The translations under genes were made by a program, and so were the position numbers. This document shows, piece after piece, positions 1 to 64,000 of a stretch of DNA of 64,000 nucleotides. Location of the stretch: positions 310,001 to 374,000 of the forward strand of contig NZ_OY780939.1 in the NCBI RefSeq assembly GCF_963675975.1, given 5' to 3'. The number at the start of each line of letters is the position of its first letter. The first letter of the stretch is position 1. Below the pieces are notes generated by a model. The model had not been told where the DNA came from and searched no databases. It was given only the letters and a program-made list of their open reading frames with translations. This stretch comes from Halarcobacter sp. (GTDB lineage: Bacteria; Campylobacterota; Campylobacteria; Campylobacterales; Arcobacteraceae).

Positions 1-61
1 CCATATCAGCAGCTAAAAATCTAATAGTATCAGCTTGCTTTTGAAGTAATTGTTTTGACAT
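1..61 (-). CDS. tkt: Transketolase, N-terminal fragment (cut by window edge)
   Basis: Only the first 20 codons are present, reading leftward off the window. The translation begins MSKQLLQKQADTIRFLAADM, the usual opening of bacterial transketolase, the thiamine-diphosphate enzyme of the non-oxidative pentose phosphate pathway. An AGGA Shine-Dalgarno sequence lies just upstream of the ATG. The call rests on a short N-terminal match and on family knowledge, because no catalytic motif is inside the window. Confidence 0.72.
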   Translation of the reverse strand, partial: MSKQLLQKQADTIRFLAADM

Positions 62-169
62 AATATTCCTATGATTGATGATTTATCGTAATATAAAATT
101 TTGCGATTATAACTAAAAAGTATTAAAGAGTTTTTTAAGTGAAGAGTATATTAAAAATTTGGAAGAGAA

Positions 170-191
170 GAAGTGAGTTAAAACTCACTTC
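170..191 (-). terminator. Rho-independent terminator after the WG-repeat lipoprotein gene
   Basis: Read on the minus strand, a perfect stem (GAAGTGAGTT paired with AACTCACTTC, tiny loop) starts directly after the stop codon of the 192-947 gene. It is followed by a pyrimidine/T-rich run. It would end the five-gene type I secretion operon before transketolase. Confidence 0.6.
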
Positions 192-947
192 TTAAAAGTC
201 AAGACCTTCATCAAAAGTCTTTCTTTCAATCTCTTCTCCAGCTAGATTTATATATGTAAATAAACCATCAGTTTTTTGCACTTTAGCTAAACCATTAGAA
301 AAGTCTTTTGCAAACTTATATTGTGGTTTTACAACTAAATTACAACGTGTATCCATAAATCCCCATAGATTATCTTTTTTAACTCTCATTCTTTTTTCAT
401 TTGAAAGAAAAATCATATCATAATCTAAAGGTGCTATAAGTTCCATGTTTGTATTTAAGCAACCATATTGAATTCTATCATTTTTCATAAAATTCTTAAC
501 AACAATAGCTTCATCAATTGGATTTCTCACATCATCATAAATTGGTTTTAGTACAACTTCTAAATCTTCATTGATAAGCCCATATTTACCATCAACTTCA
601 ACTTTTGCAAAACCATTAACAAATTGTCCTATTGAATCAAAAATCACCTTTAATTTTAAATTTCCTTCATCATCAACAATTCCATATTTATTATCAATAT
701 TTTTTACTATAGAATATCTTTGTCCATCTATATGTAACCAATGAAGGTTCACATAGTGAGGATGTTTATAATTGTTTGTAGAGATTGTATCAAGTTTTCC
801 CATTTTTTTATAAACTGGTTTTACTTGAACCTCTCCACTCTCATTTAATATCCCATCCTTATCTCCTACAGTTACAACAGTTGTATTTTTTTGGGCACAA
901 CCTGTTATCAATGCAATAAGTGCTATCCCTGCTAAATATTTTTTCAT
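192..947 (-). CDS. WG (KWG)-repeat lipoprotein
   Basis: This is a 251-residue exported lipoprotein. The N-terminal signal peptide ends in a lipobox (LITGC, Cys about residue 17). The rest is three to four WG-type beta repeats, seen as recurring units such as NKYGIVDDEGN, GKYGLINED and NLWGFMDTRCN, each followed by a hydrophobic 'KPxY' strand. WG repeats are thought to mediate binding; no enzymatic residues are evident. The start is ATG with AAAGGA 6-7 nt upstream. It is the last gene of the T1SS operon, 11 bp after the ankyrin/OmpA lipoprotein gene, so an envelope role linked to adhesin export is plausible but inferred. Confidence 0.8.
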   Translation of the reverse strand: MKKYLAGIALIALITGCAQKNTTVVTVGDKDGILNESGEVQVKPVYKKMGKLDTISTNNYKHPHYVNLHWLHIDGQRYSIVKNIDNKYGIVDDEGNLKLKVIFDSIGQFVNGFAKVEVDGKYGLINEDLEVVLKPIYDDVRNPIDEAIVVKNFMKNDRIQYGCLNTNMELIAPLDYDMIFLSNEKRMRVKKDNLWGFMDTRCNLVVKPQYKFAKDFSNGLAKVQKTDGLFTYINLAGEEIERKTFDEGLDF

Positions 948-958
948 AAAGGATCCTT

Positions 959-2299
959 TTAATTCATTATTTTATTAATTCTAAACTCAACTCTTCTTGA
1001 TTGAACTTTGTCTTCTACACCGTTTTCATCATAGATCAAATCATCATAAGCCATACCATGGTAAGAATAAACTTTCTCTAGCCATGAACTATTCGCTTTA
1101 ACTTCTATATCATTTGTCATATTTTGAGTGTATTCAAAAACTTGTTTTGCTCTATTTTCAGAAAGAGCTTTATTTTTTGAATATCTTTCTTCATCACTTT
1201 TTGCAGTTCTAAATTCTGAAGATGTATGACCCTCAACTCTAACTGCTGCAATTTGATCTACATATCTATCTAAAACTTTTAAATATCTAGGAAAAAAGTT
1301 ATCTAAGATTTCTGTATATTTTGTTCTTAATTCACTGCTTCCTCTTTTAAATAATACAGTTGGATCTTTAAATCTAAATACTAATCCATTTTTATCTAAT
1401 TCTGCATTCCAAGGTCCAAAGTCTGGTCCAAATTCTGTCATTAAAGCTTCATATAAACCTTCAATATATTCATCTTTTGGTTCCTCTTTTGTAAGTTTTA
1501 TATCACTAAGATTTGCAGTTGCAATAGCTTTATCAATATCATTTGTACCGATTGCAGTAACTAAATAATCTGCTCCACTTTTAAGAGGTTTATTAAGTTT
1601 TGCACAATAAGTTTTTTCATCAATTTGGGCTTTAAAAGGTCCCATTGGTTTTACAGAATCTTCAGAATCTTCAGCAAGTGTTACATCAATATTAGTTGCC
1701 ACTCCTGTTGGAATATTTCCACAAATTTTATTATCTACATCATCATAATATTCTAATGTAATAGATAGTTTTTGACATAAAAGTGTAGTATCTTGAGTTT
1801 GTAACATCATAGCAATATATAAATCATTGTTTTTTGATGCATTATGTAAAGGAGTCATTTCATGTTTATCATGAACATTTCTCTCTGCTCCGTTACAAAT
1901 CAAAAATCTTGACATTGCATTTGTACTATTTCTTGTAGAATCTATAAGTGGTGTATCTCCAAATTTATCGGTATTATTAATACTAGCTCCACTTGCAAAC
2001 AGTTTTTCTGCAATATCTAATTGATTAAGTCTTGCAGCTAAATGTAATGGTGTATATCCATATTTATCTTGTGTATTTACTTTTACACCTTTTGAGATTA
2101 ATTCATCTACTAATGATTTATCTTTAGCTCTAACTGCATCATGTAATGCAAGTTCATTTATAAAATCATTTTGAGTAGCTTTTTCTACCTCTACACTAGT
2201 ATTTTCCATCTTATTTACAGTTTCTGTTTTTTGAGAACATCCAATTAATGCAAATAATGTAATAAAGCTAATAAATAGCACTTTTTTCAAATTTTTCAT
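959..2299 (-). CDS. Ankyrin-repeat / OmpA-C-terminal-domain lipoprotein
   Basis: This 446-residue lipoprotein has a signal peptide with lipobox LIGC (Cys about 21). Three to four ankyrin repeats follow at about residues 50-170 (units with DKYGYTPLHLAARLNQ and DKFGDTPLIDS), then a beta-rich middle at about 190-280. A C-terminal OmpA/MotB peptidoglycan-binding domain lies at about 310-446, with VRVEGHTSSE and the terminal SRRVEFRI motif. The OmpA domain predicts non-covalent tethering to peptidoglycan. It sits between hlyD-like and WG-repeat genes in one operon. A clear paralogue with the same architecture occurs at 34126-35430. Confidence 0.85.
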   Translation of the reverse strand: MKNLKKVLFISFITLFALIGCSQKTETVNKMENTSVEVEKATQNDFINELALHDAVRAKDKSLVDELISKGVKVNTQDKYGYTPLHLAARLNQLDIAEKLFASGASINNTDKFGDTPLIDSTRNSTNAMSRFLICNGAERNVHDKHEMTPLHNASKNNDLYIAMMLQTQDTTLLCQKLSITLEYYDDVDNKICGNIPTGVATNIDVTLAEDSEDSVKPMGPFKAQIDEKTYCAKLNKPLKSGADYLVTAIGTNDIDKAIATANLSDIKLTKEEPKDEYIEGLYEALMTEFGPDFGPWNAELDKNGLVFRFKDPTVLFKRGSSELRTKYTEILDNFFPRYLKVLDRYVDQIAAVRVEGHTSSEFRTAKSDEERYSKNKALSENRAKQVFEYTQNMTNDIEVKANSSWLEKVYSYHGMAYDDLIYDENGVEDKVQSRRVEFRINKIMN

Positions 2300-2320
2300 C
2301 TTAACTCCCTTCTTCTTTGT

Positions 2321-3661
2321 TTAACGTTCATGTAACGAATTTTGTTTTATTTTAAGTATTGGTTTTAGGATAAAATCCATAATTGTCTTTTCCCCTGTAA
2401 CAATATCAACACTTGCAATCATACCTGGAATAATTGGTAGTTTTTCACCATCTTTTTCCAAATAATTTTTCTTTGTTCTTACAACAACTTTATAGTAACT
2501 TTTCCCTTCTTTACTCTCTTTATCGATAATACTATCTGCAGAAATCTCTACAATTTGGCCCTCTAAACCTCCATATATAGCAAAATCATATGCCGTAATT
2601 TTCACTATTGCTTTTTGTTTTGGATTAATAAATGCAATATCTCTTGGATCTATTTTTGCTTCTACTAATAAAATATCACTGTTTGGAACTATATCAATTA
2701 AATCTTGTCCTGATTTTACAACTCCACCAATAGTATTCATATAAATCTCTTTAATAATTCCATCTACAGGTGATTTTATAACTGTTTTTTTAACTTTATC
2801 ACTATCTGAAACTTTTCTAGCTTGTGCTTTATTTAATTCAACTAAAATTCTTTGATACTCTTTTGATGCTTCTGTTCTAAAACCTCTTATTTTTTCAGAA
2901 ATTTTATTTTCAGCTTCAGTAATAGCAAATCTTGACCTTGGCATAGATAATTCAGCAGATCTTAGATCACCTTTAAGCTGCTGATATTCTTTTTCAATAT
3001 TGATTAAATCTACTCTTGATTTAGCCCCAGATTGCACTAAATTTTTTATAGTTTTTCTTTGAAGTTGAACAAGTTCTAAACTTTTTTCCAATTGTTCTTT
3101 TTTGGCTTTTATCTCTTCTAACTCTTGTTTTTTTTGATTTAATTGAGATTTTAAAACTTGTACTGAACTTTTTAATTCTTGAACTCTATTTGTAAAAAGT
3201 GTACTTTCAGAATCTATATATTCACCTGCAGTCTCTTTTACTCTTTTGCTGTAGTTCAGTTTTGGGACAGGTCTATTTACATCTATTTCTGATTCAACTT
3301 TTAATCTCTCAAGCATAGCCATCCATTGGCTAATACCCTCTTGATTTTCTTCCAGTGTAGCTTGATATCTTGTTGTATCAATTTTTACTAAAGGTTGTCC
3401 TATTTTAACATGTTCACCATTTTTTACTAAAATCTCTTCTATTTCACCACCATCATAAGATTGTATTTTTTGAATCTTATTTGTTGGAATAACTTTACCT
3501 TGTCCCCTTGCTAACTCATCAATCATCGCAAAATTAGCCCAGATAATTGCAAATAAAAAAAATCCCATAATTACAAAGAATACTAAATCAATTTTAGATT
3601 TAGGTTTATCATTTGCTTGTCCATATAAAGAATGGACAAAATTTACATCTTCATTTCTCAC
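2321..3661 (-). CDS. HlyD-family type I secretion membrane fusion protein (periplasmic adaptor)
   Basis: At 446 residues it has the usual length of a T1SS adaptor. A short cytoplasmic N-terminus is followed by one membrane helix at about residues 28-48. Next come a lipoyl/barrel-sandwich half (GQGKVIPTNKIQKIQSYDGG), a long coiled-coil at about 150-290, and the second lipoyl half with IKSPVDGIIKEI. The C-terminal beta-barrel is typical of LapC/PrtE adaptors. The start is GTG with GGGA 5 nt upstream, one base after the stop codon of the ABC transporter gene, indicating translational coupling. It should bridge the LapB-like transporter and the TolC-like protein to export the neighbouring giant adhesin. 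Confidence 0.92.
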   Translation of the reverse strand: MRNEDVNFVHSLYGQANDKPKSKIDLVFFVIMGFFLFAIIWANFAMIDELARGQGKVIPTNKIQKIQSYDGGEIEEILVKNGEHVKIGQPLVKIDTTRYQATLEENQEGISQWMAMLERLKVESEIDVNRPVPKLNYSKRVKETAGEYIDSESTLFTNRVQELKSSVQVLKSQLNQKKQELEEIKAKKEQLEKSLELVQLQRKTIKNLVQSGAKSRVDLINIEKEYQQLKGDLRSAELSMPRSRFAITEAENKISEKIRGFRTEASKEYQRILVELNKAQARKVSDSDKVKKTVIKSPVDGIIKEIYMNTIGGVVKSGQDLIDIVPNSDILLVEAKIDPRDIAFINPKQKAIVKITAYDFAIYGGLEGQIVEISADSIIDKESKEGKSYYKVVVRTKKNYLEKDGEKLPIIPGMIASVDIVTGEKTIMDFILKPILKIKQNSLHER

Positions 3662-3662
3662 T

Positions 3663-5822
3663 TTATCCCTTTATATTCTTTGCAAATATCTCTTCTTTTT
3701 TACCATCTGCAGCAATTTGCCCATCATCTAATACAATAACCCTGTCAACTAATGATAAAATTGATACTTTATGTGTAATCAATATCAAAGTTTTATCTTC
3801 AATAATTTTAGACATTTTATTAATAAATGCTTTTTCTGTTTGTCTATCCATAGAGTTTGTAGGTTCATCTAAGATTAATATATTTGGATTAGAAATAAGT
3901 GCTCTAGCTAAAGCTACAGATTGAATTTCCCCTCCACTTAAACCTTCTCCTCTTTCTCCTACAATTAAATCGTATCCCGATTCATGTTTTGATAAAAAAT
4001 CATGAACCCCTGCAATCATTGAGGCTCTTAAAATCTCTTCATCAGTTGCAAAGGGCTCACCAATTGTTATATTATCTTTAATACTTCCCATAAATAAAAA
4101 TGGCTCTTGAGGTACTACTCCAATAGCTCTTCGTAAATCAACTGGGTCGATTTGTCTAACATCAGTTTTATCAACCAATACTGAACCACTACTTGGAACA
4201 TATAAGTTTTGAAGTAACTTAATTAATGTTGATTTACCTGAACCAATTTTCCCTAAAATTGCAACTTTTTCACCCTCTTTTATATTAAGATTGATACTTT
4301 TTAAAGCATTGAAATTTTGTGTTTTATAAGAGAAAACTACATCTTTAAATTCTATATCTCCTCTTAAATCAGGTCTACTTAGATAAGTTTTATTTTCTCT
4401 TTCAACTTGCATATTCATAATTTCATCAATATTTTTTAAAGCTAAAATTGTTCTATCAAATCTTATTATCATCCCAACAACTTGTGAAATTGGAGCAATT
4501 ACTCTTCCATTTAAAATCATAGAAGCAATTATTCCCCCCATTGTCATTTCACCTTCACTTGCTAAATATACTCCACCAATCACAATTGCTATGTTAGAGA
4601 ATTGTGAAATAAAAGTAGTCATAAATGTTGCTATTTGAGATAAGAATTGAGATTTTTCATTATGATAAACTGTTTGGTTTATAGATTTATCCCAGTGAGT
4701 TTTCATTCTATTTTGGCCACGTACACTTTTTATAATATCTAATCCTGCAACTGTTTCATTTAATGTTGTATGTTTTATCTGATCTTCTTTACTTGAAGCT
4801 TCTACAGTTTTTTTAATAGGTTTTTTCATAAACCAAGAGAAGAACAATGATAAAAACACTGATACAACTGTTACCCAACCCAAAGGTCCACCAATATAAA
4901 AGATTATTGATACAAATATAAAAATAAAAGGAATATCCACTAAAGTAGTAATAGTTGCAGAAGCAAAGAATTCCCTAACTGACTCAAAAGATTGTAATCT
5001 ATTTACAAACATACCAGTTGAAGCAGGTCTCTCTTCTAATCTTAGATTTAGTAATTGATCAAATATCGCATTACTCATTACTACATCAGCTCTTTTACTA
5101 GCTTTTCCTAAATAATACGACCTTATTAATTTTAATAAAAGATCAAATACCATTACAAAAAATATACCAATAGCTAAAGCCCATAGAGTATCAATGGCAT
5201 TATTAGGAAGTACCCTATCATATACATTCATTGTAAATAATGGCGTAGCTATTACAAAAAGATTTATAAAAATAGATGCAAAAACAATTCTAAGATAAAT
5301 ATCTTTGTTTCTTTTTATTGCATCCCAAAACCATTTTTTTGATTTAGGGATAATAATACTGCTACTTACTCTATTTTCAAAATTATATTCTGGTTTAATA
5401 ATTAAAGCTTTGCCTACATATTGGCTTTGTAAAGCATCAAGCTTCATATTAATCTGACCATCACTAAGTCCTGGTATTATAACTATTGCTTCATTTTTTT
5501 CAACATCATAATCAAGTAAAACTGCAGATCTATTTTTATCTGTAATTAATACAACAGGTAAGGCTAACTTAGATATATCTTGTATCTTTTCTCTTGAAAC
5601 AAATTTAGAGATTAAACCTATTTTTTTTGATGATATCATAAAAGTATCCACATCCATGACTGTTTCATGTAAAGCCATACCATAAATTAATGACTCTTTA
5701 GATGTGGCTCGTTGATAATATTTAGCTAAGAAAAGTAAACACTCTAAAAGAGTATCTACTTTTCTTCTTTCTTGTAATATCCCAACTTTTTCATCAATTT
5801 GATTAACCTCTTGATTAGACAA
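3663..5822 (-). CDS. lapB: Type I secretion ABC transporter, LapB/HlyB type
   Basis: The protein has 719 residues. An N-terminal C39-peptidase-like domain (about 1-140) has no evident catalytic Cys/His pair, as in LapB and HlyB exporters that do not cleave a leader. A six-helix transmembrane domain follows (about 170-450), then an ATPase domain with Walker A LGKIGSGKST, signature LSGGE and Walker B ILILDEPTNSMD. A TTG start (MSNQEV) is supported by AAGGA six bases upstream; no better ATG is available. The gene lies 14 bp after the tolC-like gene and is directly coupled to the hlyD-like gene. The symbol is by type, not proven orthology. The obvious substrate is the RTX adhesin encoded at 9300-22600. 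Confidence 0.92.
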   Translation of the reverse strand: MSNQEVNQIDEKVGILQERRKVDTLLECLLFLAKYYQRATSKESLIYGMALHETVMDVDTFMISSKKIGLISKFVSREKIQDISKLALPVVLITDKNRSAVLLDYDVEKNEAIVIIPGLSDGQINMKLDALQSQYVGKALIIKPEYNFENRVSSSIIIPKSKKWFWDAIKRNKDIYLRIVFASIFINLFVIATPLFTMNVYDRVLPNNAIDTLWALAIGIFFVMVFDLLLKLIRSYYLGKASKRADVVMSNAIFDQLLNLRLEERPASTGMFVNRLQSFESVREFFASATITTLVDIPFIFIFVSIIFYIGGPLGWVTVVSVFLSLFFSWFMKKPIKKTVEASSKEDQIKHTTLNETVAGLDIIKSVRGQNRMKTHWDKSINQTVYHNEKSQFLSQIATFMTTFISQFSNIAIVIGGVYLASEGEMTMGGIIASMILNGRVIAPISQVVGMIIRFDRTILALKNIDEIMNMQVERENKTYLSRPDLRGDIEFKDVVFSYKTQNFNALKSINLNIKEGEKVAILGKIGSGKSTLIKLLQNLYVPSSGSVLVDKTDVRQIDPVDLRRAIGVVPQEPFLFMGSIKDNITIGEPFATDEEILRASMIAGVHDFLSKHESGYDLIVGERGEGLSGGEIQSVALARALISNPNILILDEPTNSMDRQTEKAFINKMSKIIEDKTLILITHKVSILSLVDRVIVLDDGQIAADGKKEEIFAKNIKG

Positions 5823-5836
5823 AAATTTTCCTTATT

Positions 5837-7612
5837 TTAATTTATACTTTTGTATTTTTCTAAAAGTTTTTTATGTTTATCCATATAATCAACATATACT
5901 TTTAAATCAATACCTTTATTATCTAAATCTGTTATTGCTTGATTTGCTTCACTTAAACTATCAAAACTTCCATATAACACTTTAGTACCTAAACTCATAT
6001 TGTAAGTATACAAAGATTTATTGTTTAACAAGTTATATTTTTGTTTAAATGATTTAATATTTTCAATTTTATTATCTAAAGTAGCCATATTTATTGTATA
6101 TCTACCATCTGGAAGAGTAATAACTTTTTTATTATTTTCTTTTTTATCCGCAGCTGGTTCAGCAGTAGTATTAATTAACTTATTAATTTCTGCATCTAAG
6201 CTACTAGTTTCAACACCTAACTCATTTAATAAATCTTCATCTATTTGTTCATCTTGCTGATTTTTAGGTTTTTTCATTGGGTTGATATATTCTTTTGATA
6301 CATAAGCTTTACAAACTTGATCACCAGATTTTAAGATTGTTTCACTCAACATACCTGTTTTTTCTAATAAATCAAAATATTTTGCATACATATCCATTTC
6401 TTGTTCTAATGTACTAATTTCTGATCTATAAAGTTCTGATTCTGCATCAAGAATATCTATAAATGTTCTTGTTCCATCTTGTAGTTGTTTTAAATAAACA
6501 TCTCTAATATCTGTATTATCTTTAACATACTTTTTTAGATTTTCAACTCTTTGTTTTGTAATAAAATAAGAGTTATATGCAGTTGTTACTTCTTCTTCAA
6601 CTTCATTTACTATATTATCTAAAACTTTTTGTTGTTCTTGAAGAAATAATTTTTCTCTTTGTGTTGCATGGTAAGTTTTACCACCTTCAAAAATATTCCA
6701 ATCTAAGATTAATCTTGCCCTATTTATATCTTGTCTACCATTTTCTGCTTCTTCTAAATCATTATCCCATGTTGATTGCCATTGAAATCTCAATGTTGGT
6801 AAATAATTTGCAGATGCCTGTTCAAGATTTTCTCTTTGTTCTTTTATTTTTTCTATTTGCTCTAATATCTTAAAATTCTTTTTATCAGCAATTTCAAGAA
6901 CTTTTTGTAATGTATTTGGAATTGCAGATTCATTAATTGCTGGTCTACAAATATTTCCATCAGTTTGTCTTTGCGTATATTTAATATATTGATTTAAAGC
7001 CTGATCTTGTAATTGTTTTTGCTCTAAATATCTATCTGTAATATAATGCTTTTTAGAATTAACTTGGTAACTTTCTAAAATCTCACCACTTATTGATTCT
7101 TTCTCTTTTGCAATAGTTAAATAATCATCATGAAGTTTCAAGTTATTTTCTGAAAGATTCATTAATTCTTGATACATCACTAAATCCATATAACTATCAA
7201 TAGCTCCCCTTAGAATCTCTTCTACTCTTTGAGTACTTCTATATTTATTACCAAAATAGATATGCTTATACTCTTCAACTTCACTTGGGGTAACCCCTCC
7301 ATCATATATAATTTGATCAACAGTAATTGAAGCATTCCATCCATCTTTATCTTCTGTAGTTGGATCTGCTGCTTGATCATCTCTGTTATATCTAGTTTTA
7401 GAATCTTCTAGAAACCCTGAGAAATTAATTGTTGGATAATAATCACCTTTTTCTTCATCAACATATTTTTTGTATGCATCTTTATTGAACTTCTCTGATA
7501 AAATATCAGGATTTGCATCTATAGTTTGTTCTATAACGTCTTTTAAACTAGTCGCGCACAATGAAGAGGTCAATAAAGTAGCTGCTACCATGCTAATAAT
7601 ATACGTTTTCAT
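5837..7612 (-). CDS. TolC-family outer membrane channel with SPOR-like C-terminal domain
   Basis: This 591-residue precursor has a signal peptide (cleavage after about residue 20, CATS). The TolC/outer-membrane efflux region has two long helical repeats (about 22-430); typical features are VDQIIYDGG and LDWNIFEGGKT. A charged linker at about 440-500 leads to a tail of about 90 residues. That tail (GRYTINMATLDN, then LYGSFDSLSEANQAITDL) has the strand-helix pattern of a SPOR peptidoglycan-binding domain, which is unusual on a TolC protein. The start is ATG with AAAGGG upstream. It is the first gene of the T1SS operon and is divergent from the response regulator. Confidence 0.88.
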   Translation of the reverse strand: MKTYIISMVAATLLTSSLCATSLKDVIEQTIDANPDILSEKFNKDAYKKYVDEEKGDYYPTINFSGFLEDSKTRYNRDDQAADPTTEDKDGWNASITVDQIIYDGGVTPSEVEEYKHIYFGNKYRSTQRVEEILRGAIDSYMDLVMYQELMNLSENNLKLHDDYLTIAKEKESISGEILESYQVNSKKHYITDRYLEQKQLQDQALNQYIKYTQRQTDGNICRPAINESAIPNTLQKVLEIADKKNFKILEQIEKIKEQRENLEQASANYLPTLRFQWQSTWDNDLEEAENGRQDINRARLILDWNIFEGGKTYHATQREKLFLQEQQKVLDNIVNEVEEEVTTAYNSYFITKQRVENLKKYVKDNTDIRDVYLKQLQDGTRTFIDILDAESELYRSEISTLEQEMDMYAKYFDLLEKTGMLSETILKSGDQVCKAYVSKEYINPMKKPKNQQDEQIDEDLLNELGVETSSLDAEINKLINTTAEPAADKKENNKKVITLPDGRYTINMATLDNKIENIKSFKQKYNLLNNKSLYTYNMSLGTKVLYGSFDSLSEANQAITDLDNKGIDLKVYVDYMDKHKKLLEKYKSIN

Positions 7613-7698
7613 AACAACCCTTTTTTATGATATATATTAATTTTACATAAAAGTTTCTAAAAGTTTCTTGTAAAAATATACTTTCTTAATTATTTTAT

Positions 7699-7736
7699 TA
7701 TTTTTTCAGATTAAATTAACTAAAATTAATATAAAA
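7699..7736. promoter_or_regulatory. AT-rich direct repeat AAATTAA x2 upstream of the response regulator
   Basis: In the 137-bp divergent gap between tolC and the response regulator, AAATTAA occurs at 7713-7719 and again at 7723-7729, ten bases apart. A T-run precedes it and ATAAAA follows. Ten-base phased direct repeats are the usual layout of OmpR-family regulator sites. A near copy lies at 35581-35602. Base composition is very AT-rich, so chance similarity is possible. Confidence 0.3.
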
Positions 7737-7749
7737 ATAAAGATTACTT

Positions 7750-8445
7750 ATGAATATTGACTATCTTAAATTTTTGAAAACTTTAAATATTTTATATGTA
7801 GAAGATGAAGAAAATATTAGAAGGAACATTGTAAAGACATTGTTATTATTGGTAAATAGTGTTACTACAGCCTCTAATGGAAGAGAAGCATTAAGCTTAT
7901 TAAAAAATAATCATATAGATATAATTTTAAGTGATATAAGTATGCCTGAGATGTCAGGAATAGAACTCTCTAAAGAGGTAAGAAAAAATAACAAAAATAT
8001 TCCTATTATATTACTAACTGCACATACAGATACTAATTTTTTACTTGAGGCTACAAGATTAAAACTTATTGATTATATTATTAAACCACTTGATTTTAAT
8101 CAATTAAAAGAGGCACTAATTAAATCTTCAAATGAGATTTATGATTCTGGAAATTTTTGTATTAATTTTGAAAATAATATCCACTACAATCTATCTAAAA
8201 AAAAGCTATATATTGATACTGAAGAGATAAACATCACAGCCAAAGAGATTATTCTTCTTGAATTTTTATATAAAAATAGAAAAAGAGTGGTTCCAACTAT
8301 CGAAATTAAAAACAATGTTTGGGAAGATGAATATGAGGCTACTGATTCTGCTCTAAAAGGGGTATTAAATAAATTAAGAAAAAAAATAGGAAAAGATTCT
8401 ATAAAAAATATTTCAGGAATTGGCTACCAACTAAATACCAACTAA
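7750..8445 (+). CDS. OmpR-family response regulator
   Basis: This 231-residue two-component regulator has a receiver domain at about residues 12-125, with the acidic pair E18-D19, phospho-acceptor D62 (ILSDISMP) and conserved K in IIKPLDF. A winged-helix Trans_reg_C domain occupies about 140-231. It is divergent from the T1SS operon and converges on a histidine kinase gene, the stop codons overlapping by 4 nt. The kinase is therefore the likely partner and the secretion/adhesin genes the likely targets, both inferred. The Shine-Dalgarno sequence is weak (AAAGA). Confidence 0.9.
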   Translation: MNIDYLKFLKTLNILYVEDEENIRRNIVKTLLLLVNSVTTASNGREALSLLKNNHIDIILSDISMPEMSGIELSKEVRKNNKNIPIILLTAHTDTNFLLEATRLKLIDYIIKPLDFNQLKEALIKSSNEIYDSGNFCINFENNIHYNLSKKKLYIDTEEINITAKEIILLEFLYKNRKRVVPTIEIKNNVWEDEYEATDSALKGVLNKLRKKIGKDSIKNISGIGYQLNTN

Positions 8446-9254
8446 CTATCTAAACTTTTGGGTACCACAATTATAAATTTTGCTCCTTTATCTCCATTTT
8501 TTACAAAAAGTCTTCCATTCATATTATTTTCTATAATCAATTTTGACATAAAAAGACCTACTCCTGTACCATTAGCTTTATTTTTTGTATAAAATGGTTC
8601 AAAGATCTTTTGAATTGGTTCAATGCCTATTCCTCCAGCATTATCTTCTATTTCAACAACACTATTTTCATCTTTTTCAGCAATTCTCAAAGTAATTTTA
8701 GGCTCTTTTATTCCCCTATTAACTAATTCATCTTTTGCATTTGATAAGATATTTATAATTACTTGTGAATATTCATTTTTAAAACCAGTAATTACAGAAT
8801 TCTTCATCACAATTATCTCTAACTTTATATTATGTTGCTTTAATGATGAGTTAATTATATTTATAGCCGAACTTATTTGTTCAGTAATTTTAAACTGAAC
8901 TCTTTTTTTATCTTTTGCAAAAAAATTACGAAAGTCATCAATAGTTTGAGACATATATTTTGTAATATCATTTGATTTATTTATAGCTTCAAGTATTTCT
9001 TGGTTGGATAACTTTCCAAAAATTTCTAATTTTGCTTGTAATTCCATTGTTATAGAAGAGAGTTCCATTAAAGGTTGTCTCCATTGATGAGCGATATTTC
9101 CTATCATCTCTCCCATAGAAGCCATTCTACTTTGTTGAAAAAGCATTTTATCATTTCTACGATTTCTTTCAATCTCAATAGAAACTTTATTCTTAAGTTC
9201 TTTTATCTCTTTTTTTAATCTTAGATTCTCTTCTTCTAGTCTTTTCAAAAACAT
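8442..9254 (-). CDS. Cytoplasmic histidine kinase, HQWRQPL type
   Basis: This 270-residue sensor kinase has no membrane segment or recognised input domain. The N-terminus (1-35) is a charged coiled coil, followed by a dimerisation helix with phospho-acceptor H56 in IAHQWRQPL. The HATPase_c domain shows the N box (IINILSNAKDEL), G1 (IEDNAGGIG) and G2 (GTGVGLFMSKLI). The HQWRQPL form is common in Campylobacterota. The signal must come through another protein or through the coiled coil. It overlaps the response regulator tail to tail, so mRNAs of the pair are antisense at their ends. Confidence 0.88.
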   Translation of the reverse strand: MFLKRLEEENLRLKKEIKELKNKVSIEIERNRRNDKMLFQQSRMASMGEMIGNIAHQWRQPLMELSSITMELQAKLEIFGKLSNQEILEAINKSNDITKYMSQTIDDFRNFFAKDKKRVQFKITEQISSAINIINSSLKQHNIKLEIIVMKNSVITGFKNEYSQVIINILSNAKDELVNRGIKEPKITLRIAEKDENSVVEIEDNAGGIGIEPIQKIFEPFYTKNKANGTGVGLFMSKLIIENNMNGRLFVKNGDKGAKFIIVVPKSLDS

Positions 9255-9269
9255 AAGGCCTTGATATAT

Positions 9270-9291
9270 AAAAGAGGTAAAAACCTCTTTT
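9270..9291 (-). terminator. Rho-independent terminator after the giant adhesin gene
   Basis: On the minus strand, AAAAGAGGT pairs with ACCTCTTTT across a TTTT loop, nine bases after the adhesin stop codon, followed by ATATAT. It separates the adhesin transcript from the histidine kinase gene, which starts 16 bases further on. Confidence 0.6.
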
Positions 9292-9299
9292 ATTTAAAA

Positions 9300-12057
9300 T
9301 TATAGATCTGTATCTATTTGATCTTCTATAAAGATAGAGATATTTGGATTAGTTGAACTTGTATACTCATAGAATTCACCATCTTCTCCATCAATTTGAG
9401 TTTTATCTGCTGCTTTATTCCAAGAATCAGAGTCATTAAACTCAATAGAATCTCCATCATTTCCTTTGATAACTAAATCATTGTCACTATCAGTTATATC
9501 TACAATATCATCTAAATCTAATTTCAAGTGTTGATCTTCACCATTATCTAAATCAATAACTTCAATATTATCAACTCTTTGCGCAATATCTGCTAAATCA
9601 ATAGTATCTTCATCATCTAAAGATAAAGTATCATATCCAGTACCCATATCTATATGAGCTGAATCTTTTATTTCATCTCCAAGATTAATTGTGTCATCAC
9701 CTGAGCCTGTATCAATTTTAGCATTATCTTTTATGTCATCACCAACATTTATAATATCATCACCAGATCCTGTATTGATATTTGCATTATATTTTATATC
9801 ATCACCTACATTAATTGTATCATTTCCTGCACCAGTATCAATATCTGAATAATAGCTTATATCATCGCCTGCTGAGATTTCATCTTCACCTGATCCAGTT
9901 GTAATATCACTTGTTATGTCAAATATTCTACTTATACTTTCATCAGCATCTATATCATCTGATACAGCTTCAACATCTGTGAATTGTGCTGTAGCACCAT
10001 CAGTTGTTGTTGCAGTTGCAGTAACAGAGATATTAAAGTCTTCTGTATCACTTGGAACTTCCATTATGATATTATCATCACTAATCGAAGTATCAGAATT
10101 TGGAACTGTAACTGTCCATGTTCCATCATTATTATCTACTAAAGTATAAACTTCACTACTTAGAGTTGCTCCTGTTGGAACTCCACTAATTAATACAGAT
10201 AATGTTTCATCAGCACTTACATCAGCTAAAGCAGCACTTATACTTACAATGTATTGATATGATGTAGTAGTTATAGTGTTACAATTAATTCCTGAACCAT
10301 CACCAAATGCAATACCTTCTATGTTATTAAATGTAAGGACTTTTCCTGTTTCTTTATCAACAATATGTCCATCTAAATTATCATGGAAATGAATATCAGA
10401 GAAATAATAATTTGAAGCTGGTTTACTCAAGTATAGTATATCTGTTCCAGCATCTCCATTTATGGCAGGTTGATTATCTCCAATGTTTCCAATAATTGCT
10501 ATTAAGTCATTTCCACTTCCAGCATTAACATTTGACCCACCTTGCATCTCTCCTTTAACAATAATGATGTCATTTTCTGATGTTCCAATTACATTACCAT
10601 TTTGTACAATATCACCTTCAAATATAACTTCATTTGTAGTCATATTATATGTATTATTAATTGTATTAGTTACAACCGATGCATTTGAACCATCATATGC
10701 ATTTGTAGAAGATAAATCAATATCATTTATGTCTCTCGTTGCATTTTGATTACTTTCATTATCATATAAAATTAAATCACCATCACCTAAAGTAGTTAAT
10801 TCTAAATTGTATTGATCTTGCGCAGGATTATTATTGTTATCTTTTACAAGTTGTACTATTTCATTAGCTTCAACATTACTTTGGTTATTTAGATATGTTA
10901 TTAATTCCCCTAAGTCCTGAGATGTACTACAAACTTCATTTGTTGTAATTGTTTTTGAGTATTCAACTTCAATATCTGCAACTGGTGTATTTGCATAATC
11001 CTCCACAACTAAAGTAAATGTTTTTTCAGTATCTGCTTCTAATGGACAATCTACTGTACCATCTAATTGATCTTTTAAACTCTCTTCAGATGTAGATTTA
11101 ATACTTAACTCATAACTACCTTCAGCAATTCCAAGTGGTAAAGTTACTGAGATAGAACTTAAATTCCAAGATAATACATCAACTGAGTCATTTGTGCTTG
11201 TTGATGTAAATTCATTTGAACCATCAGAGATTATTGTACCTTCTGGTAAATTATCAATTACTAATCTTGCCAAACTTTCTGAGCCATCTAAATCTGTTAA
11301 TGCAGAAGAAATATTAAATTCTACTGCTTCTCCAGCTTTTGTCGTAAGTTCACTATCACTTGTAACAACTTCACTATATGTTATTTCATGAATTAGATAA
11401 TCATCACCTTCTGCAAAAGATGAGAATCTAATCTCATCAAACTCTTCACCTGTAGTTGTTTCAAATGTATATGGTCCATCTACTGTGTCAGTTCCTCCAT
11501 TGTGAGTAATTGAGTCTCCAACTTTTACACCATCTTTATAAAATGCAATTACAGCTGTTTCACCAGAATATGAAGCATAATCATAACCATGTTTCCAAGC
11601 AAAAGATATATCAGCACTTGAAACATCATTATCAAAACTAACTACTAATGATTCAGATTTTGAAGTATTTGTATCAAATCCAATCTCATTTTCATCACCT
11701 TGATTTGCCCCGCCATAAGTAGCACCATCAACTCCAATACCATCATGAATTGTTCCTGTTACAACAGAAACTGAAGTTTCATTTCCATTTATATCATAAG
11801 CTTTTACACTATATCCACCATTTGTTTCAGTTGCATTTGTTACATCAATTGTAGTTGTTGTTGTAATTGTTCCTTCAATATCTAATGTTGGAGCATCTGC
11901 AACAGGTGATACATCGATTGTAACTGTAGAACTATTACTCCATGAATCACCATCTGATGAACTAAAATCAAATTTAGCATAATCACTTTTTTGATCACCT
12001 AAACCAGTTGTATTGTATTCATCTCTTCCTGAATCATTTGTATCTGGAGTAAATGTA
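9300..12057 (-). CDS. C-terminal part of giant RTX adhesin (out of frame with the N-terminal part)
   Basis: This is the secretion-competent end of the adhesin, about 915 residues. The frame is open from the frameshift near 12057 to the stop at 9300, but lacks a credible start of its own: the first start-type codon is a TTG near 11273, inside a domain. It contains Ig/cadherin-like beta domains and four 21-residue acidic Gly-Asp repeats (for example INTGSGDDIINVGDDI). A closing segment (DNDLVIKGNDGDSIEF and a hydrophobic/acidic tail ending IEDQIDTDL) is typical of type I secretion targets. Adding one base near 12057 joins it to the upstream ORF as a single reading frame. It is either the tail of a gene disrupted by real mutation or the result of a sequencing error. 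Confidence 0.85.
9658..9909 (-). repeat. Four 63-bp tandem repeats encoding RTX-like 21-residue units
   Basis: Matching positions recur every 63 bases (9658, 9721, 9784, 9847). Each unit encodes the pattern [ID]DTGSGDDTINVGDDIK plus a variable four-residue spacer. Gly-Asp turns of this kind bind calcium in RTX proteins, but the period is 21 residues and not the canonical 9 or 18. Confidence 0.75.
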
Positions 12058-15000
12058 AGCTTCCACTATATATATCAGATTTAGAAATTTCAAGAGGTAA
12101 ATCACTTGATTCTACTTCTACTCCATCAACTTTTAATAACCCAAGAGATGGTAGAGATTCAATTTTTATAGATGTTGCATCACTATCAAAATCATTTATT
12201 GTGAAAGTATAAACATTATCTTCACAAAGAATTACATTTGTATCTTCGATAATAATTGGTCTATTTATTGTAATATCTAACGCAGATGTTATATTATCTC
12301 CATCACCATCAGTTACAGTATAAGGGATAGATATATCATCAATATCTATTCCACTATCTAAGTTAGTAATTTTATATTGTGGATTATCTGTGTTAATATC
12401 TGTAGCTTCTACTTTAATAACAACTTCACCAGCAATTGTACCAACTAATAATGTACCACCAACAACATTCCAAGAAACAGATGAGCTATCATCTCCTGTC
12501 ACAGTTGGAGTTTCCCAAGTAAAGGCTAAATCATCTGCTGGTCCATCAGCACCAAAACTAAAGTCTAATGAACCAGTTTCATTTACAACTGTTCCAATTA
12601 AATTTGCTGATAAATCATCAGAATCAACTACTGATGCGTTTGAAGAAATTAATTTCAAGTATTTATCAGAATCCATATCTATTCCAATTGCATAAACATC
12701 CGAAATATTATTTGTTGAATTACTTAAAAAATCTTCCCAAGCTTCTAATCTATTTGCATCTAAGTATCCTGTACTATTAGTTGATCCATCAATATAATCT
12801 TGTCTATATCCATTTGTTGTATCATCAGGATCTGAAGTTCTATCATCTAGTTCTACTGTTGGAACTCCATCAGATAAGAAATAAACATAAGTATTTCCAC
12901 CATTTATTGGTGTAGTATAATTTTCTTCTGTTTGCTCCAATGCATCTTCATAGTTTGTATAACCACCTGTAGATAATTTAGCTAATTCAGAACTTAATGA
13001 TTCTGAATCTAACCATCCTGAAACAGGAGTTTGAGCTGTAGTTGAGAAAGTGTTCAATTGTGCATAAACTTCTTTTCCTTGAGATTCATATTCTGCAACT
13101 AGGTCTTCAATTGCACCAATAGCTTTAGATAATCTATCTCCACTTTGTCCCATACTTCCTGATATATCTAATGTAAATACTAAGTTTACAGGTTCAGAAG
13201 ATACATTAATTTCAATTGAAGAATCATTTGAAGTTGGCATATCATCTTCCACTGTTACACTTATTGTACCTGTAGCTGGTGAATATACCCCATCAGATAA
13301 GCTTACATCAAAATCAAATGAAACTGTATCTTCTGTACTATTTACTGGATGGTCAATAGCCTGAGAGATTGATACCTCATAAGATACTGTACTTGGAGCA
13401 GTAGAACCTTGCTCATTTACTATAGTATTTCCACTATTTAACTCAACTTTTATAACTTCACCCTCAGAATTTGAACCAATTGCAACTGCTTTATTTTCAG
13501 TTCCAGAAGATGTATCATAAGACCAAACTATTGTTTCAGAGTTTGAACTTAAGTTTGTTGGTAATGATGATAAATCAATCTCTATAGTATTTTCATTTGT
13601 ACCATTTGTTGTGATATTAATAGTCCCAGAATAAGTATTTGAATCTGTAACATCTGTATAATCTACTCCTGTATAATCTGAAGCTTCTTGATAATCATCT
13701 TTAATTCCATCATCTAAACCTTCTTCTGATACAACAGCTGTAGCATCATCTATTGTAAGATTTGAATTATCATCTAAAATAGTAGTTGTTACACTTCCAA
13801 CTCCAATCTCAACTTTATCAAAACCTCCACCACTTGTAGAAGAGATACTTACACTATATTTTTCACCACTATCAGCATCTGTATCAGTAATTGTTGTAAC
13901 ACTAAACTCTTCCGATGAAGTTTCACCAGCTTTGATAGTAACATCTTTAGTTATTGCAATATAATCACCATCTTGAGTTGTTATATGTCCTGTTGTAACA
14001 GTTACAATTAAGTCTGTTTCAGGTGCTTCATTAATTGTTACTTTATAACCTTCTGCATCATTACCTTCCATAACAGTTTCTGGCCCAACAATATTTAATA
14101 CAGCTTTATTATAAGTATTTAACTCACAACCACCAATATCAACAGTAACTTTCATTGTATTACTATCTTTGTCTCCATCATTTACAATAAACTCAAACTC
14201 TCTCGGAGTTCTATTTTCACTTGATGATTCAAAAGTAAGAGATTCTAATGCTAATTCATAGTCAGCTTTTGTCGCTGTACCAGTTAATTCAACAACTAAA
14301 TTACCATTTGCATCAACACTATTACTTGCTATTGTGATACCACTTGGTAATCCAGTTGTATTTATTACATCACCAACTTGGTAGTTAGTCAATGTTACAG
14401 TTGCACTTTCTAGATTTGCATCATCTACATCTGATAAAGAGATATCTGATAATATTGTATTTTCATTACTATAATCAGTTCCAACTAGTTTGATGTTATC
14501 CATATATGCACCAAATGTATCTGCATTTCCAGTTGATTCAAAAGATAATGTTGCAGAGTCACCTGAAATATTTGAGTAAGATGCTGTTACTGTATACCAA
14601 TCTCCATTTGGCTCAATTGAAGCTTTTACTCCTGCTGGTGCATCTATTGTAACATTTCCTGAACCATCTACATTTATAGCTACAGTGTATCCAGCAAAAG
14701 TAAATTGCATATCACTACTATCTTCATTACCAGGTCTTGGTGTATAGTCAAAGCTTAATGTAAACTCATCATTTGAAGTACCTAAATCAACTTGTGTAGT
14801 AATGCTACTGTTAACTCCACTTGTATGAGAATCTAACTCAATATAAGTATCTGAATCATTTGCAGTTTCTAATCCATGTACTCCACCATCAACTCTTACT
14901 TCAACTCCTGAATCATTCATTTGCCATTGGTTTTGATCATCACTTACTAATATATCATCCCCATAAGTTCCATGATCTACATACCAATCATTATTAAAAT

Positions 15001-18000
15001 TAGAGTCTTTGTAATCTTTTGAAATACCTTCAAAATCTTCTTCAAGTAATACAGTTTGAGTTGCATTTCCTAAAGTTTCACAAGGATGAATAGTGATTAC
15101 GAAATCATCATAATCTTTATCTCCCATAGATAAGTCCTCGAAACCTATAGTTAAGCCACCATCTGGATTTATTGTCATTACAGCGTGATCTTGACCATCA
15201 GTTGATAAATCATTATCTGTAGCATATGCGCTTACATTATTTCCATCAACTTGCCATCCATTTGTATCATCATAAGTTACTGAAGAAGATGTTGTAATAC
15301 CTGAACTTGTACCATTTGGAATAATAAAGAATCCTATTTCACCACTTAAATTTGTTAGTGTTCCTAAGTTCACACCATCTAAGAATTGGTCAAAGTTACT
15401 TCCATCTCCATCCATATCACCTGTATCATTATAAATAATATGTGCTTCATAATTTCCATTTTCATCTACTGTGTAGTATCCAAATGCATTTGTATACGTT
15501 GCATTTCCACCAAAATAATCTATAGAAAGGCTTGAGTTACCATCTCCCATATTTATTTCTATATTACCATTATCAACTGGGAATACTGGACTTCCATTTC
15601 TATCTAATAGTTCATTTGGAGAAATCATATCTCCGTTTCCATCACCATCAACATCTAATAAGCCATTTACTGTATGAATTGGTTGATCATTTCCTGTTAT
15701 AGATTCAATAATTGGTGCATCATCAGTACCTTTAATAATAATACCAACTGCTGCATCATCACTATCTACTCCATTTGATGATACATATTCTATTTTATCA
15801 ATAACGAAATCACCTATATTCATTTCATCTACTGTAGTATTTGTATCATCTACTTGATATGAATAGTCTCCATTGCTAGAAATTGTTAAAGTTCCATAAG
15901 CAGTATTAATAGTCACAGGTGTTCCATCTTGTGGAATTTGTGTAGTTGTTCCATTTATAGTTACTTCTGTAAGACTTGTAACATTTTCATCATTTGATAA
16001 AATATTTCCTGCTGCAACTATTCCTTCTATAGGAGAGCTTGTTGTATGAGTATTATTATCAACACCTACCCATTCATGACCTTCTTCTTTAGCAATTACT
16101 ACATCGCACTCAGCATCAGCAACTGATGTTGCAGGTCCACTTCCTTGGAATGATTGAATAAAGTAGTCTGAAGAATCTACAGTACCATCAGCATCACCAT
16201 TCAAGTATTCTAATGATTCAAATCTTATTTCATTGAATAATTCATTTCCTGTATCAATAGATGCTGTTGTTACACCATTTGCATCAGTATTTGCTACGAT
16301 AATTCCTCTAGCTACTTCAACACCATCTTTGTATGCAATCCATTGTGCAATTTCATCTCCACCTTCTCTGTCAATTAAATGTCCTAATGTAACAGTTGCT
16401 GTATTTAACATACCTTCAAATTCCATCACTATAGATTCTGAATTTCCTGTTTCTGTATCATATTCAATTTGTTGAGTTGGCCAACCAGATGCATCTCTTG
16501 GACTACCTGCTACACCAATTTCATAATAATCGTTTGCATTACTATCAAGACCTGCACTTGAATTATCTGACAATGACACTTCATCATCATGAGTAATTTG
16601 AGCTTCTGTTCCATCTGCATTGTATGCTTTAATAATTACTTCTTGACCATTACTGTCTGTATTATCCCAATCTGCTTTATTATTTTCATCTCCATCCCAA
16701 CTATATTGTTGACTTGTTTCTGAAATATTTCCTAAATCTACATAATAAGGAACTCCATTGTTGATAACACTTTCTGTGTTATCTTCATCTGTGTATGGAT
16801 ATACATCTGGTTCATCACCATCAGTTTTACCATTAATAACAATATTTAATGTGGCTTCATCACTTAATGTTCCATTTGATGCAACATATGTAATATTGTC
16901 AATAATCATGTCGCCATCTTTCATTGCATCAACTTCATCTAAGCTATTGTTAACAGTGTATGAATAATCACCATACATATCTATAGTTAATGTTCCATAC
17001 TCAGTTACTACATCTACAGTTGATCCATCTTGTGGTACATCTGTTACTACGCCATCCATTACAATTTGTGTTACAACATCTGCATTTTCATCGTTTGTTA
17101 ATACATTTCCTGTAACTGTTTGATCATTGTCCGTGCTAGTATTGTTTCCACTGTTAACTGAACCATCACTTGTTAATGAGTTTTGTAAGAATTCATTATC
17201 AACTTTTACACCACCGTTATTTTTTAAATCCGTACTATCAATCCAGCTTATATCATCAGGAAGAGTAATTGCATTTCCATCTTTATCCCAATATTCTGAA
17301 CCATGAGATGAATTAGCACTTGAAGCTTTAACTATATAATCAACAACAGTAGCATCTCCAGGAATTTTTGCTTCAAGGTCAGCAAAATATTGTTGAGGAT
17401 CACTATAATTTTTAATGTCATCTTGATAATCATCAATTTTAACTAATGTACCATCACTCATACAAACAATTACATTAGAAATACCTGGTAAACTAGATGG
17501 TGTATCATTTGTATCTACACTTTCATCTACAAAATTAATATCACATTCTGCATCAATATCATCATCTGTATCTGTATCAGTATCAGTGTCAGTGTCTGTG
17601 TCAGTATCTGTATCTGTATCCGTGTCAGTGTCAGTATCAGTGTCTGTATCCGTGTCTGTATCTGTATCAGTGTCCGTATCTGTGTCAGTGTCTGTATCTG
17701 TATCCGTGTCTGTGTCCGTATCAGTATCAGTATCCGTATCTGTGTCCGTATCGGTATCAGTGTCTGTGTCAGTGTCAGTATCAGTGTCAGTATCAGTGTC
17801 TGTATCAGTGTCAGTGTCTGTGTCTGTATCCGTATCAGTATCTGTATCCGTGTCTGTGTCGGTATCAGTGTCCGTGTCAGTGTCTGTATCTGTATCAGTG
17901 TCCGTGTCTGTATCAGTGTCCGTGTCAGTATCCGTATCCGTATCTGTATCCGTATCAGTATCTGTATCCGTATCCGTGTCTGTGTCAGTGTCCGTATCTG

Positions 18001-21000
18001 TGTCTGTATCAGTATCCGTGTCTGTGTCGGTATCAGTGTCCGTGTCAGTGTCTGTATCTGTATCAGTGTCCGTGTCAGTGTCAGTATCCGTATCCGTATC
18101 TGTGTCAGTATCCGTATCCGTATCTGTATCTGTATCAGTATCTGTATCCGTGTCTGTGTCAGTGTCTGTGTCCGTATCAGTGTCCGTGTCTGTATCTGTG
18201 TCAGTATCAGTATCTGTATCCGTGTCTGTATCCGTGTCTGTATCCGTATCAGTATCTGTATCCGTGTCCGTGTCAGTGTCTGTATCTGTATCAGTGTCCG
18301 TGTCTGTATCAGTGTCAGTATCCGTATCCGTGTCCGTGTCAGTATCCGTGTCTGTATCCGTGTCTGTATCTGTATCCGTATCTGTGTCAGTATCTGTATC
18401 TGTGTCAGTATCTGTATCTGTGTCAGTATCAGTGTCTGTATCTGTATCAGTGTCCGTATCTGTATCCGTATCAGTGTCCGTGTCTGTATCCGTGTCTGTA
18501 TCTGTATCTGTATCCGTATCAGTGTCCGTATCTGTATCTGTGTCAGTATCAGTATCTGTATCCGTGTCTGTATCCGTGTCTGTATCCGTGTCTGTATCTG
18601 TATCCGTATCTGTGTCAGTATCTGTATCTGTGTCAGTATCTGTATCTGTGTCAGTATCAGTGTCTGTATCTGTATCAGTGTCCGTATCTGTATCCGTATC
18701 AGTGTCCGTGTCTGTATCCGTGTCTGTATCTGTATCTGTATCCGTATCTGTGTCAGTATCCGTATCCGTGTCCGTGTCCGTGTCTGTATCTGTGTCTGTA
18801 TCGGTATCCGTATCAGTGTCAGTGTCTGTATCTGTGTCAGTATCAGTATCTGTATCTGTGTCAGTATCCGTATCCGTATCTGTATCAGTGTCAGTATCCG
18901 TATCCGTGTCCGTGTCAGTATCCGTGTCTGTATCCGTGTCTGTATCTGTATCCGTATCTGTGTCAGTATCTGTATCTGTGTCCGTGTCCGTGTCAGTATC
19001 CGTATCAGTATCTGTGTCAGTATCCGTATCAGTATCTGTGTCCGTATCAGTGTCTGTATCAGTGTCTGTATCAGTGTCAGTATCCGTATCCGTGTCCGTG
19101 TCAGTATCCGTATCTGTATCCGTGTCTGTATCTGTATCCGTATCTGTGTCAGTATCCGTGTCAGTATCCGTATCAGTATCTGTGTCCGTGTCTGTATCTG
19201 TGTCAGTATCCGTGTCTGTGTCCGTATCAGTGTCCGTGTCTGTATCTGTGTCAGTATCAGTATCTGTATCCGTGTCTGTATCCGTGTCTGTATCCGTATC
19301 AGTATCCGTGTCCGTGTCAGTGTCTGTATCTGTATCAGTGTCCGTGTCTGTATCTGTGTCAGTATCAGTATCTGTATCCGTGTCTGTATCCGTATCAGTA
19401 TCTGTATCCGTGTCCGTGTCAGTGTCTGTATCTGTATCAGTGTCCGTGTCTGTATCAGTGTCAGTATCCGTATCCGTGTCCGTGTCAGTATCCGTATCTG
19501 TATCCGTGTCTGTATCCGTGTCTGTATCTGTATCCGTATCTGTGTCAGTATCTGTATCTGTGTCAGTATCTGTATCTGTGTCAGTATCAGTGTCTGTATC
19601 TGTATCAGTGTCCGTGTCTGTATCCGTGTCTGTATCTGTATCCGTATCTGTGTCAGTATCCGTATCCGTGTCCGTGTCCGTGTCTGTATCTGTGTCTGTA
19701 TCGGTATCCGTATCAGTGTCAGTGTCTGTATCTGTGTCAGTATCAGTATCTGTATCTGTATCTGTGTCAGTATCCGTATCCGTATCTGTATCAGTGTCAG
19801 TATCCGTATCCGTATCTGTGTCCGTATCAGTATCAGTATCAGTATCTGTGTCCGTGTCTGTGTCCGTGTCCGTATCTGTGTCCGTGTCCGTGTCGGTATC
19901 GGTATCAGTATCCGTATCTGTATCTGTATCAGTGTCAGTATCAGTGTCTGTGTCAGTATCTGTATCTGTATCCGTGTCTGTGTCAGTATCTGTATCTGTG
20001 TCTGTATCGGTATCAGTATCCGTATCTGTGTCAGTGTCTGTATCTGTATCTGTGTCTGTATCGGTATCAGTATCCGTATCAGTATCGGTATCAGTGTCGG
20101 TATCCGTGTCTGTGTCTGTGTCCGTGTCCGTATCTGTGTCCGTGTCTGTGTCAGTATCTGTATCCGTGTCTGTGTCAGTATCTGTATCCGTGTCTGTGTC
20201 AGTATCTGTATCCGTATCTGTGTCAGTGTCTGTATCTGTATCTGTGTCTGTATCGGTATCAGTATCAGTATCAGTGTCGGTATCCGTGTCTGTGTCCGTG
20301 TCCGTATCTGTGTCCGTGTCCGTGTCGGTATCGGTATCAGTATCCGTATCTGTATCTGTATCAGTGTCAGTATCAGTGTCTGTGTCAGTATCTGTATCTG
20401 TATCCGTGTCTGTGTCAGTATCTGTATCCGTGTCTGTGTCAGTATCTGTATCTGTGTCTGTATCGGTATCAGTATCCGTATCTGTGTCAGTGTCTGTATC
20501 TGTATCCGTATCTGTGTCAGTGTCTGTATCTGTATCTGTGTCTGTATCGGTATCAGTATCCGTATCAGTATCGGTATCAGTGTCGGTATCCGTGTCTGTG
20601 TCTGTGTCCGTGTCCGTATCTGTATCTGTATCTGTGTCTGTATCGGTATCAGTATCAGTATCAGTGTCGGTATCCGTGTCTGTGTCCGTGTCCGTATCTG
20701 TGTCCGTGTCCGTGTCGGTATCGGTATCAGTATCCGTATCTGTATCTGTATCAGTGTCAGTATCAGTGTCTGTGTCAGTATCTGTATCTGTATCCGTGTC
20801 TGTGTCAGTATCTGTATCCGTGTCTGTGTCAGTATCTGTATCTGTGTCTGTATCGGTATCAGTATCCGTATCTGTGTCAGTGTCTGTATCTGTATCTGTG
20901 TCTGTATCGGTATCAGTATCAGTATCAGTGTCGGTATCCGTGTCTGTGTCCGTGTCCGTATCTGTGTCCGTGTCCGTGTCGGTATCGGTATCAGTATCCG

Positions 21001-22600
21001 TATCTGTATCTGTATCAGTGTCAGTATCAGTGTCTGTGTCAGTATCTGTATCTGTATCCGTGTCTGTGTCAGTATCTGTATCCGTGTCTGTGTCAGTATC
21101 TGTATCTGTGTCTGTATCGGTATCAGTATCCGTATCTGTGTCAGTGTCTGTATCTGTATCCGTATCTGTGTCAGTGTCTGTATCTGTATCTGTGTCTGTA
21201 TCGGTATCAGTATCCGTATCAGTATCGGTATCAGTGTCGGTATCAGTGTCGGTATCCGTGTCTGTGTCTGTGTCCGTGTCCGTATCTGTATCGGTATCTG
21301 TGTCTGTATCGGTATCAGTATCTGTGTCTGTGTCCGTGTCTGTGTCCGTGTCCGTATCTGTGTCCGTGTCCGTGTCGGTATCGGTATCAGTATCCGTATC
21401 TGTATCTGTATCAGTGTCAGTATCAGTGTCTGTGTCAGTATCTGTATCTGTATCCGTGTCTGTGTCAGTATCTGTATCCGTGTCTGTGTCAGTATCTGTA
21501 TCCGTGTCTGTGTCAGTATCTGTATCTGTGTCTGTATCGGTATCAGTATCCGTATCTGTGTCAGTGTCTGTATCTGTATCTGTGTCTGTATCGGTATCAG
21601 TATCCGTATCAGTATCGGTATCAGTGTCGGTATCCGTGTCTGTGTCTGTGTCCGTGTCCGTATCTGTGTCCGTGTCTGTGTCAGTATCTGTATCCGTGTC
21701 TGTGTCAGTATCTGTATCCGTGTCTGTGTCAGTATCTGTATCCGTATCTGTGTCAGTGTCTGTATCTGTATCTGTGTCTGTATCGGTATCAGTGTCGGTA
21801 TCCGTGTCTGTGTCCGTGTCCGTATCTGTGTCCGTGTCCGTGTCGGTATCGGTATCAGTATCCGTATCTGTATCTGTATCAGTGTCCGTATCAGTGTCCG
21901 TATCAGTATCTGTATCAGTATCAGTATCCGTGTCAGTGTCTGTATCTGTATCCGTGTCTGTGTCTGTGTCTGTATCTGTATCAGTATCTGTATCCGTATC
22001 AGTATCTGTGTCCGTGTCTATGTCAGTATCATTATCTGTGTCATTATCTGTGTCTGCTTCTAGTCTGATACCTCTTTCTGTGTCATCAGCTGGAGTTACT
22101 TCTTGTTCTGTATCATCAGCATTAAATAAAGCTCCATTACTTATGATTTCACCAGCTGCTGCTGCATCTAGTAATTCTGCTAATGCACCAAAGTTATCTA
22201 TGATTGAACCGTCTAAATCTGCAAGAGAACTAACCGCTAAGCTCTCTTTTAATGCTTCAATAATTTCACCACTTTTAAATTCTGGATTATTAACTGCTTC
22301 TAAAATCTCTTTTTCACCATCAGTTGTTGCAGAAACCCCTAATGCTGTATTTAAAGCAAATATATCATCAGGCTTATTATTCTTTATAAGTCCTGCCATA
22401 TTATCTAATGTAACTTCGTATCTTTGCCCATTTTCAAGTAAGAAAAGTTTAATTGTTTCCTCTTCATTTGCTAAAGAGAAAGTATATTTGTCAGCCCCTA
22501 AGAAGTAGAATTGTTCACCCTCTAAAGGTTTCAATTCCATTCCATTGGTAACTAGTTTTTCTTCTAGTTCACCATTTATATGTCTTATAATCAGTTTCAT
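11999..22600 (-). CDS. Giant adhesin, N-terminal part (TD-repeat, VCBS, DUF4114, Calx-beta, VWFA); truncated by frameshift
   Basis: The reading frame gives 3,533 residues from the ATG at 22600 (AAAGGA six bases upstream); a GTG one codon earlier is poorly spaced. Domains: a module of 182 residues that may be a retention domain, with an AAAAG motif at 146-150; a Thr-Asp tract at 183-1678; two VCBS-like domains (about 1820-1940 and 2170-2300); a DUF4114-like domain (about 2400-2510); a lectin-like beta domain (about 2513-2710); a Calx-beta-like domain (about 2834-2943); and a VWFA domain (about 3130-3340) with MIDAS motif DISGSMG. The last 20 or so residues are out-of-frame nonsense after a missing base near 12057. 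The intact protein would be about 4,433 residues and a substrate of the adjacent type I system. As sequenced, it lacks the secretion signal. Confidence 0.9.
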   Translation of the reverse strand: MKLIIRHINGELEEKLVTNGMELKPLEGEQFYFLGADKYTFSLANEEETIKLFLLENGQRYEVTLDNMAGLIKNNKPDDIFALNTALGVSATTDGEKEILEAVNNPEFKSGEIIEALKESLAVSSLADLDGSIIDNFGALAELLDAAAAGEIISNGALFNADDTEQEVTPADDTERGIRLEADTDNDTDNDTDIDTDTDTDTDTDTDTDTDTDTDTDTDTDTDTDTDTDTDTDTDTDTDTDTDTDTDTDTDTDTDTDTDTDTDTDTDTDTDTDTDTDTDTDTDTDTDTDTDTDTDTDTDTDTDTDTDTDTDTDTDTDTDTDTDTDTDTDTDTDTDTDTDTDTDTDTDTDTDTDTDTDTDTDTDTDTDTDTDTDTDTDTDTDTDTDTDTDTDTDTDTDTDTDTDTDTDTDTDTDTDTDTDTDTDTDTDTDTDTDTDTDTDTDTDTDTDTDTDTDTDTDTDTDTDTDTDTDTDTDTDTDTDTDTDTDTDTDTDTDTDTDTDTDTDTDTDTDTDTDTDTDTDTDTDTDTDTDTDTDTDTDTDTDTDTDTDTDTDTDTDTDTDTDTDTDTDTDTDTDTDTDTDTDTDTDTDTDTDTDTDTDTDTDTDTDTDTDTDTDTDTDTDTDTDTDTDTDTDTDTDTDTDTDTDTDTDTDTDTDTDTDTDTDTDTDTDTDTDTDTDTDTDTDTDTDTDTDTDTDTDTDTDTDTDTDTDTDTDTDTDTDTDTDTDTDTDTDTDTDTDTDTDTDTDTDTDTDTDTDTDTDTDTDTDTDTDTDTDTDTDTDTDTDTDTDTDTDTDTDTDTDTDTDTDTDTDTDTDTDTDTDTDTDTDTDTDTDTDTDTDTDTDTDTDTDTDTDTDTDTDTDTDTDTDTDTDTDTDTDTDTDTDTDTDTDTDTDTDTDTDTDTDTDTDTDTDTDTDTDTDTDTDTDTDTDTDTDTDTDTDTDTDTDTDTDTDTDTDTDTDTDTDTDTDTDTDTDTDTDTDTDTDTDTDTDTDTDTDTDTDTDTDTDTDTDTDTDTDTDTDTDTDTDTDTDTDTDTDTDTDTDTDTDTDTDTDTDTDTDTDTDTDTDTDTDTDTDTDTDTDTDTDTDTDTDTDTDTDTDTDTDTDTDTDTDTDTDTDTDTDTDTDTDTDTDTDTDTDTDTDTDTDTDTDTDTDTDTDTDTDTDTDTDTDTDTDTDTDTDTDTDTDTDTDTDTDTDTDTDTDTDTDTDTDTDTDTDTDTDTDTDTDTDTDTDTDTDTDTDTDTDTDTDTDTDTDTDTDTDTDTDTDTDTDTDTDTDTDTDTDTDTDTDTDTDTDTDTDTDTDTDTDTDTDTDTDTDTDTDTDTDTDTDTDTDTDTDTDTDTDTDTDTDTDTDTDTDTDTDTDTDTDTDTDTDTDTDTDTDTDTDTDTDTDTDTDTDTDTDTDTDTDTDTDTDTDTDTDTDTDTDTDTDTDTDTDTDTDTDTDTDTDTDTDTDTDTDTDTDTDTDTDTDTDTDTDTDTDTDTDTDTDTDTDTDTDTDTDTDTDTDTDTDTDTDTDTDTDTDTDTDTDTDTDTDTDTDTDTDTDTDTDTDTDTDTDTDTDTDTDTDTDTDTDTDTDTDTDTDTDTDTDTDTDTDTDTDTDTDTDTDTDTDTDTDTDTDTDTDTDTDTDTDTDTDTDTDTDTDTDTDTDTDTDTDTDTDTDTDTDTDTDTDTDTDTDTDTDTDTDTDTDDDIDAECDINFVDESVDTNDTPSSLPGISNVIVCMSDGTLVKIDDYQDDIKNYSDPQQYFADLEAKIPGDATVVDYIVKASSANSSHGSEYWDKDGNAITLPDDISWIDSTDLKNNGGVKVDNEFLQNSLTSDGSVNSGNNTSTDNDQTVTGNVLTNDENADVVTQIVMDGVVTDVPQDGSTVDVVTEYGTLTIDMYGDYSYTVNNSLDEVDAMKDGDMIIDNITYVASNGTLSDEATLNIVINGKTDGDEPDVYPYTDEDNTESVINNGVPYYVDLGNISETSQQYSWDGDENNKADWDNTDSNGQEVIIKAYNADGTEAQITHDDEVSLSDNSSAGLDSNANDYYEIGVAGSPRDASGWPTQQIEYDTETGNSESIVMEFEGMLNTATVTLGHLIDREGGDEIAQWIAYKDGVEVARGIIVANTDANGVTTASIDTGNELFNEIRFESLEYLNGDADGTVDSSDYFIQSFQGSGPATSVADAECDVVIAKEEGHEWVGVDNNTHTTSSPIEGIVAAGNILSNDENVTSLTEVTINGTTTQIPQDGTPVTINTAYGTLTISSNGDYSYQVDDTNTTVDEMNIGDFVIDKIEYVSSNGVDSDDAAVGIIIKGTDDAPIIESITGNDQPIHTVNGLLDVDGDGNGDMISPNELLDRNGSPVFPVDNGNIEINMGDGNSSLSIDYFGGNATYTNAFGYYTVDENGNYEAHIIYNDTGDMDGDGSNFDQFLDGVNLGTLTNLSGEIGFFIIPNGTSSGITTSSSVTYDDTNGWQVDGNNVSAYATDNDLSTDGQDHAVMTINPDGGLTIGFEDLSMGDKDYDDFVITIHPCETLGNATQTVLLEEDFEGISKDYKDSNFNNDWYVDHGTYGDDILVSDDQNQWQMNDSGVEVRVDGGVHGLETANDSDTYIELDSHTSGVNSSITTQVDLGTSNDEFTLSFDYTPRPGNEDSSDMQFTFAGYTVAINVDGSGNVTIDAPAGVKASIEPNGDWYTVTASYSNISGDSATLSFESTGNADTFGAYMDNIKLVGTDYSNENTILSDISLSDVDDANLESATVTLTNYQVGDVINTTGLPSGITIASNSVDANGNLVVELTGTATKADYELALESLTFESSSENRTPREFEFIVNDGDKDSNTMKVTVDIGGCELNTYNKAVLNIVGPETVMEGNDAEGYKVTINEAPETDLIVTVTTGHITTQDGDYIAITKDVTIKAGETSSEEFSVTTITDTDADSGEKYSVSISSTSGGGFDKVEIGVGSVTTTILDDNSNLTIDDATAVVSEEGLDDGIKDDYQEASDYTGVDYTDVTDSNTYSGTINITTNGTNENTIEIDLSSLPTNLSSNSETIVWSYDTSSGTENKAVAIGSNSEGEVIKVELNSGNTIVNEQGSTAPSTVSYEVSISQAIDHPVNSTEDTVSFDFDVSLSDGVYSPATGTISVTVEDDMPTSNDSSIEINVSSEPVNLVFTLDISGSMGQSGDRLSKAIGAIEDLVAEYESQGKEVYAQLNTFSTTAQTPVSGWLDSESLSSELAKLSTGGYTNYEDALEQTEENYTTPINGGNTYVYFLSDGVPTVELDDRTSDPDDTTNGYRQDYIDGSTNSTGYLDANRLEAWEDFLSNSTNNISDVYAIGIDMDSDKYLKLISSNASVVDSDDLSANLIGTVVNETGSLDFSFGADGPADDLAFTWETPTVTGDDSSSVSWNVVGGTLLVGTIAGEVVIKVEATDINTDNPQYKITNLDSGIDIDDISIPYTVTDGDGDNITSALDITINRPIIIEDTNVILCEDNVYTFTINDFDSDATSIKIESLPSLGLLKVDGVEVESSDLPLEISKSDIYSGSLHLLQIQMIQEEMNTIQLV
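12050..12062 (-). other. Frameshift splitting the giant adhesin gene
   Basis: On the coding strand, AGCTTACATTTACT is read S-L-H-L-L in the upstream frame. One extra A (AGC TTA ACA TTT ACT) restores S-L-T-F-T-P-D-T-N-D, the normal continuation of this beta domain, and the new frame runs open to 9300. The span 9300-22600 is 13,301 bases, so one added base makes it an exact multiple of three. No slippery heptamer is present, so programmed frameshifting is unlikely. Confidence 0.88.
17569..22054 (-). repeat. About 4.5-kb hexanucleotide tract encoding (Thr-Asp)n, n about 748
   Basis: The coding strand is an almost unbroken run of ACN-GAY. All four Thr codons and both Asp codons are used, so the DNA is heterogeneous while the peptide is invariant TD. 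Only the N-terminal edge shows exceptions (ND, ID). Larger blocks recur in multiples of six bases: an anchor TGTCGGTATCGGTATCAG (plus strand) appears at 19891, 20323, 20713, 20977, 21373 and 21841. The 60-mers at 18781 and 19681 are identical. The opposite strand is also open as a Val-Ser run, purely as a by-product. Confidence 0.95.
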
Positions 22601-22632
22601 CACAGATCCTTTGCGGTTTTATCTGCTACTAT

Positions 22633-22638
22633 ATTATA
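22633..22638 (-). promoter_or_regulatory. Candidate -10 element for the adhesin gene
   Basis: The 61-bp gap upstream of the adhesin contains TATAAT on the minus strand, 33-38 bases before the ATG and preceded by a T-rich stretch, as in Campylobacterota sigma-70 promoters. There is no clear -35 box and no strong terminator hairpin after the upstream gene, so read-through from the 22665-35430 operon is also possible. Confidence 0.35.
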
Positions 22639-22664
22639 AGAAAAAAGTTTTTAATAAGTTTCTT

Positions 22665-23372
22665 TTATTTATTTTTTACAAATTCTTTAATTCTTTCATA
22701 ATCTTCAATGAAATCAACTTCTGCCCAAAATGCACCTTTTATATCTTTTATATATACATCTTTACCCGTTTCAACTAGTGAATAAAACACATCTTCCCAC
22801 CACATATTATATTCACCTTTATCAACTAAATACTCTAATTGGGCTTTCATAATTTTTAAATCTTTTTTTTGAATCTTTGCTATGCCTACATATTCCCCTG
22901 TAGTATCTTCATTTTTTAATTCTTTACCAAACTTTATTAGTTTGTCACCTTCCCAATAAAACCTATAATCAGCATCTTCAATTCTTGTACTATCTGATAA
23001 AAATACTGGAGATAAATCTGTATTAATTAAATCTTGCAACATAGAATCTTCTATAAATAAATCTGCATTTAAAATAATTAAATCATCATCTAATAAATCA
23101 TCCTTAGCAAACCACATAGAAGCAATAGAATTAGTAACTTTATAAAAAGGATTTTTATATGTTTTATAATCAAAACCCTTTAGAGCTTCATGTATATATT
23201 TTTCTTGATATCCAACTACAATAGTTATATCTGTAATATTATTACGATAAAAAAGTTCCATTGTTCTTCTTATTAGAGGTTTTCCGCCAACATCAACACA
23301 TGATTTTGGATGATCTCCTAAATATCTACTAATTCTTGTTCCAACCCCTGCAGCTAAAATTAATACTTTCAT
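22665..23372 (-). CDS. LicC-like sugar/choline-phosphate nucleotidyltransferase
   Basis: This 235-residue NTP_transferase-fold protein begins with the signature LAAGVGTRI and continues PKSCVDVGGKPLI. That pattern marks small nucleotidyltransferases such as LicC (CTP:phosphocholine) and sugar-1-phosphate transferases; the metal-binding Asp probably lies in LNADLF. The substrate cannot be told from sequence. It is the last gene of the eight-gene operon, 8 bp after a HisC-like aminotransferase. A nucleotidyltransferase plus aminotransferase pair would suit making an activated amino compound, as in PntC-type phosphonate pathways; this is inference only. The ATG is preceded by GGAGAAGTA. Confidence 0.75.
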   Translation of the reverse strand: MKVLILAAGVGTRISRYLGDHPKSCVDVGGKPLIRRTMELFYRNNITDITIVVGYQEKYIHEALKGFDYKTYKNPFYKVTNSIASMWFAKDDLLDDDLIILNADLFIEDSMLQDLINTDLSPVFLSDSTRIEDADYRFYWEGDKLIKFGKELKNEDTTGEYVGIAKIQKKDLKIMKAQLEYLVDKGEYNMWWEDVFYSLVETGKDVYIKDIKGAFWAEVDFIEDYERIKEFVKNK

Positions 23373-23380
23373 TACTTCTC

Positions 23381-24418
23381 CTACTTTAATAAGTCTAAAA
23401 TTCTTTGCATATTTTCATTATCAACAATTGAAAATCTAATACAATTTTCAAGGCACTTTTGATCAAAGTCGTATTTGATTAAAAATTTATTTTCCAATAA
23501 TAGATTTTTATGATACTCATAATTTGATGATTTAAGTAATATAAAATTCGCATATGTATCCATATATTCTATATTTTCAAGTTTTGTTGTTTTAAATATT
23601 TTTTGCCATTTTTTAACTTGATTAACATTTTTTTCTAAAATCTTTTGAGCATTATCTAAAACTTTTTTCCCTACAGTCCCAGCTAAATAATCAATCTCAT
23701 CTATTGGTTTATATTTTCTAAGAAGTTCTATATTTTCAGGATTTGAAATAGCATATCCTACTCTAGCCCCAGGTATTCCAAGTGCTTTAGAGAAAGTTCT
23801 TGTAATAATTAAGTTTGGAAACTCTTTTATCAAACTTACAGTATCTATATCTATATAATGAAAGTATGCTTCATCTAATAAAAAAATTGTATCTGTATTT
23901 AAAGTATGTTTTGCAATAGCTTTTACCTCATCAAGAGTAAACATAGTTCCTGTAAAATTGTGTGGATTTATAAGTGAAAACAATCTTGTATTTTTTGTAA
24001 CTTTTTCTATAATATCTTGAACTTTTGTAGTAGCATCATCTTTGAATTCAACATATTTTTTCACTGCTTTTCTATGATAACTAAACACATCATACATGGC
24101 AAAACTTGGGTTATAATATACAACTTCGTCATTTTCATCAACAAATACTTCAAACACATATTTTAAAGCTTGTTCACTTCCTTGAGTGATAAGCAGATTA
24201 TTGACCTCAACTCCTACAAAATTTGCTAATTTTTCATATAAATCATATAAGTCAGGATAGATTCTTAACATCTTCATATCTAAATCATTAAACATTCCAT
24301 CAATTGAATCAAAGGCACTAAAAGGGGGCTCATTTTTATCTAAACAAACATATTGGTCTCTATCATTTTTTTCTAAAGGTGGTCTATATAGTTTAGAAAT
24401 ATATTCACTGTTTCTCAT
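23381..24418 (-). CDS. HisC-like PLP-dependent aminotransferase (class I/II)
   Basis: The protein has 345 residues with the fold-type I aminotransferase pattern of the histidinol-phosphate aminotransferase group. It shows LDKNEPPF near the N-terminus, the cofactor-binding TQGSEQALKY, the Asp of LLDEAYFHY and the PLP lysine in TRTFSKALGIPGARVGY. No other his genes are nearby, so a dedicated role in this operon is more likely than histidine synthesis. Its 13-bp and 8-bp gaps to neighbours indicate co-transcription. Alternatives include threonine-phosphate decarboxylase-like or phosphonate transaminase activity. Confidence 0.8.
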   Translation of the reverse strand: MRNSEYISKLYRPPLEKNDRDQYVCLDKNEPPFSAFDSIDGMFNDLDMKMLRIYPDLYDLYEKLANFVGVEVNNLLITQGSEQALKYVFEVFVDENDEVVYYNPSFAMYDVFSYHRKAVKKYVEFKDDATTKVQDIIEKVTKNTRLFSLINPHNFTGTMFTLDEVKAIAKHTLNTDTIFLLDEAYFHYIDIDTVSLIKEFPNLIITRTFSKALGIPGARVGYAISNPENIELLRKYKPIDEIDYLAGTVGKKVLDNAQKILEKNVNQVKKWQKIFKTTKLENIEYMDTYANFILLKSSNYEYHKNLLLENKFLIKYDFDQKCLENCIRFSIVDNENMQRILDLLK

Positions 24419-24431
24419 TTTTTTCCTACTT

Positions 24432-26642
24432 CTATGAAAATATAATTGAATCGATATCTTTAAAAGTTACATACCCATTAGTTTTACCTTGATAATTAAC
24501 CAAAGCAACTGTTTTAACTTTTCTATATACTATTTTTTCATAATTTTCTCTCAAAAAAGTTTCTAAATCATCAAATTCTGTAATTCCATATTTTATTAAT
24601 GAAAACACTATTTTTTGTCTATTTGTATAAAGATTAAAATATTTGCACTCAGCTTCAGTAACTAAAACATCCACTTTATCATCAAATTGAAACTCATATC
24701 CCAATTTATTTTCATCAAATAGTATCTCTTCTTTTAACAATTCATCTACAGAAATATCTGTTTTTTCAACAACCATTTCAAATAAAATTCCACAGTTTTC
24801 ATCCTCTAAATCAAACTTTGAAAAGTTCCTTTTTGATTGAATCTTTTCAATATCCCTTAATAAAGCTAATTTCAACTCTTTTCTTCGGCTACCCCATTTA
24901 GTTGAACCTTTTTTATCTTGAAATAGTGTTAGATATATCAAGGACAAAGAGGAGTTAAATTTGTATTTTTGTTCAAATGCTCTTAATGCAAAGTTTTTAT
25001 CAAACTTATTTCCATCTATAAACTCTTTTCTAATACCTTCTAATAAATATCTTTCTGGTTCATTCATAAACTCATCCTCAAATTTTCTTTTTACTTGTTC
25101 TTTTAACTTTCCATCCCAATCAATTCCCGATGCCAAGTTTGAAACTAATTCTGGCAAAATATATATTTCTGATAGTTCAACAAACTCTTTTCCATCAACT
25201 GTTTTTATATATTCATTTGTTTTAGTATCAATTAATGCACAATAGAGTTGGTAAACTCCTGGTTGAACTCTTCTATTTATTCTTAAACATACTTCATCAA
25301 CAACAATATCATCTTTTTTCCAATGTATAGAGTTGAAAGCCCCATTTGATATAGGATGGATTTCACTAAAACTTTGTCCATATTTAGATTTACCAACAAT
25401 ATTAACCTCAATATTTGAAAAACTTTTTTCTCCTACTTGAAATGTCAACTTTGAAAGAAATCCTGAACCTGTTCTAAAACTTTCTACAGCTTGATAGTCT
25501 AAAATCTTATATCCATATTCTAATTGGGCATTTATAGAATTTGTTGCTACATTTGCATTAAATAAATATTTCTTTTCATAAATAGATACATCTTTTTTTA
25601 TGTCATTTATATCATAAATAGATATATCTTTTTTCTTTTTCTTTCTTTTTCTTTCTTTTTCAAAAATAAACTTGATATTGTTTTCATCTTTGCTGATTTC
25701 TAAATTTTCTAGATTATTATCATCTAAACTTTGAAGTTTTTCACTAACATATGAAAAACATTTTTCATCTGCCATTTCAACTCCACCATTGTGTAATATA
25801 GTAGGATAAATATCTAATTGTGAAATCTGATTATTTGAAAACTTCAATTTGAACATTGCAGAGTATTTTAAATACTCATTACCAGCAATTGTATCTACTA
25901 AAAAAGTACCCATATCATATATTATTGGTTTATTTTTATAAACTTCCATTCCTAAAAGAAGATGTGAAGAGTGCCCAAGTATAGCATCACAACCAAAATC
26001 AATCAATTTTCTTGCTTGTACTCTTAACTGCTCTTCTGGATTTTCAACCCAGTTTTCTGTCCAATGGGGAGATACTATAATAAAATCTGCATGCTCTTTT
26101 GCTTTTTTTATAATCCCTTCTAAAGTTGATGAGATATTTTCTATTTTGCTAATATAAAATATTCCACCCCTTTCATCTGTTGCAAACAATGTTTTAGGAT
26201 TTACTGTACAAAAACTAATTACTGCAACAATACTATCTTTCACTCTGATATACATAGGTTTTTTTGATTCAGCTAGATTTCTTCCACTTCCAGAGTTTGG
26301 TATATTCATAAAATCTAAAAAATCTTTTTGAAAGATTACACCCTCTTCACCATAATCCATAGCATGATTGTTTGCAGTTGTTACCGCATGAAAATTTGAA
26401 TCTATTAAAAGTTGAGCTAATTTTACACTACATCTAAAATAGTAAGGATTTTTTTCTCTTTTAGGAAAAAGTTTACCTTTGTGTGTTATTACTGTTTCAA
26501 GATTGCAAAGATTTAAATCACTATTTCTTAAATATTGTAAAGTATTTCCAAATATTTTTTCTATAGAATCTTGTTCATAAAACATATGCATTCTACGAGC
26601 AAGTATTAAATCCCCTACTGCTGTTAAATTAAAACTCTCCAT
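24432..26642 (-). CDS. CapA/PgsA-like metallophosphatase-fold protein with extra C-terminal domains
   Basis: The first 280 or so of 736 residues match the CapA (poly-gamma-glutamate synthesis) family: TAVGDLI, NLETVI, TTANNHAMDYG, SPHWTENW and GHSSHLLLG. Unlike usual PgsA/CapA, no signal peptide or membrane anchor is visible. Residues about 300-350 are Lys-rich (a KRKRKKKKKD run). A beta domain at about 380-500 resembles Wzt-type carbohydrate-binding modules. The C-terminus (about 555-640) contains LIYLTLFQD...WGSRRKELKLAL...NFSKF...GILFEMV, which is also found at the N-terminus of the toroid protein at 32301-34112. The function is unproven; the setting suggests polymer assembly. Confidence 0.75.
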   Translation of the reverse strand: MESFNLTAVGDLILARRMHMFYEQDSIEKIFGNTLQYLRNSDLNLCNLETVITHKGKLFPKREKNPYYFRCSVKLAQLLIDSNFHAVTTANNHAMDYGEEGVIFQKDFLDFMNIPNSGSGRNLAESKKPMYIRVKDSIVAVISFCTVNPKTLFATDERGGIFYISKIENISSTLEGIIKKAKEHADFIIVSPHWTENWVENPEEQLRVQARKLIDFGCDAILGHSSHLLLGMEVYKNKPIIYDMGTFLVDTIAGNEYLKYSAMFKLKFSNNQISQLDIYPTILHNGGVEMADEKCFSYVSEKLQSLDDNNLENLEISKDENNIKFIFEKERKRKKKKKDISIYDINDIKKDVSIYEKKYLFNANVATNSINAQLEYGYKILDYQAVESFRTGSGFLSKLTFQVGEKSFSNIEVNIVGKSKYGQSFSEIHPISNGAFNSIHWKKDDIVVDEVCLRINRRVQPGVYQLYCALIDTKTNEYIKTVDGKEFVELSEIYILPELVSNLASGIDWDGKLKEQVKRKFEDEFMNEPERYLLEGIRKEFIDGNKFDKNFALRAFEQKYKFNSSLSLIYLTLFQDKKGSTKWGSRRKELKLALLRDIEKIQSKRNFSKFDLEDENCGILFEMVVEKTDISVDELLKEEILFDENKLGYEFQFDDKVDVLVTEAECKYFNLYTNRQKIVFSLIKYGITEFDDLETFLRENYEKIVYRKVKTVALVNYQGKTNGYVTFKDIDSIIFS

Positions 26643-26651
26643 CTAATCCCT

Positions 26652-28361
26652 TTAATAACTTTCCATATATTTTTCAGATAAATTTATAAAATTACTTATC
26701 TCTTGTTTTTCTAGTTGACATTTTTCTTTTATTGTTTTAGTTAATGCTTTTAATAAAAATATATTATTTGATTCTGCTTTTTGTTCTTTAGCTGGCCACT
26801 CTAAATAGTTGTTTAATCTTTTTTCTTTTGTTGCATATATACTTTGTTCTTGTAAATTATCTAATAATGATTTATAAAATTTTGTGTTTTTAAATCTATT
26901 TGCTATTTTAGGAAATTGAATATATTCTGGTAATTTATACTTTTTGAAAGTTAAGTTTTCACTATCTTCACAATATTTACCTAAACTATTCCAAAATGAT
27001 GAGGCATTATATCCTTGTGAAAAAAGTGTTAATAACTCTTTTTTAGATTTTGGAAGTGTTCTACTTTTTATTCTTTTATTTTCTAAACTATACTCAATCC
27101 ATCTTGATGAGCCTTCTGAAAACCAATCGTTTCTTAACCTTGTTTTCGTATTTTGATAAATATGTGTCATCTCATGAAAAGGGATTAAATTATCATTTTT
27201 AAACTCTTTATTAACTGTCATAGAGATAACAGAACCCCTATGCAAATTATATTTTTTGGTTATTGAAAATCTTGAAAGTATACTTTTATTTGAAGTGTAT
27301 GCTTTTGATTTTACATCTCTTATTTTTATATCTATATATTTTGAGCCTCTTAAAACAAATGGACTATTTGAATAGTTTAGTGGATCTTTTAATAAAAAAT
27401 AGTTTTCTAAAATATTTTTTGAAAAAACCAATTGATACATTAGACTCTCAATTTTATCAGGTACTAAATTTTTGTTTTTGTCTTCAATATTTTCTATAGC
27501 ATCTTTTCTGGATAAAGAGTAAAATATTCTAAAATCATCGTACATATAAGAGTATTCATAATCCTTTGAGTTTAAATCTTTATAAGATTTCCCACCATTT
27601 TGAATAAAATCTTCTACAATATTACTAGCAGGGTTTGTAATAGTTTCTTCATTTTCAAAAGCTTTTTCTAAATTAAAATTTTGCTCTATTATTTTTGCAT
27701 TTCTTTTTATCATTGAAACTTGCTCTTTATTAAAACCAATATTTCTTTGTCCACCACTACCTTTACAATTGCTTGAGCTAGCCATAATATTTGTATCACT
27801 GTTATATTTGGCATTTTCTTCACAAACATGCCCTAATCCAAAACAATGTCCCATCTCATGCTCTTCTGGACTTTGTTTTGTATGATTTAATCTTTTCCAG
27901 TCTAATAAAATAAAAGGGTGAGAAGCTTTATTAAAAGCTCCCCTTGAAGTGGTATATTTATCATAACCATATTTAGGAGAGTAACTATCTATTATATAAA
28001 TATTTATAGCTTTTTTATCTCTTACATTTGAATCTTTGCATGTAAAATATTCATTATAAACTCTTTTTTTATCATACTTCTCTTTTGTATCTCCCAAACG
28101 GATAAACTCACATTTGGAATCTTTTATATCATCGTAAAATGCTGCAGATTTAAATCTAAAATTTATTAGTTTTTCTCTATTTTCACTAACAAAATATTTA
28201 TTTAAAATCTCTACTTCTTTTTTTAATTGATTTAATGTTGCTTTTTCATGAGCCTTCTCATTTTTTGTTAAAACTACAAAATGTATATCAAAAGATGGAA
28301 GTTCATTTGCAAATATTTTTGAAAATAAAAAGATACAAAGAAGAAGTGATTTTTTTACCAT
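26652..28361 (-). CDS. Exported protein with two zinc-metalloprotease motifs
   Basis: This 569-residue precursor has a signal peptide (residues 1-19, FSKIFA-N). The N-terminal half carries a metzincin site HEMGHCFGLGH (168-178), followed by a plausible Met-turn (NIMASS). The C-terminal half carries a second, gluzincin-like site HEMTH (396-400) with a downstream Glu in WFSEGSSRW (E416). The two sites belong to different protease classes, so this looks like a fusion of two exported peptidases. It lies 9 bp before the CapA-like gene and 4 bp after the MurF-like ligase gene. Processing of a peptide polymer or surface protein is possible but inferred. Confidence 0.7.
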   Translation of the reverse strand: MVKKSLLLCIFLFSKIFANELPSFDIHFVVLTKNEKAHEKATLNQLKKEVEILNKYFVSENREKLINFRFKSAAFYDDIKDSKCEFIRLGDTKEKYDKKRVYNEYFTCKDSNVRDKKAINIYIIDSYSPKYGYDKYTTSRGAFNKASHPFILLDWKRLNHTKQSPEEHEMGHCFGLGHVCEENAKYNSDTNIMASSSNCKGSGGQRNIGFNKEQVSMIKRNAKIIEQNFNLEKAFENEETITNPASNIVEDFIQNGGKSYKDLNSKDYEYSYMYDDFRIFYSLSRKDAIENIEDKNKNLVPDKIESLMYQLVFSKNILENYFLLKDPLNYSNSPFVLRGSKYIDIKIRDVKSKAYTSNKSILSRFSITKKYNLHRGSVISMTVNKEFKNDNLIPFHEMTHIYQNTKTRLRNDWFSEGSSRWIEYSLENKRIKSRTLPKSKKELLTLFSQGYNASSFWNSLGKYCEDSENLTFKKYKLPEYIQFPKIANRFKNTKFYKSLLDNLQEQSIYATKEKRLNNYLEWPAKEQKAESNNIFLLKALTKTIKEKCQLEKQEISNFINLSEKYMESY

Positions 28362-28365
28362 TAGA

Positions 28366-29823
28366 TTACTTTATTTGCTTTTTAGAACCAAGTTTAAAAA
28401 TCTTTGAGCTTATAGTTGCAAGTTTTAAATATCCATTTCCCATTATAAAAAGTAAGTCATCTTCTTGCAAATTCTCTCTTACACTATCAAAAATTTTATC
28501 TTTGTCATTTGTATCCATAATAACTTTTTTCTTCATCTCATCATTTAAATTTTCATGAAGATAGTTTAAGTATGGACCAGTTGTATATAATAAATCAATG
28601 GGTGCTTCATTTATATATGAAGCTAAAGCTGTATGTTGTTCTTTTGTAAAAGTATTATCTTCTTCAGTAGAAGAACCTCCAATTACAGCTACAACTCTTC
28701 TATCACCTTTTATATTTTTCAAATCTAAAAGTGCAGATTTCATACCTTCAATTGCACCCCTTAAAGATTGGTCATAATATAAAATCTTTTTCTTATCAAA
28801 ATCCACTTCAAATAATCTTCCCATTGTTTCATAACAAATTAGATTTTTATAATTTTCACTAACTTTATTTATATTTTGAGATAATAAATCAGCCACAAGT
28901 AAAGCTGCAATACTTTGTAAAGGGGCATGATTTTGAAACATAGGAACAGTATAATTTACGATATTGCCTCTAATATTTCCTTTTATACTCCAAGTAAAAT
29001 CTTTATGATTAAAATTACTTTCCAGTAAGAATGCATCGGCACTATTTTCTTTACTAAAAGTGAATATTTTAACATCAGGTCTTAATTGCAAGATTTTTTC
29101 TCTTAATATCTCATATGTATCCATATCTTTATTTAAAATACAAAAACCATTTTGAACCATACCAACTACAGCTGAAGCTTTTGCTTTTATGAAATTATCT
29201 AATGTTTTGTGTACTCTCATATGATTTGGAGTAACATTGGTAAATACTACAATATTTGGTTTTACTATTTCACTTCTTTCTACACCAACTTCATATCTAG
29301 CTGCACCTGAAACTTCTAATATCTCTACTTTATCATCTTCTCTCATACTTAAAAGAGAGTATAAAATTGGTAATTTTACATTTGCACTATTTATTATGGC
29401 ATGAGTATTGATTAGGGGAGAGAGGATATGGTGTAGCTGAGTTTTAAATCCAGTTTTCCCTACACTTCCTGCAACTAAAACTCTTATAGGATTTAGTTCA
29501 TCTCTAATTGCACAAGCAACTTTTTCCATTGCTTTATTTACATCATCAACAACTAACATAGGTTTATTAAAAAATTGAGCATACTCTTTTTTATCAATCA
29601 CAATAGCAGAGGCTTTTTTCCTAAATATCTTTAATAACTCATATTCAATATCTGTTGAATCTTTTCGCCATTTATCAAGGGCAATTGCAAAACTTAAATT
29701 ACCTTCTTTTAAAACCCCATGTGTTCCAATTCCAGTAAAGTTAATATTTTCTTTACAATTAATCCAATAACCCTTTGTTATCTCTTTTAATTTTTGTGCA
29801 TCTAGATATATTTTTTCACTCAT
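28366..29823 (-). CDS. MurF-like amide ligase (stand-alone copy)
   Basis: The 485 residues have Mur-ligase layout: an N-terminal MurF-like domain (1-110), a central ATPase with P-loop GSVGKTG (119-125), the segment EVSGAARYEVG and NVTPNHMRVH. The C-terminal domain has YDQSLRGAIEGMKSAL in the place of MurF's DAYNANP-SM motif. The Mur ligase family forms ATP-dependent amide bonds via acyl phosphates (MurC-F, folylpolyglutamate synthase, PgsB, cyanophycin synthetase). It is clearly paralogous along its whole length to residues 335-816 of the preceding gene product. The substrates are unknown; this is not the cell's ordinary MurF by context. Confidence 0.82.
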   Translation of the reverse strand: MSEKIYLDAQKLKEITKGYWINCKENINFTGIGTHGVLKEGNLSFAIALDKWRKDSTDIEYELLKIFRKKASAIVIDKKEYAQFFNKPMLVVDDVNKAMEKVACAIRDELNPIRVLVAGSVGKTGFKTQLHHILSPLINTHAIINSANVKLPILYSLLSMREDDKVEILEVSGAARYEVGVERSEIVKPNIVVFTNVTPNHMRVHKTLDNFIKAKASAVVGMVQNGFCILNKDMDTYEILREKILQLRPDVKIFTFSKENSADAFLLESNFNHKDFTWSIKGNIRGNIVNYTVPMFQNHAPLQSIAALLVADLLSQNINKVSENYKNLICYETMGRLFEVDFDKKKILYYDQSLRGAIEGMKSALLDLKNIKGDRRVVAVIGGSSTEEDNTFTKEQHTALASYINEAPIDLLYTTGPYLNYLHENLNDEMKKKVIMDTNDKDKIFDSVRENLQEDDLLFIMGNGYLKLATISSKIFKLGSKKQIK

Positions 29824-29825
29824 AT

Positions 29826-32276
29826 TTATCCAATTTGTTCTTTTTTACCTAAAGATAAAATATATTGACCAACATTACCTAATCTTAAATATGCACTTCC
29901 CATTACAAAAACACAATCATCATTTTCTATATTTTTTGTAAGATCTTCAACTAACAGTTCTCTGTTGTCACTATGTAATTTTAATTTTGCTTTTAAATCC
30001 TCATTCAAATTATCATGTAAATAGTTTAAATAAGGCCCTGTAGTATAAAGTATATCAATATCACTTTCATTTAAAAGTTTAGCAAGTTTTTCATGTTGTA
30101 ATTTTGTAAACTCTCCATCCTCTTCAATAGATGAACCACCTAAAAGTGCTATTTTTTTACCCTTGATTTTAAAATTTTTTAAATCATTTAAAGCTGATTC
30201 CATACCCTGTATTGAACCCCTTAAAGATTGGTCATAAAAAACAAAACTCTTTTTATCATCTGTAATTCTAAAAACTCTTCCCATAGTTTGAAAAGTACTA
30301 ATGTTTTTATAATTTAAAGCAGCTTCTTTTGTATCGTAACCTAAGCTATCAACAACTAATAAAACTCCTAAACTTTGTATTGGTGCATGATTTTGGAATA
30401 ATGGCAAGTTATATTCAATCTCTTTTTTGTTTATCATAGCTTTTATATTCCAAGAAAAATCATCTGAGTTAAACTCTTTTGAAATAATATAAGCATCATT
30501 TTCTTTTGAAGTTCCAAAAGTTATAATCTTTGCATCATCTCTAATCTCTTTTATTACAGTTTTTAATTCTTTTGCATATATAGCATCATTGTTTACAACA
30601 CAAATACCATTTTCTCTTAGTCCTTCAACAGCTGAAGCTTTATTTCTAATCAGATTTTCTACACTTTTGTGAATATCCATATGAACTAAATTTATATCAG
30701 TAAAAACACAGATATTTGGAGAGATAATTTTACTTCTACTTGCACCCCAACTATATTTTGCAGCACCTGAAACCTCTACAATCTCAACTTTATCATCACT
30801 TTTTAAACTAGCTAAAGAGTACAAAATTGGAAGTTTTATATTTCCACTATTTAAAATTGCATGGGTACTAACAATATCTTTTAGACAATTATGAAGTTGT
30901 ATTTTAAAACCTGTTTTTCCAACTGTCCCACCTACAAATACTGTTTGAGGGTCAACCTTTTCTCTAACTTCAATTGCAACTTTTCTTAACATTGAAGTTA
31001 CATCATCTACAACTAAAACAGGAATTTTTAAACCTTTTGCATACTCTTCTTTATCAACAACAATTGTATTTACACCTTTTTTTACGCAAGAGTTTATTCT
31101 TTCCATAATAACTTCATAGGAAAGATTTTCTTTTCTCCAATCTGCTAAAGAAACAAAAAAACTAATAAAATCTTTTCCCGCATCACTGTGAGTTCCAACT
31201 CTTGAATATAAGATATTTGGATTAAAATTTATCCATTTCCCACCTGTAATTTTTGTCAAGTTTTCAGGAGTTAAATATATAGAGTCATCAACATTTAAAG
31301 GTTTTTCAAAAGCAAATTTATCAATTGTAGAGATAAATTTTGAAGCCATCTGTTTAAACTTTGAAATCTCTTCAGCTGAAGCTTCTTCTATAGAGTAGTT
31401 ATATAGTTTTTCATTTGGATTTTTTAATAGTTTTTTAGTACATTCAATCCCTTTTTTTATCTCATAAGCATACTCTTTGTAAGAATAAGTACCATCAAAA
31501 TTTGGGTTTTCAATCATTGTTGGTAATAAACCTTTGTACAATAAAAGATGATTTGTTAAAGTTAAAAATGTTCTACAGTTTCCATCAGGAAATGGATGTA
31601 ATAACTCTATTTCTTGAATAAACTTAGCTATCTCACTTATGATATTGTCTTCACCCTCTAATTTATGTAGTTTTTCATTAAATCTATTTACTATTCCTTC
31701 CATTTTTTTGGCAAATTGAAGTTGAACATAAGATTTTGCTTCATAAAACTCGACGAAACTTCCTTTTTGGTCTAAGATATTTTTAGTTTTTTCATCTAAT
31801 TCTGGGAACCAAGGATTAAATTGTAATTTACCTCTTTTCATCAATCGTTTATATACATCAAAAACATCTAAATCTTTTGCTGGTTTTTCAAACCCACTAT
31901 TATGAAAAAGTTTTACATTATCATCTTTTCTTAATTCAAATAACTCTTTAAAAAATTCTAGAGTTGTTCTTGCAGCAAAAAATTTAAACCCTGTCTCTTC
32001 ACATCTTAAATCTCCTGGTGAAGCTTCTCTTAGAGTTGAATGAACATTAAACATGCAAATATGATGAAGATTTCTTAAATAATGGCAACTAACACCTTTT
32101 GATAAATCAAAATTCTCTAGCATATGGGTATATGCATTAATCATCCCTTGTGTTGAACCACTCTCTTGATTTTCATAACCTGTCCAACCACGATATTTTT
32201 TATGAAACCTTCCATCAATAAAAAGTCTCCATAATTGTTTTTTATCAATTTGCTTTAAAGCAGTTATCCCATCCAT
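29826..32276 (-). CDS. Fic domain fused to MurF-like amide ligase
   Basis: This 816-residue two-part protein has a Fic/DOC-type helical domain at about 30-300. Its core is HPFPDGNCRT (227-235), close to HPFx(D/E)GN(G/K)R but with Cys in the usual Gly/Lys position. The catalytic His, Asp, Asn and Arg remain. Residues 335-816 form a MurF-like ligase with P-loop GGTVGKTG (449-456), EVSGAAKYSWG and YDQSLRGSIQGMESAL. Fic enzymes usually transfer AMP or other phospho-groups to hydroxyls. Fusion to a Mur-type ligase is not an arrangement I know. Only 2 bp separate it from the second ligase gene. Confidence 0.82.
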   Translation of the reverse strand: MDGITALKQIDKKQLWRLFIDGRFHKKYRGWTGYENQESGSTQGMINAYTHMLENFDLSKGVSCHYLRNLHHICMFNVHSTLREASPGDLRCEETGFKFFAARTTLEFFKELFELRKDDNVKLFHNSGFEKPAKDLDVFDVYKRLMKRGKLQFNPWFPELDEKTKNILDQKGSFVEFYEAKSYVQLQFAKKMEGIVNRFNEKLHKLEGEDNIISEIAKFIQEIELLHPFPDGNCRTFLTLTNHLLLYKGLLPTMIENPNFDGTYSYKEYAYEIKKGIECTKKLLKNPNEKLYNYSIEEASAEEISKFKQMASKFISTIDKFAFEKPLNVDDSIYLTPENLTKITGGKWINFNPNILYSRVGTHSDAGKDFISFFVSLADWRKENLSYEVIMERINSCVKKGVNTIVVDKEEYAKGLKIPVLVVDDVTSMLRKVAIEVREKVDPQTVFVGGTVGKTGFKIQLHNCLKDIVSTHAILNSGNIKLPILYSLASLKSDDKVEIVEVSGAAKYSWGASRSKIISPNICVFTDINLVHMDIHKSVENLIRNKASAVEGLRENGICVVNNDAIYAKELKTVIKEIRDDAKIITFGTSKENDAYIISKEFNSDDFSWNIKAMINKKEIEYNLPLFQNHAPIQSLGVLLVVDSLGYDTKEAALNYKNISTFQTMGRVFRITDDKKSFVFYDQSLRGSIQGMESALNDLKNFKIKGKKIALLGGSSIEEDGEFTKLQHEKLAKLLNESDIDILYTTGPYLNYLHDNLNEDLKAKLKLHSDNRELLVEDLTKNIENDDCVFVMGSAYLRLGNVGQYILSLGKKEQIG

Positions 32277-32300
32277 TCAATTACCCTTCATTCTCATAAA

Positions 32301-34112
32301 CTATTTTAATACTTTTAATAATCTTGCAAAAAAGCAAGCTGCGTGTTGTACAGAATCTACTCTTACCCATTGTCTAGTTAATTTGAACCTAAAACTATGT
32401 AATGCTTTTTTAGGATTTACATGACAATAATTTGATTTTTCATCATGAAAAGTTTTCATCAAACCTTCAGCACTTAATAACATATGCTCCATAATCCAAG
32501 ATGCTTTTTCTTCATCTTTTAAATATTTAGCTAAATAATAAGCACTAACAACACCTTCGCATCTTGAGGCATCATGGTAAACATGATCTCCAAATTGGTA
32601 AAAAAACCCACCTATATAATCTTTATTTGTTTTTAAAGTATTATATTCTGTGTACATATGATTAAACATCTGTTTTGTATCATTAAATACAAAATCGATA
32701 TAGCTTTGTTTTTTTAAAGCATCAACTTTTACCCACTCTTCAATAGCTTGCATAAGCCATGCATCAGCTGGTAAAGGTTCAAACAGATAATCATATTTTG
32801 TAGGCCTAATATCAACTAAAAAATCTAAAGCTTTTTCACTTTTTTCTTTTATCTCTTCTTTAAACTTTTCATCAATATTTTTCATATGTCGATAGTATAA
32901 AGCGAGACCTAAAAGAGCTTCACCTGGATAATAAAAAGAGAATAACTCTTTTTTTGTTTCATCATCAGGATTAATTATAGGTTTGCCATCATTATATTTT
33001 GGATGGATATAATAACCTATCATTTCACCCTCATCATCTATTCTACTAAGTATATGTCTTACTAAGCCTTCCATATATTTGTTATATTTATCACTTTTTG
33101 AATTAAGATAATAATGCATTAAAGATACAAGTCCTATTCCAGCACCACCTAGTTTTGATTTTTTGTTAAAAAAAGGAAAACAAGAATACTGCCCATCTAT
33201 CTTTTCTTCTTTAAAAGTTGAGATAAAAAAATCAATTGATTCTCTTGCTTTTGTAAGATATTTTTCTTCACCTGTTAATTCATAAGCTCTAAGTAGTGTT
33301 ATAGTTCCACCACTATGTCTTAAAATATTATTGTATAAAGGGTTTAGCATATTTGGATGCATATCATCAACTATTGTATTTTTATATGGATCATAAAAGT
33401 ATAAAAAACTCCCATCATCATTCATATTTTTTACTAACCAATTAACACTTTTAATAGTTTTATCATAAACTATTTCTTTAGAAAATTCAGCTGGCAGAGG
33501 ATATCCTCTTTGTAGTTTTAATACTTGATCTTCATAACTTACATAAGCATTTGATTCTACAAAAGTATACTCAATATCTTCTCTTCTCATTAGATGAACA
33601 CGTTCACTTATTTTATTTGTTCTTTTTGCAACTTCACATTGTTTTGAAAGAAAATTTAATAATTGATTTACACTCATAATCGATTTTGTGTAGGCATCCG
33701 TTGGCATAAAATAGTGCAAAATATTTTTATATTTCCATTTTAAGCCATTTATTCCTGGCTCAAACCTATTTGGAGAACTCATTTTCATTGTTGTTAAATT
33801 TCTTATGTTGCATGGATATTCTTTAGTTACTATTTCAAATAGTATGCGGCACTTAGATTTATCCAAAAGATTAAACTTTGTAAAGTTTTGATTTGTTCTT
33901 AGTTTAAAAATAACCCTATTGATACTCTCTTCAAGGGTATTTTTTCGTGAGCCCCACCTAATTGGTCTTTGTCCTTCTTGAAAAAGAGTTATATATATTT
34001 GAGAGATTTTAGGGTCAAAATCTATTTTATTTTTGTTAGTTGCGACAAAAGGCTTATTATATGATAAAGCCCCTCTAATATCTTCAAAAAGAGTTTCTAC
34101 AGTCTTTATCAT
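32301..34112 (-). CDS. Alpha/alpha-toroid protein with N-terminal LFQ-WGSR domain
   Basis: The protein has 603 residues and no signal peptide. Residues 25-140 carry the segment IYITLFQEG...IRWGSR...NFTKFNL...CRILFEIV, shared with the C-terminus of the CapA-like protein. From about 200 onward repeated helix pairs (TIKSVNWLVKNMNDDGSF, GGTITLLRAYELTGEEKYL, GEALLGLALYYRHM, DAWLMQAIEEW) resemble an alpha/alpha toroid as in six-hairpin glycosidases, epimerases and YyaL. Conserved HDASRCEGVVSAYYL and WVRVDSVQHAACFFARLL near the end may line the active cavity. The activity is not recognisable. It is the second gene of the operon, 13 bp after the lipoprotein gene. Confidence 0.6.
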   Translation of the reverse strand: MIKTVETLFEDIRGALSYNKPFVATNKNKIDFDPKISQIYITLFQEGQRPIRWGSRKNTLEESINRVIFKLRTNQNFTKFNLLDKSKCRILFEIVTKEYPCNIRNLTTMKMSSPNRFEPGINGLKWKYKNILHYFMPTDAYTKSIMSVNQLLNFLSKQCEVAKRTNKISERVHLMRREDIEYTFVESNAYVSYEDQVLKLQRGYPLPAEFSKEIVYDKTIKSVNWLVKNMNDDGSFLYFYDPYKNTIVDDMHPNMLNPLYNNILRHSGGTITLLRAYELTGEEKYLTKARESIDFFISTFKEEKIDGQYSCFPFFNKKSKLGGAGIGLVSLMHYYLNSKSDKYNKYMEGLVRHILSRIDDEGEMIGYYIHPKYNDGKPIINPDDETKKELFSFYYPGEALLGLALYYRHMKNIDEKFKEEIKEKSEKALDFLVDIRPTKYDYLFEPLPADAWLMQAIEEWVKVDALKKQSYIDFVFNDTKQMFNHMYTEYNTLKTNKDYIGGFFYQFGDHVYHDASRCEGVVSAYYLAKYLKDEEKASWIMEHMLLSAEGLMKTFHDEKSNYCHVNPKKALHSFRFKLTRQWVRVDSVQHAACFFARLLKVLK

Positions 34113-34125
34113 ATAGCACCTTTTT

Positions 34126-35430
34126 CTATCTTGTTTCTATTCTAAATTCAACTCTTCTTGATAATTCAAAATTTTCACTTCCATCTTTGTTATAAATAAC
34201 TTCTGAAGATGATTTACCTTCAGGAACAAAAGTACTTTGAATAAAATCTTTATTATCTAAAACTATTGAATTGTTTATTCCTTCCAAATATTCTAAAATA
34301 GCATCAGCTCTTTTTTGAGATAAAATTTTATTTTTTTCAAATTTTTCCTCAGGAGTTGGAGCAGTTCTATATCTTGATGAAGTATGACCTTCCACATAGA
34401 TGTTAATAATTTCATTACTGTAATTTTTTAACATATTTACATATTTAGGGAAAAACTGGTTTAGTATCTCTTTATATCTATCATTTATTTTACTACTTCC
34501 TCTTGTAAACATCATAGCTGGGTCTTTAAATCTGAAAGTTAAAGTATCTTCATCTAGCTCAGCATTCCATATTGCAAAATCATCTTTAAACTCATCATTT
34601 AAAACATCATATAATTCATTTATCACATAAATTTTTAATTCATCTTCTACTTTTCCTCTTTGAGAAGCAGAGTTTATAGCCATAGCCATTACATTATATG
34701 TACCATTTTCAACTTTTGTTTCAACTTGTGCACACCATCTATTATCTTTAATTTGTGCTTCTGTTACTGTTTTTCCACCATCAAATGTTATTTGTACTTG
34801 TTTTACATCTGAATCAATTATATTTCCACATATTTTTGGTGTATTGTCATTAATTACATCATTATCATCTATTGTAATTAGATTATAGAACTGCTCTTTA
34901 GGTTCAACTTCTACCTCTTCTTTATTTGAACAAATAGCTTCAATATCATCTGCTCTTAAAAGTTTAGAGATATATACATCATTTGTCTTTGAAGCATAGT
35001 GTAGTGCTGACATCTCATATTTGTCTAAAGTATCTCTATTTGCTCCATTACAAATTAAAAGTTTTGAAATATTTGTGTAACCATTTCTTGCAGAGTCTAT
35101 TAAAGGGGTATCTCCATACTTATCTTTTGTATTAACTTCAGCACCTTTTTCAACTAATAATTTTGCTATTTCAAAATGATTGAATCTTGCTGCAAGGTGC
35201 AAAGGTGTATAACCAAATCTATCTTTTTTATTTAAGTCTATACCTTTATTTATGAAAGTTTTAACTAATTCTAAATCATTAATTCTTACGGCATCATGTA
35301 TTGTTGTACCAACTATATTCTCTTTTGTATCACTTAAATCTGTTAAACTTAATTGTGTCTCTTTTTTTACACAGCCTGTGAATATAAAAATTGTAACTAT
35401 AAAAAATAAATATATTGATTTTTTCAACAT
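34126..35430 (-). CDS. Ankyrin-repeat / OmpA-domain lipoprotein, second paralogue
   Basis: This 434-residue lipoprotein has lipobox FTGC (Cys about 20). Ankyrin repeats lie at about 45-165 (DRFGYTPLHLAARFNH, DKYGDTPLIDSARNG), a beta domain at about 190-260, and an OmpA-like domain at about 300-434 with YVEGHTSSRYR and SRRVEFRIE. The order of domains and many motifs match the 959-2299 protein. It is the first gene of the eight-gene operon, with AAGAGGT eight bases before the ATG. Anchoring of the operon's product or machinery to peptidoglycan is a reasonable inference. Confidence 0.85.
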   Translation of the reverse strand: MLKKSIYLFFIVTIFIFTGCVKKETQLSLTDLSDTKENIVGTTIHDAVRINDLELVKTFINKGIDLNKKDRFGYTPLHLAARFNHFEIAKLLVEKGAEVNTKDKYGDTPLIDSARNGYTNISKLLICNGANRDTLDKYEMSALHYASKTNDVYISKLLRADDIEAICSNKEEVEVEPKEQFYNLITIDDNDVINDNTPKICGNIIDSDVKQVQITFDGGKTVTEAQIKDNRWCAQVETKVENGTYNVMAMAINSASQRGKVEDELKIYVINELYDVLNDEFKDDFAIWNAELDEDTLTFRFKDPAMMFTRGSSKINDRYKEILNQFFPKYVNMLKNYSNEIINIYVEGHTSSRYRTAPTPEEKFEKNKILSQKRADAILEYLEGINNSIVLDNKDFIQSTFVPEGKSSSEVIYNKDGSENFELSRRVEFRIETR

Positions 35431-35580
35431 TAATATGTACCTCTTTTGGATAAAAAATAAAATTATTATACTTATAAGTAGTTAATAAACAGTTAATATC
35501 AACTCAAATAAGGGAATATTTGAGCATTATTTACTTTTTATATTCAAACAAAATCAGTAACTTATTATTACTTTTTTGAT

Positions 35581-35602
35581 AAATTAATAAAATTAATATA
35601 AA
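35581..35602. promoter_or_regulatory. AAATTAA direct repeat, near copy of the box at 7713-7729
   Basis: AAATTAA occurs at 35581-35587 and 35590-35596, followed by TATAAAA and then the SD of the small ORF. A T-rich run precedes it. With the flanks, about 38 of its bases align by eye with 7699-7736. It lies in the 182-bp divergent gap between the eight-gene operon and the small plus-strand ORF. Confidence 0.3.
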
Positions 35603-35612
35603 AGGACTAAAA

Positions 35613-35912
35613 ATAAAAAAATCGATAAAAATTGTATTACTTATACTTTTAAGTTTGATTACACTAACAGTTTTAGGTTCAAATTACTTGCACTATAAAA
35701 TGAAAGATGAAGTGATACCATATTATATAATTGCCCATGAAATCAATACTTTAAAAGATACATATACTCTATGTACTGGACTTTTATATACTAACCCATC
35801 AATAAAAAACACTAACACTTGTAATTTTATATATAAAAAAATCGAAACTAAAACTTTAGAAATTAAAAATAATTGTCCACATATATATTTTTATACAAAA
35901 TATATAAAATAA
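35613..35912 (+). CDS. Small membrane-anchored protein with apparent ATA start
   Basis: The frame encodes about 99 residues: a Lys-rich start, a hydrophobic helix (IKIVLLILLSLITLTVLG) and a soluble part with three to four Cys (TLCTG, NTCNF, NNCPH). The strong Shine-Dalgarno AAGGA at 35602-35606 is spaced for a start at 35613, but the codon there is ATA followed by AAA AAA TCG. Automated calling would start at an internal TTG (35655) inside the helix and lose the signal/anchor. Either ATA is used, or an ATG has mutated and the gene is dying. No homologue is recognised. Confidence 0.45.
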   Translation: MKKSIKIVLLILLSLITLTVLGSNYLHYKMKDEVIPYYIIAHEINTLKDTYTLCTGLLYTNPSIKNTNTCNFIYKKIETKTLEIKNNCPHIYFYTKYIK

Positions 35913-35982
35913 TACTAAAAGTACTTGTTTTATAATTTTTTCTTTACAAAAATAATTTTTTTTGATAAACTTATAAAAAACT

Positions 35983-36089
35983 TGCCAAACCTAAAGTGAT
36001 TTAGGGACGGAAAGCCACGAGTCTCAAGTAGATAGTCGGGTTGCACACTTTATATTATGCCCTCACTGAGACTCCTAATTTTAAGGAGT
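35983..36089 (+). ncRNA. Cyclic di-GMP-I (GEMM-I) riboswitch with SD-sequestering platform
   Basis: The aptamer core is at 35983-36045. P2 is CCTAAA-GTGA-TTTAGG with a GNRA tetraloop. It is followed by GGGACGGAAAGCC, a P3 arm with CGA/TCG and TCT/AGA pairs, and TCGGGTTGC. By manual alignment to Vc2, the ligand-contacting G20 is G (favouring c-di-GMP over cGAMP), and the G21-C46 pair is flipped to C-G, a supporting covariation. Expression platform: GAGTCTCA (36020-36027, part of P3) can pair with TGAGACTC (36067-36074), or ACTCCT (36071-36076) can pair with the SD AGGAGT (36084-36089). Ligand binding should therefore hide the SD: a translational OFF switch. Confidence 0.88.
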
Positions 36090-36094
36090 AAAAA

Positions 36095-36322
36095 ATGTAT
36101 ACTGTCAAACCTCAAGTTAAAATTTCAGTTAAAATTCTTTGTATGTACTTTTTTATTTGGAGTTTACCTCTAGGTACAATAATTTTAAACATTGTGAAAG
36201 AAAGAGAAATTTTTAGTATGAATGTATTAATAGCTTTTTTTCTAGGATTAGCAATAAATTTAGTGTGGGATTTTGCACTTATTACAATACAAAAAAAAGA
36301 GTACCATAAGAGTTACTTATGA
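36095..36322 (+). CDS. Small two-helix membrane protein under riboswitch control
   Basis: The protein has 75 residues with two hydrophobic helices at about 11-34 (VKILCMYFFIWSLPLGTIIL) and 42-65 (NVLIAFFLGLAINLVWDFAL). They are joined by a short charged loop (KEREIF), and the tail is basic. The start is ATG with AGGAGT six bases upstream, the same SD that the upstream c-di-GMP riboswitch can mask. No family or function is recognised; the regulation suggests a role in the motile-to-sessile transition. Confidence 0.7.
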   Translation: MYTVKPQVKISVKILCMYFFIWSLPLGTIILNIVKEREIFSMNVLIAFFLGLAINLVWDFALITIQKKEYHKSYL

Positions 36323-36327
36323 TACTC
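36299..36327 (+). terminator. Hairpin overlapping the end of the riboswitch-controlled gene
   Basis: GAGTACCATAAG pairs with CTTATGATACTC (one mismatch) across an AGTTA loop, spanning the stop codon. No T-run follows, so it may be a weak terminator or an mRNA-stabilising 3' hairpin. Confidence 0.35.
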
Positions 36328-36407
36328 AATAGATATGCATGAAATTAATCAAGGAAATAATAACGCTAATTAGATAAATTTATCCTTAATATTGCATAAG
36401 ATTTGCT

Positions 36408-36413
36408 TATAAT
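36408..36413 (+). promoter_or_regulatory. Candidate -10 element upstream of the hox operon
   Basis: The 229-bp gap 36323-36551 is very AT-rich. The best promoter-like sequence is TTTGCTTATAAT, with TATAAT at 36408-36413 and no convincing -35 box. A second TATAAT at 36532-36537 is closer to the gene. A small palindrome ATACGTAT lies at 36538-36545. No regulator site is recognised. Confidence 0.25.
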
Positions 36414-36551
36414 TAACACTTTTTTTAAAATTCAATATACTTTAAATCCTAAAATTTGCTTAAGCTTATTAAAATATAAACTATTTATAATAAATATACA
36501 TATTCGTAATATTATTGAAACTTAAACCATATATAATATACGTATTAAATC

Positions 36552-37049
36552 ATGAAAGGATTTACTTTGCTAGCAACTATACCTAATGATTCTCGTTATA
36601 AGATGGTTGAAAAAACCATGAAAAAGTTAAATTATGATAGAAGTGCTTTAATTGAAGCTTTACATACTGCCCAAGAGAGTTTTGGCTATCTTGAAAACGA
36701 AACACTAAAATTTATTGCAAGAAGATTGAAAGTTCCTTTTTCAAAAGTGTATGGTGTCGCAACTTTTTACCATTATTTTAGACTTAAACCAAAAGGAAAA
36801 CATACAATTGTAGTTTGTATGGGAACAGCCTGTTATATAAAAAATGCAAATAAAATACTAGAACGTCTAGAAGAAAGATTTAAAATAAAAGCTGGTGAAA
36901 CAACAAAAGACAATTTAGTGTCACTAATTAGTGCAAGATGTGTGGGAGCATGTTCCTTAGCTCCTATAGCCGTTTATGATAATAAATCAGTTGGTCATTT
37001 AGAAATTGAACAAGCTGTTACAGAAGCTGAGGAGTTGATAAAATGTTAG
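36552..37049 (+). CDS. hoxE: NAD-reducing hydrogenase diaphorase subunit HoxE (NuoE-like)
   Basis: This 165-residue thioredoxin-like [2Fe-2S] protein has a helical N-terminal half (RSALIEALHTAQESFGYL, FSKVYGVATFYHYFRLKP) and the four cluster cysteines in CMGTAC and SARCVGAC. It is equivalent to NuoE and is the first subunit of the hoxEFUYHW operon. Two starts are possible: ATG at 36552 has no SD in front, whereas AAAGGA inside the first codons sits six bases before a TTG at 36567, which would give 160 residues and is probably the real start. It overlaps hoxF by 7 nt. Confidence 0.92.
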   Translation: MKGFTLLATIPNDSRYKMVEKTMKKLNYDRSALIEALHTAQESFGYLENETLKFIARRLKVPFSKVYGVATFYHYFRLKPKGKHTIVVCMGTACYIKNANKILERLEERFKIKAGETTKDNLVSLISARCVGACSLAPIAVYDNKSVGHLEIEQAVTEAEELIKC

Positions 37050-38662
37050 ATTCATTAGAAGACTTAGAAAAATTAGCTATTGAAAAAAGAGATTTAAAAA
37101 GAAATTCCCATGAAGAACTAAGAGTTTGCGTGGGAAGTGGTTGTTGCTCTTTAGGTTCTGAAGAACTTTTAAAAAATTTAAAAAAAGATGTAAAAGAAAA
37201 TGGTTTAGATGAAAGATGTAAAGTCAAAGGTGTTGGGTGTAGTGGTTTGTGCTCAGAAGCAATTATGGTTTCTCATTATCACAAAGTAAAAGATTCAGCT
37301 TCTATTTATAGTAAAATGACTTCAGATAGTTCAAATAGCTTTATTGAAACCTTAAACAAACAAACTCCAATAAAAGATAAAAAGTGTGATGTTACACAAA
37401 GTTTTTTTACTAGTCAGAAAAAAATTGTTTTAGAAAATGCTGGAATTGTAGATCCTGACGATATAGATGATTATATTGCATATGATGGATATTTAGCTTT
37501 ATATACTGCACTTGAAAACATGTCTCCCCAAGAAGTTATAAATGAGATTAAAATTTCTGGTTTAAGAGGTAGAGGTGGAGGTGGCTACCCTACTGGATTA
37601 AAATGGGAAACTGTAGCAAAAGTTGAAGCTGAACAAAAATATATTGTGTGTAATGGAGATGAAGGTGATCCAGGAGCTTTTATGGATAGAGCGATTATGG
37701 AAGCAGATCCTCACAAAATTATTGAAGGGATGACCTTAGCTGGATATGCCTGTGGAGCAACAAAAGGTTTTATATATGTAAGAGCTGAATATCCAATTGC
37801 TGTTCAAAAACTAAATAAAGCCATAAAACAAGCAAGAGTAAAAGGTATATTAGGAAATCAAATTGCAGATAGTGGTTTTAGCTTTGATATAGAAGTAAGA
37901 CTTGGAGGTGGAGCATTTGTTTGTGGTGAAGCCACAGCATTAGTTGCATCAATTGAAGGAAATAGAGGAAACCCAAGACAAAAACCACCACACTTAAGTG
38001 ATTATGGTTTGTGGAAATCACCAACAGTACTAAACAATGTAGAAACCTTTGCAAATATATCACCTATTATTAGAAACAGTGGTGAATGGTTTAAAAGTAT
38101 AGGTACAGAAAAATCCCCTGGTACTAAAGTATTTGCACTAACAGGACATATTAAAAATACAGGATTAGTTGAAGTGCCTATGGGAATCACTTTAAGAGAA
38201 CTGATTTATGAAGTTGGTGGTGGGCTAAGTGAAGGGAAAAAATTAAAAGCAATCCAAACAGGAGGTCCAAGTGGTGGATGTATTCCAGAAGAACTACTTG
38301 ATATTCCAGTTGATTATGAATCTTTAAAATCTATAGGTTCTATTATGGGAAGTGGTGGACTTATTGTTATGGATGACAGCTCTAATATGGTAGAGGTTGC
38401 AAGATTTTTTATGGATTTTTGTCAAAGTGAATCTTGCGGTAAATGTGTTCCATGTAGAGTAGGAACCTTAGAATTAAAAAATCTACTTGATAAGTTTATA
38501 AAAAAAGATGCAACTAAAAGTGATTATGAATTATTAAAAAATATGTGTGAAGTAGTAAGAGACACTAGTCTTTGTGGGCTTGGTCAAACAGCTCCAAATC
38601 CAGTATTAAGTACTATTAAATATTTTGAAAATGAATACTTAGAAGGGATAAAAGATGCTTAA
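37043..38662 (+). CDS. hoxF: NAD-reducing hydrogenase diaphorase subunit HoxF (NuoF-like)
   Basis: The 539 residues comprise an N-terminal thioredoxin-like [2Fe-2S] domain (CVGSGCC and VGCSGLC, about 28-90), then the FMN/NAD(H)-binding NuoF core with GLRGRGGGGYPTGLKW and CNGDEGDPGAFMDR. A SLBB region follows. The C-terminal [4Fe-4S] site is ESCGKCVPCRVGT plus DTSLCGLGQ. It is the NAD(P)H-oxidising subunit that feeds or drains electrons from the [NiFe] site. It overlaps both hoxE and hoxU by a few bases, so translation is coupled. Confidence 0.95.
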   Translation: MLDSLEDLEKLAIEKRDLKRNSHEELRVCVGSGCCSLGSEELLKNLKKDVKENGLDERCKVKGVGCSGLCSEAIMVSHYHKVKDSASIYSKMTSDSSNSFIETLNKQTPIKDKKCDVTQSFFTSQKKIVLENAGIVDPDDIDDYIAYDGYLALYTALENMSPQEVINEIKISGLRGRGGGGYPTGLKWETVAKVEAEQKYIVCNGDEGDPGAFMDRAIMEADPHKIIEGMTLAGYACGATKGFIYVRAEYPIAVQKLNKAIKQARVKGILGNQIADSGFSFDIEVRLGGGAFVCGEATALVASIEGNRGNPRQKPPHLSDYGLWKSPTVLNNVETFANISPIIRNSGEWFKSIGTEKSPGTKVFALTGHIKNTGLVEVPMGITLRELIYEVGGGLSEGKKLKAIQTGGPSGGCIPEELLDIPVDYESLKSIGSIMGSGGLIVMDDSSNMVEVARFFMDFCQSESCGKCVPCRVGTLELKNLLDKFIKKDATKSDYELLKNMCEVVRDTSLCGLGQTAPNPVLSTIKYFENEYLEGIKDA

Positions 38663-39374
38663 AGATAAAGTTAGAGTCAAAACATTTAAAATAGATGATA
38701 TTGATGTTACAGGAAGATCAGATGCAACTATCTTAGAAGTTGCAAATGAGCACAATATAAAAATTCCAACCCTTTGTTTTCTTGAGGGGCTAAGTAGTGT
38801 TGGTTCATGTAGAATGTGTATGGTTGAAGTTAAAGGAGCTAAAGGTTTAATTCCAGCATGTACTTCAAAAATAAAAGAGGGGATGGAGGTTACAACAAAC
38901 TCAGAAAAACTTCAATCTCATAGGAAAATGGTTTTATCAATGATTTTTGCAGAAAGAACTCATACTTGTAGTGTATGTGTTTCAAATGGTCACTGTGAAC
39001 TTCAAAATCAAGCTATTGAATTAGGCCTTGAACATAGTTATGTTCCTTATATCCATAAAAACTTTGAGATTGATGCTTCCCACAAAGATTATGTATATGA
39101 TCCAAATAGATGTATTCTTTGTACAAGATGTGTTAGAGTTTGTGATGAAGTGGAAGGTGCTCATGCTCTTGATCTGTTTGGTAGAGGAATAGATGCTAAG
39201 ATTATTCATGATATGGATGAACCTTGGGCCGATAGTGAGAGTTGTACTAGTTGTGGAAAATGTGTTCAAGTTTGTCCAACTGGTTCACTTTTTGAAAAAG
39301 GCTTAAGTGCTACAGAGATGGTTAAAAAGAAAAATATAGTAACTAACCTAATTCAAGCAAGGAAAAACAAATGA
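38655..39374 (+). CDS. hoxU: NAD-reducing hydrogenase diaphorase subunit HoxU (NuoG N-terminal-like)
   Basis: This 239-residue iron-sulfur electron-transfer subunit has an N-terminal plant-ferredoxin-like [2Fe-2S] domain (PTLCFLEG, GSCRMCMVEV). A His/Cys-ligated [4Fe-4S] motif follows (HTCSVCVSNGHCELQ). Two further clusters are marked by CILCTRCVRVC and CTSCGKCVQVCPTG. Its length matches HoxU and not the long NuoG. It overlaps hoxF by 8 nt and hoxY by 4 nt. Confidence 0.95.
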   Translation: MLKDKVRVKTFKIDDIDVTGRSDATILEVANEHNIKIPTLCFLEGLSSVGSCRMCMVEVKGAKGLIPACTSKIKEGMEVTTNSEKLQSHRKMVLSMIFAERTHTCSVCVSNGHCELQNQAIELGLEHSYVPYIHKNFEIDASHKDYVYDPNRCILCTRCVRVCDEVEGAHALDLFGRGIDAKIIHDMDEPWADSESCTSCGKCVQVCPTGSLFEKGLSATEMVKKKNIVTNLIQARKNK

Positions 39375-39916
39375 TACCTACTGAAAAAATAAGAGTTGCA
39401 ACAATTTGGCTTGATGGATGTTCAGGTTGTCATATGTCATTTTTAGATATGGATGAAAGAATTATTGAATTAGCTGAATATATGGATGTGGTTTATAGTC
39501 CCTATGTAGATGCAAAAGAGGTACCGGAAAATATAGACCTTTTTATTGTAGAAGGAGCACTAAGTACTGACCACGATTTAGAAATCATAAATAAAATTAG
39601 AAAAAACTCTAAGAAAATCCTAGCACTTGGAGATTGTGCCATTACAGGGAATGTTTCTACTCTTAAAAATCTTGCAGGAACTGATGCAGCATTAGAAAAG
39701 GGTTATTTCGATTTAGCTGATTTAAACAAAGGGAAATACCCTGATAAAATTGTTCCAAAACTTTTAGAAAAAGTTATTCCTTTAAATGAAGCTGTAGATA
39801 TAGACTATTTTGTACCAGGATGTCCTACTCCTGCAAATGCTATTTATGAAGTATTAAAAGGTCTTATAGAAGGTGTTGAAGTTGATGTTAGCAAATATAC
39901 AAGATTTGGGATATAA
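39371..39916 (+). CDS. hoxY: [NiFe]-hydrogenase small subunit HoxY
   Basis: At 181 residues it has the short form of small subunit typical of group 3 hydrogenases, carrying only the proximal [4Fe-4S] cluster. The ligands are in LDGCSGCHMSF, GDCAITGN and PGCPTPA. There is no Tat signal peptide, so the enzyme is cytoplasmic. It has an ATGA overlap with hoxU and lies 9 bp before hoxH. Confidence 0.95.
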   Translation: MIPTEKIRVATIWLDGCSGCHMSFLDMDERIIELAEYMDVVYSPYVDAKEVPENIDLFIVEGALSTDHDLEIINKIRKNSKKILALGDCAITGNVSTLKNLAGTDAALEKGYFDLADLNKGKYPDKIVPKLLEKVIPLNEAVDIDYFVPGCPTPANAIYEVLKGLIEGVEVDVSKYTRFGI

Positions 39917-39925
39917 AGGATTATC

Positions 39926-41353
39926 ATGGGTGAAAAAATAGTAATAAGTCCAGTTACAAGAATAGAGGGTCATGCTAAAATCACAATAGATTTAGATGAT
40001 AAAAAACAAGTTGAAGATGCAAGAATACATGTAACCCAATACAGAGGTTTTGAAAAAATCTGTGAAGGAAGACCTTATACAGAGATGCCAGCACTTACTG
40101 CTAGGACTTGTGGTATATGTCCTGTAAGTCATGCTATTGCATCATCAAAAGCTTGTGATAATCTTTTGGCAGTTAGACCTCCAAAGGCAGCTAGAAACTT
40201 AAGAAGAATAATAAACTTAGCACAAATAATCCAATCTCATGCTCTAAACTTTTATCATCTAAGTAGTCCAGATTTTGTTTATGGTTTTGATGCAAAACCT
40301 GAAGATAGAAATATCTTTAAACTAATGCAAACTAATCCAGAGATGGCAAAAGATGGGATAAAACTTAGGGCTTTTGGTCAAAAGATTATAGAAACTTTAG
40401 GGGGAAAAAGAATCCATCCAACTTGGATAGTACCAGGAGGAGTTAGCCATGAGATAAGTGAAGAAACAAAAGACAGTATCAAAGAGCAAATCCCTGAAGC
40501 TATGCAGATTGCTCAAAATACTTTAAAATACTATGTTCAAAATCTTCACAAGTTTCAAAAAGAGATAAATTCATTTGCTAACTTTCCATCTTTATTTATG
40601 TCAATAGTTAATAAAAAAGGAAAACTTGAACATTATGATGGCTTATTAAAATTTATAGATAGTGAAGGTAATGTTTTAGCAGATAAAATTGATCCAAAAG
40701 ATTATAAAGATTATATTGGTGAAGCAGTAGAAGAGGATAGTTTTTTAAAATCTCCATACTATAAGCCTTTTGGATATGAAAAAGGGATGTATAGAGTTGG
40801 ACCTCTTGCAAGATTAAATGTTGCAGAAAAATGTGGCACACCTTTAGCAGATACAGAATTTGAAAGGTTTAAAAATCTAAACAATGGAAAGCCTGTATTA
40901 AACTCATTTTACTACCATTATGCAAGATTAATTGAGATTATCTATGCTATTGAAAGAATAGAAGAACTATTAAATGAAAAACAAACCCTAGATTCACAAA
41001 TAAGAGCCCATGCAAATATCAATAGAAATCAAGGTGTTGGATGTTCTGAAGCACCTAGGGGAACTTTATTCCATGATTATAAAGCAGATAACAATGGGAT
41101 AATTACAGGAGTGAATTTAATCATTGCTACAGGAAATAATAACCTAGCAATGAACCAAGGGGTAAAACAAGTTGCCCAAACTTTTGTAGATGGGAAGAAT
41201 ATAAAAGATGGTGATTTAAATAGAGTTGAAGCAGTTATTAGATGTTTTGACCCATGTTTAAGTTGCTCAACCCATGCACTAGGAATTGTATCTTCTAATA
41301 TAGAAATAAGAGATTATAATAAAAATATAATAGAAACAATCAAAAGAGGATAA
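39926..41353 (+). CDS. hoxH: [NiFe]-hydrogenase large subunit HoxH
   Basis: This 475-residue catalytic subunit has the nickel ligands in RTCGICPVSHA (N-terminal) and DPCLSCSTHA (C-terminal). About 24 residues follow the final ligand motif, forming the C-terminal peptide removed by the maturation protease after nickel insertion. The motifs match group 3d bidirectional NAD-linked hydrogenases. It is followed one base later by the protease gene hoxW. The hyp maturation genes are not in this window. Confidence 0.96.
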   Translation: MGEKIVISPVTRIEGHAKITIDLDDKKQVEDARIHVTQYRGFEKICEGRPYTEMPALTARTCGICPVSHAIASSKACDNLLAVRPPKAARNLRRIINLAQIIQSHALNFYHLSSPDFVYGFDAKPEDRNIFKLMQTNPEMAKDGIKLRAFGQKIIETLGGKRIHPTWIVPGGVSHEISEETKDSIKEQIPEAMQIAQNTLKYYVQNLHKFQKEINSFANFPSLFMSIVNKKGKLEHYDGLLKFIDSEGNVLADKIDPKDYKDYIGEAVEEDSFLKSPYYKPFGYEKGMYRVGPLARLNVAEKCGTPLADTEFERFKNLNNGKPVLNSFYYHYARLIEIIYAIERIEELLNEKQTLDSQIRAHANINRNQGVGCSEAPRGTLFHDYKADNNGIITGVNLIIATGNNNLAMNQGVKQVAQTFVDGKNIKDGDLNRVEAVIRCFDPCLSCSTHALGIVSSNIEIRDYNKNIIETIKRG

Positions 41354-41354
41354 G

Positions 41355-41798
41355 TTGTTAATCATAGTTGGTTTTGGCAATGAATTAAGGGGAGAAGATG
41401 CATTTGGAATAGATGTGCTATCTTCTCTTCAAAAGTTTAAACTAAAGAATACAAAACTAATCTCAACTTTTCAATTAACTCCTGAATTATCTTTAGAATT
41501 AAAAGAAGCAAAAAGTATTATATTTATAGATGCTTCATATTCCGAAGAAAATCAGTATAAATTGGCTTGTTCTTTAGAGCATAACTCTTCATCGTCTTTA
41601 AGTCATCACATTACCATTAAAACATTAATGACTATGATAAATACTTTATATAACAAACAACCATCTTATGAAGTTTATTCAATGTTAACAAATAGTTTTG
41701 AAGAGATTAAAGATAAAAAAGATTATGAGAGATGTATAGAAGAAACAATAAAGTCTCTTCTATTTTTTGATTATATAAAAGAGTCTTCTACTGCTTGA
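41355..41798 (+). CDS. hoxW: Hydrogenase maturation endopeptidase HoxW
   Basis: This 147-residue member of the HyaD/HybD/HoxW peptidase family has the N-terminal motif GFGNELRGEDAFG (nickel-sensing Glu/Asp), then FIDASY and an SHH segment. It trims the HoxH C-terminus. The start is a TTG with AGAGGA four bases upstream, immediately after the hoxH stop. The 3' end overlaps the convergent FBPase-like gene by 28 bp. Confidence 0.9.
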   Translation: MLIIVGFGNELRGEDAFGIDVLSSLQKFKLKNTKLISTFQLTPELSLELKEAKSIIFIDASYSEENQYKLACSLEHNSSSSLSHHITIKTLMTMINTLYNKQPSYEVYSMLTNSFEEIKDKKDYERCIEETIKSLLFFDYIKESSTA

Positions 41799-42610
41799 AT
41801 TTCAGTTGTAGAACCAAAATAAATAGGTGTTTTTTGACTAATCTCAACATTAGTCATATCAAGAATTCTTCCTTTTCTACTAATAGCTCTACCACCTGCT
41901 TGCTCAATAATATATGAGATAGGGAAAGCTTCAAAAATCACTTCTAATTTTCCATCAGGGAAAGATTTAGTTGAAGGTGAAGAATAGATTCCACCCTTTT
42001 TAAATAATATTTGGTGAGTATCTAAAGATAATGAATCAGAGAATCTAAGTCTATAACCTTTGTTGAAAAAACTATTAACTAAGTTTCTATGTTCATCAGT
42101 CCACTCAGGTACTAATCCTGCAGTTGAATTGATTCTTCCTTCTTTTCCAAGTGTTAATGGATCTTGTTCTATAAACTCTCCATCTTCAAAAGAGAAATAG
42201 ATTACACCCTCTGTTTTAGATGCAAATACTAATTGGAAAGTTGGACCATAAGTTATATACATTGCAGCTTTTAAGTGAAATGCATCCATATGAGTTTCAT
42301 AAATTCCAAAAATTGAACCTAATGAAAAATTCACATCTAATAAATCTAAGTTATCAATTGCAACATAACTTATTTTATATTTTCCACCCTCATTAATAGT
42401 TGTGTATTCTTTTTTATCTTTTCCAATAAATCCATGTACAGATTTAACTTTTTTAAGTTCTCTTTGTATAACCTCAGAACAATATTTGTGTACACTATCA
42501 TGCATCTGTTTGTCAGAAAGACCTCTTTCTAAAAAACTTTCACAATCCACAAATACATTTTTTTCTATATCTTCTGCAATATTAGTAATTGCATTAAAAA
42601 CAGCTATCAT
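41771..42610 (-). CDS. Class I fructose-1,6-bisphosphatase-like protein with altered active site
   Basis: The 279 residues align along the FBPase fold: a VDVN/IGTIF-like segment (LDVNFSLGSIFGIYE), KKGGIYSSPSTKSFPDGKL and FEAFPISYIIEQAGGRA, which keeps the E280-type ligand. The metal-binding loop DPLDGSSNIDVN reads VAIDNLDLLDVN, so the first Asp is Val (V83) and the Gly-Ser-Ser-Asn is lost. The upstream Glu-rich SEE loop is reduced to INEGG. The protein may be inactive, regulatory or specific for another phosphate ester. It is the last gene of the glycogen/glycolysis operon. Confidence 0.78.
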   Translation of the reverse strand: MIAVFNAITNIAEDIEKNVFVDCESFLERGLSDKQMHDSVHKYCSEVIQRELKKVKSVHGFIGKDKKEYTTINEGGKYKISYVAIDNLDLLDVNFSLGSIFGIYETHMDAFHLKAAMYITYGPTFQLVFASKTEGVIYFSFEDGEFIEQDPLTLGKEGRINSTAGLVPEWTDEHRNLVNSFFNKGYRLRFSDSLSLDTHQILFKKGGIYSSPSTKSFPDGKLEVIFEAFPISYIIEQAGGRAISRKGRILDMTNVEISQKTPIYFGSTTEIQAVEDSFI

Positions 42611-42621
42611 AATAATTTACC

Positions 42622-44208
42622 TTAACTTGTAATAAATATTCTAAAATCAATAAAATCAAAAATAGAGTTTTTATTCTCTAAAGAATTTACTTTTTCAAAA
42701 TCGATGTTATTGCTGTTTATCATACCAAGTAATTCATTAAAATTTGATATATGCTCTTTTGTTCTATTCTCGCTATACTCTGTTGCTGTGGCTGTTGTCA
42801 TTAGAAAAGCCCAGTCACTACTTTGTGCTAAAAGTAGCTCCCTTAGCATTTGAGTTAATACCCTTGATATATTTTCATCATTAGTATTAAAATACTCTTT
42901 TGCTTTTTCTTCCATCACATCAGCCATCTCATGAAGATGTCTATATATCCAATCATTACCCTCATTTAACCAAACATCATAATACCCTTTATCACCCCAA
43001 GAAGAAGGGTTTGGATTTACAATTTGATTTTTTGGATACATATTTAAATACTCCATTGGAGTAAGAGCTTTCATAGTTTTATTTTTATCTATTTCCCTAA
43101 ACATATTAGCTAAAAACTCAGGACCTTCAAACCACCAGTGTCCAAATAATTCCGCATCATAAGGTGAAACAACCATTGGTGTTCTATCCATAAGTTTATT
43201 TAAATGATCAAACTGTTGTTCCCTATGAAAGTGGAAATTTTGTGCATGTTCTTTTGTTTTATCTTGTGCAATCCAAGGATTATAAACCTCTTTATAATCA
43301 GTTGTTCCTGTTATCTTATGATATTTAAAACCTGTAAAAACCCTAACTCCATCTGGATTAATATATGGTTTTATATAATCAAAGTCTAAATCATAACCAA
43401 TATCTCGATAAAAATCTCTATAATTAAAATCTCCAGGGTAACCCTCTTTTGAACTCCATACTTGTTTTGATGATTGTGCATCTCTTGCAAAAGCAGCAAC
43501 TGCATTTGGAGTATAAGTTGGAGCATAAACTCCATTTAATGAGGTTGGTCGCCCATAAGTTAAAGCATGGGAATCTACAATAAAGAACTTAATCCCTTTT
43601 TCATTTAAAATCTTATCTAAACCATCATAATAAGCACACTCAGGAAGCCAAATACCATTTGGTTTTTTCCCAAAATGTTTTTGATGAGCTTTTACAGCTA
43701 TATCAATTTGTGTTCTAACTGCATGTTCATTTACACTTAAAATTGGAAGATATCCATGGGTTGCACCACAAGTGATAACCTCTAAACTTCCATTATAATA
43801 AAAATGTTTATATCCATTTAGTACATTTCCTGCTAGAAAACCTTCGAAAAACTCTTTTGTTTCAACAAATAAATCCCTATAAAAATTTGCAATTGAATGA
43901 AAATGTTCATCATTTTTTGTTCTTTCAATCTCTTTATTTCCAAGTTCGATATGAGTATCTAAATATTTTCTATATTTTCCCATTAGATGTTCATCTGCTA
44001 ACATCTCAGCTAAAGGTGGTGTAACTGAAGTAGTAAGTCTAAAATTAACCCCATCATCCTCAAGTTTTTTTAATCTTTTTAATAAAGGTATATAACACTC
44101 TGTAATTGCTTCAAATAACCAATGCTCTTCTAAAAAGTTTTCATATTTAGGATGCTTTACAAAAGGTAGATGTGAGTGTAAAACTGGAACCCAATAACCT
44201 TTAACCAT
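42622..44208 (-). CDS. GH57 1,4-alpha-glucan branching enzyme
   Basis: The protein has 528 residues. Family GH57 motifs are VLHSHLPF near the N-terminus, the nucleophile Glu190 in IWLPECAYYDGLD and the acid/base Asp351 in SPYDAELFGHWWFEGP. A C-terminal helical DUF1957 region contains SSDWAFLMTTATATEY. The architecture matches the branching enzymes of Thermus and Thermococcus, which form alpha-1,6 branches in glycogen, rather than GH13 GlgB. It overlaps the DUF4912 gene by 8 nt and precedes the FBPase-like gene by 11 bp. Confidence 0.9.
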   Translation of the reverse strand: MVKGYWVPVLHSHLPFVKHPKYENFLEEHWLFEAITECYIPLLKRLKKLEDDGVNFRLTTSVTPPLAEMLADEHLMGKYRKYLDTHIELGNKEIERTKNDEHFHSIANFYRDLFVETKEFFEGFLAGNVLNGYKHFYYNGSLEVITCGATHGYLPILSVNEHAVRTQIDIAVKAHQKHFGKKPNGIWLPECAYYDGLDKILNEKGIKFFIVDSHALTYGRPTSLNGVYAPTYTPNAVAAFARDAQSSKQVWSSKEGYPGDFNYRDFYRDIGYDLDFDYIKPYINPDGVRVFTGFKYHKITGTTDYKEVYNPWIAQDKTKEHAQNFHFHREQQFDHLNKLMDRTPMVVSPYDAELFGHWWFEGPEFLANMFREIDKNKTMKALTPMEYLNMYPKNQIVNPNPSSWGDKGYYDVWLNEGNDWIYRHLHEMADVMEEKAKEYFNTNDENISRVLTQMLRELLLAQSSDWAFLMTTATATEYSENRTKEHISNFNELLGMINSNNIDFEKVNSLENKNSIFDFIDFRIFITS

Positions 44209-44851
44209 TTATATTTCCTTTTAAATTTGTAGAAGAGCTTACTTTTTCTTTCTCATTCTCTTCAATAAATGTTTTTAGTCTTTCCAATTCTTCCACATAT
44301 TTTGATGAAGAACCTACTGAATCAAAGTGCTCAACTGTTGTTCTAATAATCTCACTCCAACTGTACCCTTTGCTTAATAAAGCTTCATATTCTTCTTGAC
44401 TAGGGAAATTGATTTTTGATGAAAATGTATGAATTACATTTGAGCTAAATAGTTCTTTGAAACTACCATTTTCCATAACACCAACTCTAACTAAAATATC
44501 CATATCTCCAAATTTTGAATTTATATAATAATCCCCTAAAGCAAATGAAGAATCAAAACTATATAATTCATTTCCATTAATATCATCTATTTTAAAATAT
44601 AACTTTTCATTATCTAAATTAATTTTTTCATTATCTAGTGTTTTATCACTAACTTCCCAGTACACAAAATATTTTTCAGTATTAACCAATATAATTCGTA
44701 AAGTATCTTTATTATATCTACTTGGTATTTCAAACTCTTCTTGAGCAGGTTTTGCTTCTGATGCAAAATTATCAACTACATGGGAAGCACTAGAAAAATC
44801 ATTTTCATTTTTCAAACTCTCTTTTATCAAACTTTCCGAATCTGTTTTCAT
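44201..44851 (-). CDS. DUF4912-domain protein
   Basis: This 216-residue soluble protein has a low-complexity N-terminus and a DUF4912 region at about 42-150 (YNKDTLRIILVNTEKYFVYWEVSD). That region has an immunoglobulin-like beta pattern ending in SNVIHTFSSK, and a charged tail follows. DUF4912 proteins are often found beside GH57 branching enzymes, as here, so a glucan-binding or accessory role is likely. No catalytic residues are evident. Confidence 0.8.
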   Translation of the reverse strand: MKTDSESLIKESLKNENDFSSASHVVDNFASEAKPAQEEFEIPSRYNKDTLRIILVNTEKYFVYWEVSDKTLDNEKINLDNEKLYFKIDDINGNELYSFDSSFALGDYYINSKFGDMDILVRVGVMENGSFKELFSSNVIHTFSSKINFPSQEEYEALLSKGYSWSEIIRTTVEHFDSVGSSSKYVEELERLKTFIEENEKEKVSSSTNLKGNING

Positions 44852-44912
44852 AATTTTTCCTAATATTAATATATTTTTATATTATACAAAAATCCTTGTA
44901 TAAAACTACTAA

Positions 44913-46529
44913 CTAAAGATTACTAAATATGCTATTTGCTATTTCTTGAGCTTCTTCTTGAATCTGTTTTAAATGTTCATTTCCTTTAAAACTTTCTGCA
45001 TAAATTTTATAAATATCTTCAGTACCTGAAGGTCTTATTGCAAACCAACCATTTTGCGTTACAACTTTAAGGCCACCAATTGCAGCACCATTGTCTGCTT
45101 TTGTTAATATATTTTCTATTTTTTCACCTGCTAAACTTTCTTGTTTAATATCTTCAGGTTTTAAATTTTTCAAAGCCTTCTTTTGCTCAACATTTGCAGG
45201 AGCATCAAGTCGTCCATAAACTGGTTCACCAAATTTTTCTATTAATGAATCATAATATTCACCTGGGTCTTTTTTAGTTTTAGCTAAGATTTCTGCAGCT
45301 AAAAGATTTAAAATAATTCCATCTTTATCTGTGCTCCAAACTTCACCATTTTTTCTCAAGAAAGACGCCCCTGCGCTCTCTTCTCCACCAAAAAATATCT
45401 CTTTTTTTATAAAAGGTTTAACAAACCATTTAAACCCAACAGGTGTTTCAAATACTTTTTTACCATTATCTTTTACAACCCTATCAATCATAGAACTACT
45501 AACTAAAGTTTTTCCTACTCCTAAATCATCAAAATCTCTATTTCTTGATAAATAATCAATCACTACAGACAGATAATGATTTGGATTTAAAAGACCTTTG
45601 CTTTTTGTTACAATCCCATGTCTATCAAAGTCTGTATCATTTCCAAATGCAATATCAAACTTATCCTTTAAATCTATAAGTCCAGCCATTGCATAAGCTG
45701 AAGAACAATCCATTCTTATCTTTCCATCTTTATCGCAATGCATAAATGAAAATGTGAAATCAGGAGTATCATTAAAAATTTCCATATTTAAATCATATTT
45801 TTCTTTTATTGCTTTATAAAAAGCCATCCCTGAACCACCCATAGCATCTGCACCAATTTTTAGGTTTGCAACTTTTATGGCATCCATATCAATTACATTT
45901 TTTAAATCATCCACATAAGGAGTTATATAATCATATTCAACTAAAAAACCTGTTTCCAAAGCTTCTTCCAAATCCATTACTCGAATATCTTCTAAATCAT
46001 TTTTTAAAATCTCATTTGCTCTTTGTTCAATAACCTTTGTAATAGATTCATCAGCTGGACCACCATCACTAAAATTATATTTAAATCCCCCATCACTAGG
46101 AGGATTATGTGAAGGAGTTATTACTATCCCGTCACTATTTTGATGGGTTAAAATTGCGTGAGAGATTACAGGAGTTGGTGTGTATCCAAAATCTTTTGCA
46201 TAATATGTTTTTATACCATTTGCAGCTAAAACTTCAAGGGTAGTTCTATGTGCTGGAATAGATAAGGCATGGGTATCCATACCTAAAAAAAGTTGGCTAT
46301 GCTTTTTTTCTAAATGATATTCTGCAACAGCTTGAGCCATAGCTAAAATATGCTCTTCATTAAAACTATTTTTTGAAGCACAACCTCTATGTCCAGAAGT
46401 TCCAAAACTAACCATATGAGCTGGATTTTCTACATCTGGTACTTTTACATAATAATCACTTATTAATTTTGGTATGTTTTCTAAAATCTCTTTTGGTGCT
46501 TTCTTTCCTGCAAGTTCATTTAATCCCAT
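44913..46529 (-). CDS. pgm: Phosphoglucomutase (alpha-D-glucose phosphate-specific)
   Basis: The 538 residues have the four-domain phosphohexomutase signatures: TSGHRG near residue 48, active serine loop ITPSHNPPSDGGFKYN, metal loop GNDTDFDRHG, sugar loop GGEESAGASF and phosphate-binding RPSGTEDIYKIY. It interconverts glucose-1-P and glucose-6-P and so links the glycogen enzymes to glycolysis. All key residues are present, unlike in the phosphomutase-like domain of the 52711-55194 protein. There is a 61-bp gap to the next gene. Confidence 0.95.
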   Translation of the reverse strand: MGLNELAGKKAPKEILENIPKLISDYYVKVPDVENPAHMVSFGTSGHRGCASKNSFNEEHILAMAQAVAEYHLEKKHSQLFLGMDTHALSIPAHRTTLEVLAANGIKTYYAKDFGYTPTPVISHAILTHQNSDGIVITPSHNPPSDGGFKYNFSDGGPADESITKVIEQRANEILKNDLEDIRVMDLEEALETGFLVEYDYITPYVDDLKNVIDMDAIKVANLKIGADAMGGSGMAFYKAIKEKYDLNMEIFNDTPDFTFSFMHCDKDGKIRMDCSSAYAMAGLIDLKDKFDIAFGNDTDFDRHGIVTKSKGLLNPNHYLSVVIDYLSRNRDFDDLGVGKTLVSSSMIDRVVKDNGKKVFETPVGFKWFVKPFIKKEIFFGGEESAGASFLRKNGEVWSTDKDGIILNLLAAEILAKTKKDPGEYYDSLIEKFGEPVYGRLDAPANVEQKKALKNLKPEDIKQESLAGEKIENILTKADNGAAIGGLKVVTQNGWFAIRPSGTEDIYKIYAESFKGNEHLKQIQEEAQEIANSIFSNL

Positions 46530-46547
46530 TTATTTACCCCTTTTTTT

Positions 46548-48191
46548 CTATTTATTGTACATTAATGTGTAGTATTCATGTACCATTCTACCCGAATCAA
46601 ATGCTGGAATAACATCTGAAATTGAGCTTTTCTTTACATTCAACCACTCTTTTTTATCATCATAATATAATGGAATGATTTTGTTTTCTAAAACATCCAT
46701 CAAGTTTTTATTATCTAATCTATCTTGCTCTTCAATAGCTAATCCTCTTCCTTCTGTTGGAATCGTAAAAGAGTTTACTCCCTCTTTACAAAATTCTGGA
46801 TGCCAACCATCTGCAATAGATAGATTTATTGCACCATTCATAGCAGCACTCATACCACTTGTACCACTAGCTTCTCTAGTAACTCTTGGAGTATTAAGCC
46901 AAATATCACACCCTTTTTTTAATTTCATAGAAAGGTCTAGTTCATATCCAATTAATACTGCAATATTTTTATATGACCTAGCTATATGGTTTAACTCATT
47001 AAAAATATTTATTGCTTGTGCATCAAAAGGATAAGGTTTACCTGCCCATATAATTTGAATAGGATATTTTTGATTATTTATCATATTTTCAAATCGCTGT
47101 AAATCATACTTTAATAAACCTGGTCTTTTATATTCAGCAAATCTTCTCGCCCAAACAATTGTTAATACATCTGGGTCAAACATTTTTCCTGTTTGATTTG
47201 CCACCTCATCAAAAAGCAATCTTTTTAAGTGTTTTTTTCTAGCTTCAAGTTCAAAATCTTCATGTTCATCTAAAGCTTTTAATAAACCTTTATCTGTCCA
47301 ATATTTTCTATTTTGTGCGTTTGTAATAGAGATAATTTCACATCTTCCTTCTACAAAATTCCACATCTCATTTGCAACTTCACCATGGATTTTTGATACT
47401 CCATTTGCAATTTTTGACATTTTTAATGCCCCTACTGTTAAAGAGAATTTATCCCCTGTGATTCCAGTGATTTCTCTAACTTCATCTAAACTATTTTCAC
47501 TAAAAAATCCCATTTTATTTAAAAGATTTATATCATGTTCCTCATTACCTGCTGCTTCTGGGGTATGGGTTGTAAAAACTACTTTGTTTTTAAGTTCTTC
47601 AATATTTTTATGCTTTTTATATAATTCAAAAGCCATAGGTAAAGAGTGTCCCTCATTCATATGATAAATATCAGGATTGTATTTTAGTTCTTCTAATACC
47701 TTTGTTCCACCAATACCTAATATTATCTCTTGAGCTATTCTTGTTTCTGTATTTGAATCATACAATTTATGAGTAATAGTTCTTGATAAATAATCATTTT
47801 CAGGAATATCTGTAGATAAAAGGATTAATGGAGCACTATTAAATAATTCACTTGGAACTAAATATGCTTTAACATACACAGGCTTTCCATTTATATCCAC
47901 AGTAACAGTTACATTTAAATCTTCTAAATAATAATATCTTTTTCTTCTAAATTCAGTTTTTAAATATCTATCTTCATCTCTTCCTTGGTCATAATATCCA
48001 TAACTCCATAACATACCTATTCCAATAAGATTTTGTTTTAAATCATAAGCACTTCTCATATGTGAACCAGCAAGAAAACCTAAACCACCTGAATAGATCT
48101 TTAAAGCCTGATGGATTGCAAATTCCATAGAAAAATAAGCAACACTTGTAGAATATTTTTTATCAATCTCATATTTATGTAAATAACTCAT
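46548..48191 (-). CDS. glgP: GT35 alpha-glucan phosphorylase-like protein lacking the PLP lysine
   Basis: This 547-residue protein belongs to the short, divergent GT35 branch (TIGR02094 type): AYFSMEFAIHQALKIYSGGLGFLAGSH (abridged), HMNEGHSLPMAFE, TTHTPEAAGNE and VWARRFAEYKRPGLL. The cofactor loop, normally GTSGMKAALNG or GTGNMKF, reads GTSGMSAAMNG, so Ser448 replaces the lysine that binds pyridoxal phosphate. The codon is AGT, not a one-step change from either Lys codon by a third-position read error. Phosphorolysis by the usual mechanism is doubtful; a PLP-independent glycosyltransferase or a regulatory role is possible. It is co-transcribed with glgA and pgm. Confidence 0.85.
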   Translation of the reverse strand: MSYLHKYEIDKKYSTSVAYFSMEFAIHQALKIYSGGLGFLAGSHMRSAYDLKQNLIGIGMLWSYGYYDQGRDEDRYLKTEFRRKRYYYLEDLNVTVTVDINGKPVYVKAYLVPSELFNSAPLILLSTDIPENDYLSRTITHKLYDSNTETRIAQEIILGIGGTKVLEELKYNPDIYHMNEGHSLPMAFELYKKHKNIEELKNKVVFTTHTPEAAGNEEHDINLLNKMGFFSENSLDEVREITGITGDKFSLTVGALKMSKIANGVSKIHGEVANEMWNFVEGRCEIISITNAQNRKYWTDKGLLKALDEHEDFELEARKKHLKRLLFDEVANQTGKMFDPDVLTIVWARRFAEYKRPGLLKYDLQRFENMINNQKYPIQIIWAGKPYPFDAQAINIFNELNHIARSYKNIAVLIGYELDLSMKLKKGCDIWLNTPRVTREASGTSGMSAAMNGAINLSIADGWHPEFCKEGVNSFTIPTEGRGLAIEEQDRLDNKNLMDVLENKIIPLYYDDKKEWLNVKKSSISDVIPAFDSGRMVHEYYTLMYNK

Positions 48192-48202
48192 TTTTATCCC
48201 TT

Positions 48203-49630
48203 TTATGATTTATATAGATTTAAATACTCAGAAGCAGAATGAATCCATGAGTTATCAATACTCATATTATGCTTAGAGATTTTTTCAAATTTTGTTTTGT
48301 TTCCAAATAAAGAAAAGGCTTTTGCAAGTGCATGATTAAACCAAAATAGATTATATTCATCAAATGTAATTCCCAATCCTAACTTTGAATCTTCGATATT
48401 TTTTATATCTGTAAAATCTAAAACTGTATCTTTTAATCCACCTGTTTTAGAAACAATAGGAAGAACACCATATTGCATTGCAATCATTTGATTTAAACCA
48501 CAAGGTTCAAACAATGAAGGCATTAATAAAAAGTCTGCACTAGCATAAAGTTTTCTACTAAAAGCTTCATCATAACCTATTTTTACATGTATATTTTCAT
48601 ATACACCAACCAAGTTGCCAAACATATGGTTATATATATCTTCACCACTACCTAATATAACAAAATTCGCTTCATAGCTTTTAAATAGATTTATAGCTTC
48701 AAGTATTAAATCAACACCTTTTTGAGAAGTGAATCTTCCTATAAAAATAAAAAGTGGCCTTTGCTCTTCTTTAAAGCCTAACTCTTTACATAAACTTGTT
48801 TTGTTTATAGATTTTCCTTCATAAGTTTTAATTGAAAAGTTTTTATCTATATATTCATCTTTCATAGGATTAAAAACTTCCACACTTATACCATTTACTA
48901 TACCTTTTAATTTATAACTGTTTACTCTTAATGTATCATCTAAAGTCTCACCAAATGCTGGTGTTTGTATCTCTTGGGCATAGGTTTGGCTAACAGTTGT
49001 AACATTATCACTAAAAAAGATTCCTGCTTTTAAAAAGTTTACATTATCAAAGTATTCTAAGCCATCAAACTTAAAGCAACTATTCCAGTCTATCTCTAAT
49101 TCATCCATTACTTTTTTAGGAAAGATTCCTTGATAAGCCATATTATGAATAGTTAATACTGTTTTTTGTTTTAAGTTATATCTTGTTTTCATAAGTAAAG
49201 GGATTAATGCTGTTTGCCAATCATTTACATGGACCACATCAATTTTTAATTTCATTCGAATCATAACTTCTAAAACACCATAAGAGAAAAGTCCAAATCT
49301 TAAAGCATTGTCTCCAAAGTCTCCAAAATCATCATGGTATAATCCCCATCTATCACATAAAATAGGATTATAAATAAAAAGTTCCTCTGGATTATTTTTA
49401 TTTTCAAATACATCAAATTGGTGTCTAACACCATAAAGCCAGTAATCAAAAGTCAAACCATTATAAACTATATCAAATTTATCTCTATTAACTTGATTGT
49501 ATAAAGGCATAATTGTATAAACTTTTTCACCTTGTTTTCTTAATGTTTCAGGAAGAGCAAAAGCTACATCAGCCAATCCTCCTGTCTTTGCATAAGGAAA
49601 TATTTCACTTGCGGCAAACAGAATATTCAT
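48203..49630 (-). CDS. glgA: Glycogen synthase (GT5)
   Basis: At 475 residues it has the usual GlgA length. The N-terminal glucose-nucleotide site is ASEIFPYAKTGGLADV. HVNDWQTALIPLL and TIHNMAYQG follow, and the C-terminal half has FIGRFTSQKGVDLI and PSLFEPCGLNQMIAMQYG. It elongates alpha-1,4-glucan from ADP- or UDP-glucose. No glgC is in the window, so the donor may come from the nucleotidyltransferase fusion at 52711-55194 or from elsewhere. It overlaps galT by 4 nt. Confidence 0.95.
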   Translation of the reverse strand: MNILFAASEIFPYAKTGGLADVAFALPETLRKQGEKVYTIMPLYNQVNRDKFDIVYNGLTFDYWLYGVRHQFDVFENKNNPEELFIYNPILCDRWGLYHDDFGDFGDNALRFGLFSYGVLEVMIRMKLKIDVVHVNDWQTALIPLLMKTRYNLKQKTVLTIHNMAYQGIFPKKVMDELEIDWNSCFKFDGLEYFDNVNFLKAGIFFSDNVTTVSQTYAQEIQTPAFGETLDDTLRVNSYKLKGIVNGISVEVFNPMKDEYIDKNFSIKTYEGKSINKTSLCKELGFKEEQRPLFIFIGRFTSQKGVDLILEAINLFKSYEANFVILGSGEDIYNHMFGNLVGVYENIHVKIGYDEAFSRKLYASADFLLMPSLFEPCGLNQMIAMQYGVLPIVSKTGGLKDTVLDFTDIKNIEDSKLGLGITFDEYNLFWFNHALAKAFSLFGNKTKFEKISKHNMSIDNSWIHSASEYLNLYKS

Positions 49631-50625
49631 CTACTCTCCTTGTATATTTTTGTTGCTGTTTCTGGTAAAACTACGTTAATCTTTATATCTGTATTTTGTT
49701 CAAATCCAGCTTCTTTATATATTCTTGGTTTTATTTCAATATTAAACCTAAAATAGTTTTTTGTTTCTTCATTATAATCTTTATATGGCGCATTGTTAAT
49801 AATCATGTTAAAAGCAACATCACCTAAAGCAGCATAAAATTTTGAAAAATACTCTTTAGTAATATCACATAATGCACTTAAATCACTTTTTGTAAATTCA
49901 CTTAAAGATGATAATCTCTTTTTTGAAACAATTTTTACTTCAAAGGCAAAAGAGGAAGCATAAGGACAATACAATACAAATTCACTATTTTGAGCAATTA
50001 TGTTTTTTCCATAGGCCAATTCTTCATATAATATATCATCAAACAGTGCTCTATTATGAGCCTTGAAATACTCTTTTTGATACTCAAAATTCTCTTTTAT
50101 TTTTTTAGGTAAAAAAGGTAATCCTATAATTTGAGAATGGGAATGGGACATTGAAGCTCCTGCTTCCTCCCCTTGATTTTTAAATACAGAAAGGTAGGCT
50201 AATCTATCATCTTTTTTTAGGTTAACTACCCTTTCTTGAAGTATTAAAAAATAGTTTATCAAATCATTATAATCATAATCCCAAATTTGTTTATCGTGAT
50301 TTGGAGTTTCAATAACAACTTCATGGGCTCCAAAACCACTTGCTTTTTCAAAAAAACTATCTCTTGTAGATTGAAGAGGCGCTTCTATAGATAAAACATT
50401 ATAAAGGTTTGGAACAACTCTACATTTCCATTTTCCATCTTGTGAAATTCTAGTTATTTCATGGGGAGTGAACTCCTCTTTTCCTAAATCAAAAGGGCAT
50501 TTCTCATGCATAATTTCACCAAGATAAACCTCTTTTTTATTGTTTAAACCTTTTGGTCTTTTAAGACGTTCAGGAGCAAAAAGTGTCCACTCTTTTGTTA
50601 ATTTACAATATCTAAATTCTGACAC
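49627..50625 (-). CDS. galT: Galactose-1-phosphate uridylyltransferase-like protein
   Basis: This HIT-superfamily protein has 332 residues. The catalytic motif is SHSHSQIIG, keeping the HxHxQ core of GalT. The N-terminal zinc site is partly lost (KCPFDLG instead of CPFC). RYCKLTKEWTLFAPERLKRP and WKCRVVPNLYNVL are typical. A GTG start at 50625 with GGAG five bases upstream avoids overlap with the previous gene; an open frame extends eight codons further. In this operon it could act on UDP- or ADP-hexoses rather than in the Leloir pathway, since no galK or galE is present. Confidence 0.85.
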   Translation of the reverse strand: MSEFRYCKLTKEWTLFAPERLKRPKGLNNKKEVYLGEIMHEKCPFDLGKEEFTPHEITRISQDGKWKCRVVPNLYNVLSIEAPLQSTRDSFFEKASGFGAHEVVIETPNHDKQIWDYDYNDLINYFLILQERVVNLKKDDRLAYLSVFKNQGEEAGASMSHSHSQIIGLPFLPKKIKENFEYQKEYFKAHNRALFDDILYEELAYGKNIIAQNSEFVLYCPYASSFAFEVKIVSKKRLSSLSEFTKSDLSALCDITKEYFSKFYAALGDVAFNMIINNAPYKDYNEETKNYFRFNIEIKPRIYKEAGFEQNTDIKINVVLPETATKIYKESR

Positions 50626-50636
50626 AATATCTCCTA

Positions 50637-52718
50637 TTAAATATACCAATTTTTTAAAAATAAATTTTCAAAATCCAAAATAACTTCATCATATAAAGGG
50701 TATCTTTGAATTTTCTTTTCATCTTCGAAAATCTCAAACATAAGATCAATTTTTTTATGTGTATAATCATAAAGTTTTAATTCTATTCCTTTATCAAAAG
50801 CTATATCAAAATATAATCCATTTTGCTCAATACTCTCTTTACCTTTTTTTATATCAAAAGTAAATATCATATCGTTTAGAGTTAATCTTAACTCTAAGTT
50901 TGATTTATATTGAAATTTTTCACCTTTTAAATATAAAAATAGATTCGGTTTTTTATCTATTCCATAATAAAGATATTCAGCTAATAAAGCTGAAGAATCC
51001 ATAGTACTAAACTCTTTTTTAATATCAAATCTACCACTATTTAGCCACTCAAAAAAGTTACTCATATTTCCATCAACAGTAGGATAAATAAAATCTGTTG
51101 GCTTAATATTTATCAATTTACCTTTATCTTTTTTTACTATAGGAACATGGATTTCTGAAGGTATCTCTTCATCCATTAATCTATAAATATTTTTAAGATG
51201 TGCTCTAAACTGATCATCAAATTGATGATTTAATTCTGTATAATGGTCATCTCCATACCACCAAAACCAATCACTTCCAAGGGCAATTAAAAACTCTTTG
51301 TCAATTTGTTTGATAGTATCATCATCTAAAAGTTCTTTTTTTCTATCATAATCATATTTAGTAGTATCAAGTAGTTCCCAAGCTTTGTTTTTTTGTGAGT
51401 TACCTATCCAAATATCAAAATTACCATTTATCCAACTTCCACTGGCTAATCTATATAATGGAATTTTTTCTATCTCTTCTATCTGTTCTATTTCATCAAA
51501 AAGTGTTGACTCACACCAATCTTGATTTGATAAAAGTTCATAAAGATTTTCAAAAAAATCTTGTGCATTATTAGGATAAAATTCCCAAGCATTTTCACCA
51601 TCTAAGATTACAGGAACAACTATTGATTTTTCTGCATTTAAATAGATATTTTTTAGATGAGAAACAAAATCATTTGCCGCATCTTTTGCATTTTTTTTAC
51701 TATACTCAAATCCTATTAGATCACTTAAATATTTATCTCTAAAAAATAGATTCACTTTTCCATTTTGTGTTTCTAAAAAGTAAGAATTGTATACCACTTC
51801 TTTATTTGATTTTTGTAAAGATTTGAAAAGAATCTCTTCATCAGAGCAAGCCCATTTTACTCCATTTTTAGCAAGTAAAGAGATTGTTTCTTCACTTACA
51901 CTTCCTTCACTAGGCCAAAATCCGTTTGGTTTAGCATCAAATTGTTTTTCATAATATTCAATTGCACTACTTACCTGCTTTGAAGCAAACTCTTTATAAT
52001 CTGCACTTTTTGTTGCTGGTAAAACCACATCATTTCTTGCCTCAACTGCACTTTTTCTATCTATTAAAAGTGGTAATATTGGATGATAAAAAGGGGTTGT
52101 TGATATTGAGATTTGTCCTTTATCCTTTAACTTTTTATAATAAGGAACAACCTCTTCTAAAAAAGAAAACATAGTATTAACTAAATCTATTTTTTGATTT
52201 TGAGAATAATATCTTTGTTGTCTAATTAACTCTTTTACCAAACTATTATTTTCTCTTAAAAAATTTCCACACCAACTTAATAAAAATAAAACTTCTAACT
52301 CTATAATCTCTTCATTACTAAAATTTGACAAAGAATTATTATTTGCTTTAAATTTAATTAGTAATTCATGGTATTTAGGAAAAGGTCTTATCATATGATG
52401 TTCATTTGGTAAAAAAAGATACTCTTCTAAAAATAGTTTTTCTTCATTACTTAAAAAAGCGGGTTCTTTTTTTAAAAATTCAATAAACTTATCATTGGCA
52501 GCACCTTTTATATACTCTTCCATTTGAGCTAACAAAGAAGGTACTAAATTAAAAGTTGCCTTGATTTTTGGAAACTTTTCCATATACCATGGTATATCAT
52601 AATAGTCTTTTGTTGCGTGTAAAAAGACCCAAGGCATTAAAGTTGATTTTGTATAATCATCTTTATAGTATGGTTGGTGCATGTGCCATAGAAATGACAA
52701 ATATATTTTTTTATTCAC
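50637..52718 (-). CDS. GH57 glycoside hydrolase (alpha-amylase / glucanotransferase type)
   Basis: The protein has 693 residues and opens with the GH57 motif LSFLWHMHQPYYKD. The candidate nucleophile Glu is in NGFWPSEGSVS and the acid/base Asp in VPVILDGENAWEFY. A helical and a beta C-terminal region follow. It resembles the AmyA/malto-oligosaccharide branch of GH57 rather than the branching enzymes. Absence of a signal peptide puts it in the cytoplasm, acting on stored glucan. It overlaps the upstream gene by 8 nt. Confidence 0.87.
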   Translation of the reverse strand: MNKKIYLSFLWHMHQPYYKDDYTKSTLMPWVFLHATKDYYDIPWYMEKFPKIKATFNLVPSLLAQMEEYIKGAANDKFIEFLKKEPAFLSNEEKLFLEEYLFLPNEHHMIRPFPKYHELLIKFKANNNSLSNFSNEEIIELEVLFLLSWCGNFLRENNSLVKELIRQQRYYSQNQKIDLVNTMFSFLEEVVPYYKKLKDKGQISISTTPFYHPILPLLIDRKSAVEARNDVVLPATKSADYKEFASKQVSSAIEYYEKQFDAKPNGFWPSEGSVSEETISLLAKNGVKWACSDEEILFKSLQKSNKEVVYNSYFLETQNGKVNLFFRDKYLSDLIGFEYSKKNAKDAANDFVSHLKNIYLNAEKSIVVPVILDGENAWEFYPNNAQDFFENLYELLSNQDWCESTLFDEIEQIEEIEKIPLYRLASGSWINGNFDIWIGNSQKNKAWELLDTTKYDYDRKKELLDDDTIKQIDKEFLIALGSDWFWWYGDDHYTELNHQFDDQFRAHLKNIYRLMDEEIPSEIHVPIVKKDKGKLINIKPTDFIYPTVDGNMSNFFEWLNSGRFDIKKEFSTMDSSALLAEYLYYGIDKKPNLFLYLKGEKFQYKSNLELRLTLNDMIFTFDIKKGKESIEQNGLYFDIAFDKGIELKLYDYTHKKIDLMFEIFEDEKKIQRYPLYDEVILDFENLFLKNWYI

Positions 52719-55194
52719 TTATCCACTTTTCTATTTTATCTTGATATGAGTAGAAAATCTTTCCTGCACTTTTTTCATCTTCTGCTTGAACATAAAGATT
52801 TAAGTACTCATTATGTTGATCTGGAACCATAAGTATCCACTCATCATCATTCATCCAGATCTTAACTCCATCTGTTGAAGATGTTTTCTTACCTTTTCCA
52901 TCTTCTAAGAATTTTCTCATCATCTTACCTTTTAAAGAGCTAGGACAAGGTATATTTTCACCTTTATATGAAAAATCAGGAATATCTTTATGAAGTTTTG
53001 ACAATTTTTTACCTGATTTTTCAAGCAATTCCAAAATTTTAAAACTTGTAAAAATAGAATCCCTATTTAATCCAAACTCATTAAATGCAAAATGTCCATC
53101 ACTATCTGCAATTAAATCATATTCTTTTAGTTGTTCAGCTTTGAAACTTGATAGTTTTTCCCTTGAAACTTCTATATTATCATAAGTTACAAAATCAGGT
53201 GCCCAAGCTGGTAAGATCACTTTTAGTTTTCTATCAGTTGTGCTATCTAATAAAGCTAAAATAACTAATAACAATTTATAATCATAAATCAATTCACCTT
53301 TATTATCAATCACTTGTAATTTATGACCATTTGGATAAATTAAAAAACCACAATCAAAATCTAAACCCCTTACAATATTTTGCATATTTTCTTGGGTCTT
53401 TACAATATCATTTGGTTTTAATTTCTCACTTTTATGGGCATTCAATATAATATTTTCAATACCTAATTCATTTATAATTTTTGGATAAATGTCAGATGTT
53501 GAACCGTTCATAATATCTACAGCAACTTTTAATTCACTATCTTTAAACATATTTTTATCAAAAGAGTTTTCAATTGTTTCAATATATACATCTCTTAGGT
53601 TTTTGTCTTCTGTAATTGTACCAATCTCATCATATTTTACTTTTCTAAAATTTTCTCTAAAGAATATTCTTTCAACAGATTGAGCCAATTTAGTATCTAA
53701 AACTAAACCCTCATTTGTAAAAAAGATAATTTCAGTTTGTGTTGGATCAAAAACAGATTGTCTTAGGTGAATACCTGCAACGATCTCATCTGTTTTACTT
53801 AAGGCATGTCTCATTACATTTGATGGAACATTATATGGATCGACAATATTTACACCCGTTGATAATATTCCAGCAACAAATGCTCTTTTTAGCATAAATG
53901 TTGATTTATGATAATCCCTTGATACATAAACTGAACATCCAACAGGAAGTATAGAACCAAAGGCTTCTGCAAGCTTAGTTGTCATCTCACAAGAAAGCTC
54001 AATATTTGTTCTACCAATAACAGCTCCATCTTCAAAAATTGAAGATTTATATCTATTTCCCCAAATAATATTTGTACTAACTACCGATGATGCTTCTAAT
54101 ACTTTATCAGGCCACATAACAATATCTTTTTCAAAAGATACTTTTTTGTTAACTAAACATTTTTCAGCCATTATCACACCAAATGAAGCTTTTGATTCAT
54201 CTTTTATAACATTGTTATTACAAATAACTGAGTTATTTAATTTTACTTTTACCCCAATTTTCACATCATCCCAAAGTACAGAATCTATAATTTCTGAGTG
54301 TTTACTAACTCTACAATTATCTCCAATAACACAATTTTTTAGAGTAACACCTTCATCAATAAACACATTTTTACCAATTACTACAGTACCCTCTACTCTA
54401 ATTTTTTTATGAAGTTTACTACCCTCTTCTAAATAGATTTCACCATTATCTATATTTGACAATTCACCTTTACAAGGAAGTTTTATATCTCCACTAAATA
54501 TATCTTTAAAAACCTCTCTATAACTTTCAGGGTTACCTACATCTCTCCAATAACCTTTATGAGAATATCCCCAAAGAGGAATCTCTTGTTTCATCATTTT
54601 AGGAAATAAATCTTTTGCAAAATCGAAATTTTCTTTATAAGGAATTAAATCTAAAACTTGTGGTTCAATGATATAAATACCAGTATTGATAGTATCACTA
54701 AAAACTTCACCCCAACTTGGCTTTTCTAAAAATCTTTCTATTCTATCCTCTTCATTGGCAATAACTACTCCAAATTGAAGTGGATTTTCAACAGAAGTTA
54801 ATGTAATAGTTAGTTGTGATTCTTTCTTTTCATGGAAACGTTTTATTTTCTTAAAATCAAAATTTGTAACTAAATCTCCACTTACGATAATAAATGTTTC
54901 ATCTAGAAACTCTTTTGCAAAGGCAACTGCTCCTGCTGTACCATAATCATCATCAGGTAAAAAATATTGTATTTTTACTCCCAAGTCTGAACCATCTTTG
55001 AAATAGTCCTTAATAATATCAGGTTTAAAATAGAGTAATACTCCAATCTCTGTAATACCTAACTCATCTCTTAACTTTATGATTATATGCTCCATCATAG
55101 GTCTATTTAATATAGGAAGCATAGGTTTAGGAACGGAATTAGTTAGAGGTTGAATTCTTGTTCCAAATCCACCAGCTAATACAATCGCTTTCAT
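52711..55194 (-). CDS. Sugar nucleotidyltransferase-phosphomutase-like fusion with degenerate mutase half
   Basis: The protein has 827 residues. Residues 1-235 are an NTP_transferase domain (LAGGFGTRIQPLTNSVPKPMLPI, abridged; SGDLVTNFDF), and 250-380 a left-handed beta-helix of hexapeptides. Residues about 400-827 follow the phosphomannomutase fold. In the mutase half the catalytic TASHNP loop is AGIHLRQSV, the DGDGDR metal loop is DCGFLIYPNG and the sugar loop GEESGH is ADSDGH, so mutase activity is unlikely. Related fusions are usually annotated mannose-1-phosphate guanylyltransferase. Here it may supply a hexose nucleotide for glycogen or envelope sugars. Confidence 0.85.
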   Translation of the reverse strand: MKAIVLAGGFGTRIQPLTNSVPKPMLPILNRPMMEHIIIKLRDELGITEIGVLLYFKPDIIKDYFKDGSDLGVKIQYFLPDDDYGTAGAVAFAKEFLDETFIIVSGDLVTNFDFKKIKRFHEKKESQLTITLTSVENPLQFGVVIANEEDRIERFLEKPSWGEVFSDTINTGIYIIEPQVLDLIPYKENFDFAKDLFPKMMKQEIPLWGYSHKGYWRDVGNPESYREVFKDIFSGDIKLPCKGELSNIDNGEIYLEEGSKLHKKIRVEGTVVIGKNVFIDEGVTLKNCVIGDNCRVSKHSEIIDSVLWDDVKIGVKVKLNNSVICNNNVIKDESKASFGVIMAEKCLVNKKVSFEKDIVMWPDKVLEASSVVSTNIIWGNRYKSSIFEDGAVIGRTNIELSCEMTTKLAEAFGSILPVGCSVYVSRDYHKSTFMLKRAFVAGILSTGVNIVDPYNVPSNVMRHALSKTDEIVAGIHLRQSVFDPTQTEIIFFTNEGLVLDTKLAQSVERIFFRENFRKVKYDEIGTITEDKNLRDVYIETIENSFDKNMFKDSELKVAVDIMNGSTSDIYPKIINELGIENIILNAHKSEKLKPNDIVKTQENMQNIVRGLDFDCGFLIYPNGHKLQVIDNKGELIYDYKLLLVILALLDSTTDRKLKVILPAWAPDFVTYDNIEVSREKLSSFKAEQLKEYDLIADSDGHFAFNEFGLNRDSIFTSFKILELLEKSGKKLSKLHKDIPDFSYKGENIPCPSSLKGKMMRKFLEDGKGKKTSSTDGVKIWMNDDEWILMVPDQHNEYLNLYVQAEDEKSAGKIFYSYQDKIEKWISE

Positions 55195-55233
55195 TATTTA
55201 CCTTTCGTTTTAGATTTTTTTAGACTTTGTTTA

Positions 55234-56211
55234 TTAGTTTACTAACCTTTTAGCCAACTCTAATAAATCATCTCTAATTTTATATTTTTGTGAATTTACG
55301 TGTTCAATTGTTACAAATTGGAATTCACTTCTATTATAAACTATTACACTTCCACCAATATGGTCAGAAAGTAACTTATCTATTGAGTATGTAACAAACT
55401 CCGAAGCCATTAATCTATCAAATACAGTTGGATTACCTCCCCTTTGAACATGTCCTAAAATTGTTGCTCTAGTTTCAATGCCAATATCAGTTTCTAACCA
55501 TTGTACAAGTTGATTTGTACTTGTACATTTATCATGATTACACCCTTCAGCAACAATACAAACAATATATTTACGCCCTTTTTCTAATTCATCTTTTAAT
55601 CTATTACCAATAGATTCTAAATCATAATCAAGTTCAGGGATAATACAAACTTCTGCACCACAAGTAATAGCAGATACCAATGCCAAGTATCCACAATCTC
55701 TACCCATAGTTTCAATAACACAAGCTCTTTTAAATGAAGAAGAGGTATCTCTTACTGCATCTGTTGCTTGCCTTATGATATTTAATGCAGTATCAACACC
55801 TAAACAATATTCTGTACCAAAAATATCATTATCTATTGTAGCTGGTACTCCTATAAAGTTTACTCCAAAATCTTTATGAAATTGATTTAAAGCTCTAAAA
55901 GAACCATCTCCACCTAAAATAACAATCTTATCTATTCCATATTTTTGTAAGTTTTCAAAAGCTTGCTTTCTATACTCATATTCAAAAAATCTTTTTGATC
56001 TTGAAGACCTTATTTTTGTACCACCTTCGTGCATAATCCCTGCAACATCTTCATATGTTGCAGCTTTTATATCTCCATCAATAAGACCTTCTAAACCATC
56101 ATATATTAAATATGGTTGAACATCTTTAGTAAAACAATAATCAACAAATTGTTTTATGGCAGGGTTCATCCCTGCACAATCCCCTCCCGAGGTCATTATT
56201 GCTATTGACAT
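55234..56211 (-). CDS. pfkA: 6-phosphofructokinase (ATP-dependent type)
   Basis: This 325-residue group-A phosphofructokinase has MTSGGDCAGMNPA, the catalytic PATIDNDIFGTEYCLG and the ATP-site GGDGS (Gly and not the Asp of PPi-dependent enzymes). ETMGRDCGYLAL and LGHVQRGGNPT complete the active site. It commits fructose-6-P to glycolysis. Most Campylobacterota lack this enzyme, so its presence with GAPDH and glycogen genes points to a functional upper glycolytic route, probably acquired. It lies 10 bp after gap. Confidence 0.95.
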   Translation of the reverse strand: MSIAIMTSGGDCAGMNPAIKQFVDYCFTKDVQPYLIYDGLEGLIDGDIKAATYEDVAGIMHEGGTKIRSSRSKRFFEYEYRKQAFENLQKYGIDKIVILGGDGSFRALNQFHKDFGVNFIGVPATIDNDIFGTEYCLGVDTALNIIRQATDAVRDTSSSFKRACVIETMGRDCGYLALVSAITCGAEVCIIPELDYDLESIGNRLKDELEKGRKYIVCIVAEGCNHDKCTSTNQLVQWLETDIGIETRATILGHVQRGGNPTVFDRLMASEFVTYSIDKLLSDHIGGSVIVYNRSEFQFVTIEHVNSQKYKIRDDLLELAKRLVN

Positions 56212-56221
56212 TTACTACCTT

Positions 56222-57217
56222 TTAGTATTGACCAACAAATAAAGTCATATCAACTAATCTACTAGTATATCCCCATTCATTATCATACCAAGCAAGAACT
56301 TTTACAGTTTTTCCCTCAACAACTGAAGTCATATCTGGAACAAAAGATGAAGAGTATGAGCTACCTATAAAGTCACTTGAAACTCTTTTGTCGTTATCAA
56401 TTTCAATAAATCCATCAAATTGTGATTGACTAGCTAATTCCATAGCCTTATTTACATCCTCTTTTGTTACCTCTTTTTTAAGATTAACAGTTAAATCTAC
56501 AACTGAAACATCAGCAGTTGGAACTCTCATAGCATATCCATTTAATTTACCTTGTAAGTGAGGCATAACCAAACCAATAGCTTTTGCAGCTCCTGTTGTT
56601 GTTGGTATCATATTTAATGCAGCTGCTCTTGCTCTTCTTTTATCTTTATTATGTTTTACATCTAAAATATTTTGGTCATTTGTATATGAGTGAATTGTAG
56701 TCATAAGACCATTTTCAATCCCAAAGTTGTCATCTAATACTTTACAAATTGGAGCTAAACCATTTGTTGTACAAGATGCATTTGAGATAATTTTTTCACC
56801 ATTATAAGAATCTGTATTAATATTTAAAACAAAAGTTGGAGTATCATCTTTTGCTGGTGCACTCATTACAACTTTTTCAACTCCACCTTTTAAATAAGCT
56901 TGACATTTTTCTGTTGTTAAAAATGCTCCTGTACACTCAATAACTACAGTTGCTCCACATCCACCAAAATCAATATTTTTTGGATCTCTATCAGAGAATA
57001 CTCTTACTTTGCATCCGTTTACACTAATATGATTATCATCTATTATTTCAGCATCTACTCCCATATGTACGCTATCATACTTTAACAAATAAACTAACAT
57101 GTCTAAATCACTAGTAGTATTTAATGCCACTAATTCAATATCACTTCTTTGAGCGATGATTTTTGTTGCTATAAGACCTATTCTACCTGTACCGTTGATT
57201 GCTACTTTTAATGCCAT
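56222..57217 (-). CDS. gap: Glyceraldehyde-3-phosphate dehydrogenase
   Basis: The 331-residue GAPDH has the Rossmann motif INGTGRIGLIA, catalytic Cys149 in SNASCTTNGLAPICK, the base His in TTIHSYTNDQNI, RRARAAALNMIPTTTGAAKA and the C-terminal WYDNEWGYTSRLVD. It is the first gene of the eleven-gene minus-strand operon, with AAAAGGA before the ATG. It shares a 190-bp divergent gap with a GH57 gene. A second, housekeeping GAPDH may exist elsewhere in the genome. Confidence 0.96.
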   Translation of the reverse strand: MALKVAINGTGRIGLIATKIIAQRSDIELVALNTTSDLDMLVYLLKYDSVHMGVDAEIIDDNHISVNGCKVRVFSDRDPKNIDFGGCGATVVIECTGAFLTTEKCQAYLKGGVEKVVMSAPAKDDTPTFVLNINTDSYNGEKIISNASCTTNGLAPICKVLDDNFGIENGLMTTIHSYTNDQNILDVKHNKDKRRARAAALNMIPTTTGAAKAIGLVMPHLQGKLNGYAMRVPTADVSVVDLTVNLKKEVTKEDVNKAMELASQSQFDGFIEIDNDKRVSSDFIGSSYSSSFVPDMTSVVEGKTVKVLAWYDNEWGYTSRLVDMTLFVGQY

Positions 57218-57282
57218 AATTTTTCCTTTTATATTTTTTTGTATTAGAATAACAAATTATTATATTATAATACATGAAATCA

Positions 57283-57316
57283 ATTACATTCTAATTGCAA
57301 AAGTATATAATGTAAT
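57283..57316. promoter_or_regulatory. Inverted repeat between divergent gap and GH57 genes
   Basis: ATTACATT (57283-57290) and AATGTAAT (57309-57316) form an 8-bp inverted repeat with an 18-base spacer, in the middle of the divergent intergenic region. It could be an operator that co-regulates both glucan transcription units. AT-rich context makes this tentative. Confidence 0.28.
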
Positions 57317-57407
57317 CAATTTGTAAATGATAGTTACTATTATATTTAAGTAAAATAAAATATAGGTATAAATTATTTGCAATTTAATTAAATATTTAAG
57401 GATTCAT

Positions 57408-59414
57408 ATGCAAACTAATCTTTTATTTGGTATTCATTGTCATCAACCTATAGACAATTTTGATAAAGTAATTTATGAAATAATTGAAAAATCTTATCAA
57501 CCTTTTTTTGAGATATTAAAAAACTATCCAGAGTTTAAATGTTCTGTTCACTTTAGTGGTTGGTTATTCGAATTTATCAAAAAAAAGAGGCCAGAACTTT
57601 TCTCCTTAATAAAGAGTTTAAGCTCACAAATAGAGTTTTTTACAGGGGGATATTATGAACCTATTTTAGCTTCTATTCCAAGTCATGATAGAGTTGCACA
57701 AATAAATAAATTATCAGATTTTATAATTGAAAACTTCAATCAAAAACCAAGAGGCCTTTGGCTAACTGAAAGAATCTGGGATGACTCTATTATTGATGAT
57801 TTAAAAGAGTGTGATATTGATTATGTAATAGTTGATGATTATCATTTAATTGCATCAGGATTTAAGAAAGATGAGTTAAATGGTTACTTTTTAACTGAAA
57901 ACAGTAATAATCAAATGGCACTATTTCCTATAAATAAAGACCTAAGATATATTATTCCCTTTGCAACTATTGATAATAGTATTAAAAAAATTAAAGAATT
58001 TTCAAATGAGGAAGGTAAAAATGCCGCAATCATTTTTGATGATGGGGAAAAATTTGGAGTATGGCCAAAAACCTATGAAAAAGTTTATGAAAAACAATGG
58101 CTAAAAAACTTTTTTGCAAAATGTATTGAAGATGAAACAATAAATATAACTACATTTTCAGACTTTTATGATAAGAACAATGCAATATCATTGTCATACC
58201 TACCAACTGTTTCATACCATGAGATGGGTGAGTGGTCAACACTTCCAACAAATGCAAATGATTATTTAGATTTAATCCACCAACATATGGATAAAGAGTA
58301 TCTAATTCGTGGTGGGATTTGGAAAAACTTTTTTATTAAATACAATGAGAGCAATTGGATACATAAAAGAGCCTTAGAGCTTTCAAGAAAAAAAGATGTA
58401 TCGGAGCAATTTAAAGATTATCTATATAGAATCCAATGTAATGATGTCTTATGGCATGGAGTTTTTGGAGGAATTTATCTTCCTAATTTAAGAGATAATG
58501 CTTATAAATATATCATTAGATGTGAAAACCTTTTAAATAATACTGGCTATGAAAAATGTGATATAAATATGGATTCATATGAAGAATACAAATTTTATAC
58601 TCCTGATTTAATTACAATAATTGACCCAAAAATGGGTGGTCAAATTATAGAATTTGATTTAAGAAAACAGTGTTTTAATCTACAAAATACTCTTACTAGA
58701 TATCACGAAACTTACCATGATAAAATCCAAAAAATTGAAGGAAAAGAGGAATTAGAAGTTAAAGAGACTGAAAGCGATGAAGAGATTGCAACAATTCACA
58801 ATGATTCACTTTTATCTACGACTGAAGATATTGAACTTTTTACAGATTGGTATATAAAAAAATCAGCAATTGACCATATTACAGATAAAAGTTTAACAGA
58901 AGAGAGTTTTAAAGCGTGTAACTTTAATGAATATGCAGATTTTGCAAATCAAGCTTTTGAAGTAGAAGATATTACTCAAAACAGTATTAAACTTAGAAGA
59001 GATGGAGGGATATATAAAGAGCAAAAAAAGAATACGCAGTTAACAAAAAGCTTTAAATTTAATAACAAAAAAGTGGAATCAACTATAGAAATAAAAAGTG
59101 AAGAAAGCTCTATTATGAAATATCTTTTAGAGTATAACTTTCATTTTCAAGACTATGAAATATTAACAGTGAATGGACATAATATTGGTGAAGCGTTACA
59201 TCTTGAAAATTCACAACTTACAATATTAGATCAATCAATGAATAAAACAATATCTTTTTTCTTTGATCAATGTATGGATATTTATGTATATCCTGTAAAA
59301 AGTGTTAGTCAAAGTGAAGCAGGAGTTGATTATACAATTCAAGGTATTGCTTTAGGTTTTGCTAAAGATTTTAGCTCTCAACTTAATTTAAAATATCATA
59401 TTGATATTCAATAA
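57408..59414 (+). CDS. GH57 4-alpha-glucanotransferase / alpha-amylase (with DUF1925/DUF1926-type C-terminus)
   Basis: This 668-residue enzyme is of the Thermococcus 4-alpha-glucanotransferase type. It shows LFGIHCHQP at the N-terminus, HFSGWLFEFI, nucleophile Glu121 in RGLWLTERIWDD and acid/base Asp about 211 in IIFDDGEKFGVWP. The central DUF1925-like and C-terminal beta DUF1926-like domains (about 300-668) are present, with a charged insertion at about 440-465. It is cytoplasmic and disproportionates or degrades stored glucan. It is divergent from gap and is the third GH57 gene in 17 kb. Confidence 0.9.
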   Translation: MQTNLLFGIHCHQPIDNFDKVIYEIIEKSYQPFFEILKNYPEFKCSVHFSGWLFEFIKKKRPELFSLIKSLSSQIEFFTGGYYEPILASIPSHDRVAQINKLSDFIIENFNQKPRGLWLTERIWDDSIIDDLKECDIDYVIVDDYHLIASGFKKDELNGYFLTENSNNQMALFPINKDLRYIIPFATIDNSIKKIKEFSNEEGKNAAIIFDDGEKFGVWPKTYEKVYEKQWLKNFFAKCIEDETINITTFSDFYDKNNAISLSYLPTVSYHEMGEWSTLPTNANDYLDLIHQHMDKEYLIRGGIWKNFFIKYNESNWIHKRALELSRKKDVSEQFKDYLYRIQCNDVLWHGVFGGIYLPNLRDNAYKYIIRCENLLNNTGYEKCDINMDSYEEYKFYTPDLITIIDPKMGGQIIEFDLRKQCFNLQNTLTRYHETYHDKIQKIEGKEELEVKETESDEEIATIHNDSLLSTTEDIELFTDWYIKKSAIDHITDKSLTEESFKACNFNEYADFANQAFEVEDITQNSIKLRRDGGIYKEQKKNTQLTKSFKFNNKKVESTIEIKSEESSIMKYLLEYNFHFQDYEILTVNGHNIGEALHLENSQLTILDQSMNKTISFFFDQCMDIYVYPVKSVSQSEAGVDYTIQGIALGFAKDFSSQLNLKYHIDIQ

Positions 59415-59427
59415 AAAGGGAAATAAA

Positions 59428-59781
59428 ATGAAAATGTATGGAATAAAAAGTTGCGCAAGTGTTAAAAAAGCAAAAGCTTTTTTTGATAATAATAATATCT
59501 CATATGAGTTTATAGACCTTTCTAAAACTCCTGTAGGAAAAGATAAAATTGAACAATGGACAAGTTTTGTCCCAGCTACTTCTATGTTAAATCCTAGAAG
59601 TAAACCATATAAAGATTTGGGTTTAAAAGATAAAAAAACTACAGAAAAAAAAGCACTATCTTTAATAGAAAAAGATAATGGCATTATAAAAAGACCTGTG
59701 ATTGAACATGGACTAAATGGAGAATGCAAATTTACTATTGGTTTCAATGAAGAGGAATATAACTCTACTTTCTTAAGCTAA
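59428..59781 (+). CDS. ArsC/Spx/YffB-family thioredoxin-fold protein
   Basis: The protein has 117 residues. The start is ATG at 59428 with AGGGA upstream; a TTG nine codons earlier overlaps the preceding gene and has no SD. The motif YGIKSCASVKKAKAFF matches the YffB subgroup (YGIxxCxxVKKAxxW), with Cys near residue 9. IKRPVIEHG near the end is the conserved RP loop. It is probably a glutathione- or thiol-dependent reductase of unknown target and not a true arsenate reductase, since no ars genes are nearby. Confidence 0.85.
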   Translation: MKMYGIKSCASVKKAKAFFDNNNISYEFIDLSKTPVGKDKIEQWTSFVPATSMLNPRSKPYKDLGLKDKKTTEKKALSLIEKDNGIIKRPVIEHGLNGECKFTIGFNEEEYNSTFLS

Positions 59782-59790
59782 CAATTTTAT

Positions 59791-59812
59791 AGAAGCAGTT
59801 CATTCTGCTTCT
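59791..59812 (+). terminator. Hairpin terminator after the ArsC-like gene
   Basis: AGAAGCAG and CTGCTTCT form a perfect 8-bp stem with loop TTCATT, ten bases after the stop codon. It is followed by a T/A-rich stretch. It separates the glucan region from the TonB operon. Confidence 0.6.
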
Positions 59813-59851
59813 TAAATATAATATTTACCTTAGATAACTGAATTAATTTTT

Positions 59852-59880
59852 AAATTAACATTAAATTAACTAATAATTAA
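59852..59880. promoter_or_regulatory. Phased AAATTAA direct repeats upstream of the TonB receptor operon
   Basis: AAATTAA at 59852-59858 and 59863-59869, then AATTAA at 59875-59880, are spaced 11-12 bases apart. TTAAATTAACTAA is identical to the start of the box at 7711. This is a third occurrence of the same AT-rich arrangement in the window. Confidence 0.3.
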
Positions 59881-59911
59881 CATCTACTAGATAATATCCC
59901 TATATTAAAAA

Positions 59912-59970
59912 AAGTTCCCACTCTCACTAGTTTGGCGACAGAAGAATGGAAACTTGGTATTTGACACCGA
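59912..59970 (+). promoter_or_regulatory. Possible structured 5' leader of the TonB operon
   Basis: AAGTTCCCA (59912-59920) pairs with TGGAAACTT (59947-59955) with one mismatch, enclosing TAGTTTGGCGACAG. A small GGT...ACC hairpin follows (59956-59968). The stretch is clearly less AT-rich than its flanks and lies 66-124 bases before the receptor start. It does not match cobalamin, TPP, FMN or c-di-GMP consensus as I know them. It could be a metal- or cofactor-sensing leader, or chance. Confidence 0.35.
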
Positions 59971-60035
59971 TATTATTATAGTTAAATCTCTCTTTTACTA
60001 TTGTTAATATTTGTGTCCTTTATTTTGGAGGAACA

Positions 60036-62150
60036 ATGAAAAAAACAGTAATCTTATCTATGGCTTTATCAACATTTTTATTTGCATCAGAAGATTTAGG
60101 TGTAATAAGTGTTGATTCAACAACAATTGATGATAAATTTGAAGCAAAAAAAAGTGAAGTATCATCTGTAACAATAATTGACGAAAAAAAAGTTGAGAAA
60201 ATCAACCCTCAAAATATAGTTGAAGTTTTAAATTCAACCCCTGGAATCACAGCAATGCAAACAGAAGGTGATATTGTAAAACTTCACATAAGAGGTGTTG
60301 ACAATCAAGTTTATATGGGTGAGAGACCTGGTATTGCAGTTGTTATTGATGGTGTTCCAGTTCAAGAAACTACAGGAAAAATCAATATTGATTTAGACAA
60401 TATTGAAACCATAAAAATAATAAAAGGTGGAGCATCTTATCTTTATGGAAATGATGCTTTATCAGGGGCTATTGTAATTACAACAAAAAGGCCAAAAGGG
60501 AAAGATTTTAGTAAATTAGAGGCCCAACTTGGAAGCTTTGGTTATGAAAAAATCTTAGTATCTACAAATAAAAGCTTTGAAAACTCTGCTTTACAAATTC
60601 AAAGTAGTTATAAAAATACTGATGGATTTTGGGATAGAGCTTTTAAAGAAGATAAATCTATTAGTACTAAATACAATTATTATTTAGATGATACAAGTGA
60701 TGTAGTTTTTGGTTTTAGTTATAATAAAATTGATACAGGAGATGGAAGCGGTGTCCATGGAACAAGTGCAGCTATACTTGATCCAAAAAGTGTTAGAGAG
60801 ATTACTTACTCATCAGATTATGATACTACTTTAGTAAAAAGCTTTATTACCTATTCTAAAGATTTTTCAAATAACTCAAATCTTATGCTTAATACATACA
60901 GATATACAGATGACAAATCTTATCAATCAGCTTATGAAGATGTAAATAATGATGGCTTTAATGATGCACACGATTATTTTAATGATGAAAAATGGTCGCA
61001 AAATGGTATAAAAGCAGAATACAGATACTCTTCAAATATTTATGCATTAATGCTAGGGCTTGATATACAAAGAAATAATGAAACTACAAATAGAACTCCT
61101 CTTCCATGGGGGACTGCTTCATATGGTGGTCTTTCGGCAAGTTCTTCAAATCTAGATGAAGATATAAATGCTTTTTATACTGAATTTAAATACGAATTTA
61201 CAAATAAACTTACCTCAACTTTTAACTTTAGATATGATGATATAAATTATGATTTAGAAGACTTATTAAACCCTTTACAAAATATATCACCATCTTTTAA
61301 TGAAAGTTCATTTAGAGCAGGATTAAACTATGAGATTAATGCTAATACAAATTTATATACAAGTGTTTCTACTGGTTTTAGAGCTCCAAGCGCGGGACAG
61401 ATAAGTAGTAATAGTAATAATGGATATAAAACAGATATAGATTCAGAAGAGATTATAAACTATGAATTTGGATTAAGAGGAAAAACTGATTATTTTAATT
61501 ATGAAGCCTCAATCTATCAACTAGATAGAAAAGATTATATTGGAATGAGAGCAGGAAATTATGTAAGAAGTTCTGATGAAGATAATTATTATGACAATGT
61601 AGGGGATATGAGAAGCAGAGGTTTTGAACTAGCTTTAAGCAGTTCTCCTTTAGATAATTTATCAATAAATCTTGCATACACTTATTTAAATGCAGAATTT
61701 ACGAAAAACAACTATAAACAACTTGTTTCTGATGCTGTTTACACCTATCCAAGAGGAGTTAGAACTTTAGTTTCTCCAGCAGTGTTTCAAACTCTAAATT
61801 TAGCAGGAAACCAAGTTCCAAGAACTCCAAAACATACTCTTAATTTAGTATTTAACTACACTCCAATTGATAACTTAACAATATCTCCAGAAGTGATTGC
61901 AAAAAGTACTTATTATGCTGATGAAACAAATAATTTTAAACAAAGTGCTTATGCTTTAGTTAATTTAAGAACATCTTATAAAGTCAATGAAGATTTGGAG
62001 ATTTTTGCAAGAATTGATAATCTATTTGATAAAAAGTACAACCAATTTGTGCATCTAACAGCTAGTAGAGTTGACAATACAATGGAAGACTCAACAATTA
62101 TTGTTGGTCCATCACGATCATTTTATGCTGGTCTTAGATATAGATTTTAG
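60036..62150 (+). CDS. TonB-dependent outer membrane receptor
   Basis: This 704-residue precursor has a signal peptide (1-17, TFLFAS). The plug domain at about 35-155 has SVTIIDEKKVEKINPQNI, LHIRGVDNQ and the typical IKIIKGGASYLYGNDALSGAIVI (abridged). A 22-strand barrel ends in aromatic F (GLRYRF), with FARIDNLFDKKYNQF near the end. It imports a scarce ligand (siderophore, haem, metal complex or cofactor) that cannot be named from sequence. GGAGG precedes the ATG. The operon continues with a polyferredoxin and exbB. Confidence 0.93.
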   Translation: MKKTVILSMALSTFLFASEDLGVISVDSTTIDDKFEAKKSEVSSVTIIDEKKVEKINPQNIVEVLNSTPGITAMQTEGDIVKLHIRGVDNQVYMGERPGIAVVIDGVPVQETTGKINIDLDNIETIKIIKGGASYLYGNDALSGAIVITTKRPKGKDFSKLEAQLGSFGYEKILVSTNKSFENSALQIQSSYKNTDGFWDRAFKEDKSISTKYNYYLDDTSDVVFGFSYNKIDTGDGSGVHGTSAAILDPKSVREITYSSDYDTTLVKSFITYSKDFSNNSNLMLNTYRYTDDKSYQSAYEDVNNDGFNDAHDYFNDEKWSQNGIKAEYRYSSNIYALMLGLDIQRNNETTNRTPLPWGTASYGGLSASSSNLDEDINAFYTEFKYEFTNKLTSTFNFRYDDINYDLEDLLNPLQNISPSFNESSFRAGLNYEINANTNLYTSVSTGFRAPSAGQISSNSNNGYKTDIDSEEIINYEFGLRGKTDYFNYEASIYQLDRKDYIGMRAGNYVRSSDEDNYYDNVGDMRSRGFELALSSSPLDNLSINLAYTYLNAEFTKNNYKQLVSDAVYTYPRGVRTLVSPAVFQTLNLAGNQVPRTPKHTLNLVFNYTPIDNLTISPEVIAKSTYYADETNNFKQSAYALVNLRTSYKVNEDLEIFARIDNLFDKKYNQFVHLTASRVDNTMEDSTIIVGPSRSFYAGLRYRF

Positions 62151-62159
62151 GAATATCAA

Positions 62160-63686
62160 ATGATAACAAATAAAAATAGAGATATAAATGATATCTATAA
62201 TATTCCCGTATTAAAAATCTTTTTTAAAAATAAAGTAGTTATAAGAACAGTTCAAATATTAACTCTTGCTCTTTTTATTTATGGTATTTATTTTGGATTT
62301 AAAGAACCAGAATCAGGAAATATTTTTACAAGATATTTGTTTTGGGGACTATTTTGGTCACTTTTTATGGTAGTAAGCCTTGCAACATTTGGAAGAATCT
62401 TTTGTGGTATTTGTCCCCATGGTTTTGTTGGTAAATATCTTACAAAAATTGGTTTAAACAAAGAGTTTCCAAGTTTTCTAAAAAATAGATACATAGGAAT
62501 ATCAATATTAATTATTGGTTGGTGGTTTGTATATTATACTTTTCCTGGATTTTGGAAAACTCCTGGTAATACTGCACTAATGTTTACAATCTTAACAATT
62601 CTTGCTTTTTTACTTTTTTACCTTTATAAAGATATGAATTATTGTAAGTATATTTGTCCAATTGGAACTTTAACAAAAGCATTTCATAAAGTATCTTCTA
62701 CCTTTTTAGGAACTTACAAAGAGGATTGTAAAGAGTGTAAAACTTTTGATTGTGCTAAAGCTTGTAGTTATAATCTAAAACCATTTACTTTTGTAAAAAA
62801 GAACTCAATGGAAGATTGTACTTTATGTATGGATTGCAGTGCTGCATGTGAAGGTGTTAATTTTAAAATCACTAAACCCTCAAATACTTTATTTAAAAAA
62901 TTTAAAACTGATTTAGCAGAAGTATGGACATATATACTTATTGTTGCAGCTATTCCTATTACTATGTCATTTCACCATGGATTAAACAGAACAAATATAG
63001 CTGAGCAATTTATTTGGAGCAAAACAGCAAACTTTTTTGAAAGAACTTTTAATATCACATCAATAGACACAGTTGGAATGTTTTCTTTTTTCTATGCCCT
63101 ACTTTTTTCAATATCAGTAGTTTATATTGGTATGCTTATTGCTTCAAAATTTTTAAACAATGATACTAAAAAAACCCTTGCTACTTTAGGTTATGCTTTT
63201 ATTCCAATCTTTATTATAGGTGGTTTAGCTCACTTATTACATAGTTTTTTTACCCACACCTATGCAGATATAGTAAATGGATTTTTATATGGGTTTGGAT
63301 TTGAAGAAATAAAAGTTTCAAATCTTGCTTCAAGACAAGATTCTTGGTTAAAAATATTTAATTTCTTCCCTTATTTAGCAGTTATTTGGGGATATTTAAT
63401 TTTAGCAAAAAGAATAAACTTTTTTGAAGTATCAAAAAGTAAAAAAGTTTTAGCATTTATATTTGCTTCATCTTTAATAACTTTTTATTTATGTTTAAAT
63501 TTTTATAGAGCTTATGTATTTAGTACGCATGGTGTGAAACGTGGTGGGCACAATCATAACACCTCTAAAAGTTCTAAAATGTTTCAAAATGTGCATAAAG
63601 AAAAAGCTGTAGATTTAAAAAAATATGAAGGAGAGATTAAAAATTTTAAAGAAGCTATAGAAGTTTCATTAAAAGATTTTAATTAA
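62160..63686 (+). CDS. NapH/CcoG-like membrane polyferredoxin
   Basis: The 508 residues have about eight membrane helices. Redox motifs include FCGICPHGFVG and YCKYICPIGT (the CxxxCP pattern of NapH/NosR/CcoG). Two further Cys-rich ferredoxin stretches are CKECKTFDCAKAC and CTLCMDCSAAC. The C-terminus is His-rich (RGGHNHN). It lies 9 bp after the TonB receptor and 7 bp before exbB, suggesting that it reduces the imported ligand, for example an iron complex, at the cytoplasmic membrane. That coupling is inferred. Confidence 0.85.
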   Translation: MITNKNRDINDIYNIPVLKIFFKNKVVIRTVQILTLALFIYGIYFGFKEPESGNIFTRYLFWGLFWSLFMVVSLATFGRIFCGICPHGFVGKYLTKIGLNKEFPSFLKNRYIGISILIIGWWFVYYTFPGFWKTPGNTALMFTILTILAFLLFYLYKDMNYCKYICPIGTLTKAFHKVSSTFLGTYKEDCKECKTFDCAKACSYNLKPFTFVKKNSMEDCTLCMDCSAACEGVNFKITKPSNTLFKKFKTDLAEVWTYILIVAAIPITMSFHHGLNRTNIAEQFIWSKTANFFERTFNITSIDTVGMFSFFYALLFSISVVYIGMLIASKFLNNDTKKTLATLGYAFIPIFIIGGLAHLLHSFFTHTYADIVNGFLYGFGFEEIKVSNLASRQDSWLKIFNFFPYLAVIWGYLILAKRINFFEVSKSKKVLAFIFASSLITFYLCLNFYRAYVFSTHGVKRGGHNHNTSKSSKMFQNVHKEKAVDLKKYEGEIKNFKEAIEVSLKDFN

Positions 63687-63693
63687 TAGATTA

Positions 63694-64000
63694 ATGAGTA
63701 TAGAATTAATAAGCAAATTAGCAGATTATGGTGTTATAGGATTTTTAGGTTTCTTAAGTTTTTTAAGCATTATGTTTTGGATTGAAAGAATGTGGTTTTA
63801 CAAAACAATAAAACTAAATAACTATAATTCAAAAGAGGAATTAGAAATTGCTTTAACAAATAATCTTGGCATAATCTCTACAACTGCATCAAATGCCCCT
63901 TATATAGGTTTATTAGGAACTGTATTTGGAATAATTATTACATTTTATATTATGGGAGAGAGTGGAGATATTGACGTAAAAAACATCATGACCTCTTTAG
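63694..64000 (+). CDS. exbB: ExbB/TolQ/MotA-family proton channel protein, N-terminal part (cut by window edge)
   Basis: An open frame starts at the ATG at 63694, 7 bp after the polyferredoxin gene, and runs off the window after about 102 residues. It has a first membrane helix (GVIGFLGFLSFLSIMFWIER), a basic/acidic cytoplasmic stretch, and the start of the conserved segment APYIGLLGTVFGIIITF diagnostic of ExbB/TolQ. With ExbD and TonB it would energise the receptor encoded upstream. Confidence 0.88.
   Translation, partial: MSIELISKLADYGVIGFLGFLSFLSIMFWIERMWFYKTIKLNNYNSKEELEIALTNNLGIISTTASNAPYIGLLGTVFGIIITFYIMGESGDIDVKNIMTSL

Follow-up and report, generated by a model that had tools for sequence, protein, structure and literature searches.

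The eight-gene minus-strand operon examined here, in a 64,000-nt stretch of Halarcobacter sp. DNA (the window), is in our judgement rather likely to be a modular cytoplasmic system that modifies the Asp-Thr/Asp-Ser tract of a LapA-like adhesin before its export. We infer the tract as substrate, and every chemical step, while the gene content, the folds and residues of the enzymes, and the association with tracts are supported here. In particular, the association of two of the gene products, a toroid and a Fic-Mur fusion, with Asp-Thr/Ser tracts is well supported.

Organization of the operon and the adhesin locus

All eight ORFs (Table 1) were confirmed as real. In transcription order, the intergenic gaps are 13, 24, 2, 4, 9, 13, and 8 bp. 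A simple scan found no terminator-like site in the operon junctions or within the 61 bp that precede the adhesin gene; three weak sites on the operon strand (27943-27920, 28907-28890, and 34223-34203) are all intragenic. These ORFs and gaps bear out the run of eight genes separated by 2-24 bp that was reported in a preliminary description of this DNA. The gene families assigned there (ankyrin and OmpA lipoprotein, toroid, two MurF-like ligases, PGA_cap, HisC-like PLP enzyme, NTP transferase) agree with ours, and its exported dual protease has, by sequence, an N-terminus resembling a signal peptide and a pair of HExxH motifs. The Fic domain on the 816-aa ligase, the domain common to CapA and the toroid, and the downstream giant adhesin do not figure in that description.

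Table 1. Features of the operon and the neighboring adhesin and secretion genes (coordinates are window positions)
Feature	Position	Strand	Remarks
Type I secretion system	2321..7612	-	HlyD, 2321-3661; LssB-type ABC exporter, 3663-5822; outer-membrane channel, 5837-7612
Giant LapA-like type I secretion adhesin	11999..22603	-	Candidate substrate; 61 bp downstream of the operon
Uninterrupted (Asp-Thr) tract	17567..22018	-	Residues 196-1679 of the adhesin ORF, after the N-terminal domain
Operon, 8 ORFs	22665-35430	-	
LicC/PntC-like cytidylyltransferase	22665..23372	-	Predicted maker of the CDP-(or CMP-)aminoalcohol donor
HisC/CobD-like PLP aminotransferase or decarboxylase	23381..24418	-	Predicted maker of phospho-aminoalcohol
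CapA/PgsA-like protein	24432..26642	-	C-terminal AMMECR1-like domain; PGA_cap, 6.6e-57
HExxH protein	26652..28361	-	Signal-peptide-like start and two HExxH motifs, from sequence
Second MurF-type ligase	28366..29823	-	Mur_ligase_M, 9.2e-23
Fic-Mur fusion, 816 aa	29826..32276	-	AnkX-type Fic (predicted), residues 1-327; MurF-type ligase, residues 329-809
Toroid	32301..34112	-	AMMECR1-like N-domain and (α/α)6 barrel
Ankyrin/OmpA lipoprotein	34126..35430	-	First gene of the run

The same genes are present in a relative, G002 (matched parts 88-99% identical), and homologous Fic-Mur loci were found in 21 species genomes; thus, the gene set recurs beyond chance. The environmental isolate Oceanospirillum sediminis D5 (L047) is one carrier of the locus. 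A plasmid search with the fusion yielded six records, none covering 80% of it.

The adhesin tract is a perfect (Asp-Thr)n repeat, with no residue other than D or T among 1,484. Over a 1,496-residue stretch that includes three other residues, Asp is encoded by GAC (313) and GAT (435) and Thr by four codons. Synonymous codons vary, and the tract is kept at the protein level. We read the adhesin N-domain, present in 33 of 100 genomes (its own included), as LapA-like: it is common to other giant adhesins, and an LssB/LapB-type exporter, which scores above the model cut-off, is encoded nearby. The tract-adhesin locus of genome G370 includes LapG protease and LapD. The window adhesin carries other Ser/Thr-containing modules. 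Its frame changes near position 12050, with a second frame open as far as 9300 (listed as the ORF 9300-11273).

Predicted enzymes of the operon

The Fic domain of the fusion was recognized by Pfam (4.7e-7) and by the NCBIfam AnkX model (1.1e-30), and a search of the PDB with the fusion matched AnkX (4ber, E 4.2e-22). The predicted model of the fusion aligns with AnkX 4bet (Z 28.9, rmsd 3.0, 293 aligned) and with MurF 4qf5 (Z 35.5, rmsd 3.5, 449 aligned). The Fic catalytic motif HPFx(D/E)xN.R is present; its residues H227, D231, G232, N233, and R235 do not vary among the 20 aligned fusions, nor do the CMP-binding residues D21, R23, and Y34, which correspond to AnkX D28, R30, and Y41. The position of AnkX R44 is not kept (R in 3/20 aligned fusions, Q in the window fusion). 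A domain was classed as AnkX-type when it combined a Fic domain with at least three of the four CMP-binding residues D28, R30, Y41, and R44, as given in PMC4454073; the window domain keeps three of the four. These features point to an AnkX-type Fic domain of phosphocholine-transferase fold, with predicted transferase activity. AnkX, a Legionella effector and phosphocholine transferase, has the whole Fic and CMP-binding module in common with the window fusion, including the HPFxDGN.R motif and the D28/R30/Y41 equivalents. Unlike AnkX, the window fusion has no ankyrin repeats, is joined to a MurF ligase, and is encoded beside likely donor-making genes and its own adhesin.

The second ligase shares 47% identity with the Mur half of the fusion. 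On the MurF model TIGR01143, the two ligases score 143.6 and 154.2 bits against a cut-off of 288.6, i.e., below the peptidoglycan MurF threshold. For the second ligase, the E-value with this model is 8.3e-42 versus 0.0038 with PgsB (16 bits, cut-off 222.7), and PgsB is absent from the model matches of the fusion, which is MurF-like instead. The Mur P-loop lysine is lost in two Burkholderiales loci, which means that amide formation by Mur is not universal. Another Mur-family protein is encoded elsewhere in the same genome.

The cytidylyltransferase has LicC (1jyk, 1.4e-14) as its best and PntC (6pd1, 1.8e-11) as its next PDB match, and the two are its sequence relatives. A homologue is encoded in 11 of the 21 outside loci, each defined as a Fic-Mur match with up to 10 kb on each side. 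At the amine-facing positions, the window enzyme has N102/E193, compared with D105/D192 in LicC and E104/E196 in PntC (residues from the published accounts). The N102/E193 pair is found in 14 of 15 aligned members (L059 was excluded as a copy of L038), and a PntC-like Glu at the first position occurs only in a PEP-mutase locus. As in the PntC fusion, the window cytidylyltransferase adjoins an aminotransferase. This PLP enzyme scores 217.7 bits on the HisC model TIGR01141, short of the HisC threshold (276.55). Elsewhere, a PhnW-like class V enzyme is more usual than a HisC-like homologue (12 versus 1 of the 21 outside loci), and the locus of one relative holds a complete aminoethylphosphonate gene set. 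Judging by their sequences, the two window enzymes together would provide a CDP-aminoalcohol.

The toroid is 51-76% identical to 12 homologues spanning several phyla. Its predicted model (pLDDT 82) aligns with GH76 6y8f (Z 27.8, rmsd 2.9, 304 aligned) and with epimerase 9l8i (Z 26.9, rmsd 3.5, 333 aligned), and the barrel has the (α/α)6 feature of GH76, AGE epimerase, and D-glucuronyl C5-epimerase. The window toroid falls below curated family cut-offs (C5-epim_C, 20.0 vs. 23.3 bits; GH88, 13.4 vs. 26.6 bits); a C5-epim_C match at E up to 0.1 was obtained for 9 of 13 toroids. The assignment of its N-domain rests on Foldseek matches to 1zq7, 1vaj, and 1wsc, which we take to be AMMECR1 structures. 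The toroid N-terminus and the CapA C-terminus represent one common domain (38% over 80 aa, E 2e-13).

The CapA-like protein, in which no signal sequence was seen by eye, matches the lasso-peptide epimerase MslH model at 3.3e-24, under the cut-off. A RiPP pathway with a LanC-like toroid and an MslH-like CapA was considered and rejected: the toroid scores weakly for LANC_like (0.01) and in structure is most like sugar enzymes, and the gaps inside the run, 24 bp at most, are too short for a precursor gene.

Gene neighborhoods only partly agree with the co-occurrence expected from the preliminary description. The toroid, Fic-Mur, and nucleotidyltransferase genes do occur together; the CapA, HisC-like, and lipoprotein genes rarely join them (0, 1, and 1 of the 21 outside loci, respectively). 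Only the window, G002, and G011 showed the CapA catalytic domain, and the CapA-like gene is peripheral to the system. (In G011, it lies on the same contig as the L049 stretch but beyond its end.) The C-terminal domain of the HExxH protein is encoded in 14 of the 21 loci and its N-terminal half in none. The lipoprotein gene adjoins the adhesin or its secretion genes in the cassette-free genomes G014, G009, and G008. Because it is kept there without the cassette, the lipoprotein was rejected as a cassette member and is probably an adhesin/secretion companion.

Distribution of the toroid, Fic-Mur, and tracts

Among 100 relatives, the toroid was found in six, five of which also encode Fic-Mur. D-x tracts of at least 20 residues were present in all six toroid-positive relatives versus 1 of the 94 others (Fisher 6e-9, not corrected for kinship; related genomes inflate such tests). 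The single exception is G067, with a run of 20 residues; the only other toroid-free relative with a repeat-only match, G088, has a longest run of 6. Of 298 genomes of the class, six were toroid-positive, among them all four tract genomes; no tract was found in the toroid-positive G371 and G376. In 303 Gammaproteobacteria (the class of G107), strong toroids and long tracts coincide in the same two genomes, of which G627 had not been picked by homology. Nineteen further Fic-Mur genomes (L049 and L059 were excluded, their genomes being already among the relatives) revealed tracts in 11, the longest per genome measuring 79-1015 residues. No tract was found in the other eight, and many tract contigs stop inside the tract. 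The genome sets overlap (L049 is G011, L059 is G024, G276 is apparently the L043 genome, G103, and G371 apparently the L060 genome, G118), so the counts should not be summed.

Several candidates were discarded. The match in G112, one of 12 match genomes in the 19-genome search, is not a tract. Seventeen weak matches in the class of G107 were each read and had longest D[S/T/A/N/G] runs of 2-31 residues, with only G479 (Asp-Ala, 31) reaching at least 20 and G641 reaching 18; G479 and G067 have tract-like runs without a toroid. The weak class matches G260 and G348 have runs of 4, and the repeat of G010 is made of PE rather than D-x units. G512, G482, and G501 gave weak partial toroid profile matches (2.5e-9 to 3.6e-5) and were not counted.

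Cassette-free G014 has the adhesin N-domain (72-75%) with the same flanks and a longest D-x run of 4 in a 6,365-codon frame; the same site is therefore without cassette and without tract. In 23 of 24 cassette-free adhesin loci (L088 ends at the N-domain), the frame containing the N-domain could be read for 100-504 residues past it, and the longest D-x run was 2-6 residues. The tract itself thus goes with the enzymes. The Fic-Mur cassette is not required for a tract: G281, G370, and G627 have both toroid and tract, and no Fic was found for G281 and G370 in the 298-genome search or in the 38 kb read of G627. Across phyla, the toroid is found with Asp-Thr/Asp-Ser tracts, even where Fic-Mur is absent, and it is the conserved core of the system. 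Judging by family matches, enzymes of other hydroxyl-modifying families lie close to the toroid and tract in genomes that lack Fic-Mur. G007 encodes an AvrB-family Fido protein (PF05394, 1.8e-22) between the toroid and the tract adhesin, and G627 encodes a GT41 (OGT-like) glycosyltransferase near the toroid. AvrB, a Fido-fold rhamnosyltransferase effector, is of the same fold superfamily as Fic; the window has no AvrB-family protein. Nine of the 21 outside loci encode an LssB-type protein exporter. The conserved partner of the enzymes is the secreted Asp-Thr/Ser-tract adhesin.

Alternative explanations

The preliminary description took the operon as a possible source of a free, amide-linked polymer of the envelope, made like poly-gamma-glutamate by CapA and a Mur ligase. 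A PGA_cap protein, two Mur ligases, and PLP and nucleotidyltransferase genes do stand in one run, and a CapA-family protein and Mur-type ligases are also what the window has in common with the synthase PgsBCA/CapBCA. Unlike in PgsBCA, the window ligases are MurF-like, and no PgsC/CapC family is among the Pfam/NCBIfam matches of the eight operon proteins. We rejected this reading, which now appears highly improbable, since relatives do not retain CapA; the recurring genes are instead those for the toroid, Fic-Mur, and the cytidylyltransferase. Further points against it are that no signal sequence was visible in the window CapA and that 9 of the 21 outside loci encode an LssB-type protein exporter. 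It is also rather unlikely that the enzymes modify some other envelope target (lipopolysaccharide, a lipid, or a small peptide) and merely travel with tract adhesins in one surface/biofilm island. A role in the tailoring of glycans or lipids has been proposed for LicC/PntC-type activation (PMC6697681), some loci contain GT2, PIG-L deacetylase, and kinase-like genes, and 8 of 19 Fic-Mur genomes have no tract found. However, AnkX and AvrB, the characterized Fido enzymes met here, modify protein hydroxyls according to their published descriptions, and no lipopolysaccharide or lipid genes are among the annotated recurring gene clusters of the loci. Moreover, with the N-domain far more widespread in the relatives than the toroid, the tract follows the toroid and not the adhesin alone.

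The tract could also be an unmodified acidic spacer, with the toroid and Fic-Mur acting elsewhere on the adhesin or in its regulation. Asp-Thr tracts are acidic by themselves and may bind calcium, and the further Ser/Thr-containing modules of the adhesin would offer other sites. The short D-x runs of cassette-free loci argue against such a spacer, and Thr at each second position with only synonymous change points to a requirement for Thr; we regard this explanation as quite unlikely.

Proposed modification system and its implications

In the modification system that we favor, the PLP enzyme would make a phospho-aminoalcohol of the serinol-phosphate or phosphoethanolamine type (aminoethylphosphonate in one relative), and the LicC/PntC-like enzyme would use CTP to convert it to CDP-X (or a CMP-phosphonate). 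The AnkX-type Fic domain would then move phospho-X onto Thr/Ser hydroxyls of the tract, with release of CMP. The MurF-type domains may form ATP-dependent amide bonds on the installed amine or on Asp side-chain carboxylates, the latter as the Mur domain of cyanophycin synthetase does. The toroid, as the core, may bind or process the tract or a sugar on it, and the modified adhesin would finally be exported by the type I secretion system. Several claims of the preliminary description survive in this scheme: the set includes the activation and amino-transfer genes as well as ATP-dependent amide ligases, and its target probably belongs to the envelope. We likewise found no described pathway with this gene set in the open-access literature.

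The functional analogue of the proposed system may be SdgA/SdgB, which are reported to glycosylate serine-aspartate repeats of staphylococcal adhesins (PMC8561734, PMC3794999). In both cases, a surface adhesin with a long Asp-containing dipeptide repeat would have the hydroxyl residue of that repeat modified by dedicated enzymes. SdgA/SdgB are glycosyltransferases, whereas here a Fic domain, a likely CDP-aminoalcohol supply, and Mur ligases are found, with no glycosyltransferase among the Pfam/NCBIfam matches of the eight operon proteins. Unlike staphylococcal SD adhesins, the window adhesin is of the type I-secreted kind.

More tentatively, and with doubt outweighing confidence, Fic-Mur megaenzymes might decorate each Thr/Ser in tracts of kilo-residue length with phospho- or phosphono-aminoalcohols, amide-joined to further groups or to neighboring Asp. 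The stalk would thereby become a teichoic-acid-like, amide-crosslinked polyanion or zwitterion, a new class of bacterial protein modification, and AnkX and AvrB would be offshoots of enzymes acting on a bacterium's own adhesins.

The proposed system predicts mass shifts repeating along a known, very long tract, and the toroid provides a marker for finding such systems in genomes. If correct, it would be a Gram-negative counterpart of serine-aspartate repeat glycosylation built from different chemistry, and would give a reason for the existence of such dipeptide-repeat stalks. Fic/AnkX-type enzymes, known from host-directed effectors, would also have surface proteins of the bacterium itself as targets.

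The operon and the adjoining adhesin gene

The preliminary description had read eight genes as an operon that may make an unknown amide-linked envelope polymer, and knew of no described pathway with this set. All eight ORFs were found on the minus strand at the positions claimed, with short gaps (13, 24, 2, 4, 9, 13, and 8 bp) and with names consistent with Pfam and NCBIfam, and the operon is undescribed as far as searched. While the gene families stood, the inventory had overlooked a Fic domain on the 816-aa ligase and a giant adhesin gene lying 61 bp downstream, also on the minus strand. This next ORF has 3,534 codons and contains a 1,484-residue (Asp-Thr) tract; a scan of the 61-bp gap revealed no terminator-like site. 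In the matched parts, genes of the relative G002 are 88–99% identical to those of the window. The operon is real and conserved.

Residues 196–1679 of the adhesin ORF are exclusively D or T. In a 1,496-residue stretch (three residues neither D nor T), Asp is encoded by GAC (313) and GAT (435), and Thr by ACA (299), ACT (202), ACG (199), and ACC (45). Since the codons vary, it is the amino-acid pattern that is kept. A single frame change divides the adhesin gene; sequencing error, decay, or switching are possible causes. Gene callers may annotate the (Val-Ser)n frame antisense to the tract.

Features of the locus and its surroundings
Feature	Position	Strand	Remark
WG-repeat protein	192–947	minus	after second ankyrin/OmpA lipoprotein
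Second ankyrin/OmpA lipoprotein	959–2299	minus	paralogue of operon lipoprotein; adjoins HlyD
Response regulator, histidine kinase	7750–9254		between type I secretion genes and adhesin; kept in relatives (L103, L169)
Second adhesin frame	~12050 to 9300 (within 12100–9300)	minus	open past the adhesin stop
Tract adhesin	22603–11999	minus	frame stops at 11999
(Val-Ser)n frame	17586–22508	plus	spurious; 1,640 codons, mostly (Val-Ser)n
Nucleotidyltransferase	22665–23372	minus
HisC-like PLP enzyme	23381–24418	minus
CapA/PgsA-like protein	24432–26642	minus
HExxH protein	26652–28361	minus	two HExxH motifs
Second MurF-type ligase	28366–29823	minus
Fic-Mur fusion	29826–32276	minus
Toroid	32301–34112	minus
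Ankyrin/OmpA lipoprotein	34126–35430	minus	OmpA-like part vs type II Zorya ZorB2 model: 8.4e-37, 127.4 bits (cut-off 400)
NuoE/NuoF- and hydrogenase-subunit-like genes	36552–41798	plus	after locus (by eye)

The NuoE/NuoF/hydrogenase-like genes also flank the locus in G002, G007, and G014, whether or not the toroid/Fic-Mur cassette is present. In relatives that lack the cassette (L104, L105), homologues of the second lipoprotein and the WG-repeat protein likewise adjoin genes for type I secretion.

Association of the tract with the toroid

Among 100 relatives, the toroid is present in six (G000, the window's own genome, G002, G007, G011, G012, and G024), five of which also carry a full-length Fic-Mur fusion, G007 being the exception. 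A D-x dipeptide tract of at least 20 residues was found in all six, versus one of the 94 others (G067, 20 residues). Next to the 1,484 residues of the window, the longest tracts, counted with D-T/S/N-type variants allowed, are at least 2,480 (G002), 1,480 (G012), 776 (G011, on another contig), 290 (G024), and 32 residues (G007). The N-terminal domain preceding the tract is shared by 33 of the 100 genomes, counting the window's own. We examined 30 adhesin loci (L061–L090) of 36 match rows for this domain: in 23 of 24 cassette-free loci, with 100–504 residues readable past the domain, the longest D-x run was 2–6; the 24th, L088, stops at the domain.

In 298 genomes of the class, tracts were present in G000, G276, G281, and G370, every one toroid-positive; G371 and G376 have the toroid without a tract, and the Fic domain is limited to G000, G276, and G371. 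Two weak tract matches were rejected, as no tract was seen on reading. In 303 genomes of the class of G107 (Oceanospirillum), long tracts were found in G107 (D-A/S) and G627, and no other genome of this sample has a strong toroid match; of 17 weak matches inspected, one reached 20 residues (Asp-Ala, G479). Fisher values for the three samples, which overlap and whose kinship is ignored, are 6e-9, 5e-8, and 7e-5, respectively.

Neighbourhoods of Fic-Mur loci

A pattern-based scan of one genome per species gave 21 loci with the fusion, a lower bound, in Campylobacterota, Gammaproteobacteria, Burkholderiales, Desulfobulbus, and Magnetococcales; two are in Arcobacter genomes also counted among the relatives, and many are cut by contig ends. 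Co-occurrence of the operon genes was borne out in part: the toroid (14 of 21, E 1e-6) and a cytidylyltransferase (11 of 21) recur, whereas the CapA catalytic domain was found in none and the ankyrin/OmpA lipoprotein in one. In L048, the toroid is the N-terminal part of the Fic-Mur fusion itself, and the L047 and L055 fusions have weaker toroid-like matches. Thus, the CapA-centred reading fails across relatives. The C-terminal domain of the HExxH protein was present in 14 loci, HlyD and an outer-membrane channel in 8 each, and an LssB-type exporter in 9 by cluster list (1 under the stricter demand of 40% identity to the exporter of the window). Twelve of the 19 outside Fic-Mur genomes gave tract matches at E 1e-3, and 11 were true tracts on reading, the longest per genome being 79–1015 residues. 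No tract was found in the other eight; because contigs often stop within the tract, some of these misses are probably assembly breaks.

The HExxH-domain family (29 proteins, L032–L060 and the window) has short forms, many with signal-peptide-like starts, and long forms without them; the long ones scanned (L033, L040, L045, L060) contain LRR-like and hydrolase or ATP-grasp parts. A 1,864-residue protein adjoining Fic-Mur (L045:13131–18725) combines the HExxH domain with LRR-like repeats and ATP-grasp/PylC-like, PIG-L deacetylase, F5/8C-like, and GT2 domains.

The Fic-Mur fusion and the toroid

The best NCBIfam match of the N-terminal Fic domain is AnkX (1.1e-30, 106.6 bits, below the cut-off of 1400 set for the whole protein), and a PDB sequence search gave AnkX 4ber over residues 3–312 (4.2e-22) and MurF over the remainder. 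A structural model was predicted from 20 aligned sequences (mean pLDDT 86.9, pTM 0.60). In it, residues 1–327 matched AnkX 4bet (Z 28.9, rmsd 3.0, 293 aligned, 27% identity) and residues 329–809 matched MurF 4qf5 (Z 35.5, rmsd 3.5, 449 aligned); a further match was cyanophycin synthetase 7lgq (Z 26.5, rmsd 2.5, 337 aligned). Fic motif residues H227, D231, G232, N233, and R235 are invariant in 20 aligned fusions, and E224 is kept in 19. Equally invariant are D21, R23, and Y34, counterparts of AnkX D28, R30, and Y41, to which PMC4454073 assigns CMP binding; the counterpart of AnkX R44 is Arg in only three. Lysine K454 of the Mur P-loop is retained in 18 of the 20, both exceptions being Burkholderiales loci. 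In these (L057, L058), the Mur P-loop has decayed, and the L057 protein carries an N-terminal YheC/D-like ATP-grasp.

The toroid model (13 sequences, pLDDT 82.1, pTM 0.84) has an (alpha/alpha)6 barrel at ~209–603, resembling GH76 mannanase (6y8f: Z 27.8, rmsd 2.9, 304 aligned) as well as epimerases (9l8i: Z 26.9, rmsd 3.5, 333 aligned). The C-terminus of D-glucuronyl C5-epimerase is matched by nine of 13 toroids with E values of 0.1 or lower, the best being 2.2e-6. Short Foldseek matches from the N-terminal part, to 1zq7 (2.2e-5), 1vaj, and 1wsc, which we take to be AMMECR1-family structures, probably cover residues 1–200, given their length and the barrel occupying the rest of the model. The CapA protein C-terminus is the same domain. 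GT41, GT2, and PIG-L genes in some loci make a sugar on the tract a possible barrel substrate.

Donor supply

The closest PDB matches of the nucleotidyltransferase are LicC (1.4e-14) and PntC (1.8e-11). Twelve of the 21 outside loci encode a PhnW-like class V aminotransferase, mostly adjoining the nucleotidyltransferase, and one encodes a HisC-like enzyme; two unrelated PLP families occupy the same place. In L059 (Arcobacter EP1; same region as L038/L039), PEP mutase, phosphonopyruvate decarboxylase, nucleotidyltransferase, and a PhnW-like enzyme would make up a full set for CMP-aminoethylphosphonate. The L059 nucleotidyltransferase has Glu at the PntC Glu104 position; in the remaining 14 of the 15 aligned, this residue is Asn, and the LicC D192/PntC E196 position is occupied by Glu (with LicC numbering presumably shifted by 20 relative to the chain index). 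Two or more amine-bearing donors are therefore likely. Cj1437 and Cj1436 of Campylobacter jejuni are presumably HisC-like. According to PMC11800397, they yield serinol-phosphate and phosphoethanolamine, respectively, either of which is amide-linked to glucuronate in the capsule.

Natural variants

G014, whose flanks are those of the window and whose adhesin frame spans 6,365 codons (N-domain 72% identical to that of the window over residues 1–188), lacks both the cassette and a tract (its longest D-x run is 4). G007 has the toroid, a 195-aa AvrB-family protein (PF05394, 1.8e-22), and an adhesin with the 32-residue tract. G281 and G370 have the toroid, and a small tract protein (421–434 aa) beside genes for type I secretion; in G370, homologues of LapD and LapG lie close by. 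In G627, a tract adhesin of LapA-like type and the toroid are present, with a methyltransferase and a GT41 glycosyltransferase farther along, and no Fic-Mur within the 38 kb read; in G376, an Asp2-like protein (8.1e-6, below cut-off) follows the toroid at a contig end. These variants suggest that the toroid is the core and that one hydroxyl transferase can stand in for another, be it an AnkX-type Fic, an AvrB-type Fido, or possibly a glycosyltransferase. According to PMC10866546, AvrB attaches rhamnose to a threonine of RIN4.

Proposed mechanism

A phospho-aminoalcohol would offer two handles, a phosphate that, after CTP activation, could be transferred by the Fic domain to give an ester link to Thr/Ser, and an amine that could be acylated by the Mur ligase; such a donor fits a single Fic-Mur polypeptide. 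Alternatively, Asp side chains may be the target of the Mur domains, as they are for cyanophycin synthetase. Judged by eye, the modification enzymes, the HExxH protein excepted, lack a signal sequence, in keeping with a role ahead of secretion.

Among the top open-access results, no paper brought Fic, Mur, and type I adhesins together, nor did any deal with Asp-Thr tracts in such adhesins. The nearest analogue is SdgA/SdgB glycosylation of SD repeats. The operon most likely forms the modifying arm of an adhesin pathway, a polymer synthase being the less likely reading. Modification of dipeptide-repeat adhesins has a functional analogue, though the enzymes and probable chemistry of the operon are new.
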